From contig NZ_JACJJK010000004.1 in the NCBI RefSeq assembly GCF_016899935.1, positions 124,001-188,000 of the forward strand: 64,000 nucleotides of DNA. Reading direction: 5' to 3'. The notes under the pieces are model-generated. The model was not told the origin of the DNA. It searched no databases and was given only the letters and a program-made list of their open reading frames with translations. The stretch's first letter is position 1. Each line of letters opens with the position of its first letter. This document shows positions 1 to 64,000 of the stretch, in pieces. Position numbers and translations under genes: made by a program. The stretch comes from Olsenella uli. GTDB lineage: Bacteria > Actinomycetota > Coriobacteriia > Coriobacteriales > Atopobiaceae.

Positions 1-225
1 GAGGTCGTCCTCGAGCCGGAGCCCGAGGTTATCGTCGACGCCGCGCCGGAGCCAGAGCCCGCCGAGCCCGAGCCCCAGCCCGCGCTTGAGTTCCAGCCCG
101 AGTCGGAGCCCGAGCCCGAGCCGGCGGTCCCGGAGCCTGAGCCTGAGCCCGCCCCGGCGGAGTCCGTTCCCGCCCCCAGCCCGTGGGACATGGACGACGT
201 CCCGCGTCCGCACCTCGTTCGTTAG
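1..225 (+). CDS. C-terminal end of a Glu/Pro-rich protein (5' end outside window)
   Basis: The frame is open from base 1 and ends at TAG 223-225. The visible 74 residues are a low-complexity tail dominated by repeated Glu-Pro pairs, ending in a short non-repetitive stretch around WDMDDVPRPHLV. No catalytic domain is visible, so function cannot be assigned. A long acidic Pro-rich tail suggests an extended linker or an intracellular or surface spacer, often attached to a membrane-anchored protein. It lies 46 bp upstream of the YtxH gene on the same strand and could share an operon with it. The opposite strand also has a long open frame here, which is a mirror of the repetitive GC-rich codons. 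Confidence 0.6.
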   Translation, partial: EVVLEPEPEVIVDAAPEPEPAEPEPQPALEFQPESEPEPEPAVPEPEPEPAPAESVPAPSPWDMDDVPRPHLVR

Positions 226-271
226 TGCGCGCCACCCGCGCCCGTACAGTCCGCATCGACAGGAGGTACCA

Positions 272-718
272 ATGAACAAGAAGACGGTTGGCTTCATCTG
301 TGGAAGCATCGTCGGCGCTGCCGCCGGCGTCGTTGCGGGCATCATGCTCGCCCCGCGCTCCGGCGCCGAGAGCCGCGCGATGGCCGCCGACGCCATGAAC
401 GACGCCTGGGACTCCGCCGTCGACACCTACGAGCGCGGCGCCAGCGTCGTGACCGACAAGTTCAACGCCGTCCGTCCCACCGTCGACGCCAAGACCGACG
501 AGCTCCGTGCCAAGGTCGACCTCGCCCGCGAGCGCATGGACCAGCTCCGCGACTCCCTCTCCGAGGCCGTGGCCAACGCCTCCGACCAGGTCAAGGGTGC
601 CGCTAGCGCCGTCGCCGACCGCGTCTCCGCGATGACCGACCCCGCTCCCGCCGGCGAGAAGGCCGCCGAGGCCGTGCACGTCGAGGTCGTCGACGACGAC
701 GAGACCCCCGAGGCCTAG
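272..718 (+). CDS. YtxH-like small membrane-associated protein
   Basis: A 148-residue protein with one N-terminal hydrophobic, glycine/alanine-rich segment (about residues 5-28, ending in LAPRSG), followed by a long charged, helical, coiled-coil-like region and an acidic C-terminus (VVDDDETPEA). The hydrophobic G-x-x-x-G segment with APxSG just after it is typical of the YtxH family, whose molecular role is poorly defined and which is often linked to general stress. The ATG at 272 is chosen because a near-perfect ribosome site (AGGAGG) lies 6 bp upstream. The frame stays open further upstream but has no such signal. The next gene starts 3 bp after the stop, indicating co-transcription. Confidence 0.75.
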   Translation: MNKKTVGFICGSIVGAAAGVVAGIMLAPRSGAESRAMAADAMNDAWDSAVDTYERGASVVTDKFNAVRPTVDAKTDELRAKVDLARERMDQLRDSLSEAVANASDQVKGAASAVADRVSAMTDPAPAGEKAAEAVHVEVVDDDETPEA

Positions 719-721
719 CGC

Positions 722-1732
722 GTGCTTAGAATAGGTTCGCTCACGGGCCAGCGCGTTCTTCTCCACAAGAAGTCGACCAAGGCCAAGGACGGCACCATCA
801 CGGACAAGTACCAGAAGTTCGGCAAGGTGCGCACTGCGGTCTTCTCGCCCGACGGGAAGCACGTCGCTGGCTTCGTGATCAAGCGCCCGGACGTGGCGGG
901 CATGGTCAAGCGCGCCGACGCCTTTGTGGCTTGGGATTCCCTCGAGCGCATGGACGAGAAGACCCTCCTCGTCTCGCGTCCCAAGGACGGGCTGGACGAC
1001 GCCGCGCTGCGTCGCCTCGAGCTGGACTGGGACCGCTGCATCATGTGGTCGGGCATGGACGCCAAGACCACGGAGGGCAAGGCGCTCGGCTACGTCTCCG
1101 ACGCGGAGTACGACGAGAAGACCGGCGAGGTCACGCGCTTCTTCACTGCCGACGGCGGGATGGCGCGCGCCCTCATCGGCTCCTTCGTGATCACGGCCGA
1201 CATGGTGCGCGGCTATCGCGACGGCTTCATGATCGTGGACGCGCGGGGCAGAAACGTCGCACTCGACGGCGGTCTGGCCGGGGCGGCCGGCGAAGGCTAC
1301 GCGCGGGCCAAGGCCGGTGCGTCCGAGGTGGGCAAGAAGGTCGGCGCCGCCGCCGGCGAGGCGGTGGACAAGGGATCGTTCGCGCTGGGCCGCGCCCTCG
1401 GCAAGGCCAAGCGCGCTATCGCCGGCGCCGCGACGCCCGAGGACGAACCGCCCGCCGTGCCCGAGGTGCCTGCGGCCGACGTCCGCGTGGAGAAGCCCGT
1501 GGCCCGCATCGCCGAGAAGGGCGTCGATCCGGCGGACGCCCCCAAGAAGCCCAAGCCCAAGACCTACGCGCCTGCCGCCGCGAAGAAGCCCGCGCCCAAG
1601 ACGGCCAAGAAGAAGCCCGCGCCCTCGACGAGCGACAAGGTCGCCCGCGCCGCCGGCAAGCAGCTCAGCGGCCTCGGCAAGATGTTCGGATCCTTCAAGG
1701 ACGAGTTCGACAAAGCCAGCAAGGGCAAGTAG
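722..1732 (+). CDS. PRC-barrel domain protein with Lys/Ala/Pro-rich tail
   Basis: A 336-residue protein starting at GTG 722, three bases after the YtxH stop. The N-terminal 170 residues look like PRC-barrel-type beta-rich sequence (SLTGQRVLL, VAGFVIKRPD, then a second similar unit around LGYVSDAEYDEKTGEV). The middle is Ala/Gly-rich and helical. The last 90 residues are basic, with repeated KPAPK/KKPAP motifs resembling DNA- or wall-polymer-binding tails. There is no signal peptide or obvious membrane segment. PRC barrels are found in ribosome maturation and envelope proteins, and which applies here is not visible. The coupling to YtxH suggests an envelope or stress role (inference). Confidence 0.65.
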   Translation: MLRIGSLTGQRVLLHKKSTKAKDGTITDKYQKFGKVRTAVFSPDGKHVAGFVIKRPDVAGMVKRADAFVAWDSLERMDEKTLLVSRPKDGLDDAALRRLELDWDRCIMWSGMDAKTTEGKALGYVSDAEYDEKTGEVTRFFTADGGMARALIGSFVITADMVRGYRDGFMIVDARGRNVALDGGLAGAAGEGYARAKAGASEVGKKVGAAAGEAVDKGSFALGRALGKAKRAIAGAATPEDEPPAVPEVPAADVRVEKPVARIAEKGVDPADAPKKPKPKTYAPAAAKKPAPKTAKKKPAPSTSDKVARAAGKQLSGLGKMFGSFKDEFDKASKGK

Positions 1733-1753
1733 CGACAACGTGGCACACCCGCT

Positions 1754-1820
1754 TTCCGAATGTATTCGGAATACTTGGAATACATTCCGATGCAATCGGA
1801 ATGATTCGGAATGGGATTCC
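1754..1820. promoter_or_regulatory. Cluster of TTCCGAAT-type palindromes (upstream cluster)
   Basis: Four adjacent dyads are visible. They are TTCCGAAT-GT-ATTCGGAA (1754-1771), GGAAT-AC-ATTCC (1777-1788), ATTCCGAT-GCA-ATCGGAAT (1784-1802) and GGAAT-GGG-ATTCC (1808-1820). They share the half-site ATTCCGAT/ATTCGGAAT with a second cluster at 1968-2006 just before the AlbA_2-type gene. The repeated dyads on both sides of an AT-rich spacer look like operators for a dimeric regulator, possibly the downstream protein itself (inference). Confidence 0.6.
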
Positions 1821-1858
1821 TAATACAGCGCGGTTATCGCATTTTGCATACAATTAAG

Positions 1859-1887
1859 AAAACTTTGCATATATCTGCAAAGTTTTT
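1859..1887. terminator. AT-rich hairpin terminator (probably bidirectional)
   Basis: An 11-bp perfect stem (AAAACTTTGCA at 1859-1869, TGCAAAGTTTT at 1876-1886) with a 6-base loop, followed by a T run. An A run precedes it, so it could work in both directions. It would end transcription from the PRC-barrel gene and insulate the AlbA_2-type gene. The octamer TTTGCATA occurs three times around it (1843, 1864, 1886). Confidence 0.55.
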
Positions 1888-1967
1888 TGCATACATATAC
1901 AAAACTGCAGCGAGTTGGCGTGAATGTCGGCAATCTCCCCATGTTGAGACTCCGTTATTCCAGTCGT

Positions 1968-2018
1968 ATTCCGATAATTCGGAATAGATTCCGATACATT
2001 CGGAATATCTGGTATCCT
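1968..2018 (+). promoter_or_regulatory. Promoter-proximal palindromes of the AlbA_2-type gene
   Basis: Two near-identical dyads, ATTCCGATAATTCGGAAT (1968-1985) and ATTCCGATACATTCGGAAT (1988-2006), lie 41-79 bp before the ATG at 2047. A possible -35 (TTCCGA, 1989) with an 18-bp spacer and -10 (TATCCT, 2013) would place the second dyad on the promoter, consistent with repression. The promoter boxes are weak matches. The dyads themselves are exact. Confidence 0.5.
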
Positions 2019-2046
2019 AATCGAAACCGACGGAAGGATACGTACG

Positions 2047-3711
2047 ATGGCGGCGCCGTGGACTGAGTCTCTTTCTGTTGAGTTCAAGAGCGACAGGAAG
2101 ACCATTTCGGAAAACGTGATAGTCGAGGAGGTTGTTGCCCTCTCAAACACCGAGGGAGGGGACCTCTACATTGGCGTTGAGGACAATGGTGAGGTGACGG
2201 GCGTCCAGGCTCAGCATCAAGATGCCATTAAAATGGCGGCGCTCGTTGCAAACAGAACCGTTCCTCCCGTATCGGTTCGACCGGAGATTCTGGAGCTCGA
2301 CGGACTTCCTGTCCTCCATCTCGAAGTTCCCCAGTCGGCCAGCATTATCGCCACATCATCGGGAAGGATTCTCAGGCGGAGGATCAAGTCGGACGGAAAG
2401 CCGGCATCCGTCCCCATGTACCCTTTCGAGATAACGACGCGCCTGTCAGACCTGGGACGGCTTGACTTGACCGCTCAGGCGGTCCCGGATTCCACGATCG
2501 ATGACTTCGATCCGGTCGAGTTGACTCACCTGCGAAGGATTGTCGAGGACTCCAGAAATAGCGATAAAAGCCTCCTCGAGCTTTCCGACGAGGAGCTTAG
2601 AAGGGCGCTGCGCCTCACGACGACCGTTTCTGACATGGAGGTCCCCACGCTTGCCGGGCTGCTTCTGGTTGGTAAGCGGGCATCGCTGGAGAGGCATGTC
2701 CCAACTGCGGGCGCAGCCTTCCAGGTCCTGCAGGGTACCGATGTACGTGCGAACACTTCTTTCGACACTGCGCTCCTTACGACGATCGAGCAGCTGATTT
2801 TGGCTATAGAGCCATGGAACCCTGTAACCGAGGTGTCCCTCGGGGGCATATTCACCGACCCAGTTCCCGCTTTCGACCGTCGTGCCATCAGGGAGGTGGT
2901 TGTCAACGCCTTTGGACACAGGGACTACTCGGTGCTCGGTCGTGTTCGCGTCCTCATTGACGACGAAGGTTTCTCGATAACAAATCCGGGAGGATTCGTC
3001 GAGGGAATTACCGTGAAGAACCTTCTGACTGCCGACCCGGGCGGAAGGAATCCCTGTCTGATGGATGCCCTCAAACGTGTTGGGTTGGCCGAGCGCACCG
3101 GCCGAGGTGTTGACAGGATCTATCAGGGCTCGCTTGCATACGGTCGGCCCCTGCCCGATTATTCGGAGTCGAATGCGCGTCAGGTTAGGCTCTTCATCGC
3201 CAGAAGTGAGCCGGACGAGTCGTTTGTACGCCTCATCGTCGAGGAGCGCGAGCGCACCGGAAGGCAGATGTCACTCCAAGCCCTGTTGGTCCTGGACTGC
3301 CTCAAGCGACTGCGCCGTGCGTCGGCAACGGCGCTCGAGGGAGAAATTGATCTCCAGCCCTCGCGGCTCAGGCAGACGCTCGAGCAGCTGACGGAGGCCG
3401 GCCTTGTTGAGGCCAGTGGCCAGGGGAGAGCTCGCACTTACATGCTCGGCTCGCGGGTGTACGGTGCCGCGAGGAAGAGCGTGGAGTATGTTCGTCAGAC
3501 GGACATAGATCGGCTTCGTCATGAGGAGCTCATCCTCAAGCTTGCCGAGCAGAGCGGGAGGGTCACCAATTCCGACGTGTGCAATCTGCTGCACGTCGAT
3601 TCGCAAGCCGCATACGGTGCTCTCACAAGACTGGTCAAGGCGGGCAAGCTCGAGAAGCGCGGAAAGACGCGCTCGAGCTATTACGTGGCGGCGAGCAACA
3701 AGGGGCGGTAG
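2047..3711 (+). CDS. AlbA_2-domain ATP-binding putative transcriptional regulator (RecG-like family)
   Basis: A 554-residue cytosolic protein. Residues about 9-115 match the AlbA_2 (schlafen-like) domain, with VEFKSD near the start and SNTEGGDLYIGVED. Residues about 275-375 resemble the C-terminal helicase/HATPase_c_4 region (VVNAFGHRDY, SITNPGGF, GRGVDRIYQ). The last 150 residues contain two winged-helix-like units (LEGEIDLQPSRLRQTLEQL and VTNSDVCNLLHVDSQAAYGAL). Such proteins are commonly annotated as ATP-dependent DNA helicase RecG-like, but they lack helicase motifs and are thought to be regulators or defence-associated. The ribosome site GGAAGGA lies about 9 bp before the ATG. The repeated palindromes upstream make autoregulation plausible (inference). 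The 2047 start is well supported. Confidence 0.8.
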   Translation: MAAPWTESLSVEFKSDRKTISENVIVEEVVALSNTEGGDLYIGVEDNGEVTGVQAQHQDAIKMAALVANRTVPPVSVRPEILELDGLPVLHLEVPQSASIIATSSGRILRRRIKSDGKPASVPMYPFEITTRLSDLGRLDLTAQAVPDSTIDDFDPVELTHLRRIVEDSRNSDKSLLELSDEELRRALRLTTTVSDMEVPTLAGLLLVGKRASLERHVPTAGAAFQVLQGTDVRANTSFDTALLTTIEQLILAIEPWNPVTEVSLGGIFTDPVPAFDRRAIREVVVNAFGHRDYSVLGRVRVLIDDEGFSITNPGGFVEGITVKNLLTADPGGRNPCLMDALKRVGLAERTGRGVDRIYQGSLAYGRPLPDYSESNARQVRLFIARSEPDESFVRLIVEERERTGRQMSLQALLVLDCLKRLRRASATALEGEIDLQPSRLRQTLEQLTEAGLVEASGQGRARTYMLGSRVYGAARKSVEYVRQTDIDRLRHEELILKLAEQSGRVTNSDVCNLLHVDSQAAYGALTRLVKAGKLEKRGKTRSSYYVAASNKGR

Positions 3712-3722
3712 ACCCCACGACC

Positions 3723-5039
3723 CTAAACTTCCAGCACGCCCAGCAGCGCGCGGTGATCGGTGCCGGTGACCTCGGCCGTCTCGAGCTCGCTCACCGTGAT
3801 GCCGGAGTCGCGCGCGTAGACGATGTGGTCGATCTCCACCACGGACGGCAGGGCTCCGGATGGAAACGTCATATGGAACCCCTCGCCGGCCTCGGCGCCC
3901 GCGTCCACAAATCCGGAGCCAAGCAGCTCGCGGAACCGCGCGTGGTCCCACGTGGAGTTGAAGTCGCCCATGACCAGGTAGGTGTGGTCGTAGTCGGCAA
4001 GCGAGCCGATCACGCCGAGTCCCTCGTCCCACAGGTCCTGCGCCCCGCGCACCGGCGAGTTGGGATGCACGCTCACCACGCGCACCGCCAGCCCGCCGAC
4101 GTCCACCGTGCCCGCCGGCATGGAGCTCGTCTCGATCGGCAGCAGGTTGCTCGAGATGTTGCCCATCGGCGCCAGCGTCCAGATGCCGTTGCGCCCGCCG
4201 TTGCTGATCGCGGACGCCTCGTCGGAGATCACGTAGTATGGCAGCAGGTCGTAGAGCCCGGCCGCCGAGAGGTCGGCGAGAAAGTCATCGGTGAGCTCCT
4301 GGAGACAGAGGACCTCGACGTTCTTCTCGCGCACCAGCGAGACCACGTCCTCGGCCGAGGCGCCGCCGTGGGCCGTGTTGAGCGTCATGACGCGCGCGAC
4401 GCTGTCGGTGGGGTCAGCTGCGGTCTGCGCGACGGTGACGGCGGCGTCTGAGACCCCGTCGCGTGGCAGCAGATAGCCGGCGTGCCACCACAGCATCACG
4501 GCGAGGGAACCGGCGGTCACCACAAGGAGCACCCAGCGCCGCCAGAACAGTGCCAGCACCAGGCACAGCAGGATGGGCGCAAAGAGCCAGGGCACAAACG
4601 AGACCGCCTCGGGCACCAGGCGGCCATTCGCCAGCTCGGCCGGCAGGCAGCGCAGCGCCATCAGAGCCAGGACGCCCAGCATGACGAGCCAGAGCAGTGA
4701 GGAGAGACAGCCGTGGCGGGCGCCGCGCCGACGACGTGGCTCGCGTGGCAGCCGAGAAGGACGCGCGGGCGCAGGTCGAGAAGAACCTCCCGCCGCAGGC
4801 GGAGTCGCCGTGACGGCGCGCGGCCCGGGCGCCGTCACGGCGACCTTGCCGCTGTCTGACGCGACGCTGACGGGTGTCTGCCGCACGACGGTCGCCGACG
4901 GCTCGAGCCACGCGTCGACGGCGCGCTCGGCCGCCGTGTCGGACGCGGGCTCCGGCACAGCCTCGCCCATGGCCCACTCCTCGTCCGGAATGGGCTCCCA
5001 GCGCGCGCTGGTGTCCTCGTCTTCGTACGGCTGCGCCAT
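3723..5039 (-). CDS. Membrane-anchored endonuclease/exonuclease/phosphatase (EEP) family protein
   Basis: A 438-residue protein. The first 100 residues are acidic and Pro/Ala-rich (cytoplasmic linker), followed by about three transmembrane segments (residues ~110-210) and a C-terminal EEP domain expected outside the membrane. EEP landmarks are in order: MTLNTAHGG, CLQELTD (catalytic Glu), VMGDFNST (Asp/Asn) and TDHRALL (His). This arrangement resembles bacterial membrane EEP proteins of unknown substrate; DNA, phosphoinositide and sphingolipid substrates occur in the superfamily. The ATG at 5039 is preferred because GAGGAGACC precedes it, while an upstream in-frame start has no such site. It ends convergently with the AlbA_2-type gene, with 11 bp between stops. 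Confidence 0.75.
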   Translation of the reverse strand: MAQPYEDEDTSARWEPIPDEEWAMGEAVPEPASDTAAERAVDAWLEPSATVVRQTPVSVASDSGKVAVTAPGPRAVTATPPAAGGSSRPAPARPSRLPREPRRRRGARHGCLSSLLWLVMLGVLALMALRCLPAELANGRLVPEAVSFVPWLFAPILLCLVLALFWRRWVLLVVTAGSLAVMLWWHAGYLLPRDGVSDAAVTVAQTAADPTDSVARVMTLNTAHGGASAEDVVSLVREKNVEVLCLQELTDDFLADLSAAGLYDLLPYYVISDEASAISNGGRNGIWTLAPMGNISSNLLPIETSSMPAGTVDVGGLAVRVVSVHPNSPVRGAQDLWDEGLGVIGSLADYDHTYLVMGDFNSTWDHARFRELLGSGFVDAGAEAGEGFHMTFPSGALPSVVEIDHIVYARDSGITVSELETAEVTGTDHRALLGVLEV

Positions 5040-5145
5040 GGGGTCTCCTCGTCTGCTGACAGGCATATCGTACCCTTGGGCTCGCGCCGTCCGGCGCTCA
5101 CCACAACTTTTGCAGCCGCAACGGTCACCTTCGCATAAATCTCAA

Positions 5146-5193
5146 TGAGTGACAAAAACACTCACTACAGTTAGCAAAAATACTAGATACAAT
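5146..5193 (+). promoter_or_regulatory. Palindrome and -10 element upstream of the DUF4143 ATPase
   Basis: TGAGTG (5146-5151) and CACTCA (5159-5164) form a 6-bp dyad with a 7-base AT spacer. A -10-like TACAAT is at 5188-5193, about 40 bp before the ATG at 5234. No good -35 is visible. The dyad position just upstream of the promoter suggests an operator, but the regulator is unknown. Confidence 0.35.
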
Positions 5194-5233
5194 GAGAAAA
5201 AACGCAACGCGGTGAGAGAGCAGGAGGTCAGGC

Positions 5234-6427
5234 ATGTTCCAGAGGGCTCAAGTTGACATCCTCTCCGGCCGGCTGTCTGAGCCGAATATCTGGACGATGC
5301 AGTTTGTTGTTGGGCCGCGCCAGACGGGCAAGAGTACGATCCTGGCCCAGGCGCTCGCCAAGGTGGATGTTGCGCATCATTTTGTGAGCGCCGACGAAGT
5401 TGCCAACCCAAACGCCGCCTGGATCGAGCGCGAGTGGCAGGTCGCGCGCGACATGACCCTCGGCGGCAGGCAGACTGTCGTCTTCTGCATTGACGAGGCG
5501 CAGAAAGTCCCTGGTTGGGCCCGCCAGGTCATGGGGCTCTACGACCGCGATCGCCGTGAGGGAATTCCGGTTCGCGTGGTGCTCAGCGGGTCGTCCTCGC
5601 TCCTGCTCCACAAGGGCATGGAGGACTCCCTCATGGGACGCTACGAGATAATCCGCTCGCCCCACTGGAGTCTCTCGGAGTGCAGCGATGCCTTCGGCTT
5701 CTCGATCGATCAGTTCCTGTACTTTGGAGGCTATCCCGGAGCTGCGGCGTTTGCGTCGGACGAGCTCCGCTGGAAGGCGTACCTGCGCGACGCCATCATC
5801 GAACCCACGATTGCGCGCGACGTCCTCGAGATGGAGGAGGTACGCAAGCCCGCCCTCATGCGCGCCCTGTTCCGCCTGGGTTGCGCCTACTCGGGGCAGG
5901 AGCTCTCTTACAACAAGATGCTCGGACAGCTCCAGGACAACGGAAACACGGTGACGCTCGCGCATTACCTGGACCTTCTGGACAAGGCGGGAATGATCTT
6001 CGCGATGCCCAAGTTCTCCGACAAGGAGCTCACCAGACGGCGGAGCTCGCCGCGCCTCATGGTCCATGACACCTCGCTCATGACGGCGACGTCGGACAAG
6101 GGGAAAGACGAGTTCCTTGCTCCGGGCGAGCTGCGCGGGCATCTCGTCGAGTCTGCCGTGGGGGCGTACCTGCTCGCCCGATCCGCGAACGAGGGCTTTG
6201 ACGTCATGTGGTGGCGCGAGGGCAACAGAGAGGTCGACTTCGTGCTGCGGCGGGGCTCGTCGCTCACTGCGGTCGAGGTGAAGTCGGGGGCCGAGACCAG
6301 GCAGAGCGGCATGGCGCAGTTTCTCGACGGTCACCCTGGCGCCAAGCGCATCGTCGTGGGCGGCGCATCCGCCGGGGCCTGCTCCGTCGAGAAGTTCCTG
6401 CTCGGCGAGGTGGAGCTGTTTTACTAG
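5234..6427 (+). CDS. AAA_14/DUF4143 family ATP-binding protein
   Basis: A 397-residue protein with an N-terminal P-loop ATPase: Walker A GPRQTGKST (about residues 27-35), Walker B VVFCIDEAQ (about 84-92) and an LSGSSS sensor region. The C-terminal half (about 180-397) is the DUF4143-type module, with REVDFVLRRG followed by AVEVKS. That pattern resembles a PD-(D/E)XK nuclease core (family knowledge). These proteins are widespread, often on mobile or accessory DNA, and their role is unclear; nucleic-acid handling or toxin-like roles have been suggested. The ATG follows an AGGAGGT ribosome site. The neighbours are other accessory ATPase/regulator genes, which fits an accessory region. Confidence 0.8.
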   Translation: MFQRAQVDILSGRLSEPNIWTMQFVVGPRQTGKSTILAQALAKVDVAHHFVSADEVANPNAAWIEREWQVARDMTLGGRQTVVFCIDEAQKVPGWARQVMGLYDRDRREGIPVRVVLSGSSSLLLHKGMEDSLMGRYEIIRSPHWSLSECSDAFGFSIDQFLYFGGYPGAAAFASDELRWKAYLRDAIIEPTIARDVLEMEEVRKPALMRALFRLGCAYSGQELSYNKMLGQLQDNGNTVTLAHYLDLLDKAGMIFAMPKFSDKELTRRRSSPRLMVHDTSLMTATSDKGKDEFLAPGELRGHLVESAVGAYLLARSANEGFDVMWWREGNREVDFVLRRGSSLTAVEVKSGAETRQSGMAQFLDGHPGAKRIVVGGASAGACSVEKFLLGEVELFY

Positions 6428-6562
6428 CCGTCCAGCCCACGGCGTCGATTCGCCTTGAATGACATCGCCGGCCCCGTGGTGGGAAGCCGGCAACATAACG
6501 ATGGCCAATTTCCAGCTCCTTGACAGTTTAGGAAAAAAGGAAAGCCATCCAGGAGTGCCGCC

Positions 6563-7663
6563 ATGATTCAAGACACCATCTTCTCGCCGTCCTTTGGGAA
6601 CAGGCCGTCCGCGCTCGTGGGTCGCGAGCAGATTCTCCGGGACTTTGCCATCGCTATCCAAAGTCAGCCCGGAAGTAGGGAGCGGGCGATGATGCTGCTG
6701 GGCCAGCGCGGCAGCGGAAAGACGGTTCTGCTCTGGGAGCTGGCCGATCGTGCGACACGTCAGGGCTTTGTCGTCGCAAGTCCGACCATAACCTCCGAGG
6801 ATATGCTCGAGCGCATCGTCGAGAAAATCCAAGACCAGGCTGAGCGCTATATCGGTGAGAGGGAAAGCCGGCTGACGGGCGGATCCATCGGTGCCCTTGG
6901 GTTCTCCGTGGGGTTTGAGTTCTCGCGCGAGGTCCAGGAGACAAAGAGCGCCCAACACCGGCTCACTCAGCTGGCACGACGGCTCACGGCCGAGGGGCAC
7001 GGTATGCTCATTCTGGTGGACGAGCTCCAGGCCAACTCGTCCGAGGTGAGACGGCTCGTCTCCGTCTACCAGGAGCTGGTGGGCGAGCGCCTCAACGTCG
7101 CAATCGCTCTTGCGGGCCTTCCCACAGCCGTGTCCGCCACGCTCAACGATCACGTGCTGACATTCCTCAACAGGGCGAACCGAATAACCTTGCCCCCGCT
7201 GGCCCAGGCAGACGTTGAGTCGTACCTTCGCCAGTCGTTCGAGGCTCTGGGAATACGGGTCCCTGGGTCCGGCTGCGAGCGCGCGGCGGAGTTTACGCAG
7301 GGATCGCCGTATCTGCTTCAGCTGGTGGGGCATGGCGTCGTGCTGGTGGCCGATGACTTCGGGAGAGTTACAGAACCCGGGCTGGATCGTGCCCTTGCGG
7401 CCGCCGCCCGGATCTTCGAGAAAGACGTGTGCGAGACGACCCTTGCCACAGTGTCCGAGAAGGACGCCGAGTTTCTTGCGGCAATGGCAGGCGACCAGCT
7501 GCGCTCCCGCGTGTCCGACATCGCGGAGCGGATGCACGTCACCGTGGACTACGCGCAGAAGTATCGGAAGCGCCTCATAGACGCAGGCATCATCGAGCCA
7601 GCAGGCCGTGGCTTTGTCCGCTTTGCCGTATCCTACCTGCAGGACTATCTAAGTCGGGAGTAA
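6563..7663 (+). CDS. AAA-type ATPase with C-terminal winged helix
   Basis: A 366-residue protein. Walker A is GQRGSGKTVLL (about residues 47-57), Walker B is LILVDELQ (about 150-157), and a sensor segment IALAGLP follows. The C-terminal 80 residues resemble a winged helix (SDIAERMHVTVDYAQKYRKRLIDAGIIEPAGRGFVRFA). The layout matches the ATP-binding protein group within the STAND/AAA_16-like ATPases. No partner effector is fused. It lies 135 bp after the DUF4143 ATPase on the same strand, so it may be independently expressed. Its cellular function is not evident; a regulatory or defence-associated role is possible. The ATG has AGGAGTG upstream. Confidence 0.75.
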   Translation: MIQDTIFSPSFGNRPSALVGREQILRDFAIAIQSQPGSRERAMMLLGQRGSGKTVLLWELADRATRQGFVVASPTITSEDMLERIVEKIQDQAERYIGERESRLTGGSIGALGFSVGFEFSREVQETKSAQHRLTQLARRLTAEGHGMLILVDELQANSSEVRRLVSVYQELVGERLNVAIALAGLPTAVSATLNDHVLTFLNRANRITLPPLAQADVESYLRQSFEALGIRVPGSGCERAAEFTQGSPYLLQLVGHGVVLVADDFGRVTEPGLDRALAAAARIFEKDVCETTLATVSEKDAEFLAAMAGDQLRSRVSDIAERMHVTVDYAQKYRKRLIDAGIIEPAGRGFVRFAVSYLQDYLSRE

Positions 7664-7749
7664 CGACCCAGCCGGAGAGCGTCCACCGCCCGCTCCATAT
7701 AGCTTACGTAAATCATGCTCCGCCACCACAAATGCCCAGCAAAGACCGC

Positions 7750-7805
7750 TATGATTAAAAGTTGATGAAAGCGCATGGGGAGAGGCTGCAACTCAGCCGC
7801 TCCCC
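7750..7805 (+). promoter_or_regulatory. Leader of the deoxysugar operon: -10 candidate and strong hairpin
   Basis: TATGAT at 7750-7755 is a good -10 match, without a clear -35. Just downstream, GGGGAG (7777-7782) pairs with CTCCCC (7800-7805), enclosing a second stem GGCTG/CAGCC. The hairpin ends 18 bp before the rfbF ATG and has no T run, so it looks like a 5' leader structure rather than a terminator. Confidence 0.35.
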
Positions 7806-7823
7806 TGACTGATAGGAGCTGGT

Positions 7824-8615
7824 ATGAAGGTCGTCATCCTGGCTGGGGGCTTTGGCTCCCGGATTTCCGAGGAGAGCCATCTGCGCCCCAAGCCCATGAT
7901 TGAAATCGGTGGCAAGCCGATTCTCTGGCACATCATGAAGGGCTACGCCCATTATGGGTTCAACGACTTCGTCATCTGCGCGGGCTACAAGCAGCAGGTA
8001 ATCAAGACTTACTTCAACGACTACTTCCTCGAGATGTCTGATGTCACGTTCGATTATCGTGACGGCAACAAGGACGTTGAGGTCCACAGCACCGTCGCCG
8101 AGCCGTGGCGCGTGACCGTGGCGGATACCGGTTTTGATACCTTCACCGCTGGCCGCATCAAGCGTATCCAGAAGTATGTGGGCAACGAGCCCTTCCTGCT
8201 CACCTATGGCGACGGCGTCTCGGATGTGAACCCCAACGACATAATCGCCCATCACAAGAAGGTCGGCGGCCTTGTCACCATTACGGGCGTTGTTATGAGT
8301 CAGCGCTTTGGCGTGCTGGACATAGACGAGACGGACCACATCTCGTCGTTCCGCGAGAAGCGCGACGCGGACAACGCCTTCATAAACGGAGGCTTCATGG
8401 TCGTGGAGCCCGAGGTCTTTGACATCATCGGCACGAGCGGCGTCCCTGCGGACCGCGAGGACTTCTCCGGCGTAACGATGGAGCGTCTCGCTCGCGAGGG
8501 CCAACTTACCGTCTATCCCTACGAAGGCTTCTGGCGCTGCATGGATACTCAGCGCGACAAGCAGAAGCTTGAGGATCTCTGGGAGTCTGGCAACGCTCCA
8601 TGGAAGGTGTGGTAG
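7824..8615 (+). CDS. rfbF: Glucose-1-phosphate cytidylyltransferase
   Basis: A 263-residue enzyme of normal family length that makes CDP-D-glucose from CTP and glucose-1-phosphate, the entry step to CDP-linked 3,6-dideoxyhexoses. The nucleotidyltransferase signature ILAGGFGSRISEESHLRPKP is at the N-terminus, followed by MIEIGGKPILWHIMKGYAHYG and YGDGVSDV (metal-binding region). This is highly typical of RfbF/AscA rather than RmlA or GalU. The ATG follows TAGGAGCTGGT. It is the first gene of a tight operon: rfbG begins 3 bp after its stop. Cytoplasmic. Confidence 0.95.
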   Translation: MKVVILAGGFGSRISEESHLRPKPMIEIGGKPILWHIMKGYAHYGFNDFVICAGYKQQVIKTYFNDYFLEMSDVTFDYRDGNKDVEVHSTVAEPWRVTVADTGFDTFTAGRIKRIQKYVGNEPFLLTYGDGVSDVNPNDIIAHHKKVGGLVTITGVVMSQRFGVLDIDETDHISSFREKRDADNAFINGGFMVVEPEVFDIIGTSGVPADREDFSGVTMERLAREGQLTVYPYEGFWRCMDTQRDKQKLEDLWESGNAPWKVW

Positions 8616-8618
8616 CAC

Positions 8619-9719
8619 ATGACCACGCAAGGCTCTCTTCGCTCTTTCTACGAGGGAAAGCGCGTGCTCGTCACGGGCTCGACTGGTTTTAAGGGAAGCT
8701 GGCTGTGCCGCATGCTCCAACTTCTGGGGGCCGAGGTATACGGCTATGCCCTCGAGCCCTCCACCACCCCGAGTCTTTGGGGCATCGCCGGGATGGGCGA
8801 GAAGGCCGCGCACTCCATGGCGGACATCCGTGACTTAGATGCCCTCGCCAAAGCATTCGACGAGTTCCGTCCTCAGGTTGTCCTTCACCTCGCCGCGCAG
8901 CCCCTCGTCATTGACGGCTACGAGCGCCCCCGCTATACCTACGAGACCAACGTCATGGGCACCGTTAACGTGCTCGAGTGCGTGCGGTCCTGTGACAGCG
9001 TCACGTCCTTCCTCAACGTCACCACGGATAAGGTCTACGAGAACCTTGAGCGTCCCGGTTACGGCTACCAGGAGGACGACAAGCTTGACGGGTTTGACCC
9101 CTACTCAAACTCCAAGAGCTGCTCGGAGATCGTGACCCACTGCTACGCCAAGAGCTTCTTCGACGAGGGTGCGACCGGCGATGCGGCAGGCCGCTGTGCC
9201 ATCTCCACGGCACGCGCCGGCAATGTGATTGGCGGCGGTGACTTCTCCGCCAACCGTATCGTTCCCGACTGTGTGCGCGCCGTGCAGTCCGGTGAGCCCA
9301 TCGTCATCCGTAACCCCAACTCCGTGCGTCCCTATCAGCATGTTCTTGAGCCCCTCGTTGCCTACTTGCGCATTGCGGCGGGGCAGGAAGCCGACCGTGC
9401 GCTCGCCGACTGGTACAACATCGGTCCGGACGACAAGGATTGCGTGACCACCGGTGAGCTCGTGCGTCTGTTTGCCAAGAGCTGGGGCGACGGCTTCTCC
9501 TTCGTGGAGGGCCATGTGGACGGTCCGCACGAGGCCAACTTCCTCAAGCTGGACAACACGAAGGCCAAGCAGCGGCTGGGCTGGCAGCCCGTATGGGACG
9601 TGGCCGAGGCCATCTCTCGTACGGTAGACTGGACACGCGCCTGGCTCGACGGCGGCGACGCCGCGGCAGTCGCCTGCATGGACGAGCAGATCAACGACTA
9701 TCTTGGAGCTCTGATTTAG
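8619..9719 (+). CDS. rfbG: CDP-glucose 4,6-dehydratase
   Basis: A 366-residue short-chain dehydrogenase/reductase family enzyme that converts CDP-glucose to CDP-4-keto-6-deoxyglucose. The NAD-binding motif is VTGSTGFKGSWL (about residues 17-28). The catalytic region has TTDKVYEN and YSNSKSCSE (Tyr-x3-Lys). The GNVIGGGDFSANRIVPD segment is characteristic of RfbG. It sits between rfbF and rfbH with 3 bp before it and no gap after, so translation is probably coupled. Confidence 0.95.
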   Translation: MTTQGSLRSFYEGKRVLVTGSTGFKGSWLCRMLQLLGAEVYGYALEPSTTPSLWGIAGMGEKAAHSMADIRDLDALAKAFDEFRPQVVLHLAAQPLVIDGYERPRYTYETNVMGTVNVLECVRSCDSVTSFLNVTTDKVYENLERPGYGYQEDDKLDGFDPYSNSKSCSEIVTHCYAKSFFDEGATGDAAGRCAISTARAGNVIGGGDFSANRIVPDCVRAVQSGEPIVIRNPNSVRPYQHVLEPLVAYLRIAAGQEADRALADWYNIGPDDKDCVTTGELVRLFAKSWGDGFSFVEGHVDGPHEANFLKLDNTKAKQRLGWQPVWDVAEAISRTVDWTRAWLDGGDAAAVACMDEQINDYLGALI

Positions 9720-11054
9720 ATGGCTTTTGAGGACAAGACCGAGCAGGAGGCACGCGAGGAGATTCTGGCGCTCGTGGCCGAGTATACGAAGGCTTACAAG
9801 ATGCCCAAGCCTTGGCAGCCTGGGGAGCGCATTAGCTATGCCGGTCGCGTGTTCGACGAGCGTGAGATTGTTGATCTGGTGGATTCCTCATTGGACTTCT
9901 GGCTTACCGCCGGCCGCTACACAGAGAAGTTCGAGCGTGAGTTCGCCAAGTACGTCGGCGTCAAGTATGCCGCCGTCACCAACTCCGGCTCCTCCGCTAA
10001 CCTGTTGGCCTTCTCCGCCCTGACAGCTCAGGATCTCGGCGACCGCGCTATCCGCCCGGGCGACGAGGTCATCACCGTGGCCGCTGGCTTCCCCACCACG
10101 GTGTCGCCCATCATCCAGTTTGGCGCCGTCCCCGTCTTTGTGGACGTGACCATTCCTCAGTACAACATCGACGTCACCAAGCTCGAGGAGGCCGTCTCGC
10201 CCAAGACAAAGGCGGTCATCATCGCGCACACGCTGGGCAACCCGTTTGACCTTGCTGCGGTAAAGAGCTTCTGCGACAAGCACAACCTCTGGCTGGTGGA
10301 GGACTCCTGCGATGCCCTGGGCTCCAGGGCCCTCGTCGACGGCGAGCTTCGTATGTGCGGTACCGTTGGCGACATCGGAACGGCGAGCTTCTATCCCGCC
10401 CACCACATGACGATGGGCGAGGGAGGTGCCGTCTTTACCAACAACCCGCTGCTCAATCGCATGGTCCGCTCGTTCCGCGATTGGGGTCGCGACTGCGTGT
10501 GCCGCGGCGGCGAGGACAACCGTTGCGGCCACCGATTTGACGGCCAGTACGGCGAGCTCCCGCGTGGCTACGATCACAAGTACGTCTACTCGCACTTTGG
10601 CTATAACCTCAAGGTCACGGACATGCAGGCTGCCATCGGCTGCGCGCAGCTTGAGAAGATCGCCGACTTCGTCGAGGCGCGTAAGAAGAACTGGGCGTAT
10701 CTGCGAGACGTGCTTGCCGGTACGGAGGACAAGCTCATTCTTCCGGAGCCGCTGGCCGACTCCGATCCCAGCTGGTTCGGCTTTGTCATCACCTCTGCGG
10801 AGGGTGTGGACGGCAGCGAAGTCGCACGTCGCGTGGAGGCGGAAGGCGTCCAGACCAGGCGTCTCTTTGCGGGCAACCTCCTGCGCCACCCGTGCTTCGA
10901 CCCCATCCGCAACACCGACCGCTATCGTGTGGTGGGCTCCCTCGACCAGACCGACCGAATCATGCGCGATACCTTCTGGATCGGCGTCTACCCCGGCATG
11001 ACGGACGAGAAGCTCGAGTACATGGCTAACGCCATCAAGAAGGCGGTGGCGTAA
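9720..11054 (+). CDS. rfbH: CDP-4-keto-6-deoxy-D-glucose 3-dehydratase (E1)
   Basis: A 444-residue PLP/PMP- and [2Fe-2S]-dependent enzyme that removes the C3 hydroxyl, giving 3,6-dideoxy sugars. Two signatures separate it from ordinary aminotransferases. The Schiff-base lysine position is His (SFYPAHHMTMGEGGA), and a Cys-x-Cys-x7-Cys iron-sulfur motif follows (CVCRGGEDNRC). The ATG directly follows the rfbG stop. The dedicated reductase partner (E3, AscD/RfbI type) is not in this window, so an unlinked flavodoxin/ferredoxin reductase is probably used (inference). Confidence 0.95.
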   Translation: MAFEDKTEQEAREEILALVAEYTKAYKMPKPWQPGERISYAGRVFDEREIVDLVDSSLDFWLTAGRYTEKFEREFAKYVGVKYAAVTNSGSSANLLAFSALTAQDLGDRAIRPGDEVITVAAGFPTTVSPIIQFGAVPVFVDVTIPQYNIDVTKLEEAVSPKTKAVIIAHTLGNPFDLAAVKSFCDKHNLWLVEDSCDALGSRALVDGELRMCGTVGDIGTASFYPAHHMTMGEGGAVFTNNPLLNRMVRSFRDWGRDCVCRGGEDNRCGHRFDGQYGELPRGYDHKYVYSHFGYNLKVTDMQAAIGCAQLEKIADFVEARKKNWAYLRDVLAGTEDKLILPEPLADSDPSWFGFVITSAEGVDGSEVARRVEAEGVQTRRLFAGNLLRHPCFDPIRNTDRYRVVGSLDQTDRIMRDTFWIGVYPGMTDEKLEYMANAIKKAVA

Positions 11055-11055
11055 C

Positions 11056-12903
11056 GTGGCAATTCGCGTTGCGGACTACATCGCCAATTGGCTTATAGCC
11101 CACGGCATCACCGACTGCTTCTGTGTAACCGGCGGTGGCGCGATGCATCTGAATGACGCGCTTGGGAACAACCCCGGCATGCACGTCACCTACAACCATC
11201 ATGAGCAGGCGTGTGCGATTGCGGCCGAGGGCTATGCGCGTCTTACGCAGCGTATCGCCGTCGTTAACGTGACGAGCGGTCCAGGTGGCACCAATGCTAT
11301 GACCGGCGTGCTTGGCGGCTGGCTCGATTCGATTCCCATGCTGGTGCTCTCGGGTCAGGTCAAGTACGAGACAACCATTGCGTCAACTGACGTGCCTCTG
11401 AGGCAGCTCGGTGACCAGGAGTACAACATCGTGGACTCCGTGCGGCCCATGACCAAGTATTGCTCCATGGTGACCGATCCCAGTCGCATTGCGTATCACC
11501 TCGAGAAGGCCCTCTATGTGGCCACGAACGGGCGACCCGGCCCCTGCTGGCTGGATGTTCCCCTCAATGTTCAGGGTGCCCTGATTGAGGAGGACCAGCT
11601 TCTTCACTTTGACCCCAAGCACGATGACCTGGGTTCAGGGCGCATGCCGCTTCTCAAACAGGAGCAGGTTGCACCCGTTGCGGACGAGACCGTGAAACAG
11701 CTCTTCGAGCTCATCCGCAATGCCAAGCGTCCCGTGGTCCTTGCTGGTGGCGGCATCCGAACGGCAAAGGCATACGACGAGTTCCTTGCCGCTATTGATG
11801 CGATGGGCGTTCCCGTGTGCACCGCCTGGAACGCTCACGATCTCCTTCCCGATGAGCATCCTCTCTACGCGGGCCGTCCCGGTACGGTTGGCCTGCGTGG
11901 CGGGAACCTTGTTGTCCAGAATGCTGATCTGCTTATCTCTTTGGCGTGCCGCATGAACATCCGGCAGATTAGCTACAACTGGGAGAACTTCGCGCCCAAG
12001 GCGTACAAGGTTGCTGTCGACATCGATTCTGCCGAGTTGGTAAAGCCGACGCTTTCGATTGATCTGCCAATTCATGCAGACGTCAAAGACTTCCTCACTA
12101 AGGCCGCTTCCTTTGGTACCCGCGTGGAAGCTTGGGAGCACGAGGGCTGGCTCTCTTGGTGCAAGATGGTCAATGAGAAGTTCCCCGCCACGCTCCCCGC
12201 GCAAGGGGTTCCCTCCGAGCCCATGAATCCCTATGCTTTCATGGATGTGCTGAGCGCCGCTGCTCCCGAGGGACAGGCTGTGGTTGCCAGCAACGGATCG
12301 GCGTGCGTCGTGGGCTTCCAGGCGTGGCGCATGAAGGAAGGGCAGAGACTCTTCACCAACTCCGGTTGTGCGTCCATGGGCTACGGCCTGCCTGCCGCCG
12401 AGGGCGTGGCGGTAGCACGCAAGGGCGAGCCGGTCATCTGCCTCGAAGGCGACGGCTCCCTCATGATGAACCTTCAGGAGCTTGAGACAGTCGCGTACAA
12501 CCATCTCAATATCAAGCTTGTCATCATCAACAACGACGGGTATCACTCCATCCGTCAGACGCAGACCAATACGTTTAACTCGCATTTTTGCGGCGTGGAC
12601 GAGAAAAGCGGCGTCGGCTTCCCCAAGTGGGAGAAGATTGCCGCTGCCTTTGGGATTCCTTTCCACAGGGTCTCGTCGCTCGATAAAGCTGAGAGGGCGA
12701 TTGACGCTTTCCTCTCCGAGGAGGGCCCCGCCATTCTTGAGGCGGTAGTGACGACTGGACAGTTCTTCGAGCCGAAGCTTGGCTCGAAGAGACTTCCGGA
12801 CGGCACCATGGTGTCTCCGTCGCTCGAGGACATGTCCCCGTTTATTCCTGACGAGGATATGACCAACCTGCTGAGCAAGCTTGAGGAGATGGCCGGTGTC
12901 TAG
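11056..12903 (+). CDS. Thiamine-diphosphate enzyme of the acetolactate-synthase superfamily, YerE-like (branched-sugar two-carbon transfer)
   Basis: A 615-residue protein with the full three-domain ThDP architecture. It has the N-terminal Pyr domain with the activating Glu (NHHEQACAIAAEGYAR), a central domain (RPVVLAGGGIR), and the C-terminal PP domain with the GDGS...NN cofactor motif (CLEGDGSLMM to IINNDGYH). True acetolactate synthase is usually encoded with ilvN/ilvC. Here the gene is inside an rfbFGH operon. In Yersinia the enzyme in this place, YerE, adds an acetyl group from pyruvate to C4 of CDP-3,6-dideoxy-4-ketohexose (known biochemistry). The same role is inferred here. GTG start 1 bp after rfbH. 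It overlaps the next gene by 8 bp. Confidence 0.8.
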   Translation: MAIRVADYIANWLIAHGITDCFCVTGGGAMHLNDALGNNPGMHVTYNHHEQACAIAAEGYARLTQRIAVVNVTSGPGGTNAMTGVLGGWLDSIPMLVLSGQVKYETTIASTDVPLRQLGDQEYNIVDSVRPMTKYCSMVTDPSRIAYHLEKALYVATNGRPGPCWLDVPLNVQGALIEEDQLLHFDPKHDDLGSGRMPLLKQEQVAPVADETVKQLFELIRNAKRPVVLAGGGIRTAKAYDEFLAAIDAMGVPVCTAWNAHDLLPDEHPLYAGRPGTVGLRGGNLVVQNADLLISLACRMNIRQISYNWENFAPKAYKVAVDIDSAELVKPTLSIDLPIHADVKDFLTKAASFGTRVEAWEHEGWLSWCKMVNEKFPATLPAQGVPSEPMNPYAFMDVLSAAAPEGQAVVASNGSACVVGFQAWRMKEGQRLFTNSGCASMGYGLPAAEGVAVARKGEPVICLEGDGSLMMNLQELETVAYNHLNIKLVIINNDGYHSIRQTQTNTFNSHFCGVDEKSGVGFPKWEKIAAAFGIPFHRVSSLDKAERAIDAFLSEEGPAILEAVVTTGQFFEPKLGSKRLPDGTMVSPSLEDMSPFIPDEDMTNLLSKLEEMAGV

Positions 12904-13834
12904 CGCGCCGCTCAACATCCAATGTGCCGTTATTACGGGCCCGACGGGAGCCGTGGGCACAGCGTTGATAAACGAGCTGGTTGCCAACGGCATCGAGGTC
13001 GTGGCGGTGCCCCGCGAGGCCTCCAAGCGCCTTTCGTCCATCCCGAAGCACCCTCTCGTCAGGGTGGTGGAGTGCTCGCTTGACCACTACGCTAGGCTTC
13101 CCGAGCTGGTGGGGGAGAAGTGCGACGCCTTCTACCACTTCGCGTGGGACGGGACGTTCGGGGCCCCTCGCCAGGACTGGGCGACCCAGACAAAGAACGT
13201 CGACTTCTCCGTCGATGCCGTCTGTGCCGCATACGAGCTGGGATGCAAGGTCTTTGTGGGTGCCGGTAGCCAGAGTGAGTTTGGGCACGTGGATGGTGTG
13301 CTCCACCCGGATATGCCCTGCAACCCGGACAACGGCTACGGCGCCGCTAAGCTTGCCGCCCGCGAGATGACCAAGGCCTACTGCACCCATCTCGGCATGC
13401 GCCAGGAGTGGTGCCGGATTCTCAGCCTCTTTGGTCCCGGAGATGGTGAATACACCCTCATCTCCCAGACCATCAGAAAGCTCCTTGCTCATGAGCACCT
13501 CTCCTGCACCAAGGGGGACCAGGTCTGGGACTACATCTACAGCAAGGATGCGGCCCGCGCCTTCAAGCTGGTTGCCGAGCGGGGACAGCATGGTTCGGTG
13601 TACTGCTTTGGAACGGGCGAGACCCGTACCCTGCGCAAGTACATCGAGGCCGTTCGGGACATCATCGATCCCTCGGCAGAGATTGGCTTTGGTGAGATAG
13701 ATTACTACCCGAACCAGGTCATGCATCTCGAGGCGGACATAGCCAACCTAAAGGAGGATACAGGTTTTGTGCCCGAGTTCTCTTTTGAGGAGGGCATTCG
13801 CGAAACAATCGATTCGATAAGGGCTGCTGAGTAA
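12896..13834 (+). CDS. NAD-dependent epimerase/dehydratase family reductase, candidate YerF-like
   Basis: A 312-residue SDR-type protein with an N-terminal Rossmann motif (ITGPTGAVGTALI) and a Tyr-x3-Lys catalytic pair (NGYGAAKLAA). The GTG at 12896 is chosen because GAGGAG lies 7 bp upstream and inside the previous gene. The start overlaps the ThDP gene stop by 8 bp, so translation is coupled. In yersiniose synthesis YerF, an SDR, reduces the newly added two-carbon branch. Coupling to a YerE-like gene suggests the same step here (inference). An epimerase or 4-ketoreductase role, to give a simple dideoxyhexose, is the alternative. Confidence 0.75.
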   Translation: MSSAPLNIQCAVITGPTGAVGTALINELVANGIEVVAVPREASKRLSSIPKHPLVRVVECSLDHYARLPELVGEKCDAFYHFAWDGTFGAPRQDWATQTKNVDFSVDAVCAAYELGCKVFVGAGSQSEFGHVDGVLHPDMPCNPDNGYGAAKLAAREMTKAYCTHLGMRQEWCRILSLFGPGDGEYTLISQTIRKLLAHEHLSCTKGDQVWDYIYSKDAARAFKLVAERGQHGSVYCFGTGETRTLRKYIEAVRDIIDPSAEIGFGEIDYYPNQVMHLEADIANLKEDTGFVPEFSFEEGIRETIDSIRAAE

Positions 13835-13857
13835 GCATACCGAGGAAAGGAACCGCC

Positions 13858-14652
13858 ATGAACGTAAACGGCAAGAAGATGGTCGAGCTGCTCAAGGAAC
13901 TTCGTGACGACTACGGTTGTGTTGCCGTGAAGGCCGAGTTTGAGGCCGAAGGCTCCCGCACCGATGAGATGATCATGCTTTGCGAGGTGCTCAACACCGT
14001 GGACATCCCGCTGACCATCAAGATTGGCGGCTGCGAGGCCGTGCGCGACCTCGACCAGTGCAAGCTGCTCGGCGCCAAGAGCATCATGGCCCCCATGATC
14101 GAGACGCCGTTCGCCCTGAGCAAGTTCAAGGGTGCTGCCCGGAAGATCTACGGCGACGAGATGAACGAGATTAACTGGGTCATCAACGCCGAGACCATTA
14201 CTTGCCACAACAACTACGATGCCATCCTTGAAGAGGGGAAGGGCTTTCTCGACATGGTGGGCATCGGGCGCGTTGATTACTCCGCTTCGCGCGGCCTCAC
14301 GCGCGCTGACATCAACAACGATGTGATGCTCGAGGCCTGCATTGATATTGCAAAGCGCTCCCGTGAGGCGGGCCTGATGGTCGCCTTCGGTGGCGGCGTT
14401 TCCTTTGACGCTATTCCCTTCATTCAGGCCATGGCGCCCTATGCCGATCGCTTCGAGACGCGTAAGGTCCACTTTGAGGTCACCGATAATGCCGAGAAGC
14501 TCAAGGGCGGCATCTTCCGAGCCATGCAGTTTGAGGCGCTCTACCTCGAGAATAAGTGCTCGTTCTATGACAGCATGGCCAACGAGGATCGCGCTCGAAT
14601 GAAGATGATGCATGAGCGCATCGCTAAGGCCGAGCAGGACTTGGGGCTGTAA
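13858..14652 (+). CDS. HpcH/HpaI aldolase/citrate-lyase-like protein
   Basis: A 264-residue TIM-barrel-type protein. A metal-binding Glu in MAPMIETPFAL and a later VGIGRVDYSASRGL segment correspond to the E and GxxD motifs of the HpcH/HpaI/CitE superfamily, which make or break C-C bonds using pyruvate or acyl-CoA. The substrate cannot be read from sequence. It is 23 bp after the SDR gene in a sugar-nucleotide operon and directly before a HAD phosphatase. It may therefore act in modification or in donor supply for the branched sugar (inference). The ATG has GAGGAAAGG upstream. Confidence 0.7.
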   Translation: MNVNGKKMVELLKELRDDYGCVAVKAEFEAEGSRTDEMIMLCEVLNTVDIPLTIKIGGCEAVRDLDQCKLLGAKSIMAPMIETPFALSKFKGAARKIYGDEMNEINWVINAETITCHNNYDAILEEGKGFLDMVGIGRVDYSASRGLTRADINNDVMLEACIDIAKRSREAGLMVAFGGGVSFDAIPFIQAMAPYADRFETRKVHFEVTDNAEKLKGGIFRAMQFEALYLENKCSFYDSMANEDRARMKMMHERIAKAEQDLGL

Positions 14653-14655
14653 GTC

Positions 14656-15315
14656 GTGACACGACCCAAGCTCGTCATATTCGATTTGGACGGAACCCTT
14701 CTCGATACCGTTGAGGACGTTGCTGATTGCTTCAACGCGGCCCTATGCGAGTGCGGTTTTCCGGCGAAGTCTCTCGATGACATTATCGCCTTGGTCGGCG
14801 GTGACCTCGAGACGATTGTGAGCAAGCTGCTGCCTCTAGGCGCATCCCAAAAGGATGTGGCTGAGGTGAAGGATTGCTACCGTCGAATCTATGCGGCGAG
14901 CGAAAAGCCAAAGACTCGTCCCTATGACGGAATTCCCGAGCTGCTGGGCGAGTTGAAAGCCAACGGGGTAGATATCGCCGTTAACACCAACAAGGGTCAG
15001 GACCTAGCGGAGAAGTGCTTGGCATCTGCGTTTCCCAACATGAAGATTCCCGTTAGCGGTCTTGTGGACGGAATCCCGCACAAGCCTGACCCCTGTGGGG
15101 TGAACGTGTTGCTCGATGCTGGCCCCTATAAGGCCGAAGAGGCGGTATACGTTGGCGACGGAGTGAGTGATGCGCTGACGGCGAGTAATGCGAACATGCG
15201 CTTTGTATACTGCGCCTGGGGACAGGGCGACGAGCGTCGGGTGCTTGCGGTCTCCTCGGATGCGCCGGTTGCTCGCAACGCCCGCGAGCTTAAATCGATT
15301 TTGATGGAGCGATAG
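14656..15315 (+). CDS. HAD-family phosphatase (phosphoglycolate-phosphatase-like)
   Basis: A 219-residue HAD hydrolase with motif I DLDGTLLDT (about residues 10-18), motif II VNTNK, a lysine region KPDP and motif IV YVGDGVSDAL. The cap domain is the helical C1 type, as in Gph/pyrophosphatase-like members. The substrate is probably a small phosphosugar or phosphoacid. The gene starts at GTG 3 bp after the lyase stop, with a weak ribosome site that indicates coupling. Together with the lyase it forms a pair whose product presumably feeds the same glycan (inference). Confidence 0.75.
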   Translation: MTRPKLVIFDLDGTLLDTVEDVADCFNAALCECGFPAKSLDDIIALVGGDLETIVSKLLPLGASQKDVAEVKDCYRRIYAASEKPKTRPYDGIPELLGELKANGVDIAVNTNKGQDLAEKCLASAFPNMKIPVSGLVDGIPHKPDPCGVNVLLDAGPYKAEEAVYVGDGVSDALTASNANMRFVYCAWGQGDERRVLAVSSDAPVARNARELKSILMER

Positions 15316-15323
15316 CAGACGCC

Positions 15324-16316
15324 ATGAATGAGACTACACAGCAACAAAAGAAGCTCGTGAGCATATGTGTGCCCTGCTTCAATGAGGTTGACAATGTCAT
15401 ACCGATGGCGGCCGCCCTTAAGGAGCAGATGGACGCGCTGCCTCAATATGACTACGAGATTATCTTCATCGATAACTACTCGACGGATGGTACGCGCGAC
15501 AAGTTGCGCGAGATCTGCGCTGCGGGATCTAAAGTGAAGGCCATTCTCAACTCGAGAAACTTCGGCCAGTTCAACTCGCCGTATTACGCCCTCTGTCAGG
15601 CAAGCGGGGACTGTGCCATTTCGTTGAGCTGTGACTTCCAGGATCCCCCCGAGCTCATCCCAAAGATGCTCGAGCTCTGGGAGGACGGGCACGGCATAGT
15701 GTGCCCAGTCAAGACACAGAGCAAGGAAAGTGGATTCGTCTACTTCCTGCGGTCTTGCTACTATAAGCTAATCAGAAAGCTTTCTTCAGTCGATCAGATT
15801 GAGCACTTTACTGGTTTCGGTCTCTATAGCAGGGCATTTCTGGATGTCATGCGCTCCCTTGAAGATCCCACTCCCTTCTTGCGCGGAATTGTTGCCGAGC
15901 TCGGCCCTGCGGACCGTGCTCTTCTTCCTTATGAGCAGCAGGAGCGCAAGAGCGGCAAGACGCATAACAACTTCTGGAGCTTGTACGACGCCGCGATGTT
16001 GTCTTTTACAAGCTACACCAAGGCTCCGTTAAGGGCAGCGGTGTTCATCGGGTTTGCGGCTTCGGCGATCAGCTTGATTGTTGCTGTTGTGTTCTTGGTG
16101 CTTAAGTTGACGAACTGGTCTGCTTGGCCGGCCGGCTCAATTCCCGTCCTTTTGGCGGTACTTGTTCTGGGCTCGCTCCAGCTGTTTTTCATTGGACTGC
16201 TGGGGGAGTACGTATTAACCATTAATGCGCGAAGCATGAGAAGACCTCTAGTGGTTGAGGATCAAAGAATCGGAGAGTGGGGACAACGGGGGCCGGGGCA
16301 TGCTGCAAAGCAGTAG
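15324..16316 (+). CDS. GT2 polyprenyl-phosphate sugar synthase (DPM1/GtrB-like)
   Basis: A 330-residue family-2 glycosyltransferase with an N-terminal GT-A fold: VPCFNEVDNV, IFIDNYSTDGT and SCDFQDPPE (DxD equivalent). Two C-terminal membrane segments lie at about residues 237-300. This matches GtrB/ArnC/DPM1-type enzymes, which load a sugar from a nucleotide onto undecaprenyl phosphate for a GT-C enzyme that acts outside the cell. The next gene encodes a large multi-membrane protein that could be that GT-C partner. It ends the high-GC operon begun by rfbF; downstream the base composition drops. Confidence 0.85.
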   Translation: MNETTQQQKKLVSICVPCFNEVDNVIPMAAALKEQMDALPQYDYEIIFIDNYSTDGTRDKLREICAAGSKVKAILNSRNFGQFNSPYYALCQASGDCAISLSCDFQDPPELIPKMLELWEDGHGIVCPVKTQSKESGFVYFLRSCYYKLIRKLSSVDQIEHFTGFGLYSRAFLDVMRSLEDPTPFLRGIVAELGPADRALLPYEQQERKSGKTHNNFWSLYDAAMLSFTSYTKAPLRAAVFIGFAASAISLIVAVVFLVLKLTNWSAWPAGSIPVLLAVLVLGSLQLFFIGLLGEYVLTINARSMRRPLVVEDQRIGEWGQRGPGHAAKQ

Positions 16317-16330
16317 AAGGGCGCTTGCTC

Positions 16331-16397
16331 TTATATAATCAAATAACAAAGTATAAATAATACGTAATATCAGCAAGTATGAGCAAGGAAGCAGCAT
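16331..16397 (+). promoter_or_regulatory. AT-rich promoter region before the GT-C gene
   Basis: The 81-bp gap is strongly AT-rich, with TATAAT at 16334-16339 and TATAAAT at 16352-16358. No convincing -35 fits either. A ribosome site AAGGAAG precedes the ATG at 16398. It probably gives the AT-rich genes their own promoter. Confidence 0.35.
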
Positions 16398-18407
16398 ATG
16401 GCAAGAAACACGAAGATTAATCGAGCAATGGATGTAACGGTAATCCTCGCGGTCTTTGCCACTTTTTTTGTGCTAGCTGCCTACTACGACTTTCTGAGAG
16501 ACCAATTTAGGATTCGGGGACTAGTGATATCCCTGGCGTTTGTGTTGGCCACGGCCATTGCGGCTGCGGTGTTCTTGATGGAACTCAGACTCCGCTTTAA
16601 ACGTCCCGCGGCCAAGCAATGGCTGATTGAGAATAAGGCGCCATTGTTCGGGGGGCTCGCAGTCGCTGCAGTTGTTCTCGTTCCGCGTCTATTCCAGTTG
16701 CACGTCCCCTTATTCTGGGATTCGGCCTTTTATTGGCATGGTTTACAGTTAGCTGCAGAATTCAACTTCTCCTTCTCAGACTTAATGCATTATGCCGCGA
16801 TTGGATATCATCCATCACAGGCATACAGCATCTTTCTTTTGATCGGGTACTATCTCGATCCATATGGAACCACAGGTGTCAACGCTATACGTGTCCTTAT
16901 GTCTATCATTGAGGGAGTATTTTTATACCGAATTATCTTAAAAATTGTACCGAAGGCTAGGCCATCGATGGCAGCGCTCGGCGCGGCCCTCGTCGTGTCG
17001 TCCCCGCTTTACTTAGGGGTATTTGGCACTCTCAACTTGGATTGGCCGCTGCACATCTTTACTGTATACACTATTTATTTCATTCTATTCAATCATGAAA
17101 TACTTTATATTGCGTCGGCGCTGTGCCTAGTCTTTTCCAAAGAGCCTGGTGTAATACTGCTGTTTGGCATCATTGGGGGAATGCTGCTTGCTAAGCATGG
17201 AAAGAAGCACAATGACGATGCTATAAAAGTGGGCAGCTTCGTGCTAATTGCTCCCCTGGCTTTATCCGCAGGAATCTATGCCTTTTCTAGGCTGTATGTA
17301 CAGTCTTGGGATCCATCTGCGGCAAATGTCTCATATTTTGACTATATTATAGAACATCTAACCATAGAAACAACAATTGATTTAACTAAGTACTTCATTT
17401 TTCGATTTATTACATGCTTTCTAATTAATTTCAACTGGCTCTATTGGATGCTAACGGCGTGTCTCGCCATTATTCTGACGAAGGGAAGGCTGTTTACAGC
17501 AGGGATATGGAAAAATTACCCCCTCTGCCACCATATAACGCTGGTAATCATGGTATGCGTTATTCTGTTCGGTGCCTTTTCAATACTCTATGTCACACTG
17601 AACAACCCAAGGTATTCGATGCCGCTGGAGCTGTTCGCCTCGACGCTCTGTGCTATCTTTCTTGTCTTGGCATCAACGTCTGGGCATGCAAAATACATGA
17701 CTGTCGCAGCAACGGCGCTGGTCATTATATCCATGGTTCAGGCTTACACATCAATTGACCCTATTACGAGGCTGCTCGGCGTAGGTATTCCGTCGGGTAG
17801 AGAGGGAGTGGAAGTGTACGCGCCTCAAAAGGCAAACCGCTTTTATGGCAGCAATCGTATAGAGAATCCTATTGTATTTACCAATGGCGGGCCGGATATG
17901 GCCGTATACAACGGACAGCTGCTTAGTCGTGGAGAACTAATTGACGAGATTTTGAATGAGGCTGGATACGATGGGACGCAGGGCGTGCTGGCATACAACA
18001 ACTCTCAAGTCGTCGACGTTACTCTCTCCGTTACTGGCGGAACGATAATTGATGACGGAAACGGAGGGCGCATTGACTTGGGGCTAAACTGGGATATTGC
18101 TGAGGGGAGACGAACGTTAAGAAAAGAGGATGGGAATAGTATTGTCGACCTAAAGTGCTGGGATGCTGACGAGTTTAGAAGCTTGGCAAGTGAGGGAGAT
18201 AGCTTGCCATCTACGATTATTCTGATAGGGGATCCATTCTCGCAAAGAAACTTTGATGGATCCAACGTTGACTCCTATGCCGGTTTCGAGAATGCGATGG
18301 ACGACATCCTCTTATATTTGGGCCAATGGTACGCTGCGGGTGAACCGAACTGGGTTTCCATCCCGATGCAGTCCGAGATGTGCTTCTATATATTAGAGAA
18401 GAAATAA
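16398..18407 (+). CDS. Large multi-membrane GT-C-like glycosyltransferase (putative)
   Basis: A 669-residue protein with roughly ten to eleven transmembrane segments (first at about residues 12-32, last near 440), then a C-terminal soluble region of about 200 residues. The acidic extracytoplasmic loop after the second or third segment (PLFWDSAFYWHG) fits the catalytic-loop position of GT39/ArnT-type enzymes, which use polyprenyl-phosphate sugars. No named family is certain. Codon use is much more AT-rich than in the upstream operon (many ATA, TTA, AAT), suggesting separate acquisition. It follows a GtrB-like enzyme that could supply its donor (inference). Confidence 0.65.
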   Translation: MARNTKINRAMDVTVILAVFATFFVLAAYYDFLRDQFRIRGLVISLAFVLATAIAAAVFLMELRLRFKRPAAKQWLIENKAPLFGGLAVAAVVLVPRLFQLHVPLFWDSAFYWHGLQLAAEFNFSFSDLMHYAAIGYHPSQAYSIFLLIGYYLDPYGTTGVNAIRVLMSIIEGVFLYRIILKIVPKARPSMAALGAALVVSSPLYLGVFGTLNLDWPLHIFTVYTIYFILFNHEILYIASALCLVFSKEPGVILLFGIIGGMLLAKHGKKHNDDAIKVGSFVLIAPLALSAGIYAFSRLYVQSWDPSAANVSYFDYIIEHLTIETTIDLTKYFIFRFITCFLINFNWLYWMLTACLAIILTKGRLFTAGIWKNYPLCHHITLVIMVCVILFGAFSILYVTLNNPRYSMPLELFASTLCAIFLVLASTSGHAKYMTVAATALVIISMVQAYTSIDPITRLLGVGIPSGREGVEVYAPQKANRFYGSNRIENPIVFTNGGPDMAVYNGQLLSRGELIDEILNEAGYDGTQGVLAYNNSQVVDVTLSVTGGTIIDDGNGGRIDLGLNWDIAEGRRTLRKEDGNSIVDLKCWDADEFRSLASEGDSLPSTIILIGDPFSQRNFDGSNVDSYAGFENAMDDILLYLGQWYAAGEPNWVSIPMQSEMCFYILEKK

Positions 18408-18441
18408 CACACGTATTGTCTGTCTCCGAAGAAGTGGAAGA

Positions 18442-19500
18442 ATGTTGAAATACGCCGAAATGGTCTATGGACCGAATCAAATAGAAACGCACCAGTATGG
18501 GAACCTAGGCGACTGGTTCCAAACATATGCAATGGACTATATCTACAAGTCCATATCGATACAGGATGATCTCATCGTCCGTATAGACAGAAACAGACTG
18601 TCGAGTTATTCGGGCGAAGCCTGCATCTTGCCAATGCAGGGATGGTTTGGACGAGTGGGCGGCATCGAGACCTATCCACTTTCATCACATATCACCCCGG
18701 TATATCTGGGCTATCACTCTGTTGATCCGCGACACTACAGCAGCCTGGCAGTCAAAACGATAAAGGGGCATGAGCCGGTTTGCTGCAGGGACGAGGCAAC
18801 ATGCGAGATGATGAGGAGAAAGGGCATTCGCGCATACTTAACGGGTTGCACAACAGTTGTGTTTCCAAAACGCAGCGAACAAAAGAAGGGTACCAAAGTA
18901 TTTCTTGTTGATGCGCCCTCCGGCATCGAGGACTATATGCCAGACTACCTAAAAGATAATATAGAATATCTGACGCAAGAGGTCCCATACTTGAGCAAGT
19001 CCTTTGATGACGAGGTTGCACGGCTCGACTCTTTGGCAAAAAAGCAATTAAAAAGATATTCGGATGAAGCACGTCTTGTTATAACCTCGCGTCTCCATTG
19101 CGCGGGACCATGCTTGGGCATGGGGATACCAGTTATTCTTGCCAGAAAGTATTTTGATGAAAGATACGGATGGATTGAAAAGTATCTACCGCTATACACT
19201 CCTGATCGCTTTTCGCAGATTGATTGGGACCCGACGCCCCCAGATATGACTTGGATAAAGCAAGAGTTGATTAACCTTGCTAAAGCGCTACTGATTGACG
19301 GGGGGGGGCAATCTGAAGAGATAATGCGTGCTATCGACTCGTACTATCGAAGTAGAGCTAAGGCCCATCTTGCTACGCCATTTTATGTAAAGGCATATCA
19401 CTTAATTCATGGTCGGTATCCAAGAATGGCTGATTTTATAAGAGAGAAGATGCTGCAAAAATATACAATAGCGACAGGTAGAGAAAAGTCACCTAAGTGA
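18442..19500 (+). CDS. Polysaccharide pyruvyl transferase family protein
   Basis: A 352-residue protein with hallmarks of the family: an N-terminal GNLGDWFQTYA stretch, a mid-protein CCRDEATCEMMRRKGI segment, and a C-terminal TSRLHCAGPCLGMGIPVI motif. Members transfer pyruvate from phosphoenolpyruvate to sugars as ketals on surface polymers, although many cluster members are unverified. It lies 34 bp after the GT-C-like gene. AT-rich codons match its neighbours. Cytoplasmic. Confidence 0.8.
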   Translation: MLKYAEMVYGPNQIETHQYGNLGDWFQTYAMDYIYKSISIQDDLIVRIDRNRLSSYSGEACILPMQGWFGRVGGIETYPLSSHITPVYLGYHSVDPRHYSSLAVKTIKGHEPVCCRDEATCEMMRRKGIRAYLTGCTTVVFPKRSEQKKGTKVFLVDAPSGIEDYMPDYLKDNIEYLTQEVPYLSKSFDDEVARLDSLAKKQLKRYSDEARLVITSRLHCAGPCLGMGIPVILARKYFDERYGWIEKYLPLYTPDRFSQIDWDPTPPDMTWIKQELINLAKALLIDGGGQSEEIMRAIDSYYRSRAKAHLATPFYVKAYHLIHGRYPRMADFIREKMLQKYTIATGREKSPK

Positions 19501-19549
19501 AAGAAATAACCGCTCAAACAATTGTTCATGAATATGGAATTGGTGGAAA

Positions 19550-20521
19550 ATGAACAAGAACATCAAGTCGAGCGTCACGGTGATACTGGCGTATTATAAT
19601 GGATCAAAATATATTGAAGAACAGATCGACAGCATTGCTGCGCAAGAGAACGTAGCAACAAATATCGTTGTATTTGACGATGGATCCAGTAATGATGAGA
19701 TAAAATACGTTAGAACAATTTCAAATAAGTATCCTAATGTAACAGTTATTGATAGCGATAGAAATTATGGGCCAAAGCTTAGCTTTTTTGCTGCGTTAAG
19801 AGATGTCCCGAAAGCAGATTTCTACGCATTTTCTGACCAAGACGACGTATGGCTTAAAGATAAGCTTGCAAGAGCGGTGTCGATGATTGGCGAGTTTTCC
19901 GACATGCCGGCTCTCTACTGCGCGAATACGCTGGTCGTCAATGCAAATTTAAATGACCCTCATCCTCAATACATAAAGAACCCCTTGCAGAATATAACTA
20001 CGAAGAGCCTCCTTTCCATGAGTGCGACCATGGGTATGACACACGTGTTTAATGGGAAGATGCGTGATTTAATATCCAAAATTGATATAAATGATATGCC
20101 GATTCTATTCCACGATCACTGGATGGTTTTATTGGCGTCGCTATTCGGTGTAGTCCAATATGATTGCAGGCCTTGTGTTCTGTACAGGCAGCATGGCGCA
20201 AACCAAATTGCTGATACGTCTAATGATATGAAATTCATAGATAAACTAAAATCGAAGGCAAGATTCTTTACTGATCCAGATCGATACGGTGAATATCCAT
20301 TGAGCTATGCTTCAGACCAACTAATTCGATGGTACGGAAATGACATAGATAATGCAATTAAATCCGGCAAAGTCGATCCAGACTTTCGTCGGTACCTGCT
20401 TATGAGTAGCGAATGCCGAGAGTCGGCTGCAAAGCGTCTCGCCTTCGCCTTCAGGGCGCATCGTGATGACTTAGTGGGCACCGCGGTATTGAAATTTAGA
20501 GTCTTATCGAATCGCTATTGA
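19550..20521 (+). CDS. GT2 glycosyltransferase (rhamnosyltransferase-like)
   Basis: A 323-residue family-2 glycosyltransferase: TVILAYYNGSKYIEEQID at the N-terminus, VFDDGSS, and the nucleotide/metal motif FSDQDDVW. The His-rich acceptor-side motif LFHDHWMVLLAS is typical of rhamnosyltransferases of the RfbN/WbbL type. The dTDP-rhamnose genes start 77 bp downstream, which supports rhamnose as donor (inference). This gene has the lowest GC of the region, with many AAA, ATA and AAT codons. The ATG at 19550 is preceded by a weak GGTGG site. Confidence 0.8.
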   Translation: MNKNIKSSVTVILAYYNGSKYIEEQIDSIAAQENVATNIVVFDDGSSNDEIKYVRTISNKYPNVTVIDSDRNYGPKLSFFAALRDVPKADFYAFSDQDDVWLKDKLARAVSMIGEFSDMPALYCANTLVVNANLNDPHPQYIKNPLQNITTKSLLSMSATMGMTHVFNGKMRDLISKIDINDMPILFHDHWMVLLASLFGVVQYDCRPCVLYRQHGANQIADTSNDMKFIDKLKSKARFFTDPDRYGEYPLSYASDQLIRWYGNDIDNAIKSGKVDPDFRRYLLMSSECRESAAKRLAFAFRAHRDDLVGTAVLKFRVLSNRY

Positions 20522-20598
20522 TTTCGGTAAAATGTACAATTGATTATGTATCAATCTACTATAAAACAGCTATAGAGTGAATTGATGGGGACGTAATT

Positions 20599-21501
20599 AT
20601 GAGAGGCATTATCCTTGCGGGCGGATCCGGCACTCGCCTCTACCCGCTCACACTCGTGACGTCCAAGCAGCTGCTGCCCGTCTACGATAAGCCGATGATC
20701 TACTACCCGCTGTCGGTGCTCATGATGGCGGGCATCCGCGACATCCTGATCATCTCCACCCCCACCGACCTGCCCAACTTCGAGCGACTGCTTGGCGACG
20801 GCTCGCAGTTTGGCATCAGCCTCTCCTATGCGGAGCAGCCCTCGCCCGACGGCCTCGCGCAGGCCTTCATCATCGGCGAGGAGTTCATCGCCGGCGAGCC
20901 CTGCGCGCTCGTCCTGGGCGACAACATCTTCTACGGCAACGGCCTCTCCCGCCACCTGCGTCGCGCCGTCGAGCGCGCCGAGGCCGAGGGCGGCGCCACG
21001 GTCTTCGGCTACCACGTGGACGACCCGGAGCGCTTTGGCGTCGTGGAGTTTGACGCCGAGGGCCGCGCCCTCTCCATCGAGGAGAAGCCCGAGCACCCCA
21101 AGAGCTCCTACGCCGTGACCGGCCTCTACTTCTACGACTCCCGCGTCTGCGAGCTGGCCAAGAAGGTCAAGCCGTCCGCGCGCGGCGAGCTGGAGATTAC
21201 CACGCTCAACCAGATGTACCTGGAGGACGGTTCGCTAAACGTGGTCACGCTCGGCCGCGGCTACGCGTGGCTGGACACCGGCACGATGGAGAGCCTCTAC
21301 GAGGCGAGCGAGTTCGTCCGCGCCGTCGAGCGCGCGCAGGACACGCCGGTCGCGGTGCTCGAGGAGATCGCCTACGAGAACGGCTGGGTCGGTGCGGACG
21401 CCCTCCTCGCTGCCGCGGACGCTTACGGCAAGAGCGTCTACGGCGCCCACCTGCGCCGCGTTGCCGAGGGCAAGGTCGTGCACCAGAAGCGGGAGTGGTA
21501 G
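20599..21501 (+). CDS. rmlA: Glucose-1-phosphate thymidylyltransferase
   Basis: A 300-residue enzyme, first step of dTDP-L-rhamnose synthesis. The signature [16 protein letters not shown] opens the protein, followed by [17 protein letters not shown], the LGDNIFYG metal site and the EKPEHPKS segment. GC content jumps back to the high-GC norm at the start codon. The 77-bp upstream gap is AT-rich and probably holds a promoter. The next gene, an rmlC-rmlD fusion, follows after 3 bp. Confidence 0.95.
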
Positions 21502-21504
21502 TCC

Positions 21505-22947
21505 ATGGAGTTCGAGAAGGATTTGCGCGTTACCAAGACCAACATCCCTGGCCTGCTGGTGGTTGACCTGCCCGTGCACGGTGACGCCCGCGGCTGGTTC
21601 AAGGAGAACTGGCAGCGCGCCAAGATGGTCGCCGCCGGGCTGCCCGCCGACTTCCGCCCCGTGCAGAACAATGTCTCCTTCAACGCGGAGCGCGGCGTCA
21701 CGCGCGGCGTCCACGCCGAGCCCTGGAACAAGTTCGTCTCCGTAGCGGCGGGCCGCATCTTTGGTGCGTGGGTTGACCTGCGCCCTGGCGAGACCTTCGG
21801 CCGCGTCTTCACCTGCACGCTCGATCCATCCCGTGCGATCTACGTGCCGCGCGGCGTGGGCAACTCCTTCCAGGCGCTCGAGGACGGCACCGCCTATACC
21901 TATCTTGTGGACGCGCACTGGTCCGCCGAGCTCAAGAAGACCTACACCTTTGTGAACCTCGCCGATCCCGAGCTGGGCATCGAGTGGCCCATCCCGCTCT
22001 CCGAGTGCACGCTCTCGGAGGCCGACAAGAACCACCCCATGCTCGCCGACGCCCTCCCCATGGCGCCCGAGCGCACGCTCGTCACGGGCTGCAACGGCCA
22101 GCTCGGCCGCGCCGTGCGCGCGCTTATCGAGAAGCGCGGTCTTCTCGCCAACTTTGACTTCTGCGACATCGACGAGTTTGACTTCTCCGACCCCGCCCAG
22201 TACGACCGTTACGACTGGTCGCTCTATGGCACGGTGATCAACTGCGGCGCGTACACCGCCGTGGACCGCGCGGAGACCGCCGAGGGCCGTGTCGCCTGCT
22301 GGCGCGCCAACGCCACGGGCCCGGCGCTGCTCGCCCGCACCTGCGCGGAGCACGGCATCACGCTCGTGCATGTGAGCTCGGACTACGTCTTTGACGGGGC
22401 GACCGAGAACCACGGCGAGGATGAGGACCTCTCACCGCTGGGCGTCTACGGGCAGAGCAAGGCCGCCGGCGACCTGGCCGTGGCGGGCTGCCCTGCGCAC
22501 TACGTGGTGCGCTCGAGCTGGGTCATCGGCGACGGAGGAAACTTCGTCCGCACGATGGCGGGCCTCGCGCGCCGCTGCGCCGACCCCGCGGACGCGATCG
22601 AGTGCGTGACCGTGGTGGACGACCAGCTGGGGCGGCTCACCTTTACCGACCAGATGGCCGAGGGCATCTATGCTCTTCTCGACGCCCATGCTCCGTACGG
22701 CACCTACAACCTCACAGGCTCCGGCCGCGTGGCCTCCTGGGCCGAGATTGCCCGCGAGGTCTTTGAGCTCACGCGCGGCAACGGCGACGCCGTCGTGCCC
22801 GTGGCCACCGCCGAGTACTACGCGAGCGCCGTTGGCCCCGTGGCCCCGCGCCCCGCCCACTCCGACCTCGACCTCTCCAAGATCCGTGCGGCGGGCTTCT
22901 CGCCCCGCGACTGGGAGGACGAGCTGCAGGAGTATCTACAAGTCTAG
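21505..22947 (+). CDS. rmlCD: Fused dTDP-4-dehydrorhamnose 3,5-epimerase / dTDP-4-dehydrorhamnose reductase
   Basis: A 480-residue bifunctional protein. Residues 1-190 are RmlC: RGVHAEP carries the catalytic His, AWVDLRPG the Asp, and the Tyr lies in AYTYLVD. Residues about 192-480 are RmlD: Rossmann motif TGCNGQLGRAV, VINCGAYTAVDRAE, HVSSDYVFDGA, and YGQSKAAGD with Tyr-x3-Lys. It would complete dTDP-L-rhamnose from the RmlB product. RmlC-RmlD fusions are known in some Actinobacteria. RmlB is not adjacent but lies at 45965-46984. It ends convergently with the next gene, 9 bp apart. Confidence 0.92.
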   Translation: MEFEKDLRVTKTNIPGLLVVDLPVHGDARGWFKENWQRAKMVAAGLPADFRPVQNNVSFNAERGVTRGVHAEPWNKFVSVAAGRIFGAWVDLRPGETFGRVFTCTLDPSRAIYVPRGVGNSFQALEDGTAYTYLVDAHWSAELKKTYTFVNLADPELGIEWPIPLSECTLSEADKNHPMLADALPMAPERTLVTGCNGQLGRAVRALIEKRGLLANFDFCDIDEFDFSDPAQYDRYDWSLYGTVINCGAYTAVDRAETAEGRVACWRANATGPALLARTCAEHGITLVHVSSDYVFDGATENHGEDEDLSPLGVYGQSKAAGDLAVAGCPAHYVVRSSWVIGDGGNFVRTMAGLARRCADPADAIECVTVVDDQLGRLTFTDQMAEGIYALLDAHAPYGTYNLTGSGRVASWAEIAREVFELTRGNGDAVVPVATAEYYASAVGPVAPRPAHSDLDLSKIRAAGFSPRDWEDELQEYLQV

Positions 22948-22956
22948 CGCTCGGTG

Positions 22957-24252
22957 CTAGCTTCCCTGAATTGCGTTTACCAAAGGGAGGTCGTGGTGGT
23001 TTGAAGTGCGTGTGGCGCCGAGAACGATAGATGCAAATAGCAGAATAAGAGCCAGATTGATGACCACTCCCCCCCAGTATAGAGGGTAGACAACAGATTC
23101 TGGAGTATTTCCTGGAAGGGAGACGATAGGCAAAGTGATGGTGCAGACCGAGAGCGACAAGAGACAGAGCTCAATTGACTCTGCTTTATTCGTATGAGAA
23201 GAGCTCAGTCTGTCACGGATGCCCATGGTGAGTCCAGGAAGAAGCATGACTAGGGAATACGTATAGCTGACCGAAGGGACAATGACGCAGAGGAGGCCAG
23301 CAATAACGAACTTAGTCCAAGAAGACGTCTCGCGGATCAAGAAGTAGATTCCTAGAACTAGAACTGCGAAGCAGAGGACTGTATCCAGACTACGCGGTAA
23401 GGCATGACCAAGAATCGCCTCGAGAACGTGCAGCATGTTCAGGATTGAGAACTGTAGGCCGAAGCCGTGCGCTGAGTGGTCGTTGACAAATTGATTAAGT
23501 CCAGCGAGCAGACCAAATAAGGCATCCATTCCGCCGAGCAAGGCAAACGGCACAATAAACAGCATAAAAATGAGCAATGCTGTGAAGGAAAACGCCCGGT
23601 ACCTGTGCTCGCCCAATAAAATAAATGAAAATATAAACGGATATATCTTAATTGCGGCTGAGATGGAAAGCGAAATGTAGGCAATGATGCGGAGGGCCCT
23701 ATTGGGTGATTGATGGAGGGCTGCAAATATGAAGGTCCCGCATACGGAAAGCAGCAGCAGGTTACCCCGTTCGAGAAGAAACAGAAAAGGGCCGGAGAGA
23801 ATATTGATTAGTACGATACAATATCTTAAATGCTCCGGAAGCGAGCGAGTCATGTGGATGATGGAGATGCATATCCCGACCACGCAGAGCATCGTAAAAA
23901 CGATGTAAGAAATGAAGGCTGGCTCATAGTTCCTCAGAAAAAAGCCAGTGGTCGCGGTGCCTGATTGGACAAGCTGGTCTGCGGTCGGCACTCCAGTTGG
24001 AACAATATAATGAAGTATTTTTAAAGCAATGAAACAGAGAGGGGGATAGTTCGAACCGTCTGCATAAGGTTGATCAGAGGTTGCCATGGCAAGACAGTTG
24101 AAGTAGTCCATTGCCGAGTCAGTTGGCGCGGGATGGAAATAGGAGTCAAGTAGAAGTCCGCGGGAGAGTAGAATGGCCAGGAAAGACGCACCACTCACTA
24201 TTGCAAATAAGAGAAGAGGAGAATAGCGTCGCAAGTATGATGGCTTACTCAC
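22957..24252 (-). CDS. DUF2029/GT87-like membrane glycosyltransferase (putative)
   Basis: A 431-residue protein with about ten hydrophobic segments. Features shared with the DUF2029/GT87 polyprenol-phosphate-mannose-dependent mannosyltransferase group are an early acidic loop (TDSAMDYFNCLA), the NYPPL motif near residue 69 and KIYPFIF in the middle. The specific sugar is not known. Base composition is intermediate to low, as in the 16.4-20.5 kb genes, so it may belong to the same acquired set on the opposite strand. No close operon partner. Confidence 0.65.
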   Translation of the reverse strand: MSKPSYLRRYSPLLLFAIVSGASFLAILLSRGLLLDSYFHPAPTDSAMDYFNCLAMATSDQPYADGSNYPPLCFIALKILHYIVPTGVPTADQLVQSGTATTGFFLRNYEPAFISYIVFTMLCVVGICISIIHMTRSLPEHLRYCIVLINILSGPFLFLLERGNLLLLSVCGTFIFAALHQSPNRALRIIAYISLSISAAIKIYPFIFSFILLGEHRYRAFSFTALLIFMLFIVPFALLGGMDALFGLLAGLNQFVNDHSAHGFGLQFSILNMLHVLEAILGHALPRSLDTVLCFAVLVLGIYFLIRETSSWTKFVIAGLLCVIVPSVSYTYSLVMLLPGLTMGIRDRLSSSHTNKAESIELCLLSLSVCTITLPIVSLPGNTPESVVYPLYWGGVVINLALILLFASIVLGATRTSNHHDLPLVNAIQGS

Positions 24253-24299
24253 GAGAATCCCTTCGAATGTACTAGATGGAATGATTAGAAAACGAAATT

Positions 24300-24330
24300 G
24301 CCCCCGCCAAGTATAGTGACCGACGGGGGC
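24300..24330 (-). terminator. Rho-independent terminator of the zinc-ribbon protein gene
   Basis: A 7-bp G/C stem, GCCCCCG (24300-24306) with CGGGGGC (24324-24330), and a 17-base loop. On the minus strand it is followed by AATTTCGTTTTC, giving a T-rich tail. It lies 16 bp after the stop of the downstream minus-strand gene's reading frame and may also insulate the DUF2029 gene. Confidence 0.6.
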
Positions 24331-24345
24331 GTTCTTTATGATGCA

Positions 24346-25449
24346 CTAAATGCAGAAGCCAGGGGCAACGCCAAAAGCGTTCGAGGCGGCACCCCCGCGG
24401 AAAGCCTCTCCTCCCTCAGATGTGTAATAGAAATTCGCCGCCACATCTGCTGCGGACGAGCGCTGCCACCAAGGGACTGCAGATATTCCGGGCGCGGTGG
24501 CCAGTGTTTTCTGAAGAGTGGGCAGGGGAACGTTTCGTGCCGCCCCGCAGTTTGCATACAGTTGATACTGACTGCCTTCACAATCGAGAGCCCCAAAGTA
24601 TGCGGAATTACTACCATCTGAGGGGCCCTCAATTTCGATTTGGGAGAGTAGCCACAAGCTGTCAGATGAAGCTGTAACGGAGTTTGGATCACCAGTGAAA
24701 CCAACACTATTGGTGAGCTTATTCACGGGGACAATCCGCGATTGGAGATCCTCAGGGAGAAGGGCAATGAGATCGCTGTTCATCCAAGCGCGCATCTCGC
24801 AATTTGCCCAACCGCCCTCGGTGGTTCCGTTGGAGTTCATAACATGTTGTCCGATGGCGTCCCTGAAGACGAACGATATGCCCGCCTTACCAGATCCGTC
24901 AGACTTGTCATCATGGTAAAAACCAAGGATCTGGACTTCGGTGGTGGTGCCATCGGCGAGTTCAAGTTGCTTCACCTGCGTGCCGTCAAGCGTGCCGTCG
25001 GGATTAGTGAGGTTGTAGCTCTTGGCGACCTCAAGGGCTTCCTCCTGGCTGCCGCAAGCGGAAATCTGGGCAGAAATCTTCGACAACTCTTCCCAGGAGT
25101 AATCGTTTACTGTTGCCCTCACCGGAACACCAAGGAGACCAAAGCCGTTGGTGAGCACTGCGGCGACCGCCACAGCAGCGACTATGAAGACTGCGGCGAG
25201 AACAGGGATGACGACGCGGGCCTTTGACTTCTTGCGCTTGGGCCGAGGCTGCTCGGCGACGGAGGAGTTGGACTGGATGGGAGGCTGCCCCTCAACGATC
25301 GGGGCCTCCTGAACACGCCGGGCTGGCTGAGGCGCGGGGGCCTGCTGTTGGTTGTTGCTTACACTAGCGGAGGGCATAAGCGGTGCCCCGCATCCTGTGC
25401 AAAACTTTGCGCCGTCAGCGTTCTTGGTGCCACAATTAGTGCAGAACAT
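24346..25449 (-). CDS. Zinc-ribbon membrane protein with DUF6273-like extracellular domain
   Basis: A 367-residue protein. It has an N-terminal double-CxxC zinc ribbon (CTNCG and CTGCG) and a Pro/Gln-rich cytoplasmic linker. A basic stretch precedes one transmembrane segment at about residues 78-103. The outward C-terminal domain has the GGWANCEMRAWMNSDLIALLP motif seen in DUF6273 proteins. Such proteins are common in Firmicutes and Coriobacteriia; no function is established. The layout suggests signal sensing or a surface structural role (inference). The ATG follows CGGAGGAG. Confidence 0.7.
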   Translation of the reverse strand: MFCTNCGTKNADGAKFCTGCGAPLMPSASVSNNQQQAPAPQPARRVQEAPIVEGQPPIQSNSSVAEQPRPKRKKSKARVVIPVLAAVFIVAAVAVAAVLTNGFGLLGVPVRATVNDYSWEELSKISAQISACGSQEEALEVAKSYNLTNPDGTLDGTQVKQLELADGTTTEVQILGFYHDDKSDGSGKAGISFVFRDAIGQHVMNSNGTTEGGWANCEMRAWMNSDLIALLPEDLQSRIVPVNKLTNSVGFTGDPNSVTASSDSLWLLSQIEIEGPSDGSNSAYFGALDCEGSQYQLYANCGAARNVPLPTLQKTLATAPGISAVPWWQRSSAADVAANFYYTSEGGEAFRGGAASNAFGVAPGFCI

Positions 25450-25589
25450 ATCTCCTCCGATGTTCGAGGACGTTTCTGTCGTTCATTCTAGTTGAGAGCT
25501 CGCCTTATGCCGGGAGAAAAGCTCGTTAACTGCGCCGAACGGCTACCGTTTGGCAGCCGATTCGGGCGCTGGGTGGGCCCCAGGAAGAG

Positions 25590-26387
25590 CTAGGCCCCTA
25601 TGCAGAGCATCGCGGCTGCGGATGCGAAGGCGGCAACGGCTACAATCCAGGGAATTGCCTTCACGTACCACTCTTTGGGCTTAAGGGGAAGCGCTATGAG
25701 ACCAGCGAGCAACGAGAAGCTGCCCACAGTCGCTAGATTAATCGCGATGACGAGCTTGACGTCAGGAGCCTTCTGACAGCCCATGTTGACGTTCACGAGA
25801 GTAAACACGGCAGCAAAGATGGCCATGAGGGTCATAACATTGCCGTAGATGCGCTTCTCGATCCCCTCGACCTCGGTCGCCTTCTTCTCCACTTTCTTGA
25901 GGTCATGCTCATAGCGGGACTCGTAGTCGCCTAGGCCCCTGAAGGCGTCTTCGTCACTGAACGCTCCCTCGTACGGGGTGTCCGTCGGTTGGTCGAGACG
26001 CTCGAAGACGAGCTGCGCGATTCCCTTCTTGGTGTCGAGCACGATGACGTCGCCGGAGACATTCGTAACCCTAAAGTAGACACGCGTTTCGTGCCCCGGG
26101 AAGTAAAGGGGCGCGTCGAGATGTAGCCCCAAGCGAAGACGTGAGTTTTTGATTCTCACGCTACAGGCAAGGTTGCTGGGAAGGTCGACAACCTCAACGG
26201 AGGCGGCAAAAACGGAGTCTCCCGGGTTGAGGGTGTACGAGACAAGCCCCTGGTTATAGCTCACCTTGTCGGTAAAGAAGTTCTGCGTGGTAAGATCGTA
26301 AGAGACAGGTCCAACGTTCGCAGTCTTTCCGTCCTTGATGACGCCATCATTTATGCACGCGAGAATGCTTTGATGACTTAACAGCAT
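25590..26387 (-). CDS. dCTP deaminase/dUTPase-fold domain fused to a membrane region
   Basis: A 265-residue protein. Residues about 1-130 match the dCTP deaminase/dUTPase fold: NVGPVSYDLTTQ near residue 25, NSRLRLGLHLDAPLYFPG and IAQLVFERL. The usual catalytic pattern after GF.GH (T-L-E) is replaced by GHETRVYFRV, so deaminase activity is doubtful. A charged helical linker (about 150-175) is followed by three to four membrane segments to the C-terminus. The ATG at 26387 fits the domain start; an in-frame extension upstream has no homology. The role is unknown: nucleotide sensing or a defence-type membrane effector are speculative options. Confidence 0.6.
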   Translation of the reverse strand: MLLSHQSILACINDGVIKDGKTANVGPVSYDLTTQNFFTDKVSYNQGLVSYTLNPGDSVFAASVEVVDLPSNLACSVRIKNSRLRLGLHLDAPLYFPGHETRVYFRVTNVSGDVIVLDTKKGIAQLVFERLDQPTDTPYEGAFSDEDAFRGLGDYESRYEHDLKKVEKKATEVEGIEKRIYGNVMTLMAIFAAVFTLVNVNMGCQKAPDVKLVIAINLATVGSFSLLAGLIALPLKPKEWYVKAIPWIVAVAAFASAAAMLCIGA

Positions 26388-26492
26388 CGCGAGGCCCCCT
26401 GCCACAATCTCTTCGATGCCTTGCAAGTATAGCACGGTGTGATGCGGTGGTCGTTGGTGTGGTTTCGTGAGTAAACTAGACCAAGATGGCAG

Positions 26493-26913
26493 ATGGTGGG
26501 GACTGGTTGGAGATTCAAGACACTCGGCGATGGGGAGGGCTTGCACGTAAGAAGCACATGGTTAGTTTCGTGCGGCGCTTCTGCAGTGGCGATGCTGACG
26601 GCCGGGTTGCTCGTCCCCATGTTCTTTGGAGCCAACGACGATTCGTGCACTATTCAGATTCTCTTGGGTGGTGGCGGCGCCGCTGCGGAGCCCCTGCCGA
26701 TGCGAGCAAGGCTGGTCGTTGCTGTTCTCGCCGCCGCCCTTGTCCTGGCTCCGGGCGTCGTTACGGTGAATCTTCATCTCCGCCTCTGAGAGCGCGTGCG
26801 ACCTGCTGCTGCGTTATATGCGTAGCACCTATGGCGACGACGTCGAGATGCGCCAGGTTGACAAGATTGCCGGCGGCATGAACGTGTACGAGTTCGTGCG
26901 GGCAGGGGAGTAG
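26493..26913 (+). pseudogene. Deleted, frameshifted remnant of a large membrane protein related to the gene at 34464-36389
   Basis: The first frame contains an N-terminal membrane segment, AVAMLTAGLLVPMFFGANDD. It parallels the intact gene's ALAMALIPMFFPTNDD. It then jumps to a segment like that protein's last membrane helix (VVAVLAAALVLAPGVVTVN). After a stop at 26787, another frame (from about 26785) encodes SACDLLLRYMRSTYGDDVEMR to FVRAGE. That resembles the intact protein's C-terminus (STDLLRSYLEGLYGPVTFVS). Most of the roughly 640-codon gene is missing. No repeat marks the deletion points. Next to an IS-like end at 27026, so element-driven decay is plausible. Confidence 0.7.
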
Positions 26914-27025
26914 GTGATACGTGGTTCACGGCATCCAAGCACAAGCAGGCTCGACACTGGCGCCTTGGATATCTGCGGGCAGCCATCTCTTGCATGCGTT
27001 GCAATCTACTATGTTCTACCAGCGC

Positions 27026-27093
27026 GTGGGTCAATTTACCGGTAATCTGTGGGTCCAATTGTCGATAATCCGTGGCGATAAACGACGGTAATG
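27026..27093. mobile_element. Three 22-bp direct repeats with 23-bp period; probable relic end of an IS21-family element
   Basis: Three units start at 27026, 27049 and 27072, exactly 23 bp apart, each matching GTGGnnn(A/C)A-x-AATC/G loosely: GTGGGTCAATTTACCGGTAA, GTGGGTCCAATTGTCGATAA, GTGGCGATAAACGACGGTAA. Multiple short terminal repeats of this kind are typical for IS21-family ends. No istA/istB gene remains in the window. The repeats end 7 bp from the stop of the PTS regulator gene. Confidence 0.45.
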
Positions 27094-27099
27094 TGCCTC

Positions 27100-29034
27100 C
27101 TACGCTCCCGCCTCTGTGCATGAGCGGATGAATCTCGCGAATTCGTCGAACGAGCGGGCCTCGCGGGCGCGGTCCACGAGCGAGGCGTCGGTGAAGAGGC
27201 CAAACAGCGACTCGTAGACGCTCTTGAACGTGTCGCGGGCGTCGTCGCCGATCGCGATGAGAAAGACGACGTGCACGACGGAGCCGCCCCACCGGACGCC
27301 CTTGTCGCTTATCGCCACGGCGATGCTGGTGCGAATCACGTCGTCGCCCACCACGGAGTGGGGAATCGCCACGCTGCCAAACGCCGTCGACGCCGCCCGC
27401 TCGCGGTCGAGCACGTTCTCGCAGAAGGCCTCGCGCACGCAGCCCTCCCGCAGCAGCCGGTCTGCGAGCAGTACGATGAGCTCAAACTCGTCGCTCGTCT
27501 CCGGCGCCGGCGAGACAAAGAGCTCTCGCCGGAAGAAGCGCGCGAAGTTGTTGTGCAGCACCTGGTTGTGACGGCGCTGCATGATGCGCGAGACGGCCGT
27601 GTTGATGGCGGCAAAGTTGAGGTCCTTGGCGTAGGGCGTGACCTGCACTGTCTCGAAGCTCCCAAGGGTGTGCACGGGCACCGAGGTTATGAGCAGGTCA
27701 AACTTGAGGTGCTCGATCTGATGCTCGTAGGAGACCGTCTGGATGATGCTCAGCTGCGTTGAGAAGTTCGCCTGGATCCGGTTGCGAAGCGCCTCCGCCA
27801 TCCCGTGATAGCTGGGGCAGAGTATGACGCAGCTCACCTTGTCCGCGACGGTCTTCTGCCGCTCGATCTCCGCCCCGACGTGGAGAGCAACGAAGGTGAT
27901 CTCGTCATCGTTGATGTCGAGCGCGAGGGCGTCCTTGAGCATGAGGGAGATGCTCACCGCAACGTCGTAGATCATCGGACAGTCGTACTTGAAGGTGAGC
28001 GCAAGGGGGTTGCTGATGTGGGCACCCGCCTTCCTCCGGAACAGCAGCGTGTTGACGTGCAGCGCAAAGGGGACGAGAAAGCTGTCGTCACGCAGGTCGA
28101 TGAGATACAGGTCGTTGATTTTGCATGCGATCGAGTAGGCCAGATCCAGGAGCTGCTCGTCCACGATCTTGCAGGCGTCCTCGGCGCTGCTCTCCATCTC
28201 GGTGCCGGTGAACGACCGAAAGAGCAGGTATATGCTCGCCCGCTCCCGCTGGTTGATGCAGATCGAGAAGGCCTCCTCCAGCTGGTCGCACACGTCGGAG
28301 ACGAGCTCCTGCTGCGGGTCCCCCGTGGCCTCGAGGGTGGACCCCTCGGTGATGGACTGACCGTTCTTGATACGGCTGACCGTCACGATCAGATGGAGCA
28401 GGAACACGACCCTCGCAAAGTCGTTTATCGAGTATCGATGCGCGGTCAGGCCGTCGTCGAGGATGCGCGAGACGCGCTCCACGGTGTCGGCCGGGAAGCT
28501 CTTCTCGAGGACCGACGCGCCCATGAGCCCGCTCCCCGTCTCCTCGAACAGGGCGCTGCTGATGAGGGAGCGCTTGTCGAGCTCGGAGCCCTCGAGCCGA
28601 ACGACGTCGTGCTCGATGGAGAACGTGACGTTGAACGAGGCGTAGCGCTCGTTGAGCCGCGAGATGGTGCCGCGCAGGGTCGAGTAGCTCACATGGAGGT
28701 CGTCGCACAGGTCAAACATGCTGATGCCGTCGGCGCCGTCGAGCGCAAAGCGCTTGACGATCTGGTGCTCCCGCTCGGCGCCCGTGCGCGGGGCGGGAGC
28801 CTCGTCGAGCTGATGGAGCAGGGGCCGCGCGAGGTCGCGCACGGCCGTGTACCCTCGCCGCGACGACTGGATGGGCAGCCCGCCCACGAGGCGCTCGCCC
28901 GTCTTGTTGAGGTCGGAGACCCGGTACTTGACCGAGCGGACGGAGATGCCGAGCAGCTCCGAGAGCTGGCCGGCGGTGAGCGGCCCCTCCTGCGCCAGCA
29001 GAATGCGCAGCAGCTTGATCGCGTCTCTTCTCAC
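27100..29034 (-). CDS. LicR/BglG-type transcriptional regulator with PRDs and a PTS EIIA domain
   Basis: A 644-residue activator-type regulator. It has two N-terminal helix-turn-helix regions (LSELLGISVRSVKYRV and MFDLCDDLHVSYSTLRG) and two PTS regulation domains carrying conserved His (LHLIVTV, FALHVNTL, VALHVGAE). A EIIB-like segment follows, then a C-terminal EIIA(Man/Fru-type) domain with SVAIPHSVVGDD, in which the His is phosphorylated by the PTS. The GTG at 29034 is chosen because AAGGAGAGC precedes it and the domain starts there. Divergent from the beta-glucoside PTS operon, so it almost certainly controls it, switched by phosphorylation through HPr and EIIB (family knowledge plus context). 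Confidence 0.9.
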   Translation of the reverse strand: MRRDAIKLLRILLAQEGPLTAGQLSELLGISVRSVKYRVSDLNKTGERLVGGLPIQSSRRGYTAVRDLARPLLHQLDEAPAPRTGAEREHQIVKRFALDGADGISMFDLCDDLHVSYSTLRGTISRLNERYASFNVTFSIEHDVVRLEGSELDKRSLISSALFEETGSGLMGASVLEKSFPADTVERVSRILDDGLTAHRYSINDFARVVFLLHLIVTVSRIKNGQSITEGSTLEATGDPQQELVSDVCDQLEEAFSICINQRERASIYLLFRSFTGTEMESSAEDACKIVDEQLLDLAYSIACKINDLYLIDLRDDSFLVPFALHVNTLLFRRKAGAHISNPLALTFKYDCPMIYDVAVSISLMLKDALALDINDDEITFVALHVGAEIERQKTVADKVSCVILCPSYHGMAEALRNRIQANFSTQLSIIQTVSYEHQIEHLKFDLLITSVPVHTLGSFETVQVTPYAKDLNFAAINTAVSRIMQRRHNQVLHNNFARFFRRELFVSPAPETSDEFELIVLLADRLLREGCVREAFCENVLDRERAASTAFGSVAIPHSVVGDDVIRTSIAVAISDKGVRWGGSVVHVVFLIAIGDDARDTFKSVYESLFGLFTDASLVDRAREARSFDEFARFIRSCTEAGA

Positions 29035-29107
29035 CGCTCTCCTTCGTCTCGGGGCCGTGCCTGCGGGCCTGACGCCAGTGTAGGTACGCCGCCCCCGCCG
29101 TCGCGCA

Positions 29108-29169
29108 GTCGCTTGCACCGTAGCGGGCAGGGGCCCCGCAGGGCTCCTGCACCCAACGATGCAAGCGGC
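29108..29169 (+). promoter_or_regulatory. Inverted repeat in the regulator-PTS intergenic region
   Basis: GTCGCTTGCACCGT (29108-29121) and ACGATGCAAGCGGC (29156-29169) are inverted copies differing at two positions. They lie 93-154 bp before the IIB ATG in the divergent promoter region. A natural candidate binding site for the PRD regulator. A separate GC-rich hairpin (GCAGG to CCTGC) lies between the arms. No clear -35/-10 boxes are visible. Confidence 0.5.
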
Positions 29170-29261
29170 GATTTGTCCGCCCGCGCGGGGCGGTGGATGC
29201 TGTGGCCAAGGTCGACCAAGGCGCACGACAGTACGTACCCACGAGAGGAAGAGAGATTGCG

Positions 29262-29576
29262 ATGGAGAACATTCGCGTCCTGCTGTGCTGCGGCGCAGGC
29301 ATGAGCTCGGGCTTCCTTGCACAGAAAACCCAGCAAGCTGCAAACGCCAAGGGCGTCGCCATGCGCGTGAAGGCGGTGAGCCAGAGCGTCGTGGACGACT
29401 ATCTGGACGAGATGGACATCCTGCTGCTGGGGCCGCACTTCGGCTCCCACCTGAGCGAGTTCGAGGACCTTGCCGCGCCCTATCACGTTCACGTCGCGGT
29501 CATCCCGCAGGCCATCTACGGCAGCCTCGACGGCGCCGGCATGGTCGACTTCGTTCTCTCGGAGCTCGGAAGGTAG
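29262..29576 (+). CDS. celA: PTS cellobiose/lactose-family EIIB
   Basis: A 104-residue protein of the usual length for EIIB(Lac/Cel). The phosphorylated Cys is within LLCCGAGMSSGFLAQK (residues 9-10, adjacent Cys pair; Cys10 matches the family position). It takes phosphate from EIIA and passes it to the sugar carried by EIIC. ATG at 29262 with AGAGGAAGAG upstream. First gene of a six-part sugar locus; EIIC begins 42 bp after its stop. The gap contains one copy of the GTTCTTCTCG motif at 29587-29596. Confidence 0.9.
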   Translation: MENIRVLLCCGAGMSSGFLAQKTQQAANAKGVAMRVKAVSQSVVDDYLDEMDILLLGPHFGSHLSEFEDLAAPYHVHVAVIPQAIYGSLDGAGMVDFVLSELGR

Positions 29577-29618
29577 CGACCGGATCGTTCTTCTCGACGT
29601 TCCCCAAAGGAGGTTTTC

Positions 29619-30986
29619 ATGGAAAAGTTCATGAACTGGCTGCAGTTCAGTCTTGCTCCGGCGGTGCAGCGCTTCACCACGCGCCCGTGGATCGGCGCGT
29701 TCTCCTCGGCGATCGTGAAGTGCCTGCCGTTCATTCTCACCGGCAGCCTGATCTACTTCTACAACGCGCTCATGGTGTTCTTCCCCTGGCTTCCGAGCCT
29801 GAGCGCGGTCACGGACTACACGTTCTCGATGCTCGCCCTGCTGGTCGCGTTCATGATGGTCTATCAGGCCATGCAGTACCTCAAGCACCGCGAGTACCAG
29901 GTCGTGGGCGGCCTGACTGGCATCTGCTGCTACATGATGTCCATGGGCGGGGAGACCGTTGACGGTGTCTACTCCGTGACCTGGAACCGCTTTGGCCCCA
30001 CCGGCATGATCGTCGCCCTCATCGTGGGCATCTACGTGGCGGTCATCTTCAACCTCATCGCCAAGCTCAAGCTGTTCGAGAACAACACGACCGTCCCGGA
30101 GTTCCTGCAGGAGTGGATCAGGAACATCATCCCCATCTTCCTGTCGGTGTTCATCCTCAAGTTCATCGTGCTCGACTTTGGCGTTGACCTGTTCCCGATC
30201 GTGACGTCGGTCTTCACCCCGATTCAGGCCATCGCGCAGTCCTACCCGGGCTTCCTGTTCATGAACCTCTTCATCACGCTGTTCTACTCGATCGGCATCT
30301 CCGGTTGGGTCTTCTCGGGCCCGCGACAGGCAATCTTCATCCCGGCCATGGCGGCCAACGTCGCTGCGGTCGCAGCCGGCGGCGTCGCCACCAACATCAC
30401 TACGTCCGAGACCTGCTCCACCATCGCCCTCATCAACCTGGGCGGCATCGGCTGCACGCTCGCGCTCAACCTGCTCATGCTCCGTTCCAAGAGCAAGCGC
30501 CTGCGCTCCCTCGGCAAGGTCTGTCTCGCCCCCTCGATCTTCAACATCAACGAGCCGCTGCTCTACGGCATCCCGATGGTCTTCAACCCGCTGCTCATGA
30601 TCCCGATGTGGCTCTGCGTGTTCGCCGGCTCGACGCTGGTGTACGGCATCATGTCGTTCGGACTGCTCAACATCCCGTCCATCCAGCTCTCCATGGTGGG
30701 CACGCTCCCGGCCCCCTGGTCCACGGTCGTGTTCTGCGACGACTGGCGCGGCATCATCTGGTGGGCCGTCTGCCTGATTCTCTACCTCGCCATCTACTAC
30801 CCGTTCTTCAAGGCGTACGAGCGTCAGGTGCTGGCCGAGGAGGCCGAGCAGGAGGCGGCGGCCGGTACTGAGGACGCCCCGTCGAGACTCGTGGACGTTG
30901 AGGCTGCCAAGGCCGTTGCCAGCGCGGCGGCTTCCGAGAGCCCGGCGGCCGATGTGGACGCGGCGGCCCGGCCGGCTGTGGCCTAG
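29619..30986 (+). CDS. celB: PTS cellobiose-family EIIC permease
   Basis: A 455-residue integral membrane transporter with about ten transmembrane segments. FMNWLQFSLAPAVQRF and GAFSSAIVKCLPFILTG at the N-terminus, and FNINEPLLYGIPMVFNPLLMIP in the middle, are characteristic of the CelB/ChbC lineage (the NEP motif binds sugar). The C-terminal 60 residues are an unusual Ala/Glu-rich tail. It probably imports cellobiose-type or aryl-beta-glucosides as 6-phosphates. ATG with AAAGGAGG upstream. Confidence 0.92.
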   Translation: MEKFMNWLQFSLAPAVQRFTTRPWIGAFSSAIVKCLPFILTGSLIYFYNALMVFFPWLPSLSAVTDYTFSMLALLVAFMMVYQAMQYLKHREYQVVGGLTGICCYMMSMGGETVDGVYSVTWNRFGPTGMIVALIVGIYVAVIFNLIAKLKLFENNTTVPEFLQEWIRNIIPIFLSVFILKFIVLDFGVDLFPIVTSVFTPIQAIAQSYPGFLFMNLFITLFYSIGISGWVFSGPRQAIFIPAMAANVAAVAAGGVATNITTSETCSTIALINLGGIGCTLALNLLMLRSKSKRLRSLGKVCLAPSIFNINEPLLYGIPMVFNPLLMIPMWLCVFAGSTLVYGIMSFGLLNIPSIQLSMVGTLPAPWSTVVFCDDWRGIIWWAVCLILYLAIYYPFFKAYERQVLAEEAEQEAAAGTEDAPSRLVDVEAAKAVASAAASESPAADVDAAARPAVA

Positions 30987-30997
30987 GGGAGGCGACC

Positions 30998-31333
30998 ATG
31001 GACGACGAACTGACGACCATCGCCATGCAGATCATCCTTGCCGCCGGCGACGCGCGCAACAAGGCGAGCGAGGCCGTGGACCGGCTCCTCGCTGACGAGG
31101 ATGACGCCGTGGACGCACTGATCGCCGAGGCCAGAGCCGACCTTCAGGAGGCGCACCGCGCCCAGACCGGGGTCATCCAGGCCGAGGCGGCCGGCAACAA
31201 GCACGAGATCACGCTCCTCTTTGTGCACGCGCAGGACACGCTCATGACCATCACCACCGAGGTCAACAACTACGAGAAGCTCATCGCGGCCTACCGCCGC
31301 CTCAGGAAGGAGATCGCCTCATGCAGATCGTAA
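30998..31333 (+). CDS. celC: PTS lactose/cellobiose-family EIIA
   Basis: A 111-residue helical protein matching EIIA(Lac/Cel). The phosphoryl-accepting His is in LLFVHAQDTLM near residue 72. It starts 11 bp after the EIIC stop with GGGAGGCG upstream, and its last 13 bases overlap the start of the glucosidase gene, implying translational coupling. It transfers phosphate from HPr to EIIB. Confidence 0.92.
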   Translation: MDDELTTIAMQIILAAGDARNKASEAVDRLLADEDDAVDALIAEARADLQEAHRAQTGVIQAEAAGNKHEITLLFVHAQDTLMTITTEVNNYEKLIAAYRRLRKEIASCRS

Positions 31334-32769
31334 AGCCGTTCCCCGAGGGGTTCATGTGGGGCGCCGCCACGAGCGCCTACCAGGTGGAGGGCGCAGCCGA
31401 GATCGACGGCAAGAAGGACAGCCAGCAGGACGTCATCAACCGTGAGATTCACGACGAGTACGGCTACGCGGACTGCTCCGTTGCCTCCGACCACTACCAC
31501 CACTACAAGGAGGACGTGGCCCTGATGGCCGAGATGGGCTTCTCGTCCTACCGCTTCTCCATCAACTGGTCGCGCGTGCTGCCGGACGGCACGGGCGAGC
31601 CCAACCCCCAGGGCGTCCAGTTCTACCACGACCTGATTCACGAGCTGCGCGCCCACAACATCGAACCCGTGGTGACGATGTGGCACTACGACCTGCCCAT
31701 GGCCCTTGTCGAGAAGTACGGCGGAGGCTGGAAGAGCCGCGAGCTGGTGGACGACTTCGAGTACTACGCGCGCTTCCTCTGCAAGGAGTACGGCGACGAG
31801 GTCAAGTACTGGCTCACCATCAACGAGCAGAGCATCGTGGTGAACTACATCGACCGGAAGAACAAGATCTCGGTCGAGGACATGTTCAACCCGCGCTTCC
31901 GCTGGCAGGCCAACCACTACATGAACCTCGCGCACGCCAAGGCCTGCATCGCGATCCACGAGCTCGTGCCCGGCGGCAAGGCGGGCGCCGCGCTCGACAT
32001 CGCCCCGTACTACCCCAAGACCAGCAAGCCGGCGGACGTGATGGCGGCGAAGAACGCCAACGAGTTCAAGAACTACTTCTACATGGACGCCTACTTCAAG
32101 GGCATCTACACGCCGTCCGTCATGAGCTACCTGCACCGCCAGCACCTGGACTTTGAGATCCAGGACGGCGACATGGACATCATCGCCGAGGGCGCGCGCT
32201 GCTTTGACTTCCTGGGCGTGAACTACTACCAGAGCCAGTGCGTGGAGGCCGCCGCGCCGGGAGCCGCGCGCCGCTACAAGCAGAACAACAAGATCGGCAA
32301 GGGCGGTCACGTCACCTACGAGATCCAGCCCGACCTGTTCCAGGGCTGCAAGAACGAGTTCATCGGCGAGACGGACTTCTCCATGCCCATCGACCCGAGC
32401 GGCCTGCAGTACATGCTCGAGGACATCTACGACCGCTACGGCAAGCCGATCATGGTGTGCGAGAACGGCTTTGGCGGCTACGACACGCTCGAGAAGGACG
32501 GCTCCGTCCACGACCCGTATCGCATCGAGTACCTGCGCGAGCACATCAAGGCCATCGGCCGCGCGATCGACAACGGCGTGGAGATGCTCGGCTACAACCC
32601 GTGGAGTGCGATCGACCTGCTCTCCACGTCAAACGGCATCGCCAAGCGCTACGGCTTCGTCTACGTGGACCGCACCGACGACGACGTCCGCGAGTGCAAG
32701 CGCTACCGCAAGGACTCGTTCTGGTGGTACAAGAACGTCATCGCCACCAACGGGGCCAACCTGGAGTAG
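31321..32769 (+). CDS. GH1 6-phospho-beta-glucosidase
   Basis: A 482-residue family-1 glycoside hydrolase of normal length that splits the phosphorylated disaccharide entering by the PTS. It has FPEGFMWGAATSAYQVEGA at the N-terminus, the acid/base Glu in LTINEQS (about residue 167), and the nucleophile Glu in MVCENGFGG (about 381). The tail (SAIDLLSTSNGIAKRYGFVYVD) is typical of the phospho-glucosidase branch. Ser/Lys/Tyr residues in the terminal segment would bind the 6-phosphate. The start overlaps EIIA by 13 bp. Confidence 0.93.
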   Translation: MQIVKPFPEGFMWGAATSAYQVEGAAEIDGKKDSQQDVINREIHDEYGYADCSVASDHYHHYKEDVALMAEMGFSSYRFSINWSRVLPDGTGEPNPQGVQFYHDLIHELRAHNIEPVVTMWHYDLPMALVEKYGGGWKSRELVDDFEYYARFLCKEYGDEVKYWLTINEQSIVVNYIDRKNKISVEDMFNPRFRWQANHYMNLAHAKACIAIHELVPGGKAGAALDIAPYYPKTSKPADVMAAKNANEFKNYFYMDAYFKGIYTPSVMSYLHRQHLDFEIQDGDMDIIAEGARCFDFLGVNYYQSQCVEAAAPGAARRYKQNNKIGKGGHVTYEIQPDLFQGCKNEFIGETDFSMPIDPSGLQYMLEDIYDRYGKPIMVCENGFGGYDTLEKDGSVHDPYRIEYLREHIKAIGRAIDNGVEMLGYNPWSAIDLLSTSNGIAKRYGFVYVDRTDDDVRECKRYRKDSFWWYKNVIATNGANLE

Positions 32770-32781
32770 GGGGCGAGCGTC

Positions 32782-33042
32782 ATGCGCGAGGCCACGACGA
32801 CCATCCGGAATCGCACGGGGCTGCACGCGCGGCCGGCGACCGAGCTCGCGAGGGTGGCATCGTCGTTTGCGAGCGACGTGATCCTGCTGTACGACGGCAG
32901 GGCGACAAACGCCAAGAGTCCGTTCGCGGTGCTCTCGGCGGACGTCCGGCCCGGCGCCGAGGTCACGGTTCGGATCGAGGGCAGCGACGAGAACGAGGCG
33001 CTGGCCGCCGTGCTGGCGTGCCTACAGAGCCTGCCCGACTAA
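32782..33042 (+). CDS. HPr-family phosphocarrier protein in the beta-glucoside operon
   Basis: An 86-residue HPr. The active-site His15 is in NRTGLHARPA. Ser46, the position phosphorylated by HPr kinase in Gram-positives, is present in NAKSPFAVLSA. Both sit at the canonical residue numbers. It begins 12 bp after the GH1 stop. HPr is normally encoded with ptsI; here it is part of a specific sugar operon and no ptsI is in the window. It may therefore be a second, dedicated HPr (inference). Confidence 0.85.
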   Translation: MREATTTIRNRTGLHARPATELARVASSFASDVILLYDGRATNAKSPFAVLSADVRPGAEVTVRIEGSDENEALAAVLACLQSLPD

Positions 33043-33050
33043 CTTCCCGG

Positions 33051-33087
33051 ACTTGCCTAAAAGGGGTCAGACCCCTTTTAGGCAAGT
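33051..33087. repeat. 37-bp perfect palindrome, GGGGTC family, copy 1
   Basis: An 18-bp arm, single A centre and 18-bp complementary arm (core AAAAGGGGTC-A-GACCCCTTTT, flanked by ACTTGCCT/AGGCAAGT). It lies between the HPr gene and the convergent flippase gene, and could also act as a bidirectional terminator. Two further copies of the same family are at 52172-52204 and 60771-60809. Confidence 0.85.
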
Positions 33088-33112
33088 CTCCCTCGTCCGA
33101 GCGTTCGTTGCC

Positions 33113-34393
33113 CTACGCTCGTTTAATTCCCACCGCAAACACGATGCCAAACCATACGGTGAGAATCGCCATGAGGCCCAGGTAGACCCACGAGGCGCCG
33201 TCGATGCCGGCCGCGCCGACCGCAAACGGGCACGCCACGAACGCGAGCGCGGACACGACCACATATCCCGGGATGAGCTTGTTCTGCCAGCGGATGATCG
33301 TGAGCCCGGTGGTGAAGAGCGTGGCCATGGCCAGAAATCCGCCGCCCGCCAGCAGCACCAGGAGGTCGACCTTGTACGGCGCGAGCTCGGTGTTGTAGAG
33401 CAGGTTGAGCACCGGCACGCCGACGAGCCACGCCCCCGCGATGCACACGAGCGTGATGCCCACGATGATGAGGACCTGCAGGGCAAAGCGCCGCGCGAAC
33501 GCGTCCCGGCGGCCCTCCGCCCAGTCGTCGGCGAGCGAGGCGATAATGGGGTTGTAGATGAAGCCCGCGAGCAGCCCCACCACAAAGACCGGCATGGCAA
33601 TGTAGCCGTACTGCGCCTGCGCGACGTCGTCCATCACGGCATCGATGGCGTACTTGGGCGCGTTGCCAATGTAGAAGAGCAGGAAGGCGGCGAGAAACAC
33701 GGGAAAGCACTCGCGCAGGAGCGCGACGGTCTGCCGGCCGAGGCGGCCGGTCTGTTGGGGCGCGTCGTCACACGGCAGGCCAAAGCTCCGACGCGCCCAG
33801 ATCGTCTCGCCCACAAAGAAGAGCGCGGTGAAGACTGTGGTGACGGTGAGGGAGAGCAGCAGGTTGCGCGTGACGGCAATCAGGACGGCAAAGACCGCGA
33901 TCATGGTTGCCATGCGCAGCGTGAGCACCTTGGCGCCCACGTCGAGTCGGCCGTGCTGCTGGTAGTTGCCGTGGAACACGTCCTCGTAGGCGTCGATCGC
34001 CTTAAAGAGGAGCATCATGAGGACCACGAGGGTCTTCTCGACCGTGTAGCCGACCGTGAACGCGGACCACGCCGTCCAGGCGACGCCAAAGACGACCATG
34101 CCCAGCACGCTCACGACGCGGGCGGCGTGGTAGGGGGCGAAGGCGTACTTTTCGTCCACGTCGGAGACCTGGAAGTTGCGGACGCCGTACTTGCCCAGAT
34201 TGAGGAAGAGGTTGGCATTGGCGTAGGCTATCGTGAAGATGCCCGCCTGCACCGGGTCGCACACGTGCGAGAGCACGACGAGCATGACTACGGACTGAAA
34301 GGCGTTGAGCAGCCCGGCGGCCGTGTTCCAGACGTAGGCCGCGCGCTCGATGGCGGCGTCGGCGGCGGGCTGTTGCTTGGCTGCGCTGTTCAC
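33113..34393 (-). CDS. Polysaccharide biosynthesis flippase-type membrane protein (MOP superfamily)
   Basis: A 426-residue protein with about 12 membrane segments, resembling Wzx/MATE-like lipid-linked oligosaccharide flippases. It opens with a helix typical of the family (AYVWNTAAGLLNAFQSVVMLVVLSHV) and has later paired helices with GLTIIRWQNKLIPGYV. The GTG start at 34393 is preferred: GGAGCGGAGCAC precedes it, while longer starts lack a site. It is divergent from the membrane protein at 34464. A second flippase is present at 42752, so two glycan export routes may exist. Confidence 0.75.
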   Translation of the reverse strand: MNSAAKQQPAADAAIERAAYVWNTAAGLLNAFQSVVMLVVLSHVCDPVQAGIFTIAYANANLFLNLGKYGVRNFQVSDVDEKYAFAPYHAARVVSVLGMVVFGVAWTAWSAFTVGYTVEKTLVVLMMLLFKAIDAYEDVFHGNYQQHGRLDVGAKVLTLRMATMIAVFAVLIAVTRNLLLSLTVTTVFTALFFVGETIWARRSFGLPCDDAPQQTGRLGRQTVALLRECFPVFLAAFLLFYIGNAPKYAIDAVMDDVAQAQYGYIAMPVFVVGLLAGFIYNPIIASLADDWAEGRRDAFARRFALQVLIIVGITLVCIAGAWLVGVPVLNLLYNTELAPYKVDLLVLLAGGGFLAMATLFTTGLTIIRWQNKLIPGYVVVSALAFVACPFAVGAAGIDGASWVYLGLMAILTVWFGIVFAVGIKRA

Positions 34394-34463
34394 GTGCTCC
34401 GCTCCCCTTGGGTACACTTGTTGAAAACGTTACGGTAGCGATGGTACTCGGCAAAGGACGAAC

Positions 34464-36389
34464 ATGCAGCAGCCCGAGGCATCTTCAGGAAAAGAGTGCG
34501 CCTCCGCTCGCGGTGCGTGGCCGGTCGCGGCCGCTGCCGCGGCCATTGCGATGGCGCTGGCGATGGCGCTTATCCCCATGTTCTTCCCCACCAACGATGA
34601 CCCGTACGCCCAGCAGATCATGGCGGGCCTCATCGCCCCAGAGCCCAGCGGGTACATCTCGTTCATGAACTACTGCCTCTGCTGGCTCGTCTCAAGGCTC
34701 TACGCGCTGATCTCCGGGGTGGCGTGGTGGCCGCTGGTCCAGCTGGCGTTGATCTACGTCTCGATGACCATGATAGGCTACGCGGCGTTTTGCGTGACGT
34801 GCCAGCGTTTGCCGAGGCTGCCCCGGTGGGCGGCCTTTGCGTGCCTCACCTGTGCGGAGGTGGGGCTCTTCTCGCTGCTGGTGGCCCGGCTCCAGTTCAC
34901 CGATACCGCGTCGTTGCTCATGACGGCCGCGATCGTGTGCTCGTGCTGTGCCCCCGGGCGCGGCGGCCACCCGGTTGCCCGCGCAGTCCTTCCGGCGGTT
35001 CTCGGCGCCATCGGGTTTGCGATCCGTGAGCAGTCGGGGCTGCTGGGTCTGGCGTTCTGGGGGTGCGCCGTTGTCGCCGCCCTCGTCCGCGTGTCGGGCG
35101 GGGTGCGGGAGCGTCTTGCGACAACGAGGCGATATTGGTCCGCGCTCGCAATGTGCGTGGTGATGTGCCTGGGACTGTTCGTGGTTCAGAGGGTCGTGTA
35201 CGGGACCGCCGAGTGGCAGGCCGCCTTTGACGGCTCGATCTCTCCCTATACGGACTACCCTCGTGTGTCGTACGAGTCGGATCCCGAGCGCTATGAGTCC
35301 GTGGGCTGGGACGAGGACCTGGCGGAGCTCGTCGCCGACTGGTACGCCATGGACGAGCGCATTACTCCCGAGGCGCTCGACGCGGTCATGGCGAACAACA
35401 ACACCTGGCTGACCGAGCTGCTCCAGGACCCGGGTGAGGTCACGGCGAGCCGGCTCTCCGAGGCGTCCCAGCGAAGCACGGTGAGCTACTTCGCGCTGTT
35501 TGCCGGCGCGTTTGTGGCCGTGGTCTCCCTCACGCGATGCGGTACCCGACGCGTGGCCCTGCTGACCGGCGTCCTCGCCCTGGGGCTCCTGGGATACCTG
35601 TTCCTCCGAGGCCGGATCCCCCAGCGGGCGGTGTTCTCAGTGGTGCTCCCGGCGCTGGGCGCGCTGGCATCCGTCGGGGTGGGAGAGAGGCGCCCCGGCC
35701 CGCGCGACAAGGCTGCGTGGCCGACCATTGTGTCCTTGGTGCTCTGCGCAGGTTTCTCGGCGCCGCTGTTTGTCTCGGCGGCACGGGCGGGGCGCTTCGT
35801 CATCGCTGTGTCGCTCATGACGATGGCGCTCGCCGCGGCACGGGACCTTGCCGTGCGGCGTGGGACAAACGGCCGCGTGTTGCGCGTCCTGAGCGGCGGC
35901 ATCCTGGCGCTTCTCGCTGCGCTCACGCTGCTGCCCGCCGCGTGCGCGGTCACGCAGTATGGATATGGCAGCGAGGACTACGCAAAGGAGGCACAGCGCG
36001 AGCGTAACGTCGACGCGTTCTACGACTATGCGGAGGCCCATCCCAACACCCTCTTTATCTTTGACGGATCCGCGTCGCTGGTCTCGCAGGACCCGTGGAA
36101 CCTCCGGTGCCCCAACAACCAGGTCGCGTGGGGCGGGTGGAGGTATCTCGCCCCGTGGTACGACGAGGCCCTCAAGAAGGCCGGATTCTCGGGGCGTCAG
36201 ACGACCGAGGACTTCTTTGATGAGAACGTGCGCTTTGTGAGCGGCTCAGAAAAGAGCACCGACCTGCTCAGGAGCTACCTAGAGGGGCTCTACGGACCCG
36301 TAACGTTTGTCTCGGAGCGCGTGCTGGGGACCAACTCGAACAATGGGAGGGATACGATTGTCGTCTACCGGATAGAGCGGGTGGGCTGA
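34464..36389 (+). CDS. Uncharacterised large membrane protein (GT-C-like topology)
   Basis: A 641-residue protein with about ten to eleven membrane segments. The N-terminus has the motif IPMFFPTNDDPYAQQIMAGL after the first helix: a pair of Asp in the first extracytoplasmic loop, as expected for GT-C enzymes. The C-terminal 140 residues are soluble and probably outside the membrane. I cannot assign a specific family. A badly degraded relative is at 26493-26913. The ATG has CAAAGGACGAAC upstream. It stands between two polysaccharide-type genes. Confidence 0.6.
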   Translation: MQQPEASSGKECASARGAWPVAAAAAAIAMALAMALIPMFFPTNDDPYAQQIMAGLIAPEPSGYISFMNYCLCWLVSRLYALISGVAWWPLVQLALIYVSMTMIGYAAFCVTCQRLPRLPRWAAFACLTCAEVGLFSLLVARLQFTDTASLLMTAAIVCSCCAPGRGGHPVARAVLPAVLGAIGFAIREQSGLLGLAFWGCAVVAALVRVSGGVRERLATTRRYWSALAMCVVMCLGLFVVQRVVYGTAEWQAAFDGSISPYTDYPRVSYESDPERYESVGWDEDLAELVADWYAMDERITPEALDAVMANNNTWLTELLQDPGEVTASRLSEASQRSTVSYFALFAGAFVAVVSLTRCGTRRVALLTGVLALGLLGYLFLRGRIPQRAVFSVVLPALGALASVGVGERRPGPRDKAAWPTIVSLVLCAGFSAPLFVSAARAGRFVIAVSLMTMALAAARDLAVRRGTNGRVLRVLSGGILALLAALTLLPAACAVTQYGYGSEDYAKEAQRERNVDAFYDYAEAHPNTLFIFDGSASLVSQDPWNLRCPNNQVAWGGWRYLAPWYDEALKKAGFSGRQTTEDFFDENVRFVSGSEKSTDLLRSYLEGLYGPVTFVSERVLGTNSNNGRDTIVVYRIERVG

Positions 36390-36627
36390 CGCTGCCGCTC
36401 CCTGGCGTGCCCTCCCGTGGAAAATAACCCGCAAATAATGATTTCATATTTATATATTCGCTGGAAAGAATTTTGTGAATGTCAGATTTTGCTGGTTAAT
36501 TTAGCAAGCAAGAAATCAGGGCCTCTCCACGTGTAGTCGCGTTGTTTTTGAGTTGAGACCGTTGCGAATGTGCCGGGGCTGATATCCTTAAGAATACGTG
36601 AAACGAATCCCACCGCACGCGAGGGGC

Positions 36628-37374
36628 ATGAGGACGCAGCTGACAGACACACAGGTTTCCGTGGGGAGCCCCGCCGCCAGCAGGGAGGTGGATTCCCAGC
36701 TCGCGGAGCTGCACGAGTTCGCGGACCGCTACGCGGACCGTGGGCAGTACCGTCAGACCGCCAAGCTGGCATACCGCCTGGTCAAGCGCGCCTTCAACAT
36801 CGTGTTCTCGCTGCTCGTGCTCGTCGTCCTTCTTGTCCCCGGGCTCATCCTCTGCCTCGCCATCATGCTGGAGACCAAGGGCTCGCCGATCTACGTGCAC
36901 GAGCGCGTGGGCTACCACGGCCGGCGCCTCGGCGTGCTCAAGTTCCGCACCATGGTCGCCGACGCGGACGACCTCGAGAAGTACCTCTGTGACTGGGAGC
37001 TCGCCCAGTTCCGTCGCGAGCACAAGCTCGACCACGACCCGCGCGTCACGCATCTGGGCGCCTTCCTGCGCAAGTCCTCGATCGACGAGTTCCCGCAGTT
37101 CCTCAACGTGCTCGCGGGCCAGATGAACGTCGTGGGCCCGCGTCCGGTCACCGAGGAGGAGCTCGCCTGGTTCGGAGACGACGTCGACGAGCTGCTCTCC
37201 TGCCATCCCGGCATCACCGGCCTCTGGCAGACGCTCGAGCGCAACGACGCCACCTACCAGACCGGCGTGCGCCAGGAGATGGAGCTCACCTACGTGCGCA
37301 AGCGCTGCATCAAGATGGACCTGGACATCCTCGCGCGCACCTTTGGCGTCATGGCGAGAAAGACGGGGAAGTAG
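36628..37374 (+). CDS. Initiating sugar-1-phosphate transferase (bacterial sugar transferase family, WbaP/EpsE-like)
   Basis: A 248-residue protein that places the first sugar phosphate on undecaprenyl phosphate. It has one membrane segment (VKRAFNIVFSLLVLVVLL) followed by the signature ETKGSPIYVHERVGYHGRRL, KFRTMVADAD and VGPRPVTEEEL. This is the short, monotopic core form, without the WbaP N-terminal domain. The start is uncertain: GTG 36598 (possible leaderless start after a TATCCT box) or ATG 36628 (weak GAGGGG site). The 208-bp upstream gap is AT-rich and presumably holds the cluster promoter. It opens an operon running to 45404. Confidence 0.85.
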   Translation: MRTQLTDTQVSVGSPAASREVDSQLAELHEFADRYADRGQYRQTAKLAYRLVKRAFNIVFSLLVLVVLLVPGLILCLAIMLETKGSPIYVHERVGYHGRRLGVLKFRTMVADADDLEKYLCDWELAQFRREHKLDHDPRVTHLGAFLRKSSIDEFPQFLNVLAGQMNVVGPRPVTEEELAWFGDDVDELLSCHPGITGLWQTLERNDATYQTGVRQEMELTYVRKRCIKMDLDILARTFGVMARKTGK

Positions 37375-37375
37375 C

Positions 37376-38200
37376 ATGGCCACGCCCGCGTACTCGGTGC
37401 TCATGTCCTGCTACGCCAAGGACCGCCCGGAGTGGCTGGCCCTCGCGCTGGACAGCATGGCCGCCCAGACGGCGCCTCCCGCAGAGATCGTGCTGGTCTT
37501 TGACGGGCCGTTCACCGAGCCCCTGCTTGCCGCCATCGACGCGTTCGACGCCGCCCACCCGGGCCTGCTCGTTCGTGTTCCGCTGAGGGAGAACGTGGGC
37601 CTGGGCCCCGCCCTCAACGCGGGCCTCGCGCACTGCTCCTGCGACGTCGTCGCGCGCATGGACGCCGACGACTACTCTCGCCCCGAGCGCCTTGAGCGCC
37701 AGCTGGCCAAGCTCGATGAGGGCTACGACATGGTGGGCTGCAACGCGGCCGAGTTCTCAGAGGACGTCGATCACCCTAACGCCTCTCGCATCATGCCCGA
37801 GACGCATGACCAGATCGTGCGCTTCGCCAAGAGGCGCGCCCCCTTCGTACACCCCACCTTCGTCGTGCGGCGCGCCGCGCTGGAGGCGGTCGGGGGTTAT
37901 CGGAGCGTTCCCTACGCCGAGGACTTTGACCTGTTCATCCGTCTGCTCAAGGCGGGCAACCGGGGCTACAATCTCCAGGAGACGCTCGCGGACGTGCGGG
38001 TCGACGCCGGCGCGTACCGCCGTCGCGGAGGTCTGCGCTACGTCTGCGACATGCTCTCGTTCAACGCGCTCGAGCTGCGCGAGGGCTGGTTCTCCCCGGT
38101 GGACTTCCTCGTGCGCTCCGCCGCCAACGTGGGCGTCGCGCTCGTCCCCAACGGCGTGCGGGACGCCATCTACAAGCATCTTTTGAGGAGGAGTTCCTAG
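37376..38200 (+). CDS. GT2 glycosyltransferase
   Basis: A 274-residue family-2 glycosyltransferase with YSVLMSCYAKDRPEWL, LVFDGPFT and VARMDADDYSRPERL (DxD). The donor/acceptor pair cannot be inferred, although the length and FVHPTFVVRRAALEAVGGYR region fit the EpsE/WaaE-like group. The ATG lies 1 bp after the previous stop, and its own stop overlaps the next start. Confidence 0.85.
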   Translation: MATPAYSVLMSCYAKDRPEWLALALDSMAAQTAPPAEIVLVFDGPFTEPLLAAIDAFDAAHPGLLVRVPLRENVGLGPALNAGLAHCSCDVVARMDADDYSRPERLERQLAKLDEGYDMVGCNAAEFSEDVDHPNASRIMPETHDQIVRFAKRRAPFVHPTFVVRRAALEAVGGYRSVPYAEDFDLFIRLLKAGNRGYNLQETLADVRVDAGAYRRRGGLRYVCDMLSFNALELREGWFSPVDFLVRSAANVGVALVPNGVRDAIYKHLLRRSS

Positions 38201-39447
38201 TGTCACCCGCTGAGCAAAGGATCGCCACGGCCGAGAAGGGCGCGGCGGGTCCGTTCTCCCGTTTGGGCCTCGGCGTGAACGAGGTCCTTCTCGTCCTGAT
38301 GGTCGTCGCGCTGAGCGTGCAGGGACCCAACCTCTTTGCTTTTGGCGGCATGGACTTCACGCTGGGGCACGCTCTCGTGGGTGCGGTCGGTGCTGCGGCG
38401 GTGGCGCGGGTGCTGCTCGCACATGCGCGGCCCGTCCTTCCCTCGGCGTCGATCAACGTGCTGCTCGTCGTGTTTGCCGCGATCACGCTCGTGGACACGC
38501 CGGCGCACGGCTTTGGCTCGACGATCCTCAAGTACGTCTTCCAGTACCTGGTGCTGGTGGTGGCGCTGAACCTCATGGTGCTCGTGGGGGGCGAGAAGAG
38601 CGAGCGGCTCGTGATGGCGGGCGCCTGGATCGTGTTGGCCATCGTGCTCGTCAACGCGGTTGCGCACGCCGGCGCGTTCCTCGAGTATTACGACCACCCG
38701 TGGGACGGTCATCCCAACTACGCGACGATTTTCTCGGGCGGCGTGAACCTGGAGGCCACGTGGCCGGCCATGCTCGGCGTGTTCTGCCGCAACAACCGCA
38801 GCGGCTGGACGTACCTGGGCATCACGTACGTCTTTGGTGCCCTGACGCAGAGCCGCGCGGGCCTCATGCTGGCCGTCGGCGCGATCGTCTACGTGCTGCT
38901 CATCAAGGACGCCGGGCGCCCGGCGCTGCGGCGCGTGCTCGTGGTCTGCGCGGTGGCGGCCCTGGCGGTCGTCTACACCTTCTACGGTCCGCGCGCGGGG
39001 TCCGTCCGCGCCGCCGCGGAGAGTCCGGTTCTCGAGGAGGAGACGCTAGACCCGGATGCGCCCCAGGGCATCCCCGGGCGCCGCGGCATCTGGATGGGCT
39101 CGGTCGAGGCCTTCTATGACGCGCCCGTCTTGGGTTACGGTGCCGGCAACGCGATGGACGCGGTGCGCGCCGTCACGGGCTACCCCTACCACGAGGACAA
39201 CGTGCACAACTACCCGCTGCAGGTCCTTCTCGACTTTGGCCTGGTGGGTCTGGCGGTCTTTGCGGTGGTGGTCGTGCGCTTCCTCGTGCTGGGCGCTCGC
39301 GCGCACTTCCGTAGCCCGTTCGTGGCGTTCGTCGTCCTCTACCTGGTGGGCGGGATGATCCAGTTCAAGGGCGGTGAGCTGCTCGTGGGCTTTGCCCTGG
39401 CGGGCCTCGTTGCCTTTGGCTATGACATGCTGCGCGAGAGGGCCTAG
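38200..39447 (+). CDS. O-antigen ligase/polymerase-like membrane protein (Wzy_C family)
   Basis: A 415-residue protein with about ten to eleven membrane segments. A long outward loop between the late helices contains GRRGIWMGSVEAFYDAPVLGYGAGNA, and the motif HEDNVHNYPLQVLLDFGLVG matches the WaaL/Wzy_C signature (His-Asn-x-x-L). It either polymerises the repeat units or ligates them to a carrier. GTG start overlaps the previous stop by one base (TAGTG), with GAGGAGGAG upstream. Confidence 0.82.
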   Translation: MSPAEQRIATAEKGAAGPFSRLGLGVNEVLLVLMVVALSVQGPNLFAFGGMDFTLGHALVGAVGAAAVARVLLAHARPVLPSASINVLLVVFAAITLVDTPAHGFGSTILKYVFQYLVLVVALNLMVLVGGEKSERLVMAGAWIVLAIVLVNAVAHAGAFLEYYDHPWDGHPNYATIFSGGVNLEATWPAMLGVFCRNNRSGWTYLGITYVFGALTQSRAGLMLAVGAIVYVLLIKDAGRPALRRVLVVCAVAALAVVYTFYGPRAGSVRAAAESPVLEEETLDPDAPQGIPGRRGIWMGSVEAFYDAPVLGYGAGNAMDAVRAVTGYPYHEDNVHNYPLQVLLDFGLVGLAVFAVVVVRFLVLGARAHFRSPFVAFVVLYLVGGMIQFKGGELLVGFALAGLVAFGYDMLRERA

Positions 39448-39448
39448 C

Positions 39449-40477
39449 ATGGGGGCCGCGCCGCGCTTCTCGGTGGTCATGCCCGTCTACAACGTGGGCG
39501 CCTACCTCGACGAGTCCGTCGGCTCGGTGCTTGCGCAGACCTGTTCCGACTACGAGGTCGTCCTCGTGGACGACGGCTCCACTGACGGCTCGGGTGAGAA
39601 GTGCGATGCGTATGCCGCCGCCCACGATAACTTCACGGTGATCCATCAGGAGAATCGCGGGCTGCTGCTGGCGCGGCGGGCGGGCCTCGCGGCTGCGACG
39701 GGGGACTACGTCGTCACGCTCGACTCCGACGACGCGCTGCGTCCGGACGCGCTCGCCGTGATCTCGGCTCAGATTGACGCGCATGCTCCCGATATCGTGG
39801 CCTTTGACTTCTCGCGCTCCGTCGACTTTGCGACCTTTGGGCCGAGCCGCCTGGGAATCGCACCCGGGTACTACGGAGCGGACGACTACGGCCTCCTGCG
39901 CGCCGAGGTGTGCGGCGGCCGGCACAACAACCTTTGGAGCAAGTGCTACCGCCGCGCCATCGCAGACGTCGACGCCGACTACTCCTCGTTACGCGGGCTC
40001 ACGCACGCCGAGGACCTCCTGCAGCTCCTACCGATCGTGGACGCGGGGCGGACCTTCTCGTACGTGGGGGAGTCGCTCTACTACTATCGGCCCAACCCGG
40101 CGAGCGCCACGGGGAGCTACAAACCGCGCCAGCTCGATGACCTGTCCGCCGCGCTCGACGCGCTGCTGCGCCATGCGGCGGCGTGGGGCGACGAGTACCT
40201 GCTCGCCGCGCGCAAGGGGGCGCTTCTTCAGGTGAGCTATCTGCTGCACATGCTCGTCTCTTCGCGGCCGGGGACGAGCGCCTTGCGCGAGCAGGTGACG
40301 CGCATCCATGACTACGCGACGGGTGCGGGGCTCTTCGGTCCGTGGGAGCATGACCTGCGTCCCGACAAGCGTCTGGAGGTCCGGGCGCTCGAGCGCGGCA
40401 GCTGGCGCGGCGTCGTTCAGCTCGTTCGTGCCTTTGAGGCGCTCAAGCGGGTGCGCGACGCCCGCGCGAGGCGGTGA
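39449..40477 (+). CDS. GT2 glycosyltransferase
   Basis: A 342-residue family-2 glycosyltransferase: FSVVMPVYNVGAYLDESV, VLVDDGSTDGSG and TLDSDDALRPDAL (DxD-type). The C-terminal 100 residues are longer than the catalytic core and of unknown role. ATG one base after the Wzy-like stop; its own stop overlaps the next gene's GTG by 4 bp (GTGA). Specificity unknown. Confidence 0.85.
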   Translation: MGAAPRFSVVMPVYNVGAYLDESVGSVLAQTCSDYEVVLVDDGSTDGSGEKCDAYAAAHDNFTVIHQENRGLLLARRAGLAAATGDYVVTLDSDDALRPDALAVISAQIDAHAPDIVAFDFSRSVDFATFGPSRLGIAPGYYGADDYGLLRAEVCGGRHNNLWSKCYRRAIADVDADYSSLRGLTHAEDLLQLLPIVDAGRTFSYVGESLYYYRPNPASATGSYKPRQLDDLSAALDALLRHAAAWGDEYLLAARKGALLQVSYLLHMLVSSRPGTSALREQVTRIHDYATGAGLFGPWEHDLRPDKRLEVRALERGSWRGVVQLVRAFEALKRVRDARARR

Positions 40478-41652
40478 GCGGCGTGCCGGTCAAGGACGTC
40501 GTCAAGGGCGTGATCCAGGGGGCGGTCCTCTCCGGCCCCGTCTACGCGCGGCTTCGCTCGGCGGCCCTGCGGCGCCCTGTCACTGAGGTGCCGGACGCGC
40601 GCGAGCGGCTGGAGGCCATCTCGCTCCGGCCTCGCGGCATGCGCGCGGAGCCGACACCCCTGCCGCCGGCGACGTTGGACATCAGCGCGATCGTCCCCGT
40701 CTACAACGTCGAGAAGTACGTGGGCGCCTGCCTCGAGTCCATCCTCGGGCAGGAGCTCGACGGCACGCTCGAGGTCATAGCCGTCATCGACGGCTCGCCG
40801 GACGGCTCCGAGAAAATCGTCCGCTCCCTTGCCGAGAAGGACGCGCGTCTGCGCGTGGTGACGCAGGAGAACGCGGGTCTCTCGGCGGCGCGCAACGCTG
40901 GCATCGCGCTCGCCCGTGGCCGCTGGCTCGCGTTCGTCGACTCGGACGACCTGCTCGCGCCCGGGCACCTTGCCGCCCTTCTTGCCCGCGCTCGTGAGGG
41001 CGGGTGCGACGTTGTGGGCTCCCTCTGGCGGCGCATAAGCGAGGACGGCGTGGTGGGCGAGCTCGGCGAGCCCGTGCGCACGCACATGGCGCCGTGGGGC
41101 CGGCTGTATAGGCGTGAGGTCTGGGAGCGGCTGCGCTTTCCCGTCGGCTGCTGGTACGAGGACCTGATCACGCCCTGCTGCATCCAGCCGCTCTTTCACG
41201 AGGAGTTCGTCGATGACGCGGGGTACCTGTACCGCAGCCGGCCGGGCTCCATCGTCGAGGAGAGCTCGTCCAACCCCAAGGCGCTCGACTCCTACTGGGC
41301 GCTCGAGGAGATGCTGGGCTGGCGTGACGAGCTGGGCATCGTTTACGGACAGTCGGACTACGACCGCATCCTGCGCCTGATGGGCCCGCTGCTCATGGGG
41401 CGCACCACGTTTCTGGATGACGCTGGCCGCCGCGCGCTCTTCTCGGCCTGTTGTGACCTGCTGGCGTTCCTGGACGAGCTGGGCGACGCCCGGACGACGC
41501 TCGGCGGGGCGTGGCCCGACGCCGAGCGCGCCCTGCGTGAGCGGCGCTACGAGCTGTGGTGCCTCGCCTGCGCCGCGCTCGTCCGCGAGGAGGGGAGCAT
41601 CAAGCTCGCCACTGCGTGGCGCATCTATCGGCAGGCGGTGAGGCGACGATGA
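40474..41652 (+). CDS. GT2 glycosyltransferase with N-terminal extension
   Basis: A 392-residue family-2 glycosyltransferase. The first 70 residues are an added basic region, then the core: SAIVPVYNVEKYVGACL, AVIDGSPDGSEK and FVDSDDLLAPGHL. The C-terminal 150 residues follow the catalytic part and resemble the helical tail of capsule GT2 enzymes. Starts at GTG inside the previous stop (GTGA) and ends inside the next start (ATGA), so tightly coupled. Confidence 0.82.
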   Translation: MSGVPVKDVVKGVIQGAVLSGPVYARLRSAALRRPVTEVPDARERLEAISLRPRGMRAEPTPLPPATLDISAIVPVYNVEKYVGACLESILGQELDGTLEVIAVIDGSPDGSEKIVRSLAEKDARLRVVTQENAGLSAARNAGIALARGRWLAFVDSDDLLAPGHLAALLARAREGGCDVVGSLWRRISEDGVVGELGEPVRTHMAPWGRLYRREVWERLRFPVGCWYEDLITPCCIQPLFHEEFVDDAGYLYRSRPGSIVEESSSNPKALDSYWALEEMLGWRDELGIVYGQSDYDRILRLMGPLLMGRTTFLDDAGRRALFSACCDLLAFLDELGDARTTLGGAWPDAERALRERRYELWCLACAALVREEGSIKLATAWRIYRQAVRRR

Positions 41653-42740
41653 GGGTCGGAATCGTCACGTTCCACTGTGCGTACAACTTTGGGTCCGCGC
41701 TGCAGGCGTGGGCATTGCTGCGCACGCTCGGGACGCGCGGGCACGAGGCGCACGTCGTGGACTACCGCGGGCGCGACTTTGACCAGTACCGCCTGATCCA
41801 GACCTTCTCGCCCAAGGCGTTTCTCGCGAGTCTTGCGTTCTACGGGTCCAACCGCCGGCGCCGAGACTCCTTTGAGCGCTTCATTGCCGAGCGGCTTGTG
41901 CCGACCGCGCGCTACGGTGTGGATGACGAGGCGCGCATGGCCGCCGAGCTGCCGGAGCGGTTCGACTGCTTCGTGTGCGGGAGCGACCAGATCTGGAACC
42001 TCGACTGCACCTGCGGTCCGGTCGGCCCCTACTTCCTGAGCTTCGCCGGGGGAGTGCGACGCGTGGCCTATGCACCGAGCCTCTCGCACACTGCGTTCGC
42101 GTCGGAGAACTTTGGCCCCGCGCAGCGGGAGCAGATCGCTTGCTGGCTGTCGCGCTTCTCGGCTGTTTCGGTGCGCGAGGCGTCGACAGCACCGCTCTTC
42201 CAGCCGCTCTGCCCCGTGCCGATCGAGACCTGCCTCGACCCCACGCTGCTTCTGGACGCGGCGGACTATGACGCCATTACGACCCCCGTGACCGAGGCGA
42301 AGGATACCCTCCTCGTCTACATGCTCGAGAAGAACCCCGAGCTCGTGGCCTATGCGGCGCGCCTCGCGCGCGAGACAGGCGTCTCGGTGAGCTACGTCTC
42401 CAAGCACCGCTTGGACTTTGGTGTCCCGGCGCGCAACTACTATGGCGTGGGGCCCTCGGAGTTTCTCGGCCTGGTGCGCGGCTGCTCGGCCGTGGTGACC
42501 AACTCCTTCCACGCCACGGTCTTCTCGCTGCTCTTTGGTGTGCCGTTCCAGACGTTTGTCACGGAGCGCAGCGGGTCGCGCATGCGCGAGCTTCTCGCCG
42601 AGCTGGGCCAGGAGAGCCATCTGGTGGACGGCTCCGTGCTGACGGTTCCGACGGCGGTGCCCCCCGAGGTGCTGGCGCCGCGCCTGGAGAAGCTGCGTGC
42701 GAGCTCCCTGGCGTTTCTCGACCGGGCGCTCGCGGAGTAG
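41649..42740 (+). CDS. Polysaccharide pyruvyl transferase family protein
   Basis: A 363-residue protein with the family landmarks GIVTFHCAYNFGSALQAWAL, CFVCGSDQIWN and a C-terminal TNSFHATVFSLLFGVPF motif. Expected to add pyruvate to a sugar in the repeat unit, or to act as a related transferase. The start ATG at 41649 overlaps the previous stop by 4 bp; an upstream in-frame start lies inside the previous gene and has no support. It is the second family member in the window (the other is at 18442). Confidence 0.82.
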   Translation: MRVGIVTFHCAYNFGSALQAWALLRTLGTRGHEAHVVDYRGRDFDQYRLIQTFSPKAFLASLAFYGSNRRRRDSFERFIAERLVPTARYGVDDEARMAAELPERFDCFVCGSDQIWNLDCTCGPVGPYFLSFAGGVRRVAYAPSLSHTAFASENFGPAQREQIACWLSRFSAVSVREASTAPLFQPLCPVPIETCLDPTLLLDAADYDAITTPVTEAKDTLLVYMLEKNPELVAYAARLARETGVSVSYVSKHRLDFGVPARNYYGVGPSEFLGLVRGCSAVVTNSFHATVFSLLFGVPFQTFVTERSGSRMRELLAELGQESHLVDGSVLTVPTAVPPEVLAPRLEKLRASSLAFLDRALAE

Positions 42741-42751
42741 ACTGGTCACCT

Positions 42752-44182
42752 ATGGGAGAGGCGAGAAGACTCATAAAGAACACCGGCATCATCGCCGTGG
42801 GCGGAATGGCGACCAAGCTGGTCCAGTTCCTGCTGCTGCCGCTGTACACCTCGGTGCTCGCGCCGGCGGAGTACGGCGCCGTGGACTACCTCAACACGAT
42901 CGCGCTCTTCTGCGTGCCCGTAGCGTCGCTGCTCATGGATGAGGCGCTCTTCCGCTTTTTGATCGACTGCCGCTCCGAGGCCGACCGTCGCCGGGCCGTC
43001 ACGGCCACGATTGGTGTGCTCGCGGTGGGCTGTGTGCTGTTTGCCGTGCTCATGGGCGTGCTCGACCTGATCTTCCACCCCGAGAGCTTCTGGTGGATCG
43101 TGGCGCTCGTCTATGCGGGGGTGCTGCTGCAGGTGGTCTCCGCGCTGCTCAGGGGCTTTGGTGACACGACGGGCTACGCGCTCGCCAACTTCCTCGCCAG
43201 CGCCATCATGATCGTGCTCAACGTGCTCTTCATTGCGGTGCTGCGCTGGGGCGTGAACGGCATGCTGGCCGCCACGGTCATCGCCCAAGGGGGCATCGCG
43301 CTCGTGTTTGCGGTGCGAAAACGGGTGTGGCGCTTCGTTGACCTACGGTCGATCGATCGTGCGTACATGGGGCGGCTCGTCCGCTACTCCGTGCCGCTCA
43401 TCCCCAACAAGGTCTCCTGGACCATCATGAACATGCTCGACCGCCTGGTCATCATGATGTCGATCGGTCCGGCGGCGGCCGGCCTCTACGCGGTGGCGTA
43501 CAAGTTCCCCAACGTGATGGACCAGATCTACGGGTTCTTCTACCAGTCCTGGAAGGAGAGCTCCGCGCGCGCCCTCAACTCCAGCGAGGACGAGGTGGGC
43601 TTCTACAACCGGATCTACTGCGCCCTTAGGCGTCTCATGATGAGCGTGGTGCTGGGCATGACGGCGCTCATGCCCTTTGTCTATGACCTCATGATCGACT
43701 GGCAGTATCACGAGGGTATCCTCTACGTGCCCATCCTGCTGCTGGCCACGTACCTGAGCAACATATCGGGGTTCTACGGGGGCATCTTCACGGCCCACAA
43801 GGACACCAAGATCATGGGTACCACCACGATCGTCTCCGCGCTCGCGTGTCTTGTGCTCAACCTGCTGCTCATCCCGCGCTTTGGGCTCTACGGTGCGAGT
43901 TTCGCCACGATCGCGGCCATGTTCATGGTGAACGAGTACCGACGGGTCAAGGTGCGCGCGTACGCCCGGCTCGTCGAGGACCGCCGCGAGCAGCTTGTCA
44001 CGCTCGCGTGCCTGGCCGCCACGTTCGCCTGTTTCTATCTGGAGGCGTACCTGGATCTGACGTGGCTGCTCTATGTGGGTCTAGCCGTCTCGGTCGCGTT
44101 CTTCCTGTGGGCCAACATGGACATGTTCCGCTTGGGCGCCCGGATGGCCCGCGATATGGTGGGTGTGAGGCGCAATGGCTGA
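42752..44182 (+). CDS. Wzx-type lipopolysaccharide/teichuronic acid flippase (MOP superfamily)
   Basis: A 476-residue protein with 12-14 membrane helices. The N-terminus (NTGIIAVGGMATKLVQFLLLPLYTSVL) and the middle (YSVPLIPNKVSWTIMNMLDRL) match the polysaccharide-export branch of MOP flippases. It moves undecaprenyl-linked repeat units across the membrane before polymerisation. The ATG has no strong ribosome site, and the previous gene ends 11 bp upstream. It overlaps the next gene start by 8 bp. Confidence 0.88.
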   Translation: MGEARRLIKNTGIIAVGGMATKLVQFLLLPLYTSVLAPAEYGAVDYLNTIALFCVPVASLLMDEALFRFLIDCRSEADRRRAVTATIGVLAVGCVLFAVLMGVLDLIFHPESFWWIVALVYAGVLLQVVSALLRGFGDTTGYALANFLASAIMIVLNVLFIAVLRWGVNGMLAATVIAQGGIALVFAVRKRVWRFVDLRSIDRAYMGRLVRYSVPLIPNKVSWTIMNMLDRLVIMMSIGPAAAGLYAVAYKFPNVMDQIYGFFYQSWKESSARALNSSEDEVGFYNRIYCALRRLMMSVVLGMTALMPFVYDLMIDWQYHEGILYVPILLLATYLSNISGFYGGIFTAHKDTKIMGTTTIVSALACLVLNLLLIPRFGLYGASFATIAAMFMVNEYRRVKVRAYARLVEDRREQLVTLACLAATFACFYLEAYLDLTWLLYVGLAVSVAFFLWANMDMFRLGARMARDMVGVRRNG

Positions 44183-45404
44183 GCCCGGCCGCGCAGTCCC
44201 CACGCTCTTCTCGTCTGCGGACGAGTGTTGCGGGTGCGGGGCGTGCCATGAGGCGTGCCCGGTGGGTGCCATCAGCATGCACGAGGATGAGTGCGGGTTT
44301 ACGTATCCCCGCATCGACGCTGACGCTTGCGTCCGGTGCGGGCGTTGCAAGCAGGTATGCGGCTTTCAGCGCGGGCTGGGATGGGTCACGGGGCCGCGCG
44401 CCTACGCTGCGGCGACGGTCGAGGACGAGATCGAGCGGTCGGCCTCCGGGGGCGTCTTCGGCGCCCTGGCGCGCACGACGGTCGCGCGTGGCGGCGTCGT
44501 CTTTGGCTGTGCGTACGAGCAGGAGGAGGACGGTCTTCTCGTCCGGCACCGCGCGGCTCGGACGGAGGGAGAGCTCGAGGGACTCTATGGGTCCAAATAC
44601 GTCCAGAGCTCGGCGTCGGCGTGCTTTGGCGAGGTCGAGCGGGAGCTGAGGGCCGGCCGCGAGGTGCTCTTCTCGGGCACGCCGTGTCAGGTCGCCGGCC
44701 TGCGGGGTTATCTGGGTCGTCCGTATGACGGTCTGCTCACGGTGGACATCGTGTGCCATGGCGTCCCGAGCGAGCGTATGCTGCGGGAGTACCTGCGGGG
44801 CCTGGAGGGCTCGGGCGCGCGCGTGACGGACGCGAGGTTTAGGCCCAAGTGCGACGGCTGGTCGGAATCGCTGCAGCTCGAGCTCGTGCGTGCCGACGGG
44901 GCACGGAGGTGCGTCCCGTCCGGACGGTCGAGCTACTACGACTGCTTCCTGCGCCTGGAGACGCTGCGTGACAGCTGCTACGCGTGTCCGTTCGCGGGGC
45001 CGCTCCGCCCGGGCGACCTCACGATCGGGGACTTCTGGGGCATCGAGGAGGTACGCCCCGATCTGCTCGATGATGCCGGCGGGCCGTTCAGCCTCCGGCG
45101 CGGGGTGTCATGCCTGCTCGTGAACACCGACGCGGGCGCGCGCTGGCTTGAAGAGCTGGGCAAGAAGATCGTGCGCGAGCCGGTCGCGTTTGAGAACGTG
45201 GCGCTGCACAATGACCAGCTGCGCCACCCGGCCGAGAAGCCTGCCGGCCGCGCGGCGTACCTAGCGGCCTTTGCCGACGGCGGCTGGGACGCGGTCGAGG
45301 TGCTGTGGCGGCGTGCGGCACGGCGACGTCGCGCGTTGCAGGTCGCCAAACGCTGCGTGCCCCAGCCGCTCAAGCGCGTGGTCAAGCGATTGCTGGGCCG
45401 CTGA
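44175..45404 (+). CDS. FrhB/coenzyme F420 hydrogenase beta-subunit-like ferredoxin-domain oxidoreductase
   Basis: A 409-residue protein with an N-terminal 2x[4Fe-4S] ferredoxin domain (CCGCGACHEACP and CVRCGRCKQVCG), then a FrhB-like domain with GGVFGALARTTV, SGTPCQVAGLRGYLG and IGDFWGIEE. Members inside polysaccharide clusters next to pyruvyl transferases are common, but their reaction is not established. A redox role in sugar modification is suggested by context. ATG at 44175 overlaps the flippase stop by 8 bp. Last gene of the operon. Confidence 0.85.
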   Translation: MAEPGRAVPTLFSSADECCGCGACHEACPVGAISMHEDECGFTYPRIDADACVRCGRCKQVCGFQRGLGWVTGPRAYAAATVEDEIERSASGGVFGALARTTVARGGVVFGCAYEQEEDGLLVRHRAARTEGELEGLYGSKYVQSSASACFGEVERELRAGREVLFSGTPCQVAGLRGYLGRPYDGLLTVDIVCHGVPSERMLREYLRGLEGSGARVTDARFRPKCDGWSESLQLELVRADGARRCVPSGRSSYYDCFLRLETLRDSCYACPFAGPLRPGDLTIGDFWGIEEVRPDLLDDAGGPFSLRRGVSCLLVNTDAGARWLEELGKKIVREPVAFENVALHNDQLRHPAEKPAGRAAYLAAFADGGWDAVEVLWRRAARRRRALQVAKRCVPQPLKRVVKRLLGR

Positions 45405-45485
45405 AGTTACTGTCCGACGTTCTTCTCGTCTAATCATTTATAAGATAATTATTTGCAAATACAGCGGATAACGGGGAGCGATATC

Positions 45486-45680
45486 GTGAGAGGAACGGTG
45501 GAGTCGATTTGTCCCAAGTTCGAGCGACGGATAGCTGCCGAGCGAGGAGACGCCGCCTTTGAGGCGCGCCTTGTCGAGGCGGTGGGCCGAGGGATCGCGG
45601 ACATCGAGACGGGCCGCTATGCCACCTCAGTTGACGAGGCGTTCGAACGGGCTGAGGAGCTGAGGAGAAAGCGCACCTAG
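45486..45680 (+). CDS. Small putative antitoxin (RelB/ParD-like)
   Basis: A 64-residue, charged, helical protein (ERRIAAERGDAAFEARLVEAV then GRYATSVDEAFERAEELRRKRT). The GTG at 45486 is chosen because GGGGAG lies 7 bp upstream, not the more distant TTG. The C-terminal part resembles antitoxins that bind a ParE/RelE toxin, and the next sequence is a degraded toxin of that family. It may now be a solitary antitoxin or a relic. The fold assignment is tentative. Confidence 0.55.
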   Translation: MRGTVESICPKFERRIAAERGDAAFEARLVEAVGRGIADIETGRYATSVDEAFERAEELRRKRT

Positions 45681-45937
45681 GGCGGAGCTTCGACTTGCCG
45701 ACGATTTTGTTAAGGCACTTGTCGAGGTGTCTTCCGAGCACGTTTTGAGGGTTCGGGGCGCGCTGGATAGCCTGCCGGCCTCTCTCGAGCTGGGTCGGCA
45801 ACCGTGCTCCGCTGTCTGAGGTCCGGCATGGCAAGGGGCTGCGACAGATCACCATCTCGACGCTCCTGATTGTGTATCGTTATGACGGAAGCACGGTCGA
45901 CGTGCTTGCCCTGGTCTACGGACCGGCGGTGGTCTAG
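45664..45937 (+). pseudogene. Frameshifted ParE/RelE-type toxin remnant
   Basis: Two adjacent open pieces match a RelE/ParE toxin in order. The first (about 45664-45816) encodes LADDFVKALVEVSSEHVLRV and ALDSLPASLELGRQP. A +1 shift near 45805 leads to a second (from 45806) encoding LSEVRHGKGLRQITISTLLI, VYRYDGSTVDVLALVYGPAVV, ending at TAG 45935-45937. The first part has no ATG, GTG or TTG after the preceding stop, so it could not start normally. The antitoxin-like gene overlaps its 5' end. Sequencing error could account for the shift but not for the missing start. Confidence 0.65.
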
Positions 45938-46984
<1,047 letters not shown>

Positions 46985-47019
46985 CGCGGTTCTTCTCGGC
47001 AGGCATATCTGAGTGGAAT

Positions 47020-47049
47020 GGGCTCCGGATATGATCCGGGGCCCCTTTT
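47020..47049 (+). terminator. Rho-independent terminator of rmlB
   Basis: An 11-bp stem, GGGCTCCGGAT (47020-47030) with ATCCGGGGCCC (47034-47044), a 3-base loop and a T run (47046-47049). It is 36 bp after the rmlB stop. Confidence 0.75.
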
Positions 47050-47061
47050 CTTGGGGGTGCC

Positions 47062-47217
47062 TCAGAGCGCGTAGAGCTCTTCGAGCGTTACGAGGTGCAC
47101 GTCAGCTCGGTGGGCACACTTCTCGGCGGTTGCTTCGGAGACGGCCCGCTTGGAGAACAGGTAGAGGTGCGAGGCATGGTATCCGCGCACCAGGTCGCGC
47201 TTAGCGATCTGTGCGCA
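47062..47217 (-). pseudogene. C-terminal relic of an ATPase of the DUF234/archaeal-ATPase type
   Basis: The minus-strand frame encodes about 50 residues ending in TGA at 47062-47064. It includes YHASHLYLFSKRAVSEATAE and CAHRADVHLVTLEELYAL. This resembles the last segment of AAA ATPases in which LYLFSK is followed by a VxLVTLxxL tail. There is no ATPase body, and the fragment starts abruptly just after the Fic gene's stop. It is most likely debris of a lost gene. Confidence 0.45.
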
Positions 47218-47241
47218 CCGCAGCCGAGTAAAACGCCTTTT

Positions 47242-48480
47242 CTAAACGTCTCCGATGCCGAGCAATGTCTCGCCCTTCTCGGTGAGAGCAAAACGAAGAG
47301 GGCGCCCGCTGACCTTTTTGGCGAACCCGATCTCTTCAAGAGCTTTCACGTGCTTTCTCGTCATCTCACGGTGGAGGCCGAGATACTCCTCCATAACCTC
47401 AATTGGCACGTCGGGGAAGGCGCCGAATAGGTCAAACTGTGCGAGCATGAACAGGAGGTCACGCTGTTTGTCCGGAATGGATGCTTGCTCGGACAGCCGT
47501 TCGAGGCCTCTCTGCACGATTTGGAATTGGCCGCTCCTAATCTCCAGGTCGCTGAGGATGCGCTGTTGGGCGACGTCAACATATGTGAGCAACATGATGA
47601 CGAATGGCGTGAGCTCGCCATGGTTGAGCGGGTGTTCGACCTCCCGGAACGCCTTGTAGTACGGGCTCCTGTTCTCTGCGATGACACGTGAGAGGGAGAG
47701 CGCCGTAAGCGTCGAGAGGGACTGGCTGAGATAGAGTGCCAGCAGGTAGCGACCCGTTCTGCCGTTGCCGTCGTAGAACGGGTGCGTGTACTCGAAGATG
47801 AAGTGCGACGCTGCGGCACGATATGTTCCAGGAATGTCGGGAGAGGATGCAAGGCCGATCATCTGAGACAGCGCGGAGATGATTCTGCTCTCGGGCGAGA
47901 GACCCTGATGTATCACTCGGCCGCCATCCCCGATGATGCTCACTTCCCCTTTCCGAAAGAGCGTCCCGTCCGGCGCATCCTCGCCCAGCTCCTCTCCTGA
48001 CATGATGCGGTCGTAAATGCTCCTGATGTCTTCTGGGGTCTGGGGAAGAACGCGTGCGTTGTCGCTCAGCTCGAGATAGAGTCGCGCCAGTTCCCTAAAT
48101 CTCCTGTGGCTTAGCTTGCTCGAATCTATGGGCAAGGTCTCCAGGAGCTCATTGATTTGTCTTCTGGTGCTGTATACGCCTTCGAGCTCGTTCGAACAGA
48201 CAACCTCATCGATGACGAGGCTGCGGATAAGGGCGCCACGGGCGATGGCGGGAAGATTGGAGAGGGCGACGGCGATTTCCCGTTCACGCCCCAGAATGGT
48301 CTCGTTAAGCAGGGAGAGCTCACGAGGCGTGGCCAGGAAGAGCTCCTCGCCACCGATTTCAAAGCTCGTCTTGAATGTGGATTCCGCCTCACGACGAGAT
48401 GCGGCAAGAGAGACGTTGTTCTCAAAGCGCTCATTGCCGGCGTCCATATGGAAGAGCTTCTCGAGGGACTGATAAGGCAT
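47242..48480 (-). CDS. Fic family protein (putative AMPylating enzyme)
   Basis: A 412-residue protein with the Fic core motif HPFYDGNGRTGR near residue 232. Upstream is a class II-type inhibitory helix motif, S-x-x-x-E-G in VCSNELEGVYSTR (about residues 95-107). Its Glu would block the active site until displaced. The C-terminus is a winged-helix-like region (MTRKHVKALEEIGFAKKV). Fic enzymes transfer AMP or other nucleotide parts to proteins; the target here is unknown. ATG 48480 with GGAGGTAACGGT upstream. A palindrome precedes the promoter region (48529-48569). Confidence 0.88.
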   Translation of the reverse strand: MPYQSLEKLFHMDAGNERFENNVSLAASRREAESTFKTSFEIGGEELFLATPRELSLLNETILGREREIAVALSNLPAIARGALIRSLVIDEVVCSNELEGVYSTRRQINELLETLPIDSSKLSHRRFRELARLYLELSDNARVLPQTPEDIRSIYDRIMSGEELGEDAPDGTLFRKGEVSIIGDGGRVIHQGLSPESRIISALSQMIGLASSPDIPGTYRAAASHFIFEYTHPFYDGNGRTGRYLLALYLSQSLSTLTALSLSRVIAENRSPYYKAFREVEHPLNHGELTPFVIMLLTYVDVAQQRILSDLEIRSGQFQIVQRGLERLSEQASIPDKQRDLLFMLAQFDLFGAFPDVPIEVMEEYLGLHREMTRKHVKALEEIGFAKKVSGRPLRFALTEKGETLLGIGDV

Positions 48481-48528
48481 ACCGTTACCTCCGATGTCGA
48501 GAGAGTAGAACTATACCGCAAATCCGAT

Positions 48529-48569
48529 GCTCTTATTTCTACTATTCCGTAAATAGTAGAAATAAGAGC
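48529..48569 (-). promoter_or_regulatory. 18-bp-arm palindrome upstream of fic
   Basis: GCTCTTATTTCTACTATT (48529-48546), 5-base centre CCGTA, and AATAGTAGAAATAAGAGC (48552-48569) form a perfect inverted repeat about 50-90 bp before the fic ATG. Its arms are AT-rich with no T run on the fic side, so it is more likely an operator than a terminator. The Fic protein's winged-helix end, or an unlinked regulator, could bind it (inference). Confidence 0.5.
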
Positions 48570-48693
48570 GACCGCGGAGGCCTTCAGATTGGATTGACCG
48601 CGTTTTTGGTGGCGCCTGAAAGCGCGGCCTTCTCGCCCCCCGCGCGCATGTCATAATCTTACAAACGGAATAACCCGATTGCAGGAGGTAGTC

Positions 48694-49737
48694 GTGGCAG
48701 AGGTGGTTCGGCGCGCCCGCGTGGGCGTTCTGGGGAGCGGCGCGTGGGGCCTCGCGCTGGCGCGGCTCTTCTCGCACGAGGGGCACGACGTGACCGTGTG
48801 GTCCGAGTCCGCCCAGACCGTGGAGCGCCTGCGCGCCACGCGCACCATCCCGCTGCCCGGCGACCCGGACCTGCCCGAGGAGGTCGCCCTCACCGCCAGC
48901 GTCGAGGAGGCGGTGGCCGAGAAGGACGTGGTCGTCTTTGTGACCTCGTCGCGCTTCGTGCGCGGGATGGCCGCGCAGGCGGCTCCCCATCTGCGTCCGG
49001 ACGTCGTGCTCGTGTGCGCGACGAAGGGCCTCGAGGAGGGCACGCTCGACACCATGACCGAGGTCATCGCCGGCGAGGTCGCCAAGGCTCGGCCCGACGT
49101 CGCTCCCGTGACCGTGGCCCTCTCCGGCCCCAGCCACGCCGAGGAGGTCGCCTTCGAGATGCCGACCGCCATCGTGGCGGCCAGTCACGACGAGCGCGCC
49201 GCGCGGCTCGTCCAGGAGCTCTTCTCCAACGACGCCCTGCGCGTCTACACCAGCGCCGACGTGCACGGCGTCGAGCTCTGTGGCGCCATCAAGAACGTCA
49301 TCGCCCTCGCGTGCGGCATCGCGCGCGGTCTGGGCTTCGGCGACAACTCCTCGGCCGCCCTCATCACGCGCGGCCTCGCCGAGATCCGCCGCCTGGGCAC
49401 CGCGCTTGGTTGCGACCAGGAGACCTTCTTCGGTCTGGCCTGCACCGGCGACCTGGTGGTCACGGCCGGCAGCCTCCACAGCCGCAACCTGCGCTGCGGC
49501 AAGCTGATCGGCTCGGGCGTGCCCGTCGACGAGGCGGTTGCGCGGATCGGGGCCGTCGTGGAGGGCCTGAACGCGCTGCCGGCGGTGCTGGAGCTCTCCG
49601 AGCACTGCGGCGTCGAGATGCCGATCTGCGAGATGGTGGGCCGCGTGGTCTCCGGTGAGGTCGCGCCCGAGGATGCGACCGGCCTGCTCATGGGTCGCGA
49701 GCTCAAGCCCGAGGGCCCCGCCGCGTACGAGGCGTAG
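48694..49737 (+). CDS. gpsA: NAD(P)H-dependent glycerol-3-phosphate dehydrogenase
   Basis: A 347-residue enzyme that makes sn-glycerol-3-phosphate for phospholipid synthesis. Rossmann motif VLGSGAWGLALARL at the start; FVTSSRFVR; the catalytic Lys region in GAIKNVIALACGIARGLGFGDNS; and TCxGDLV-like ACTGDLVVTAGS. GTG at 48694 with GCAGGAGGTAG upstream is preferred over an upstream TTG. Ends with a strong hairpin 40 bp downstream. Confidence 0.93.
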   Translation: MAEVVRRARVGVLGSGAWGLALARLFSHEGHDVTVWSESAQTVERLRATRTIPLPGDPDLPEEVALTASVEEAVAEKDVVVFVTSSRFVRGMAAQAAPHLRPDVVLVCATKGLEEGTLDTMTEVIAGEVAKARPDVAPVTVALSGPSHAEEVAFEMPTAIVAASHDERAARLVQELFSNDALRVYTSADVHGVELCGAIKNVIALACGIARGLGFGDNSSAALITRGLAEIRRLGTALGCDQETFFGLACTGDLVVTAGSLHSRNLRCGKLIGSGVPVDEAVARIGAVVEGLNALPAVLELSEHCGVEMPICEMVGRVVSGEVAPEDATGLLMGRELKPEGPAAYEA

Positions 49738-49777
49738 CGCGGTCGCCGCGCGGGGCCCGGCCGCCCCGCGCGGCGAG

Positions 49778-49835
49778 ACAGAGAAACGGCACGGAATCGC
49801 GTCTGTTGGCGCCCGATTCCGTGCCGTTTCTCTGT
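49778..49835 (+). terminator. Strong hairpin after gpsA (terminator or REP-like palindrome)
   Basis: A 22-bp perfect inverted repeat, ACAGAGAAACGGCACGGAATCG (49778-49799, with its complement at 49814-49835), and a 14-base loop. The T run after the 3' arm is weak (TTT), so termination may need Rho. The arm is unusually long and high in sequence complexity, as in REP-type elements. Confidence 0.5.
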
Positions 49836-49906
49836 TTGGGCGGGCACGTCCCCGGAGTCAGCGCGACAATGGCGAGAAGAACCGCGCTCTCGTTAGGGAG
49901 GTCGCC

Positions 49907-51307
49907 ATGTCCGTCGTCGCCGCGTTCGCCGTGCCGCATCCGCCGCTCATCGTGCCGGGGGTGGGCCACGGCCGCGAGGCGGGGATCGCCGCGACCGTTG
50001 CCGCCTACGAGGAGGTCGCGCGCCGCGTGGCCGACCTCGCGCCGGACACGCTGGTGATCTCCAGCCCGCACACCACCTCCTACCTCGACTACCTGCACAT
50101 CTCGCCGGGCGCCGACGCGCGCGGGGACTTCCGTGACTTCGGCGACCGCGCGGACGGCTCGGAGGTGACCTACGACCAGGAGCTCGTGCGCGAGCTCGGG
50201 CGCGCGGCGGAGGCAGCCGGCATCCCGGCGGGCACGCGCGGCGAGCGCGAGGCCGCGCTCGACTGGGGCGTGCTCGTGCCGCTCCACTTCATCCAGGCGC
50301 GCTGCCAGGGCTTCAAGGTGGTGCGTATGGGGCTCGCGGGCTTCTCGCCGCTCGAGCACTACCGCCTCGGCCGCCTCGTGCAGCAGGCCGCCGCTCGCCT
50401 GGGCCGGCGCGTGGTCTACGTGGCCTCCGGCGACCTCTCGCACAAGCTCGCTGCGGACGGCCCCTACGGCTTCTCGCCCGACGGTCCGGTCTTTGACGAG
50501 GCGGTCTGCGACGCCCTCGCCACGGGCGACTTCCTTCGCCTGCTTACGATGGACCCCGGCCTCTGCGAGCGCGCGGCGGAGTGCGGCCTGCGCTCGTTCC
50601 AGATCATGGCCGGCGCGCTCGACGGCACGCCCGTCCGTGCCGAGCTGCTCTCGCACGAGGGCCCCTTCGGCGTGGGCTACGGCGTCGCCGCCTTCACGCC
50701 GACCGGCACGGAGGGCTCCGACCCCGCGCGCCGCTTCGAGGGCGCCTACCTCGCGTGGCACGAACGCGCGCTCGCGCGGGTGCGCGCTGCCGAGGACCCC
50801 TACGTCCGCCTGGCCCGCGCCTCGCTGGAGCACCGCGTGCGCACGGGGAAGACGCTGTCGCTGCCGGCCGACCTTCCGCCCGAGCTCACGGAGCGCCGCG
50901 CCGGGGCGTTCGTCTCCCTCAAGAAGGACGGCCGGCTGCGCGGCTGCATCGGCACCATCGCGCCCGTGCGCGCGAGCCTCGCGGAGGAAATCGTGGAGAA
51001 CGCGGTCTCGGCCGGCTGCCATGACCCGCGCTTCTCGCCCGTAACCGCAGACGAGCTCCCGGAGCTGGTCTACGACGTGGACGTCCTCGGCGAGCCGGAG
51101 CCCGTGCGCGACCGCACTGAGCTGGACCCGGCGCGCTATGGCGTAATCGTGAGCACGCCCGACGGCCGGCGCGGCCTGCTGCTGCCCGCGCTCGACGGCG
51201 TGGACACGGTGGAGGAGCAGCTCCGGATCGCGGCGCGCAAGGGCGGCATAGCGCTGGGCGAGAAGGACGTGCGCCTGGAGCGCTTCGAGGTGGTGCGCCA
51301 CCTATGA
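49907..51307 (+). CDS. AmmeMemoRadiSam fusion: Memo-like domain plus AMMECR1 domain
   Basis: A 466-residue protein. Residues 1-270 are Memo-like (class III extradiol dioxygenase superfamily): FAVPHPPLIVPGVG, ISSPHTTSY and YVASGDLSHKL carry His/Asp positions for metal. Residues about 290-466 are AMMECR1: GAFVSLKKDGRLRGCIGT and YDVDVLGEPE. In many bacteria these are two proteins (systems A and B). ATG 49907 is chosen because GGGAGGTCGCC precedes it. Its stop overlaps the radical SAM gene by 4 bp. The biochemical role of the trio is not established. Confidence 0.88.
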   Translation: MSVVAAFAVPHPPLIVPGVGHGREAGIAATVAAYEEVARRVADLAPDTLVISSPHTTSYLDYLHISPGADARGDFRDFGDRADGSEVTYDQELVRELGRAAEAAGIPAGTRGEREAALDWGVLVPLHFIQARCQGFKVVRMGLAGFSPLEHYRLGRLVQQAAARLGRRVVYVASGDLSHKLAADGPYGFSPDGPVFDEAVCDALATGDFLRLLTMDPGLCERAAECGLRSFQIMAGALDGTPVRAELLSHEGPFGVGYGVAAFTPTGTEGSDPARRFEGAYLAWHERALARVRAAEDPYVRLARASLEHRVRTGKTLSLPADLPPELTERRAGAFVSLKKDGRLRGCIGTIAPVRASLAEEIVENAVSAGCHDPRFSPVTADELPELVYDVDVLGEPEPVRDRTELDPARYGVIVSTPDGRRGLLLPALDGVDTVEEQLRIAARKGGIALGEKDVRLERFEVVRHL

Positions 51308-52158
51308 GCGGCGCGGCCATCTGCGACGTCTGCCCCCGGCACTGCCGGCTGGCGCCGGGCGCGCTCGGGTTCTGCCGCGCGCGGCGCAACGCGGGCGGCG
51401 CGGTCGTGCCCGAGGCCTACGGCCGCGTGACGTCGCTCGCGCTCGACCCGGTGGAGAAGAAGCCCCTCGCGCGCTTCCATCCGGGCTCCTACCTGCTCTC
51501 CGTTGGCGGCTACGGCTGCAACCTCGCGTGTCCGTTCTGCCAGAACCACCAGATCTCCCAGGCGGGCGAGAAGGACGTGACGTGGCGCGAGCTCCCTCCG
51601 GAGGACCTCGTGGCGCTCGCGGACGAGGCGCGTCGTCGCGACCCACGCGTGATCGGCGTCGCGCACACCTACAACGAGCCGCTCGTGGCGTGGGAGTACG
51701 TGCGCGACGCGGCGCTTCTCGCTCGCGAGCGGGGCCTCGTGACCGCGCTCGTCTCAAACGGGTGCGCCGACCTGCGCGTCATTGACGAGCTGGCGCCGCT
51801 GCTCGACGCGGCGAACATCGACCTCAAGGGCTTCTCGCCCGCGTTCTACGACGCGTGCGGCGGCGCGCCGGACAGCCTCGACGCCGTGCGCGCTACGATC
51901 GGGCGGCTGGCGGCCGAGCCGGGCTGCCACCTGGAGGTCACGACGCTCGTGGTCCCCGGCATGAACGACACGGAGGCCGAGGTGGACGCCATTGCCGCCT
52001 GGCTGGCCGCCCTCCCCGGCGACGTCACCTACCACGTGACGCGCTGCTTCCCGCGTTGGCGCATGGCGGGCGCCCCCGCCACGCCCGTGGCCACCGTGCG
52101 CCGTCTCGCCGACGTGGCCCGTCGCCATCTTGCCCACGTCTACGTCGGCAACTGCTGA
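51304..52158 (+). CDS. amrS: AmmeMemoRadiSam radical SAM enzyme
   Basis: A 284-residue radical SAM protein. The cluster-binding Cys are in GGYGCNLACPFCQNH (CxxxCxxC). A second Cys set at the N-terminus (CDVCPRHC and FCRAR) is usual for AmrS. GVAHTYNEPLVAWEYVRD and TTLVVPGMNDTEAE are further family landmarks. The reaction is unknown; a radical-based modification linked to its partners is inferred. ATG overlaps the previous stop by 4 bp, so operon mate. Ends near a GGGGTC-type palindrome. Confidence 0.9.
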   Translation: MSGAAICDVCPRHCRLAPGALGFCRARRNAGGAVVPEAYGRVTSLALDPVEKKPLARFHPGSYLLSVGGYGCNLACPFCQNHQISQAGEKDVTWRELPPEDLVALADEARRRDPRVIGVAHTYNEPLVAWEYVRDAALLARERGLVTALVSNGCADLRVIDELAPLLDAANIDLKGFSPAFYDACGGAPDSLDAVRATIGRLAAEPGCHLEVTTLVVPGMNDTEAEVDAIAAWLAALPGDVTYHVTRCFPRWRMAGAPATPVATVRRLADVARRHLAHVYVGNC

Positions 52159-52171
52159 GCGCCGCGCGGAG

Positions 52172-52204
52172 TTGCCTAAAAGGGGTCTGACCCCTTTTAG
52201 GCAA
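52172..52204. repeat. 33-bp palindrome, GGGGTC family, copy 2
   Basis: Arms TTGCCTAAAAGGGGTC and its complement around a central T. It separates the radical SAM gene from the convergent FUSC-like gene, whose stop codon lies 2 bp away (52206). Same core as at 33051; here the outer bases are no longer complementary. Confidence 0.85.
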
Positions 52205-52205
52205 G

Positions 52206-54236
52206 TTACCCGTGGCGAAGCTCGTCGAGGTAGGTCGGGCGCCGGACGAGCGTGCCGCGCGCGTCGTCGACGGCCCGGCGCAGCTCGCCCGCGCGCTCGA
52301 CGTACTGCCGCAGCACGTAGCGCACGTCCTCGTCGCCGAGCCGCCCGATCAGCGCCCCCGCCTCGCCGACGCCCGTGCCAAAGCGCTCGGGGTCGCAGCG
52401 CGCCTCCGCCAGGTCCACGACCGCGCGGAACGCATCCCGCTCCGTCGGACCCACGGCGCCCAGCCGCACCAGCAGCTCCAACTGCTCCAGCTCGCACTCA
52501 AGCTCCCAGAGGCAGAAGAGCATCCGGTCCGCCGCGTCGCGGTAGCGCGCGACCTCGGCGATCTCCGCGTTCTTCTCGCCCGAAGCGGAGATCGCGTCGA
52601 GCAGCGCGTTCGCCTGCGTGTGCAGCATCTGGAAGTGCAGCAGCCGCTCGGAGGAGACCACCGTGTCCACGCGCTCGTCGAGCGTCGTGCGCACGAGCCC
52701 CCAGCTGCGGCGCACCATGGCAAAGAGCTGGCGGACGTCGGCCGCGAAGAGCCGCCGGTCCGAGGTGGGCAGCACGAGCCGGTTGACCAGCGCCACGGTG
52801 ACCACCGCCAGCGCGAGCGAGCCCAGGCGCATCATCGTGGCGTAGCCGTCGTCGATGGAGGCCGAGGCCATCGTCACCGCGTAGGCCGTCGCAAAGAAAG
52901 CCGAGGTCACGGTGCCCGGACGGGCGGCGTAGAGCGGCGCCACGAGCACCATGCCCAGCACCATGATGCCGACCCAGCCCAGGTTGAGCAGCGCCACGGC
53001 GTGCACGAAGACGCACCCGAGCGCCGTGCCCACCATGCGGGTGCGCATGCGGCGCGAGCTCTCGTCGGGGAAGGGCTGCAGCAGCAGGTAGGCGTGCAGC
53101 ACGTACCAGTAGAGGTGGTCCACGGGCAGCAGCAGGTTGACGCTGCAGCTCACGGCCAGCACGATGCCGCAGCGCACCGAGAAGCGCATCTCGAAGGAGT
53201 CGAGCGTGGGCCGCTTGCGAAAGAGCGCCGTGCCGGCCGCGTGCCGCGCGGACATGTGCCAGACGCGCTGGTGCGGGTCGTCGGCGGTGCGCAGGATCAG
53301 CAGCAGCATGTTGAGGTAGCTGCGGCAGAAGATACGGAAGCGCGGCTCCTCGACGCGCAGGTCGGCGAGAAGGGCGCGGACCCGGTTGGCGAGCACCGCG
53401 CGCAGCGCCTCGTGCGCGTTCGCGTCCACCACGTCGTCGAGGCCGCGCGTGAGCTCGGCGAGCCGGGCGAGAAGCGCGGCGTGCTCGGCGCGGTGGCGAT
53501 CTTCCCAGTCGAGGCTGCCGGTCAGGTACGCCGTGCGCTGCGCCAACGTGGCCATCATGTCCAGCAGGTTCACGGTGCGCGGCGGGGCGGCGGAGTCCTC
53601 GCGCGCGGAGTAGGCGAGGGCGGCGAACTCGCGGCGCAGGGTAAGCAGCTCAGCGCGCAGGTTCTCGTCGACGCCGCGCTCCGCCGCGTGCGCGAGGCCG
53701 TCGGCGAGGCGGCGGACGCAGTCGTGCAGGCGGCTGCGGGCCTCCCGCGCGCGATGGCGGACGGCACCGGCCACGAGCAGGCCCGCGCTCAGCGTGAGGC
53801 AGCAGGCCACGAGCACCGCCGCCTGCGTGGCGAACGACGTCACGAGGTTGGCCGGCCGGAGCTGCAGGAAGGCAAAGAGCATCGTGTACGGGAAGTAGCG
53901 GCGCGGGTTGAGCTGAGACGAGCGCATGAACACGAGGACGAACGGCATCGCCAGGTTCACGGCCACGCAGAGCGCGAGGTTGGTTACCGCCAGGCGCGCC
54001 CCCACGAGCGCGAGCGCGCTCACCAGGAAGAAGCGGGCGTACTGAGCCGGCGGGTTGTACTTGGTCAAGCGCGTCTCAAAGAGCGTGGTGAACGGCGAGA
54101 CCGCGAGGAGGTAGCGGTCGCCAAAGCCGAGCTGCACGATCCAGAACAGCGCGATGAAGAACGCGATGACGGGCAGCGTGCCCACGAGCCGGGCGCGCCT
54201 CGCCTCGAGCCAGCCTCTGATCTCTTTGCTAGTCAT
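52206..54236 (-). CDS. FUSC-family membrane protein (aromatic-acid exporter-like)
   Basis: A 676-residue protein with two membrane halves. There are about five helices near the N-terminus (residues ~20-170) and a large cytosolic region with conserved Arg/Asp. A second membrane set follows (~330-490), with VDHLYWYVLHAYLLLQPFPDES typical of the FUSC/YccS/AaeB family, and then a helical C-terminal region. Such proteins export small aromatic or other organic acids, but substrates are mostly unverified. ATG 54236 chosen over a longer frame that runs into the repeat region upstream. The preceding intergenic DNA holds the paired REP-like hairpins. Confidence 0.82.
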   Translation of the reverse strand: MTSKEIRGWLEARRARLVGTLPVIAFFIALFWIVQLGFGDRYLLAVSPFTTLFETRLTKYNPPAQYARFFLVSALALVGARLAVTNLALCVAVNLAMPFVLVFMRSSQLNPRRYFPYTMLFAFLQLRPANLVTSFATQAAVLVACCLTLSAGLLVAGAVRHRAREARSRLHDCVRRLADGLAHAAERGVDENLRAELLTLRREFAALAYSAREDSAAPPRTVNLLDMMATLAQRTAYLTGSLDWEDRHRAEHAALLARLAELTRGLDDVVDANAHEALRAVLANRVRALLADLRVEEPRFRIFCRSYLNMLLLILRTADDPHQRVWHMSARHAAGTALFRKRPTLDSFEMRFSVRCGIVLAVSCSVNLLLPVDHLYWYVLHAYLLLQPFPDESSRRMRTRMVGTALGCVFVHAVALLNLGWVGIMVLGMVLVAPLYAARPGTVTSAFFATAYAVTMASASIDDGYATMMRLGSLALAVVTVALVNRLVLPTSDRRLFAADVRQLFAMVRRSWGLVRTTLDERVDTVVSSERLLHFQMLHTQANALLDAISASGEKNAEIAEVARYRDAADRMLFCLWELECELEQLELLVRLGAVGPTERDAFRAVVDLAEARCDPERFGTGVGEAGALIGRLGDEDVRYVLRQYVERAGELRRAVDDARGTLVRRPTYLDELRHG

Positions 54237-54319
54237 GGGCCTATTGTATTCGCATCGTAAATCAGATCGGCCTGCATGCGGCCGCAAAACGGCCCGCCAC
54301 GTGAGCGCGGCTCTTGTGG

Positions 54320-54448
54320 ACGTCGAGTCTGTACTTTTTTGCGGAAGGGCGGAGTACAGACTCAATATTCCGAAGAAGAATCGCAGGTAAATGGGCCGTG
54401 CATCGAGTCTGTATTTCGCGATTTTGGAGAAAAGTACAGACTCGACGT
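54320..54448. repeat. Paired REP-like hairpins with AGTCTGTACTTTT arms
   Basis: Hairpin 1 (54325-54363) uses GAGTCTGTACT and AGTACAGACTC. Hairpin 2 (54405-54443) uses GAGTCTGTA and TACAGACTC. The outermost 19 bases (ACGTCGAGTCTGTACTTTT at 54320-54338, and its exact complement at 54430-54448) are inverted terminal repeats of the whole 129-bp unit. Lies in the gap between two minus-strand genes. The doublet form is like BIMEs, though these could also be small MITEs. Confidence 0.75.
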
Positions 54449-54486
54449 GCGGCGTGGCAAAAGTCATGCCAAGGCCGCCGAACCGA

Positions 54487-55746
54487 CTATAGCCCCATCG
54501 CCTGCATCGCGAACATGATGACGGTGAGGACGGTCACGGCCACGATCGTGAACCAGGTGAGCGCGTTCCAGAGGCGGCTGTTGGCAAAGCGGCCCATCAC
54601 GTGCCGGTCGCTCGCGATCAGCACCATGAAGACGAGAAGCACGGGCAGCAGCACGCCGTTGATGACCTGCGCGACCATCATGATGCCAAAGAGGTTGACG
54701 TTCGGCAGCATGACCACCAGCGCGGACACGGCGATGACGGCGGTGATGATGCCCCGGTAGGTGGGCGCCTCGGCCCAGCTGCGGTCCGCGCCGCGCTCCC
54801 AGCCAAACGCCTCGCAGATCGCGCTCGACGTGATGCCCGGCAGCACGCAGGCCGCGAGCAGCGACGCCCCGGCCAGTCCCGCGCCAAAGAGCAGCTCGGC
54901 GTAGTCGCCCACGAGCGGCGCGAGCGCGGCGGCCGCGTCCTCGGCGCCGCTGACCTCGATGCCGGCGGGGTGCAGCACGGCGCCCGTCGTGAGGATGATG
55001 AACCAGGAAATGACGCTCGCGGCCACGGCGCCCGTCACGGTGTCGATCCGCTGGTAGGGAAGGTCCTCGGCGCGCGCGTTCTTCTCGACCACGTTGGACT
55101 GGGCCAGAAAAAGCATCCACGGCGCGATGGCCGTGCCCACGCTCGCCACCAGCAGCGACAGGTAGCGCGGCGTGGCCTCCACGTGCGGGACCACGGTGTG
55201 CAGGAGGGCGTCGCCCCAGTCGGGTCCCACCATGACGCCGGCCACGATGTAGGTCACAAAGACGCACGCGATGGCGAGAAGGACCTTCTCGATCCGGCGG
55301 TACGACCCGCTCATCGTGAGCAGCCAGATGGCCAGGGCCGCCGCCGGAACGCTCACGTAGACCGGCACGCCGAAGAGCGCGAGGGCCGACGCGATGCCCG
55401 CGAACTCCGAGAGCGTGACCGTGGTGTTGGAGACGAGAAGCGCGAGCATGGCCAGCGCGGAGAGCCGCACGCCAAACTGCTCGCGGATGAGCGAGGCCAG
55501 GCCCTTGCCCGTGACGCAGCCCATGCGTGCGGCGGTCTCCTGCGCCACGATGAGCAGGAAGCACATCAGCGGCACGGTCCAGAGCTGCGCAAAGCCAAAG
55601 AGCGCGCCCGCGTTGGAGTAGGTGGCCACGCCGCCGGCGTCCGCACCCGCGAGCGCCGCCACCATGCCGGGTCCCATCGCCGCGAGGATGCGGCGCGGCT
55701 CCAGCCGCGTTTGACGGGACTCCGCGCTCTTCTCGCCCTGCGGCAT
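54487..55746 (-). CDS. Nramp-related transporter, NRMT-like (possible Mg2+/Mn2+ specificity)
   Basis: A 419-residue protein with about eleven membrane helices. Helix 1 has GPGMVAALAGADAGG with Asp36; the canonical Nramp DPGN motif is reduced to D-A-G-G. The canonical helix-6 MPH motif is replaced by IAPWMLF. Loss of the metal-binding Met and Asn with retention of Asp is what is described for NRMT magnesium transporters (established for an Eggerthella protein). Directly follows the MgtE-like gene with no intervening base, supporting co-function. A specific Mg2+ assignment is inference. Confidence 0.8.
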   Translation of the reverse strand: MPQGEKSAESRQTRLEPRRILAAMGPGMVAALAGADAGGVATYSNAGALFGFAQLWTVPLMCFLLIVAQETAARMGCVTGKGLASLIREQFGVRLSALAMLALLVSNTTVTLSEFAGIASALALFGVPVYVSVPAAALAIWLLTMSGSYRRIEKVLLAIACVFVTYIVAGVMVGPDWGDALLHTVVPHVEATPRYLSLLVASVGTAIAPWMLFLAQSNVVEKNARAEDLPYQRIDTVTGAVAASVISWFIILTTGAVLHPAGIEVSGAEDAAAALAPLVGDYAELLFGAGLAGASLLAACVLPGITSSAICEAFGWERGADRSWAEAPTYRGIITAVIAVSALVVMLPNVNLFGIMMVAQVINGVLLPVLLVFMVLIASDRHVMGRFANSRLWNALTWFTIVAVTVLTVIMFAMQAMGL

Positions 55747-57621
55747 CTAGAACCCCGCCCCCACCACGGCGCCGGGGCCGGCGAGCGCGAGCGCCGCGCC
55801 CGTGAAGACCGCCACGGCCACGAGCATGGCCACGAGCGAGAGCGTGAACCCGGAGGTCTCCTTGTTTGCCGCGTCGCGCGCGCGAAGGACGCCCAGGTAG
55901 ACGGGCGTGAGCGCGAACGAGACGAAGGTGCTCGCCGCCGCCGCGAGGCCGCCCGTTACGAGCGCGTCGCCGAGGCTGCCCTCAAAGACCCCCGCCGTGG
56001 GGACGGCCGGCGAGACCAGCACGTTCATGAGGGCGACCACGATCAGAGCGAGCAGGACCCCCAGCGCGGCGCCGATGCCCACGCCCTTGCAGGTGAAGCC
56101 CAGCATGGAGGGCGTGTCCTCGTCGTCGGGGTCGTTCTCCAGGAAGAAGTTGGTGACGTAGGAGATGGAGTCGTCCGCGAGCACGAGTGCCACGGCGAGC
56201 GGGATCGCGATCGTGAGGGTCTCCGCCAGCGTGAGGCGCCCGCCCACGGCGAGCGCGAGCCCCGCCACGCCGAGCGCCCACAGGGCCACCCACACGTTGC
56301 GGCGCACGAGCCAGATGAGCGTGCTCGCGTGCCCGGAGTCCTCGCCGTCCGCCGAGCCGCCGGCCACGCGCAGGTCCTCGGCGTGCTCCTCCTCCAGGAC
56401 GTCCAGCGCGTCGTCCACGGTGACGATGCCCAGCAGGCGCCCCTCGTCGTTCACGACGGGCATGGCCAGCAGGTTGTACTTGGCGATGTCCTCGGCCACG
56501 TCCTCCTGATCGTCCTCGGGGCTCGCGGTCACGAGGTCGGCCGTGGCGAGCTCCGCCAGGCGCGTCTCCGGCGCGGCCACGATGAGCGCGTTGAGCGTCA
56601 CGACGCCGGCGAGGCGCCCCTCCTCGTCCACGAGGTAGACGTAGCGCACGGACTCGAAGTCCTCGTCCAGCCCGCGCAGCATCTCCACGGCGTCGGCCAC
56701 GGTGGCGTCCTCGGCGACGGTCGCCACCTCGGAGGTCATGATGCGGCCGGCCGTGTTCTCGCGATAGCCCAGCAGCTGGCGGATCGCGCGCTGCTCCTGG
56801 ACGCCCATCAGGCGCAGGAGCTTCTCGGCCTTGTCGTAGTCCAGCTCGCTGACCAGCTCGGCCGCGTCGTCCGGGTCCATCTCGGAGAGGATGCGCGAGG
56901 CGTCGGTCTCGGTGAGGTTGCCCATGAGCTCGGCAGCCATCGCGTCGTCGTCGAACTCGGCCATCGCGCCGGCGCGCTGCTCGTCGTCGAGCTGCGCGAA
57001 GACCTGGCCGCGCAGGCGCGGGTCCAGCCGCTCGATGATGTCGGCGATGTCGGCGGGGTGCATATCGTCGAGCGTCTTGTGGGAGACGGAGAGCTTGACG
57101 TTGGAGAGGTCGCGCTCCACGAGGTCCATGTAGCTCCACGCGATGATCTTCTCGGGCAGCGGGTGGCCAAAGGTGCGCGCCAGGCGCAGCGCCACGCGCT
57201 CGAGCGCCGGGTGGAGGCTCCGCAGCAGGCCGCGCGCGCCCACCTCCGCGCCCAGCAGGCGCAGCTGGGTTGAGCTCGTGTCCGAGAGCTTGAGGTCGTT
57301 CACGCGCACGACGCGCATGCCGTGCGTGTCCACGATCTGCTTGTTCAGGATGTCGCGGGCAAGGAGCACCTCGTCCGGCTGCAGGTAGGAGAAGCGCAGG
57401 TCCGTGGCGATGACCTTGAGGTGCACCTCGTGCTCGTCGTAGGTGTCCACGAACTTGCGCCAGCTGATCATGATGGGTGTGCGGCCGGGGCCCATGAAGG
57501 CCAGGCTCGTGATGCGGGGGAAGACCTCGCCCGTGGCGATGCCCAGGTCGGAGACCGTGCCGACCTTCTCGCCGTCGGCGTCAAGAACGGGGTTGCCCAG
57601 GAGTTGGGACAGGTAGATCAT
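55747..57621 (-). CDS. MgtE N-terminal/CBS-domain protein with divergent membrane part
   Basis: A 624-residue protein. An N-terminal PRC-barrel-like region (residues ~1-90 and again ~95-160) is followed by an MgtE_N helical domain (HPADIADIIERLDPRLR; DPDDAAELVSELD) and two CBS repeats (GRIMTSEVATVAEDATVAD; LATADLVTAS). These domains sense Mg2+ in MgtE. The C-terminal membrane region (about residues 460-620, five helices) lacks the usual GGN-type signature of the MgtE pore, so it may not conduct by itself. Adjacent to the NRMT-like gene, so it might regulate that transporter (inference). Confidence 0.78.
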   Translation of the reverse strand: MIYLSQLLGNPVLDADGEKVGTVSDLGIATGEVFPRITSLAFMGPGRTPIMISWRKFVDTYDEHEVHLKVIATDLRFSYLQPDEVLLARDILNKQIVDTHGMRVVRVNDLKLSDTSSTQLRLLGAEVGARGLLRSLHPALERVALRLARTFGHPLPEKIIAWSYMDLVERDLSNVKLSVSHKTLDDMHPADIADIIERLDPRLRGQVFAQLDDEQRAGAMAEFDDDAMAAELMGNLTETDASRILSEMDPDDAAELVSELDYDKAEKLLRLMGVQEQRAIRQLLGYRENTAGRIMTSEVATVAEDATVADAVEMLRGLDEDFESVRYVYLVDEEGRLAGVVTLNALIVAAPETRLAELATADLVTASPEDDQEDVAEDIAKYNLLAMPVVNDEGRLLGIVTVDDALDVLEEEHAEDLRVAGGSADGEDSGHASTLIWLVRRNVWVALWALGVAGLALAVGGRLTLAETLTIAIPLAVALVLADDSISYVTNFFLENDPDDEDTPSMLGFTCKGVGIGAALGVLLALIVVALMNVLVSPAVPTAGVFEGSLGDALVTGGLAAAASTFVSFALTPVYLGVLRARDAANKETSGFTLSLVAMLVAVAVFTGAALALAGPGAVVGAGF

Positions 57622-57786
57622 TCGTGCTCCTTACGTGCGTCGCGTGGGCGCGCTCGCGTGGTTCGCGGGAGCACGCCGCAGGTCATCGACTGTGAGGTCG
57701 AGGTTTCATGCGGACCTTTCTCCTAGGTGGATTCGCCGGCTGTATTGTAGCCCAAGCGCGCGTCGGCGGGCGAGAAGAACGGCGCG

Positions 57787-58359
57787 CTAGAACCGCGTCC
57801 AGGGCAGCTCGCGCTCGCCGTCTCCGCCGGCGCCGCGCCGGGGGCCGACGCTCATGCGTGGGCGGTAGCGCATCCCGCCGATCCTGTTGCCGGGGAAGCT
57901 CGTGACCAGGGCGTTGTAGCTGCGGACCTCCTCGTCGTAGGCGCGGCGCGCCTGCTCGAGGTCCTTCTCGGCCTGGGCGATCTGGCCCATGAGGGCCACG
58001 AGGTCCGGATTGGTCATGAGCGCCGTCGAGCGCTCCGCCACGGCAAAGAGCTCGCGAAGCGTCTGCGTGAGGGCCTGCGAGGCCACGATCTTGTCGGCCG
58101 GCCGCTCCGCCGCGTCAACGGTGGCGCGCGCCTGGCTGACGGCGTCGAGCATCTCGCGGCTGTGCCCGTCGCGCCCCGCCATTGCCGCCTCGAGCGAGGC
58201 CACGAGCTCCCCGCGCCGCGCGAGCGCCGCGTCGAGGACCTTCCACGTGGCGCGGCATTTCTCGTCCGCGCCCATGATGTTGAGGTAGGTGCGGGTGTAC
58301 ACCATGACCAGCGCGATGAGCGCCAGGCCAAGCAGGAGGATGACGACGATGGGGTCCAC
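57787..58359 (-). CDS. LemA family protein
   Basis: A 190-residue protein with one N-terminal membrane segment (PIVVILLLGLALIALVMV) and the LemA-typical TYLNIMGADEKCRATWKVLD, then a long helical body and the family's late motif SYNALVTSFPGN. The role of LemA is unclear; members are often envelope-associated. ATG with GGAGCG upstream. On the minus strand downstream of the stop lies one GTTCTTCTCG copy. Confidence 0.88.
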   Translation of the reverse strand: MDPIVVILLLGLALIALVMVYTRTYLNIMGADEKCRATWKVLDAALARRGELVASLEAAMAGRDGHSREMLDAVSQARATVDAAERPADKIVASQALTQTLRELFAVAERSTALMTNPDLVALMGQIAQAEKDLEQARRAYDEEVRSYNALVTSFPGNRIGGMRYRPRMSVGPRRGAGGDGERELPWTRF

Positions 58360-58387
58360 GGGCGCTCCTTGGGGCCGAAGGGCGCGA

Positions 58388-58480
58388 TGGCGGAGGAGGA
58401 GGGATTCGAACCCTCGGAACGGGGGTTGCCCGCTCGACGGTTTTCAAGACCGCTGCAATCAACCACTCTGCCACTCCTCC
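58388..58480 (-). tRNA. tRNA-Ser(UGA) with encoded CCA
   Basis: The minus strand folds as a class II tRNA. The acceptor stem GGAGGAG pairs with CTCCTCC. The anticodon arm CGGTCTTGAAAACCG has a TGA anticodon in a CTTGAAA loop. A long variable arm and the TTCGAAT T-loop follow, and CCA is encoded at 58390-58388. Serine identity follows from the anticodon and long variable arm. Confidence 0.95.
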
Positions 58481-58540
58481 GAGCGCGCGAGCACTAGTAT
58501 CCTACCCCATGTGGCACGGTGCGAGGCGCGGGAGGTGCGC

Positions 58541-59020
58541 ATGGGCGAGAAGGACGACGGCTCGACGGCGGCGGACGAGAAGTACATGCGCCTGGCGCTC
58601 GAGGAGGCCGAGGCGGCCGCCGCCGAGGGCGAGGTGCCCATCGGCGCAGTGGTCGTGTGCGACGGGCGCGTCGTGGCCCGCGCGCACAACCGGCGCGAGA
58701 CCGACGCCGACCCCTCGGCCCACGCGGAGTTTCTCGCCATGGTGGAGGCGTCGCGCGAGCTGGGGCGCTGGCGGCTCACGGGCTGCACGGTCTACGTGAC
58801 GCTGGAGCCCTGCCTCATGTGCGCGGGCCTCATGGTGAACGCGCGTGTTGACCGCTGCGTCTACGGGGCGGCCGATCCCAAGGGCGGCGCGGTGGGCACG
58901 CTCTTCGACGTGAGCCACGACTCTCGGCTCAACCACGAGTTCGAGGTCACACCCGGCGTGCTCGCCGACGAGGCAGCGGGGCTCCTGCGCTCGTTCTTCC
59001 GCGCGCGCCGCCGACGCTAG
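58541..59020 (+). CDS. tadA: tRNA-specific adenosine deaminase
   Basis: A 159-residue enzyme that deaminates A34 to inosine in tRNA-Arg(ACG). Zn-binding motif HAEF (His-Ala-Glu), and the PCLMCAG pair of Cys after LEP. ATG 58541 with GGGAGGTGCGC upstream; a longer frame upstream runs through the tRNA gene and is rejected. It is divergent from the tRNA-Ser gene. A GTTCTTCTCG copy follows 9 bp after the stop. Confidence 0.93.
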   Translation: MGEKDDGSTAADEKYMRLALEEAEAAAAEGEVPIGAVVVCDGRVVARAHNRRETDADPSAHAEFLAMVEASRELGRWRLTGCTVYVTLEPCLMCAGLMVNARVDRCVYGAADPKGGAVGTLFDVSHDSRLNHEFEVTPGVLADEAAGLLRSFFRARRRR

Positions 59021-59104
59021 GGCGCGGGCGTTCTTCTCGCCTGCGTGCCCTTCCCGTCGGTGACAACGCGCACGGTTTGCTTCAACGTTACATAACCGCA
59101 GTTA

Positions 59105-59140
59105 AAAATAACGCGCACGGCAATCTGTGCGCGTTATTTT
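59105..59140. terminator. Bidirectional hairpin between tadA and the lactate permease gene
   Basis: A 14-bp perfect stem AAAATAACGCGCAC (59105-59118) with GTGCGCGTTATTTT (59127-59140), 8-base loop, with A/T runs at both ends. It serves convergent genes. The half AACGCGCACGG is repeated once upstream (59066). Confidence 0.8.
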
Positions 59141-59165
59141 GGAGGGCGACAAAAACGCGTCGCCG

Positions 59166-60722
59166 CTACAGCACGAGCGAGCCCACGTACACGATGACCG
59201 CCATCACGACGGCGTAGGCAAAGGCGTACTTGGCGATCTTGCCGAGGATCTCGCCGTCCTTGCCCACGAGGCCGCAGGCCGCGCAGCCGATCGCGATGTT
59301 CTGCGGGCTGAGCATCTTGCCGGCGGAGACGCCGAGCGAGTTGGACGCCACGAGCCAGGTCTCGTTGGCGCCGATGGACTGCGCGGCGTGGAGCTGCACG
59401 TTGCCAAAGAGCACCTCGCTCGAGGTGCCGGAGCCGGTGACGAACGTGCCGAGCGCGCCCAGCAGCGGCGCCACCAGCGGGTAGAAGCTGCCGAGCGCGG
59501 CCACGAAGAACGCGGAGATGCTCGCGATCATGCCGGAGTAGCCCATGATCTTGGCGCAGGCCAGCACGCCGAGCATGGTCACGATGGTCTTGGCCATCTG
59601 CTTCACGGTGGCGACCAGCACGCCCAGCATGTCGCGCACGGAGCAGCGCTGGATGAGGCCGCCCACGATGCCGCAGATGAAGATCAGCACGCCGGGCGTG
59701 TTCACCCACGAGAACGTGAGCGTGGCCGTGGGGTCGCCGGCGTAGATGTTGACCGTGCTCTTGATCGCGGAGAGCGGCCCGTTCACGAACGGCACGAGCT
59801 TGCTCGTGGCGAGAAGGACCACAAAGATCAGCGCGAACGGCGCCCAGGCACGCAGCTTGTCGGCGACGGACTCCTCCGGCGCGTCGTCGTCTGCGGCCGC
59901 GACCAGACGGAACTTCTCGGGCACCTCGGCGCCGCTCTTGTGCATGTGCAGCGCGTAGGCGAAGGTGAGGACGAGCGAGACCACGGAGGCCACCACGTCG
60001 GGCAGCTCGCCGCCGATGAAGTGGCCGGCCACCACGAGGCACGCGGCGAAGGAGACGCCCGAGACGAGCGAGATGGGCAGCATCCCCTTGAGGGCCTTGG
60101 GGCCGTGGCCCACGAGCGCGACCATGAGGATCGGGCAGGCCACGACGAACGGGAAGACCTGGATGGCCTGGACGGTGGAGAGCTCCACGACGTCGATGCC
60201 GGTGATGGAAGCGAGCGTGGTGGTGGGGATGCCAATGGAGCCGAACATCGTGGGAACTCCGTTAGCGATGAGGCACGCCAGGATGGCGGTCACGGGGGAG
60301 ATGCCGAGCGCCATGAGCATGCTCGCGGGGATGGCGACGGCGGTGCCGAAACCGGCCATGCCCTCGAGGAAGCCGCCGAAGCACCAGCCGATGAGCAGCG
60401 TGAGCACACGCCGGTCGGCGGAGACCGAGCAGAGCATCCGCTTGATCGTCTCCATGGCGCCGGTGTGGACCGTGAGGTTGTAGGTGAAGACCGCCGCGAT
60501 GATCACGATCACGATGGGCCAGAGCGCCATCGCGAAGCCCTCGAGCGCGGCCGTGGCCATGTTGACAGGCGTCATGCCCCAGCCGAGGGTGGCGCAGACG
60601 GCGGCCACGACGAGCGCGCCGACGCTGGCGAGGTAGGCCTCCATGTGCAGGCCGCACAGGGCGATGACGAGCCAGATGATGGGGGCGAGGGCGAGGACGA
60701 ACATTCCAAAGAGCTCAAGCAT
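59166..60722 (-). CDS. L-lactate permease (LctP family)
   Basis: A 518-residue protein with about 12-13 membrane helices. Landmarks: an N-terminal GLHMEAYLASVGALV region, GWCFGGFLEGMAGFGTAVAIP (typical LctP signature), ANGVPTMFGSIGIP, TGSGTSSEVLFGNVQ. It probably carries lactate (or glycolate) with protons. Upstream sits the third copy of the GGGGTC-type palindrome. No other lactate gene is adjacent. Confidence 0.9.
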   Translation of the reverse strand: MLELFGMFVLALAPIIWLVIALCGLHMEAYLASVGALVVAAVCATLGWGMTPVNMATAALEGFAMALWPIVIVIIAAVFTYNLTVHTGAMETIKRMLCSVSADRRVLTLLIGWCFGGFLEGMAGFGTAVAIPASMLMALGISPVTAILACLIANGVPTMFGSIGIPTTTLASITGIDVVELSTVQAIQVFPFVVACPILMVALVGHGPKALKGMLPISLVSGVSFAACLVVAGHFIGGELPDVVASVVSLVLTFAYALHMHKSGAEVPEKFRLVAAADDDAPEESVADKLRAWAPFALIFVVLLATSKLVPFVNGPLSAIKSTVNIYAGDPTATLTFSWVNTPGVLIFICGIVGGLIQRCSVRDMLGVLVATVKQMAKTIVTMLGVLACAKIMGYSGMIASISAFFVAALGSFYPLVAPLLGALGTFVTGSGTSSEVLFGNVQLHAAQSIGANETWLVASNSLGVSAGKMLSPQNIAIGCAACGLVGKDGEILGKIAKYAFAYAVVMAVIVYVGSLVL

Positions 60723-60770
60723 AGGGTGACTCCTAGGGTCGCGCGTGCAATCAACCCCTTAATCTACCAA

Positions 60771-60809
60771 AACTTGCCTGAAAGGGGTCAGACCCCTTTC
60801 AGGCAAGTT
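60771..60809. repeat. 39-bp palindrome, GGGGTC family, copy 3
   Basis: Arms AACTTGCCTGAAAGGGGTC and complement around a central A, all 19 bp perfectly paired. It differs from the other copies by A-to-G changes that are compensated on the opposite arm. It overlaps the last codons and the TGA stop of the rRNA methyltransferase gene, so it has extended into the gene end. Confidence 0.85.
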
Positions 60810-62067
60810 GGAAAACGAAGAAGTCGAGGTAGTGGCTCTCGGGGAAGCCCCAGAGGATGGGGTGGTCGGGTGCCTGCTGGCGCTCCTCGACCTGTCTGAG
60901 CTGCACGTTTGCCTGGTGCGCGGCCTCGGCGATCGCCTTGGCGAGAAGATCGCGCGTCATGAAGTGGGAGCAGCTGCAGGTGGCGAGGTACCCGCCGCGC
61001 GGCAGCAGGCGCAGTGCCTGGTAGTTTATCTCCCGGTAGCCGCGCGCGGCGTGGGAGACGGTGCCGCGGCTCTTGGTGAAGGCGGGCGGATCCAGCACGA
61101 TGAGGTCGAACGGGCCGCCCTCCTCACGCAGCCGGGCGCGGTCGCGGGCGAGCTCGGGCAGGTAGTCGAGGACGTTCGCGCAGGTGAAGCCCATGCGGTC
61201 GTCCAGGCCGTTGAGGCGGGCGTTCTCGCGCGCGAGGTCGATGGCCGTCTGGCTCACGTCCACGCAGCGCACGAGCTCTGCCCCGCCCGCCGCCGCGTTG
61301 AGGCCGAAGGGCCCCACGTGGCAGAAGCAGTCCAGCGCGCGCCGTCCGGCTGCGATCTCGCGCACGGCGCGCCGGTTGTACTTCTGGTCGAGGAAGAAGC
61401 CGGTCTTCTGGCTGTTCTCCAGGTCAAGGTCAAAGCGCAGGCCGTTTTCGCGCACGACGAGGCGCGCGGTCTCGGGCACGGAGACGCCCGGGCCCTCCCA
61501 CCAGCCCTTGTAGCGGGGCAGCCCCTCCTTGGCGCGCGCCGCGCCGTCGTTGCGCTCGTAGATGGCGTCGATCTTCTCGCCGTCTGCGGCAAGCGCGTCC
61601 ACGAGCGCGCGGTACACCACGGGGCGCAGCCGCTCCATGCCCACGGTGCCCACCTGCGTGACCAGCACGTTCTCGTAGCGGTCGGCCACGAGCCCGGGCA
61701 GGCCGTCCGCCTCCGAGAAGACCACGCGGCAGCAGGTGGTGTCCGGCTCGGCGCCCGGCAGGCCGCGCCCGCCCATCGTGGTGCGGCGGTGCTGCCACGC
61801 CCACGTGACGCGCCGGGCCCAGAAGGCGTCGTCAAAGCGGTCGTTTGCGTTGCGGCTCACCAGGCGCACGCGGATCTTGGACTCCTGCGAGAGCAGGCCC
61901 GCGCCCTGCCACGTGCCGTTCTCCTCAAAGACGTCCACGATGACGCCGTTCTCGGCGGGCTCGGCGGAGATGACCTCGCCCTCAAAGACCCACGGGTGCC
62001 CGCCGGCGAGCGAGCGCGCCGCCTTGCGCGTGACCGTGACGCGAGGGTAGGGGCGGGTCTGCTTCAT
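60799..62067 (-). CDS. rlmI: Class I SAM-dependent rRNA methyltransferase (RlmI-like)
   Basis: A 422-residue enzyme with an N-terminal PUA-like region (GGHPWVFEGEV), SQKTGFFLDQKYNRRAV, the SAM-binding FCHVGPFGLNAAAGG and catalytic VLDPPAFTK. It would methylate 23S rRNA (m5C1962-type; inferred by homology). ATG at 62067 is chosen for AGGAGGACGC just upstream; a longer frame would run through a palindrome. The last residues (FQLA, TGA) fall within the palindrome at 60771-60809. Confidence 0.88.
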   Translation of the reverse strand: MKQTRPYPRVTVTRKAARSLAGGHPWVFEGEVISAEPAENGVIVDVFEENGTWQGAGLLSQESKIRVRLVSRNANDRFDDAFWARRVTWAWQHRRTTMGGRGLPGAEPDTTCCRVVFSEADGLPGLVADRYENVLVTQVGTVGMERLRPVVYRALVDALAADGEKIDAIYERNDGAARAKEGLPRYKGWWEGPGVSVPETARLVVRENGLRFDLDLENSQKTGFFLDQKYNRRAVREIAAGRRALDCFCHVGPFGLNAAAGGAELVRCVDVSQTAIDLARENARLNGLDDRMGFTCANVLDYLPELARDRARLREEGGPFDLIVLDPPAFTKSRGTVSHAARGYREINYQALRLLPRGGYLATCSCSHFMTRDLLAKAIAEAAHQANVQLRQVEERQQAPDHPILWGFPESHYLDFFVFQLA

Positions 62068-62078
62068 GCGTCCTCCTG

Positions 62079-62145
62079 TATGTGAATTGGGGACAGTCCC
62101 CAATTCACATAAATGATTTGTGTAAATCGGGGACTGTCCCCAATT
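62079..62145. repeat. Two GGGGACnGTCCCC palindromes in tandem
   Basis: The first is perfect over 33 bp: TATGTGAATTGGGGAC, central A, then the complement (62079-62111). The second (about 62125-62145, GGGGAC-T-GTCCCC core) is imperfect in the outer arms. They sit in the 84-bp gap between the DEAD helicase and the rRNA methyltransferase. Both genes run leftward on the minus strand. Confidence 0.8.
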
Positions 62146-62151
62146 AACAGA

Positions 62152-63414
62152 CTAGTAGTGGCGACCGTAGCGACCGCCGGCGATGCCGCGCCCGCGCGAG
62201 CGCGAGCCGGCGAACATCGTGCGCGTGGAGCGCTTGGTCGGGCGGTCGGCCTGCGGAACGATGCGCCCGGCGTCGTAGGCAAAGCCGTCGAGGTCCCACA
62301 CCGGCACGAGCTTCTTGGTGAAGTACTCGATCTCGCGCAGGGGGCTGATCTCGTCCGGCGCCACGAAGGTGTAGGCGTGGCCCGTGGCGCCCGCGCGGCC
62401 CGTGCGGCCGATGCGGTGCACGTAGTCCTCCGGGTCCATGGGAACGTCGAAGTTCACCACGGCGTCGATGCCGGAGACGTCGATGCCGCGGCTCATGACG
62501 TCGGTCGCCACGAGGACCTGGACCTTGCCCTCGCGGAACTTCTCGAGCGCGCGCTCGCGGGCCTTCTGCGGGCGGTCGGCGTGCATGACGTCCACGCGCA
62601 CGCCGGCGGTCTTGAGGGTCTTGGAGACGTCGTCTACGCGGTGCTTGGTGCGGCAGAAGACCAGCACGCGCTCGGGCTTCTCGCCTGCCGCTCCGCCGGT
62701 GTCCAGGAGGGCGCGCAGGAGCTCGGTCTTCTGGCCCTGTGTGACGGGGCAGAGGTGCTCCTCCACGGTGTCCGCCGTCTCGCCCACGCGGGCGATCTCC
62801 ACGGTCGCGGGGTCGGTGAGCAGCGCGTCGATCGTGGACTTGATCGACGGTGGGATGGTGGCCGAGAAGAGCAGCGTCTGGTGCTTGGCCGGCAGGGCGT
62901 GCATGATGCGGCGGACGCTCGGCCAGAAGCCCATGTCCAGCATGCGGTCCGCCTCGTCCAGGACCAGCACCTTGACCTGTGCCAGGCTCACGTGGTTGTG
63001 CTCCATGAGGTCGATCAGGCGGCCCGGGGTGGCCACGAGCAGGTCGCAGCCCCGCTCCAGCTCGCGAATCTGGCGGTCGAACTTGGCGCCGCCCATGACG
63101 ATGACCGCGCGCTGGCCGGTCTGCTCGCAGACCACGCTCACGACGTTCTCGATCTGCGCCGCGAGCTCGCGCGTGGGCGTGACCACGAGCGCGTGCGGTC
63201 CCTTGCCCTTGGCGCCGGCCACGAGCTGCAGCGCGGGCAGCGCGAACGCGGCGGTCTTGCCCGTGCCCGTCTGCGCGGAGGCCACGATGTCCCGCCCGGT
63301 GAGCACCACGGGAATGGCCTGTTCCTGGACGGGGGTCGGGGTGGTGAAGCCGAGGGCGTCCACCCCGGCGAGGATCTGCTCGTTAAGCCCGAGCTCGGCA
63401 AATGTAGTAGTCAT
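62152..63414 (-). CDS. DEAD-box ATP-dependent RNA helicase
   Basis: A 420-residue helicase core with little extension. Motif I AQTGTGKT, PTREL, TPGR, DEAD (VLDEADRMLDMGF), SAT, ARGIDVSG-like SRGIDVSG and HRIGRTGR are all present in order. The C-terminal tail is Arg/Gly-rich (SRSRGRGIAGGRYG), as in RNA-binding helicases. ATG 63414 begins the normal motif spacing; a longer upstream frame is a shadow. Divergent from metA. Confidence 0.93.
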   Translation of the reverse strand: MTTTFAELGLNEQILAGVDALGFTTPTPVQEQAIPVVLTGRDIVASAQTGTGKTAAFALPALQLVAGAKGKGPHALVVTPTRELAAQIENVVSVVCEQTGQRAVIVMGGAKFDRQIRELERGCDLLVATPGRLIDLMEHNHVSLAQVKVLVLDEADRMLDMGFWPSVRRIMHALPAKHQTLLFSATIPPSIKSTIDALLTDPATVEIARVGETADTVEEHLCPVTQGQKTELLRALLDTGGAAGEKPERVLVFCRTKHRVDDVSKTLKTAGVRVDVMHADRPQKARERALEKFREGKVQVLVATDVMSRGIDVSGIDAVVNFDVPMDPEDYVHRIGRTGRAGATGHAYTFVAPDEISPLREIEYFTKKLVPVWDLDGFAYDAGRIVPQADRPTKRSTRTMFAGSRSRGRGIAGGRYGRHY

Positions 63415-63487
63415 GCGGCTAAGTATAGAGCATGGGCGGCGTGGCGTGGGTATACTGGACAGGTTCACGCGCAGAAACGGAGCCCCC

Positions 63488-64000
63488 ATGCCCATCAACA
63501 TCCCCGACGGCCTGCCCGCCAAGACCATCCTCCAGCAGGAGCGCATCTTCGCCCTTGAGGAGGAGGTGGCCAGCCACCAGGAGATTCGCCCCCTGCGCGT
63601 GGCGATTCTCAACCTCATGCCCACCAAGATCGAGACCGAGACCCAGATCCTGCGCCTCATCTCCAAGTCCCCGCTGCAGGTGAGCTGCGACTTCATGCGC
63701 GTCTCAACCCACGAGTCCACGCACGTCTCGCAGGACCACCTCGTCAAGTTCTACGACACCTTCGACGCCTTCCGCGACAAGAACTACGACGGCCTCATCA
63801 TCACCGGCGCGCCCGTGGAGCACCTGGAGTACGAGGAGGTCGACTACTGGGACGAGTTCTGCGAGATCGTGGACTGGAGCCAGGAGCACGTGTTCTCCAC
63901 GATGTTCCTCTGCTGGGGCGCGCTCGGCGCCCTCTGGCACCTCTACCAGATTCCCAAGCGCCAGCTCGGCGCCAAGCTCTTCGGCGTGTTCAAGCAGCGC
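63488..64000 (+). CDS. metA: Homoserine O-succinyl/acetyltransferase (3' end outside window)
   Basis: The first 171 residues of MetA, the acylating first step of methionine synthesis. MPINIPDGLPAKTILQQERIF opens the protein, followed by EIRPLRVAILNLMPTKIETETQ. The catalytic Cys region is FLCWGALGAL. Whether succinyl- or acetyl-CoA is used cannot be judged because the C-terminal part is cut off. ATG at 63488, 73 bp from the divergent helicase start; the frame runs to the end of the window. Confidence 0.92.
   Translation, partial: MPINIPDGLPAKTILQQERIFALEEEVASHQEIRPLRVAILNLMPTKIETETQILRLISKSPLQVSCDFMRVSTHESTHVSQDHLVKFYDTFDAFRDKNYDGLIITGAPVEHLEYEEVDYWDEFCEIVDWSQEHVFSTMFLCWGALGALWHLYQIPKRQLGAKLFGVFKQR

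Follow-up and report, generated by a model that had tools for sequence, protein, structure and literature searches.

RfbF, RfbG and RfbH lead towards CDP-4-keto-3,6-dideoxyglucose, and in yersiniose A the sugar carries a two-carbon branch that comes from pyruvate. To our knowledge, the classical yersiniose route contains neither a lyase nor a phosphatase. Erwiniose is a 10-carbon branched sugar (PMC8657720), and its carboligase, ErwE, is described as not using pyruvate but taking 4-hydroxy-2-oxo acids; MMAR_2332 is said to resemble ErwE in taking hydroxylated 2-oxo acids (PMC12247030). The branch of caryophyllose is a 1,3,4,5-tetrahydroxyhexyl group (PMC5706390), which fits what a 2-keto-3-deoxy-acid donor would leave. 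Our literature searches, which covered mostly papers outside subscription, listed no report of an HpcH lyase beside yerE and no papers on TIGR04425.

The window analyzed here, a stretch of 64,000 nucleotides from Olsenella uli, carries a YerE-type ThDP enzyme inside an RfbFGH operon, an arrangement shared with long-branched-sugar loci of the erwiniose and caryophyllose type. RfbF, RfbG and RfbH of the yersiniose pathway are all present, the three equivalog models scoring above their cut-offs, and the operon reads RfbF-RfbG-RfbH-YerE-YerF-lyase-HAD-GT2 on a single strand (Table 1). The first-pass annotation had placed an HpcH/HpaI-type lyase and a HAD phosphatase right after the YerF-like gene, outside the classical yersiniose route. 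Both statements hold, the latter as far as the pathway is known to us: the lyase ATG lies 23 bp behind the SDR stop (13834), preceded by a purine-rich stretch resembling a ribosome-binding site, and the HAD GTG lies 3 bp behind the lyase stop, with a further 8 bp between the HAD stop and the GT2 start. The two genes are a real lyase-phosphatase pair of the dideoxysugar operon.

Table 1. Genes of the dideoxysugar operon and the adjoining open reading frame (positions in the window).
Feature	Position	Strand	Basis
RfbF, glucose-1-phosphate cytidylyltransferase	7824..8615	+	TIGR02623 equivalog, 349 bits (cut-off 300)
RfbG, CDP-glucose 4,6-dehydratase	8619..9719	+	TIGR02622 equivalog, 407 bits (cut-off 278)
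RfbH, PMP-dependent 3-dehydrase (E1)	9720..11054	+	NF011936 equivalog, 709 bits (cut-off 423)
YerE-type ThDP carboligase	11056..12903	+	TPP_enzyme N/M/C domains; 8rph alignment
YerF-like SDR	12881..13834	+	Epimerase PF01370; YerF cluster in 12 loci
Divergent HpcH/HpaI-type lyase, 264 aa, ATG	13858..14652	+	PF03328, above cut-off
HAD subfamily IA phosphatase, 219 aa, GTG	14656..15315	+	HAD_2 PF13419, 111.8 bits
GT2, PgfS/ArnC-like polyprenyl-phosphate sugar transferase	15324..16316	+	NF047588, 166.8 bits (under cut-off 500)
669-aa protein	16398..18407	+	No Pfam or NCBIfam match

The solved structure nearest to the YerE-type enzyme is 8rph (residues 3-601 aligned, 6e-117), which we take to be JanthE, the residue numbering in the published paper being consistent with this. 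The enzyme would take a 2-oxo acid and pass its acyl unit to the ketone at C4, and the YerF-like SDR is probably the reductase of the resulting branch ketone. The SDR reading frame overlaps that of YerE, so its real start probably lies further in. The GT2, whose cluster was found in 62 loci, would put the finished sugar on a carrier, and the 669-aa protein is possibly a membrane GT-C transferase, judging from its position and hydrophobic sequence. The search for an E3 reductase for RfbH gave two FAD_binding_6 matches, in reading frames of 482 and 484 aa.

The lyase is a distant member of its family, matching Pfam HpcH_HpaI (PF03328) at 34.8 bits (cut-off 25) over residues 70-174 only, and it is the one PF03328 match in the whole genome. 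Members of PF03328 bind the metal by a Glu and an Asp, and their catalytic residues are an Arg (HpaI R70, GarL R75) and a His (HpaI H45, GarL H50). Profile comparison aligns E112 and D140 of the lyase with the GarL ligands E153 and D179, and both residues are invariant in 55/55 alignment rows (of the 83 lyases, 57 entered alignment A2 and 55 alignment A3, which leaves out L003 and L004). The N-terminal half gave no sequence alignment with known aldolases; strand order suggests K55 in the position of the catalytic Arg and F28 in that of the His, both again invariant in 55/55 rows, and canonical HpcH copies in L130 and L137 retain the Arg and the His. With the Arg and His apparently replaced by Lys55 and Phe28 in the divergent lyase, its mechanism would have to differ somewhat. 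The conserved motifs of the divergent family lie around KAEFEAEG, KIGGCEA and FETRKV. For the lyase, neither a single-sequence search against solved structures (E up to 1) nor one of phage records returned a match, and none of 59 other relatives of this genome contained it. The predicted structure (pLDDT 94.7) has the phosphoenolpyruvate/pyruvate barrel fold, resembling AbHpaI with Zn, pyruvate and propionaldehyde (Z 18.9, 194 residues, 2.7 Å) and GarL (Z 18.9, 194 residues, 2.6 Å). The top row of the fold search was a pyruvate kinase (Z 19.3), and pyruvate kinases filled most of the 50 rows; because they score as high as the aldolases, the fold supports the superfamily and not aldolase function alone. 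The lyase probably works as an aldolase whose product, a 2-keto-3-deoxy (phospho)acid, would serve as donor.

Four catalytic motifs define HAD phosphatases, and all are present in the partner protein (DLDGT, NTN, KPDP and GDGVSD), which probably acts as a phosphatase on a 2-keto-3-deoxy phospho-acid. Its scores with the phosphoglycolate phosphatase models stay below the cut-offs (TIGR01449, 92.3 bits against a cut-off of 180; NF009695, 105.1 against 225). Same-strand HAD or inositol-monophosphatase-type genes lie within 3.5 kb of the lyase in 33/83 loci, abutting it in 24, and no same-strand phosphatase of the searched types was found within that distance in the other 50. A KDG-kinase-like gene occurs in 9 further lyase loci and an AroB-related phospholyase in 10 further ones; the neighbour profiles behind these counts were built from copies lying close to the lyase, and the Pfam/NCBIfam name of each cluster comes from one or a few members. 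In the even draw of Pseudomonadota, each of the 7 clustered loci carries a HAD-IIA-like or AroB-related gene within the stretch. The HAD is not peculiar to the lyase, since in G413 a HAD gene directly follows YerE with the lyase absent. An attached phospho-carboxylic donor, as the first-pass annotation envisaged, is not needed; more likely the phosphatase removes the phosphate before transfer.

Members of the lyase family often lie near YerE-type enzymes. A YerE-type ThDP carboligase lies in the stretch examined in 57/83 lyase loci from eight named phyla, the relatives search having kept the best 80 of 158 and the locus-level counts including near relatives, many of them sphingomonads, unthinned; the two reading frames abut or overlap in 23 loci. 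An even draw of 398 Pseudomonadota genomes held a YerE-type match (1e-150) in 19 and the lyase (1e-10) in 8, with both in 6 genomes, 5 of these on one contig, and on different contigs in G467 (Fisher p 1.3e-7, or 2.1e-6 without the genome centring the draw). The two lyase genomes with no match at 1e-150, G773 and G812, encode RfbFGH and a weaker YerE-type enzyme in the stretch that holds the lyase, and lyase and YerE-type gene share one cluster in 7/8 lyase genomes of the draw (6/7 without the centre genome); in G566 and G646, the match to the lyase crosses one stop codon. Distances among the lyases mirror those among the ThDP enzymes (r 0.82, 0/2000 permutations) in a comparison from which 8 rows belonging to the two smaller linked ThDP clades were omitted. 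A chance neighbourhood was rejected on the linkage counts, the even draw and the mirrored distances. The ThDP residues D120/R303 occur in 39/49 linked rows vs 2/18 unlinked rows, and were rejected as independent evidence because the tree, which left out 22/90 rows (second copies of one gene, fragments and near-identical rows), explains them by one change. Alignment A4 covered 22 of the ThDP proteins from the 57 linked loci. Plasmids gave no ThDP enzyme match at 1e-90.

The remaining 26/83 lyase loci have no YerE-type enzyme in the stretch examined, some of their contigs being short, and in one Sphingomonas genome such an enzyme lies ~11 kb from the lyase. No YerE-type match at 1e-120 was found anywhere in the genomes behind L009, L022 and L057. 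Several YerE-less loci have aminotransferase and ATP-grasp genes accompanying the lyase, and in L009, L015 and L024 lyase and HAD abut with no YerE-type enzyme in the stretch, which makes the lyase-HAD pair a portable module. Whether the pair normally sits away from rfbFGH in relatives had been raised as the point on which its assignment would turn; these three loci do show it elsewhere, and the bulk of the survey, from the 57 linked loci to the shared clusters of the even draw, shows the reverse.

Where YerE-type loci lack the divergent lyase, other enzymes of related function tend to be present. Two even draws gave 24 YerE-type loci, with the divergent lyase in 6, another 2-oxo-acid synthase in 12 and none found in 6. 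The 12 replacements comprise a NeuB-like synthase beside YerE in 8, a canonical HpcH beside YerE in 2, and, in 2, a DmpG-type 4-hydroxy-2-oxovalerate aldolase that shares the cluster with an acetaldehyde dehydrogenase; 5 of the 8 NeuB calls and both acetaldehyde dehydrogenase calls (G714 and G517) rest on tblastn at 56-65% identity to copies named by Pfam or NCBIfam. Conversely, tblastn over the 83 lyase loci found no canonical HpcH, DmpG or acetaldehyde dehydrogenase, and NeuB was never within 4 kb of the lyase. Loci G037, G178, G502, G578, G570 and G630 gave no synthase when NeuB, HpcH, DmpG and acetaldehyde dehydrogenase served as tblastn queries, nor by Pfam on some of their reading frames; G570 has ~640 bp ahead of YerE, and YerE of G630 starts at the contig end. 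In G037, a YerE-type enzyme from the same clade as that of the window stands with RfbFGH and a YerF-like SDR, which leaves room for pyruvate as the donor. Donor-making genes of some kind adjoin most of the related YerE-type operons examined, and the earlier suggestion that the pair helps to make a carbon-branch donor fits this comparative evidence.

The combined results suggest, with reasonable though far from full confidence, that the lyase-HAD pair supplies the donor in a long-branched-sugar pathway. The lyase, working in the synthetic direction, would join pyruvate and an aldehyde into a 2-keto-3-deoxy phospho-acid; the aldehyde is most likely phosphorylated, for example glyceraldehyde 3-phosphate or erythrose 4-phosphate. 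The HAD would strip the phosphate, also pulling the reversible aldol step forward, much as KdsC does behind Kdo-8-phosphate synthase. The YerE-type enzyme would then decarboxylate the acid and add the remaining polyhydroxyacyl unit to C4 of CDP-4-keto-3,6-dideoxyglucose, the YerF-like SDR would reduce the branch ketone, and the GT2 would transfer the finished sugar to a polyprenyl carrier. The predicted product is not the 8-carbon yersiniose but an 11- or 12-carbon 3,6-dideoxy-4-C-(polyhydroxyalkyl)hexose that would resemble caryophyllose closely.

Other readings of the locus must be weighed against this one. The operon could be a classical yersiniose operon with YerE acting on pyruvate, the pair making an unrelated residue or an acyl decoration of the same polysaccharide. 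The abutting lyase and HAD genes of L009, L015 and L024, near ATP-grasp/aminotransferase genes and with no YerE-type enzyme in the stretch, would suit such a role, as would the existence of the same YerE clade without the lyase in G037, but the 23 loci with abutting or overlapping lyase and YerE-type frames, the mirrored distances and the other 2-oxo-acid synthases of lyase-less YerE loci make it unlikely. We consider it improbable, to a greater degree, that the lyase is no aldolase at all but acts on a sugar phosphate as an isomerase, an epimerase or a lyase of another kind, using only the barrel and the metal site. Both metal ligands are kept in every aligned row, and where other YerE loci have a substitute for it, that enzyme is a 2-oxo-acid synthase; in favour of this reading are the unrecognised N-terminal half, the apparent exchange of the catalytic Arg and His for invariant Lys and Phe, and the equally good fold matches of pyruvate kinases. 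Very little weight is given to a lyase working later than YerE, where its aldol step would lengthen or shorten the branch already on the CDP-sugar while the HAD serves something else. The gene order YerE-YerF-lyase in the window and L005 agrees with this, and AroB-related and SDR genes beside other lyase copies hint at later branch work, but HpcH-type aldolases are known as a family for free 2-oxo acids, and, going by its family, the DmpG-type aldolase that G714 and G517 carry with acetaldehyde dehydrogenase would produce a free acid.

Beyond donor supply in this one operon, a wider proposal can be made tentatively, at a little short of an even chance: the lyase represents a new family of aldolases that relies on catalytic residues of its own, building 2-keto-3-deoxy sugar acids for ThDP-dependent grafting onto nucleotide sugars, and YerE-type operons generally carry an exchangeable donor module that determines how long the branch is and what shape it has. 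The module would be the divergent lyase and phosphatase, a NeuB-type synthase, a canonical HpcH, or DmpG together with acetaldehyde dehydrogenase. If so, many yersiniose-like loci, including those of Coriobacteriia, would make undescribed 10- to 13-carbon sugars, unusual higher-carbon sugars would be expected on Coriobacteriia, and the branch on a surface sugar would be predictable from the genes adjoining yerE. It would also give a source for the unusual 2-oxo acids needed by ErwE-type enzymes, a role for a conserved lyase family present in eight phyla, and new aldolase-carboligase pairs for chiral tertiary alcohols.

Several known systems resemble parts of this operon. The class II pyruvate aldolases HpaI, GarL, YfaU/RhmA and SwHKA have the fold and the Glu/Asp metal ligands in common with the lyase, whereas the first strand and the catalytic Arg/His are apparently not shared. 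Kdo-8-phosphate synthase makes a phosphorylated 2-keto-3-deoxy acid that the HAD KdsC then dephosphorylates, the same make-then-dephosphorylate logic as proposed for lyase and HAD, but it is another synthase with PEP as donor, and the acid itself becomes the sugar. Yersiniose A (YerE/YerF) has RfbFGH, the ThDP carboligase and the SDR reductase in common with the window. Three loci with a DmpG-type aldolase and acetaldehyde dehydrogenase (G679, G714 and G517) look to be of the erwiniose type; the window has the divergent lyase and phosphatase, and no DmpG or acetaldehyde dehydrogenase match. In the erwiniose pathway of Pectobacterium (ErwE), a YerE-type ThDP enzyme is described as bringing a hydroxylated 2-oxo acid to CDP-4-keto-3,6-dideoxyglucose (PMC12247030), as is likewise proposed here. 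Caryophyllose of Mycobacterium marinum (MMAR_2332), likened here by its branch structure, has a long polyhydroxyalkyl chain at C4 of a 3,6-dideoxyhexose (PMC5706390), as predicted for the sugar of the window.

The first-pass annotation had placed an HpcH/HpaI-type lyase gene and a HAD phosphatase gene next to the YerE/YerF-like genes, and both are present as stated (see table). The ordinary-looking pair belongs to an arrangement that recurs, and for which we consider donor supply the best reading and a reasonably probable one: the lyase (with the phosphatase) would make a 2-oxo acid that the YerE-type ThDP carboligase grafts onto C4 of the CDP-4-keto sugar. A clear E3 reductase (RfbI/AscD type) for RfbH was found neither in window positions 7824-15315 nor in the organism's own genome, where the two FAD_binding_6 matches fall on other contigs, in ORFs 482 and 484 aa long. 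The G+C content of the lyase and phosphatase genes is 58 and 57%, respectively, and that of the window 63%. The lyase is absent from all 59 other relatives of the window's genome searched, and the operon is therefore probably a variable polysaccharide locus. Among the best 80 of 158 lyase relatives, the nearest loci are those of Enorma (L005, 76% identity), with a gene order identical to that of the window, and Collinsella (L009, 77%).

Features of the operon and its surroundings in the window
Feature	Position	Remarks
RfbF	7824-8615	equivalog cut-off passed
RfbG	8619-9719	equivalog cut-off passed
RfbH	9720-11054	equivalog cut-off passed
YerE-type ThDP enzyme	11056-12903	
YerF-like SDR	end at 13834	
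Lyase	13858-14652	PF03328 match, residues 70-174 only
HAD phosphatase	14656-15315	catalytic motifs present; under phosphoglycolate phosphatase cut-offs (equivalog models)
Polyprenyl-phosphate-type GT2	15324-16316	
Stretch perhaps imported	16398-20521	polysaccharide pyruvyl transferase and GT2; G+C 46% in 16398-19500
RmlA-like gene	20599-21501	adjoins the 480-aa ORF (read from sequence)
480-aa ORF	21505-22947	apparently RmlC-like and RmlD-like parts (read from sequence)
Second glycan cluster	37343-44179	three GT2, O-antigen-ligase-like protein, pyruvyl transferase, flippase-like protein

The lyase has no NCBIfam model match, and a phmmer search against solved structures returned no relative. 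Searching the genome collection with an alignment of three rows yielded 158 relatives; the best 80 of them, the window and two loci on plasmids make up a set of 83 lyase loci (L-handles, used below for YerE-type loci as well). Motifs around KAEFEAEG, KIGGCEA and FETRKV are common to 55 aligned members, with most positions invariant. Against solved structures, a profile of 57 members matched hydroxyketoacid aldolase 6r62/7nr1 (7e-6), YfaU (3e-4), and HpaI and GarL (1e-3 to 4e-3). Comparing profiles with GarL and YfaU of E. coli gave a probability of 96% and aligned lyase E112 and D140 with E153 and D179, the metal ligands of GarL. With the AlphaFold model (pLDDT 94.7), Foldseek ranked AbHpaI-Zn-pyruvate at the top; VIA-align had pyruvate kinase on top (Z 19.3), citrate synthase SbnG at 19.1, and HpaI-pyruvate complexes and GarL at 18.8-18.9 among further pyruvate kinases. 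The first half of the lyase gave no sequence alignment to the compared aldolases; judged by strand order in the model, the pyruvate-binding Arg may correspond to K55 and the catalytic His to F28.

The gene-neighbourhood survey proposed in the first-pass annotation bears on the alternative that the pair is a random neighbour. A YerE-type enzyme lies in the examined stretch of 57 of the 83 loci (best 80 of 158 relatives plus three), the two ORFs abutting or overlapping in 23, and the linked loci span Actinomycetota, Bacillota, Bacteroidota, Pseudomonadota, Planctomycetota, Myxococcota, Cyanobacteriota and Margulisiibacteriota (ranks from record titles). Because these loci had been fetched by the lyase, even draws of 398 Pseudomonadota and 396 Actinomycetota genomes (G-handles) were added. 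Among the Pseudomonadota, 19 genomes had a YerE-type match at 1e-150, eight a lyase match at 1e-10 and six both (Fisher p 1.3e-7; 2.1e-6 without the centre genome G447, originally found through the lyase); five of these six carry both on a common contig, the exception being G467. In the remaining two lyase genomes, G773 and G812, a single 16-kb stretch contains the lyase, RfbFGH and a YerE-type enzyme of weaker match (36-37%), so that lyase and YerE-type genes form one cluster in 7/8 lyase genomes (6/7 without the centre genome), 24 bp to 11.4 kb apart; the lyase matches of G566 and G646 each cross one stop codon. Three ThDP clades occur with the lyase, and 39 of 41 rows are linked in the largest; the tree behind this was made rapidly, some of its branches are long, and the majority of its linked rows had been retrieved through the lyase. 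Lyase and ThDP-enzyme distances correlate (r 0.82, 48 rows, 0/2000 permutations), which fits joint inheritance, but also a shared species history.

The recurrent arrangement with YerE-type enzymes speaks against a random neighbour. There are exceptions to it: in loci without a ThDP gene, the lyase can adjoin class I aminotransferase, ATP-grasp, DegT-like and PfkB or HAD genes, which would fit conversion of a 2-oxo acid into an amino acid and an amide. In four loci (L018, L022, L026, L027) the lyase is accompanied by a PfkB of KDG-kinase-like type and by class I aminotransferase and ATP-grasp genes, which may reflect another use of that acid. The genomes of L009, L022 and L057 gave no YerE-type match at 1e-120, nor did the whole record of a Novosphingobium humi plasmid, whose stretch has RfbF, RfbG and the lyase and lacks RfbH and YerE. 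Six Microcystis loci had none of the partners searched; in the three mapped, the gene on one side belongs to a single cluster, whose member in L057 is a class II tRNA synthetase. An Ilyobacter relative lies among acid-catabolism genes.

The reading as donor supply draws further on what accompanies YerE elsewhere. YerE-type matches occurred in five Actinomycetota genomes, the four other than the window's lacking the lyase, and these with the 19 from Pseudomonadota make 24 YerE-type loci. The divergent lyase is present in six (G000, the window's genome, G447, G518, G566, G620, G646). A NeuB-type synthase, assigned by Pfam for three loci and tblastn for the remaining ones, lies at most 224 bp from YerE in eight (G413/L127, G459/L144, G467/L129, G498/L145, G514/L128, G550/L140, G558/L146, G642/L143), with a cupin domain in L127 and L129. 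Canonical HpcH is directly upstream of YerE in two (G679, Pfam 99.9 bits, and G412), both under the HpaI equivalog cut-off, and two clusters (G714, G517) include an acylating acetaldehyde dehydrogenase together with a DmpG-type aldolase, which in G714 passes the 4-hydroxy-2-oxovalerate aldolase equivalog cut-off (370 bits vs 286). G679 also has the latter pair, its dehydrogenase over the equivalog cut-off, and G412 a DmpG-like match (30%). A 2-oxo-acid synthase is thus found in 18/24 loci (16/22 without the window's genome and G447); none was found in six, two of which are truncated ahead of YerE, at or close to the end of a contig. By tblastn, none of the 24 combined the divergent lyase with another synthase near YerE, and the 83 lyase loci (best 80 of 158 plus three) gave no match to DmpG, acetaldehyde dehydrogenase or canonical HpcH and four to NeuB (27-29% identity, at least 4 kb from the lyase).

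Phosphate-handling genes are recurrent neighbours. In the same 83 loci (best 80 of 158 plus three), 33 carry a same-strand phosphatase gene no more than 3.5 kb from the lyase, abutting it in 24. These genes represent two unrelated superfamilies: HAD (cap type IA in 13 loci including the window, IIA in L084) and, in 19 loci of sphingomonad or related kind, inositol monophosphatase (Pfam run on one). In L072 the nearest lies beyond 3.5 kb. A PfkB kinase is present in nine further loci (one tested: best models KDG-kinase types, below cut-offs) and an AroB-related sugar-phosphate phospholyase in another ten (one tested: over cut-off), without overlap, so that 52/83 have one of the three. All seven clustered even-draw loci carry a HAD-IIA-like (G518, G566, G646; 32-35% to the L084 protein) or AroB-related gene (G447, G620, G773, G812) in the stretch. 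The AroB-related putative cyclizing phospholyase (L006, L014, L034, L036, L040, L050, L060, L066, L067, L068) mostly adjoins an SDR and might form carbocyclic sugars. Given these recurrent neighbours, a phosphorylated aldehyde is favoured as the lyase acceptor; the 50/83 loci with no same-strand phosphatase within 3.5 kb count against it, as does G413, where HAD follows YerE with NeuB in place of the lyase. The specific order, in which a phospho-aldehyde would be the acceptor first and the phosphatase would act afterwards, has slightly less than an even chance and ranks below donor supply.

As families, NeuB-type enzymes form 2-keto-3-deoxy acids by condensing PEP with sugars, and the HpcH and DmpG types act as pyruvate aldolases; their common product class is 4-hydroxy-2-oxo acids. 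A literature search did not find the lyase family, its phosphatase partners or its exchange with NeuB-type or other synthases; Steitz et al. 2022 and Krug et al. 2024 may cover part. According to excerpts of a 2025 review (PMC12247030), ErwE accepts 4-hydroxy-2-oxo acids but not pyruvate, MMAR_2332 is described as similar, and JanthE uses short and longer donors, pyruvate among them; these excerpts name no enzyme supplying hydroxylated 2-oxo acids. The kind of pathway is already known from erwiniose and caryophyllose. Excerpts of PMC5706390 give caryophyllose as 3,6-dideoxy-4-C-[altro-1,3,4,5-tetrahydroxyhexyl]-hexopyranose, in which the unsubstituted branch carbon 2 would be the expected remnant of decarboxylative transfer from a 2-keto-3-deoxy acid. 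Erwiniose, a 10-carbon sugar in excerpts of PMC8657720, would correspond to 6 + 4 carbons, the four from 4-hydroxy-2-oxopentanoate, and G679 (L130), G714 (L138) and G517 (L148) have an erwiniose-like gene set, with genes for acetaldehyde dehydrogenase and DmpG-type 4-hydroxy-2-oxovalerate aldolase within their RfbH/YerE-type loci.
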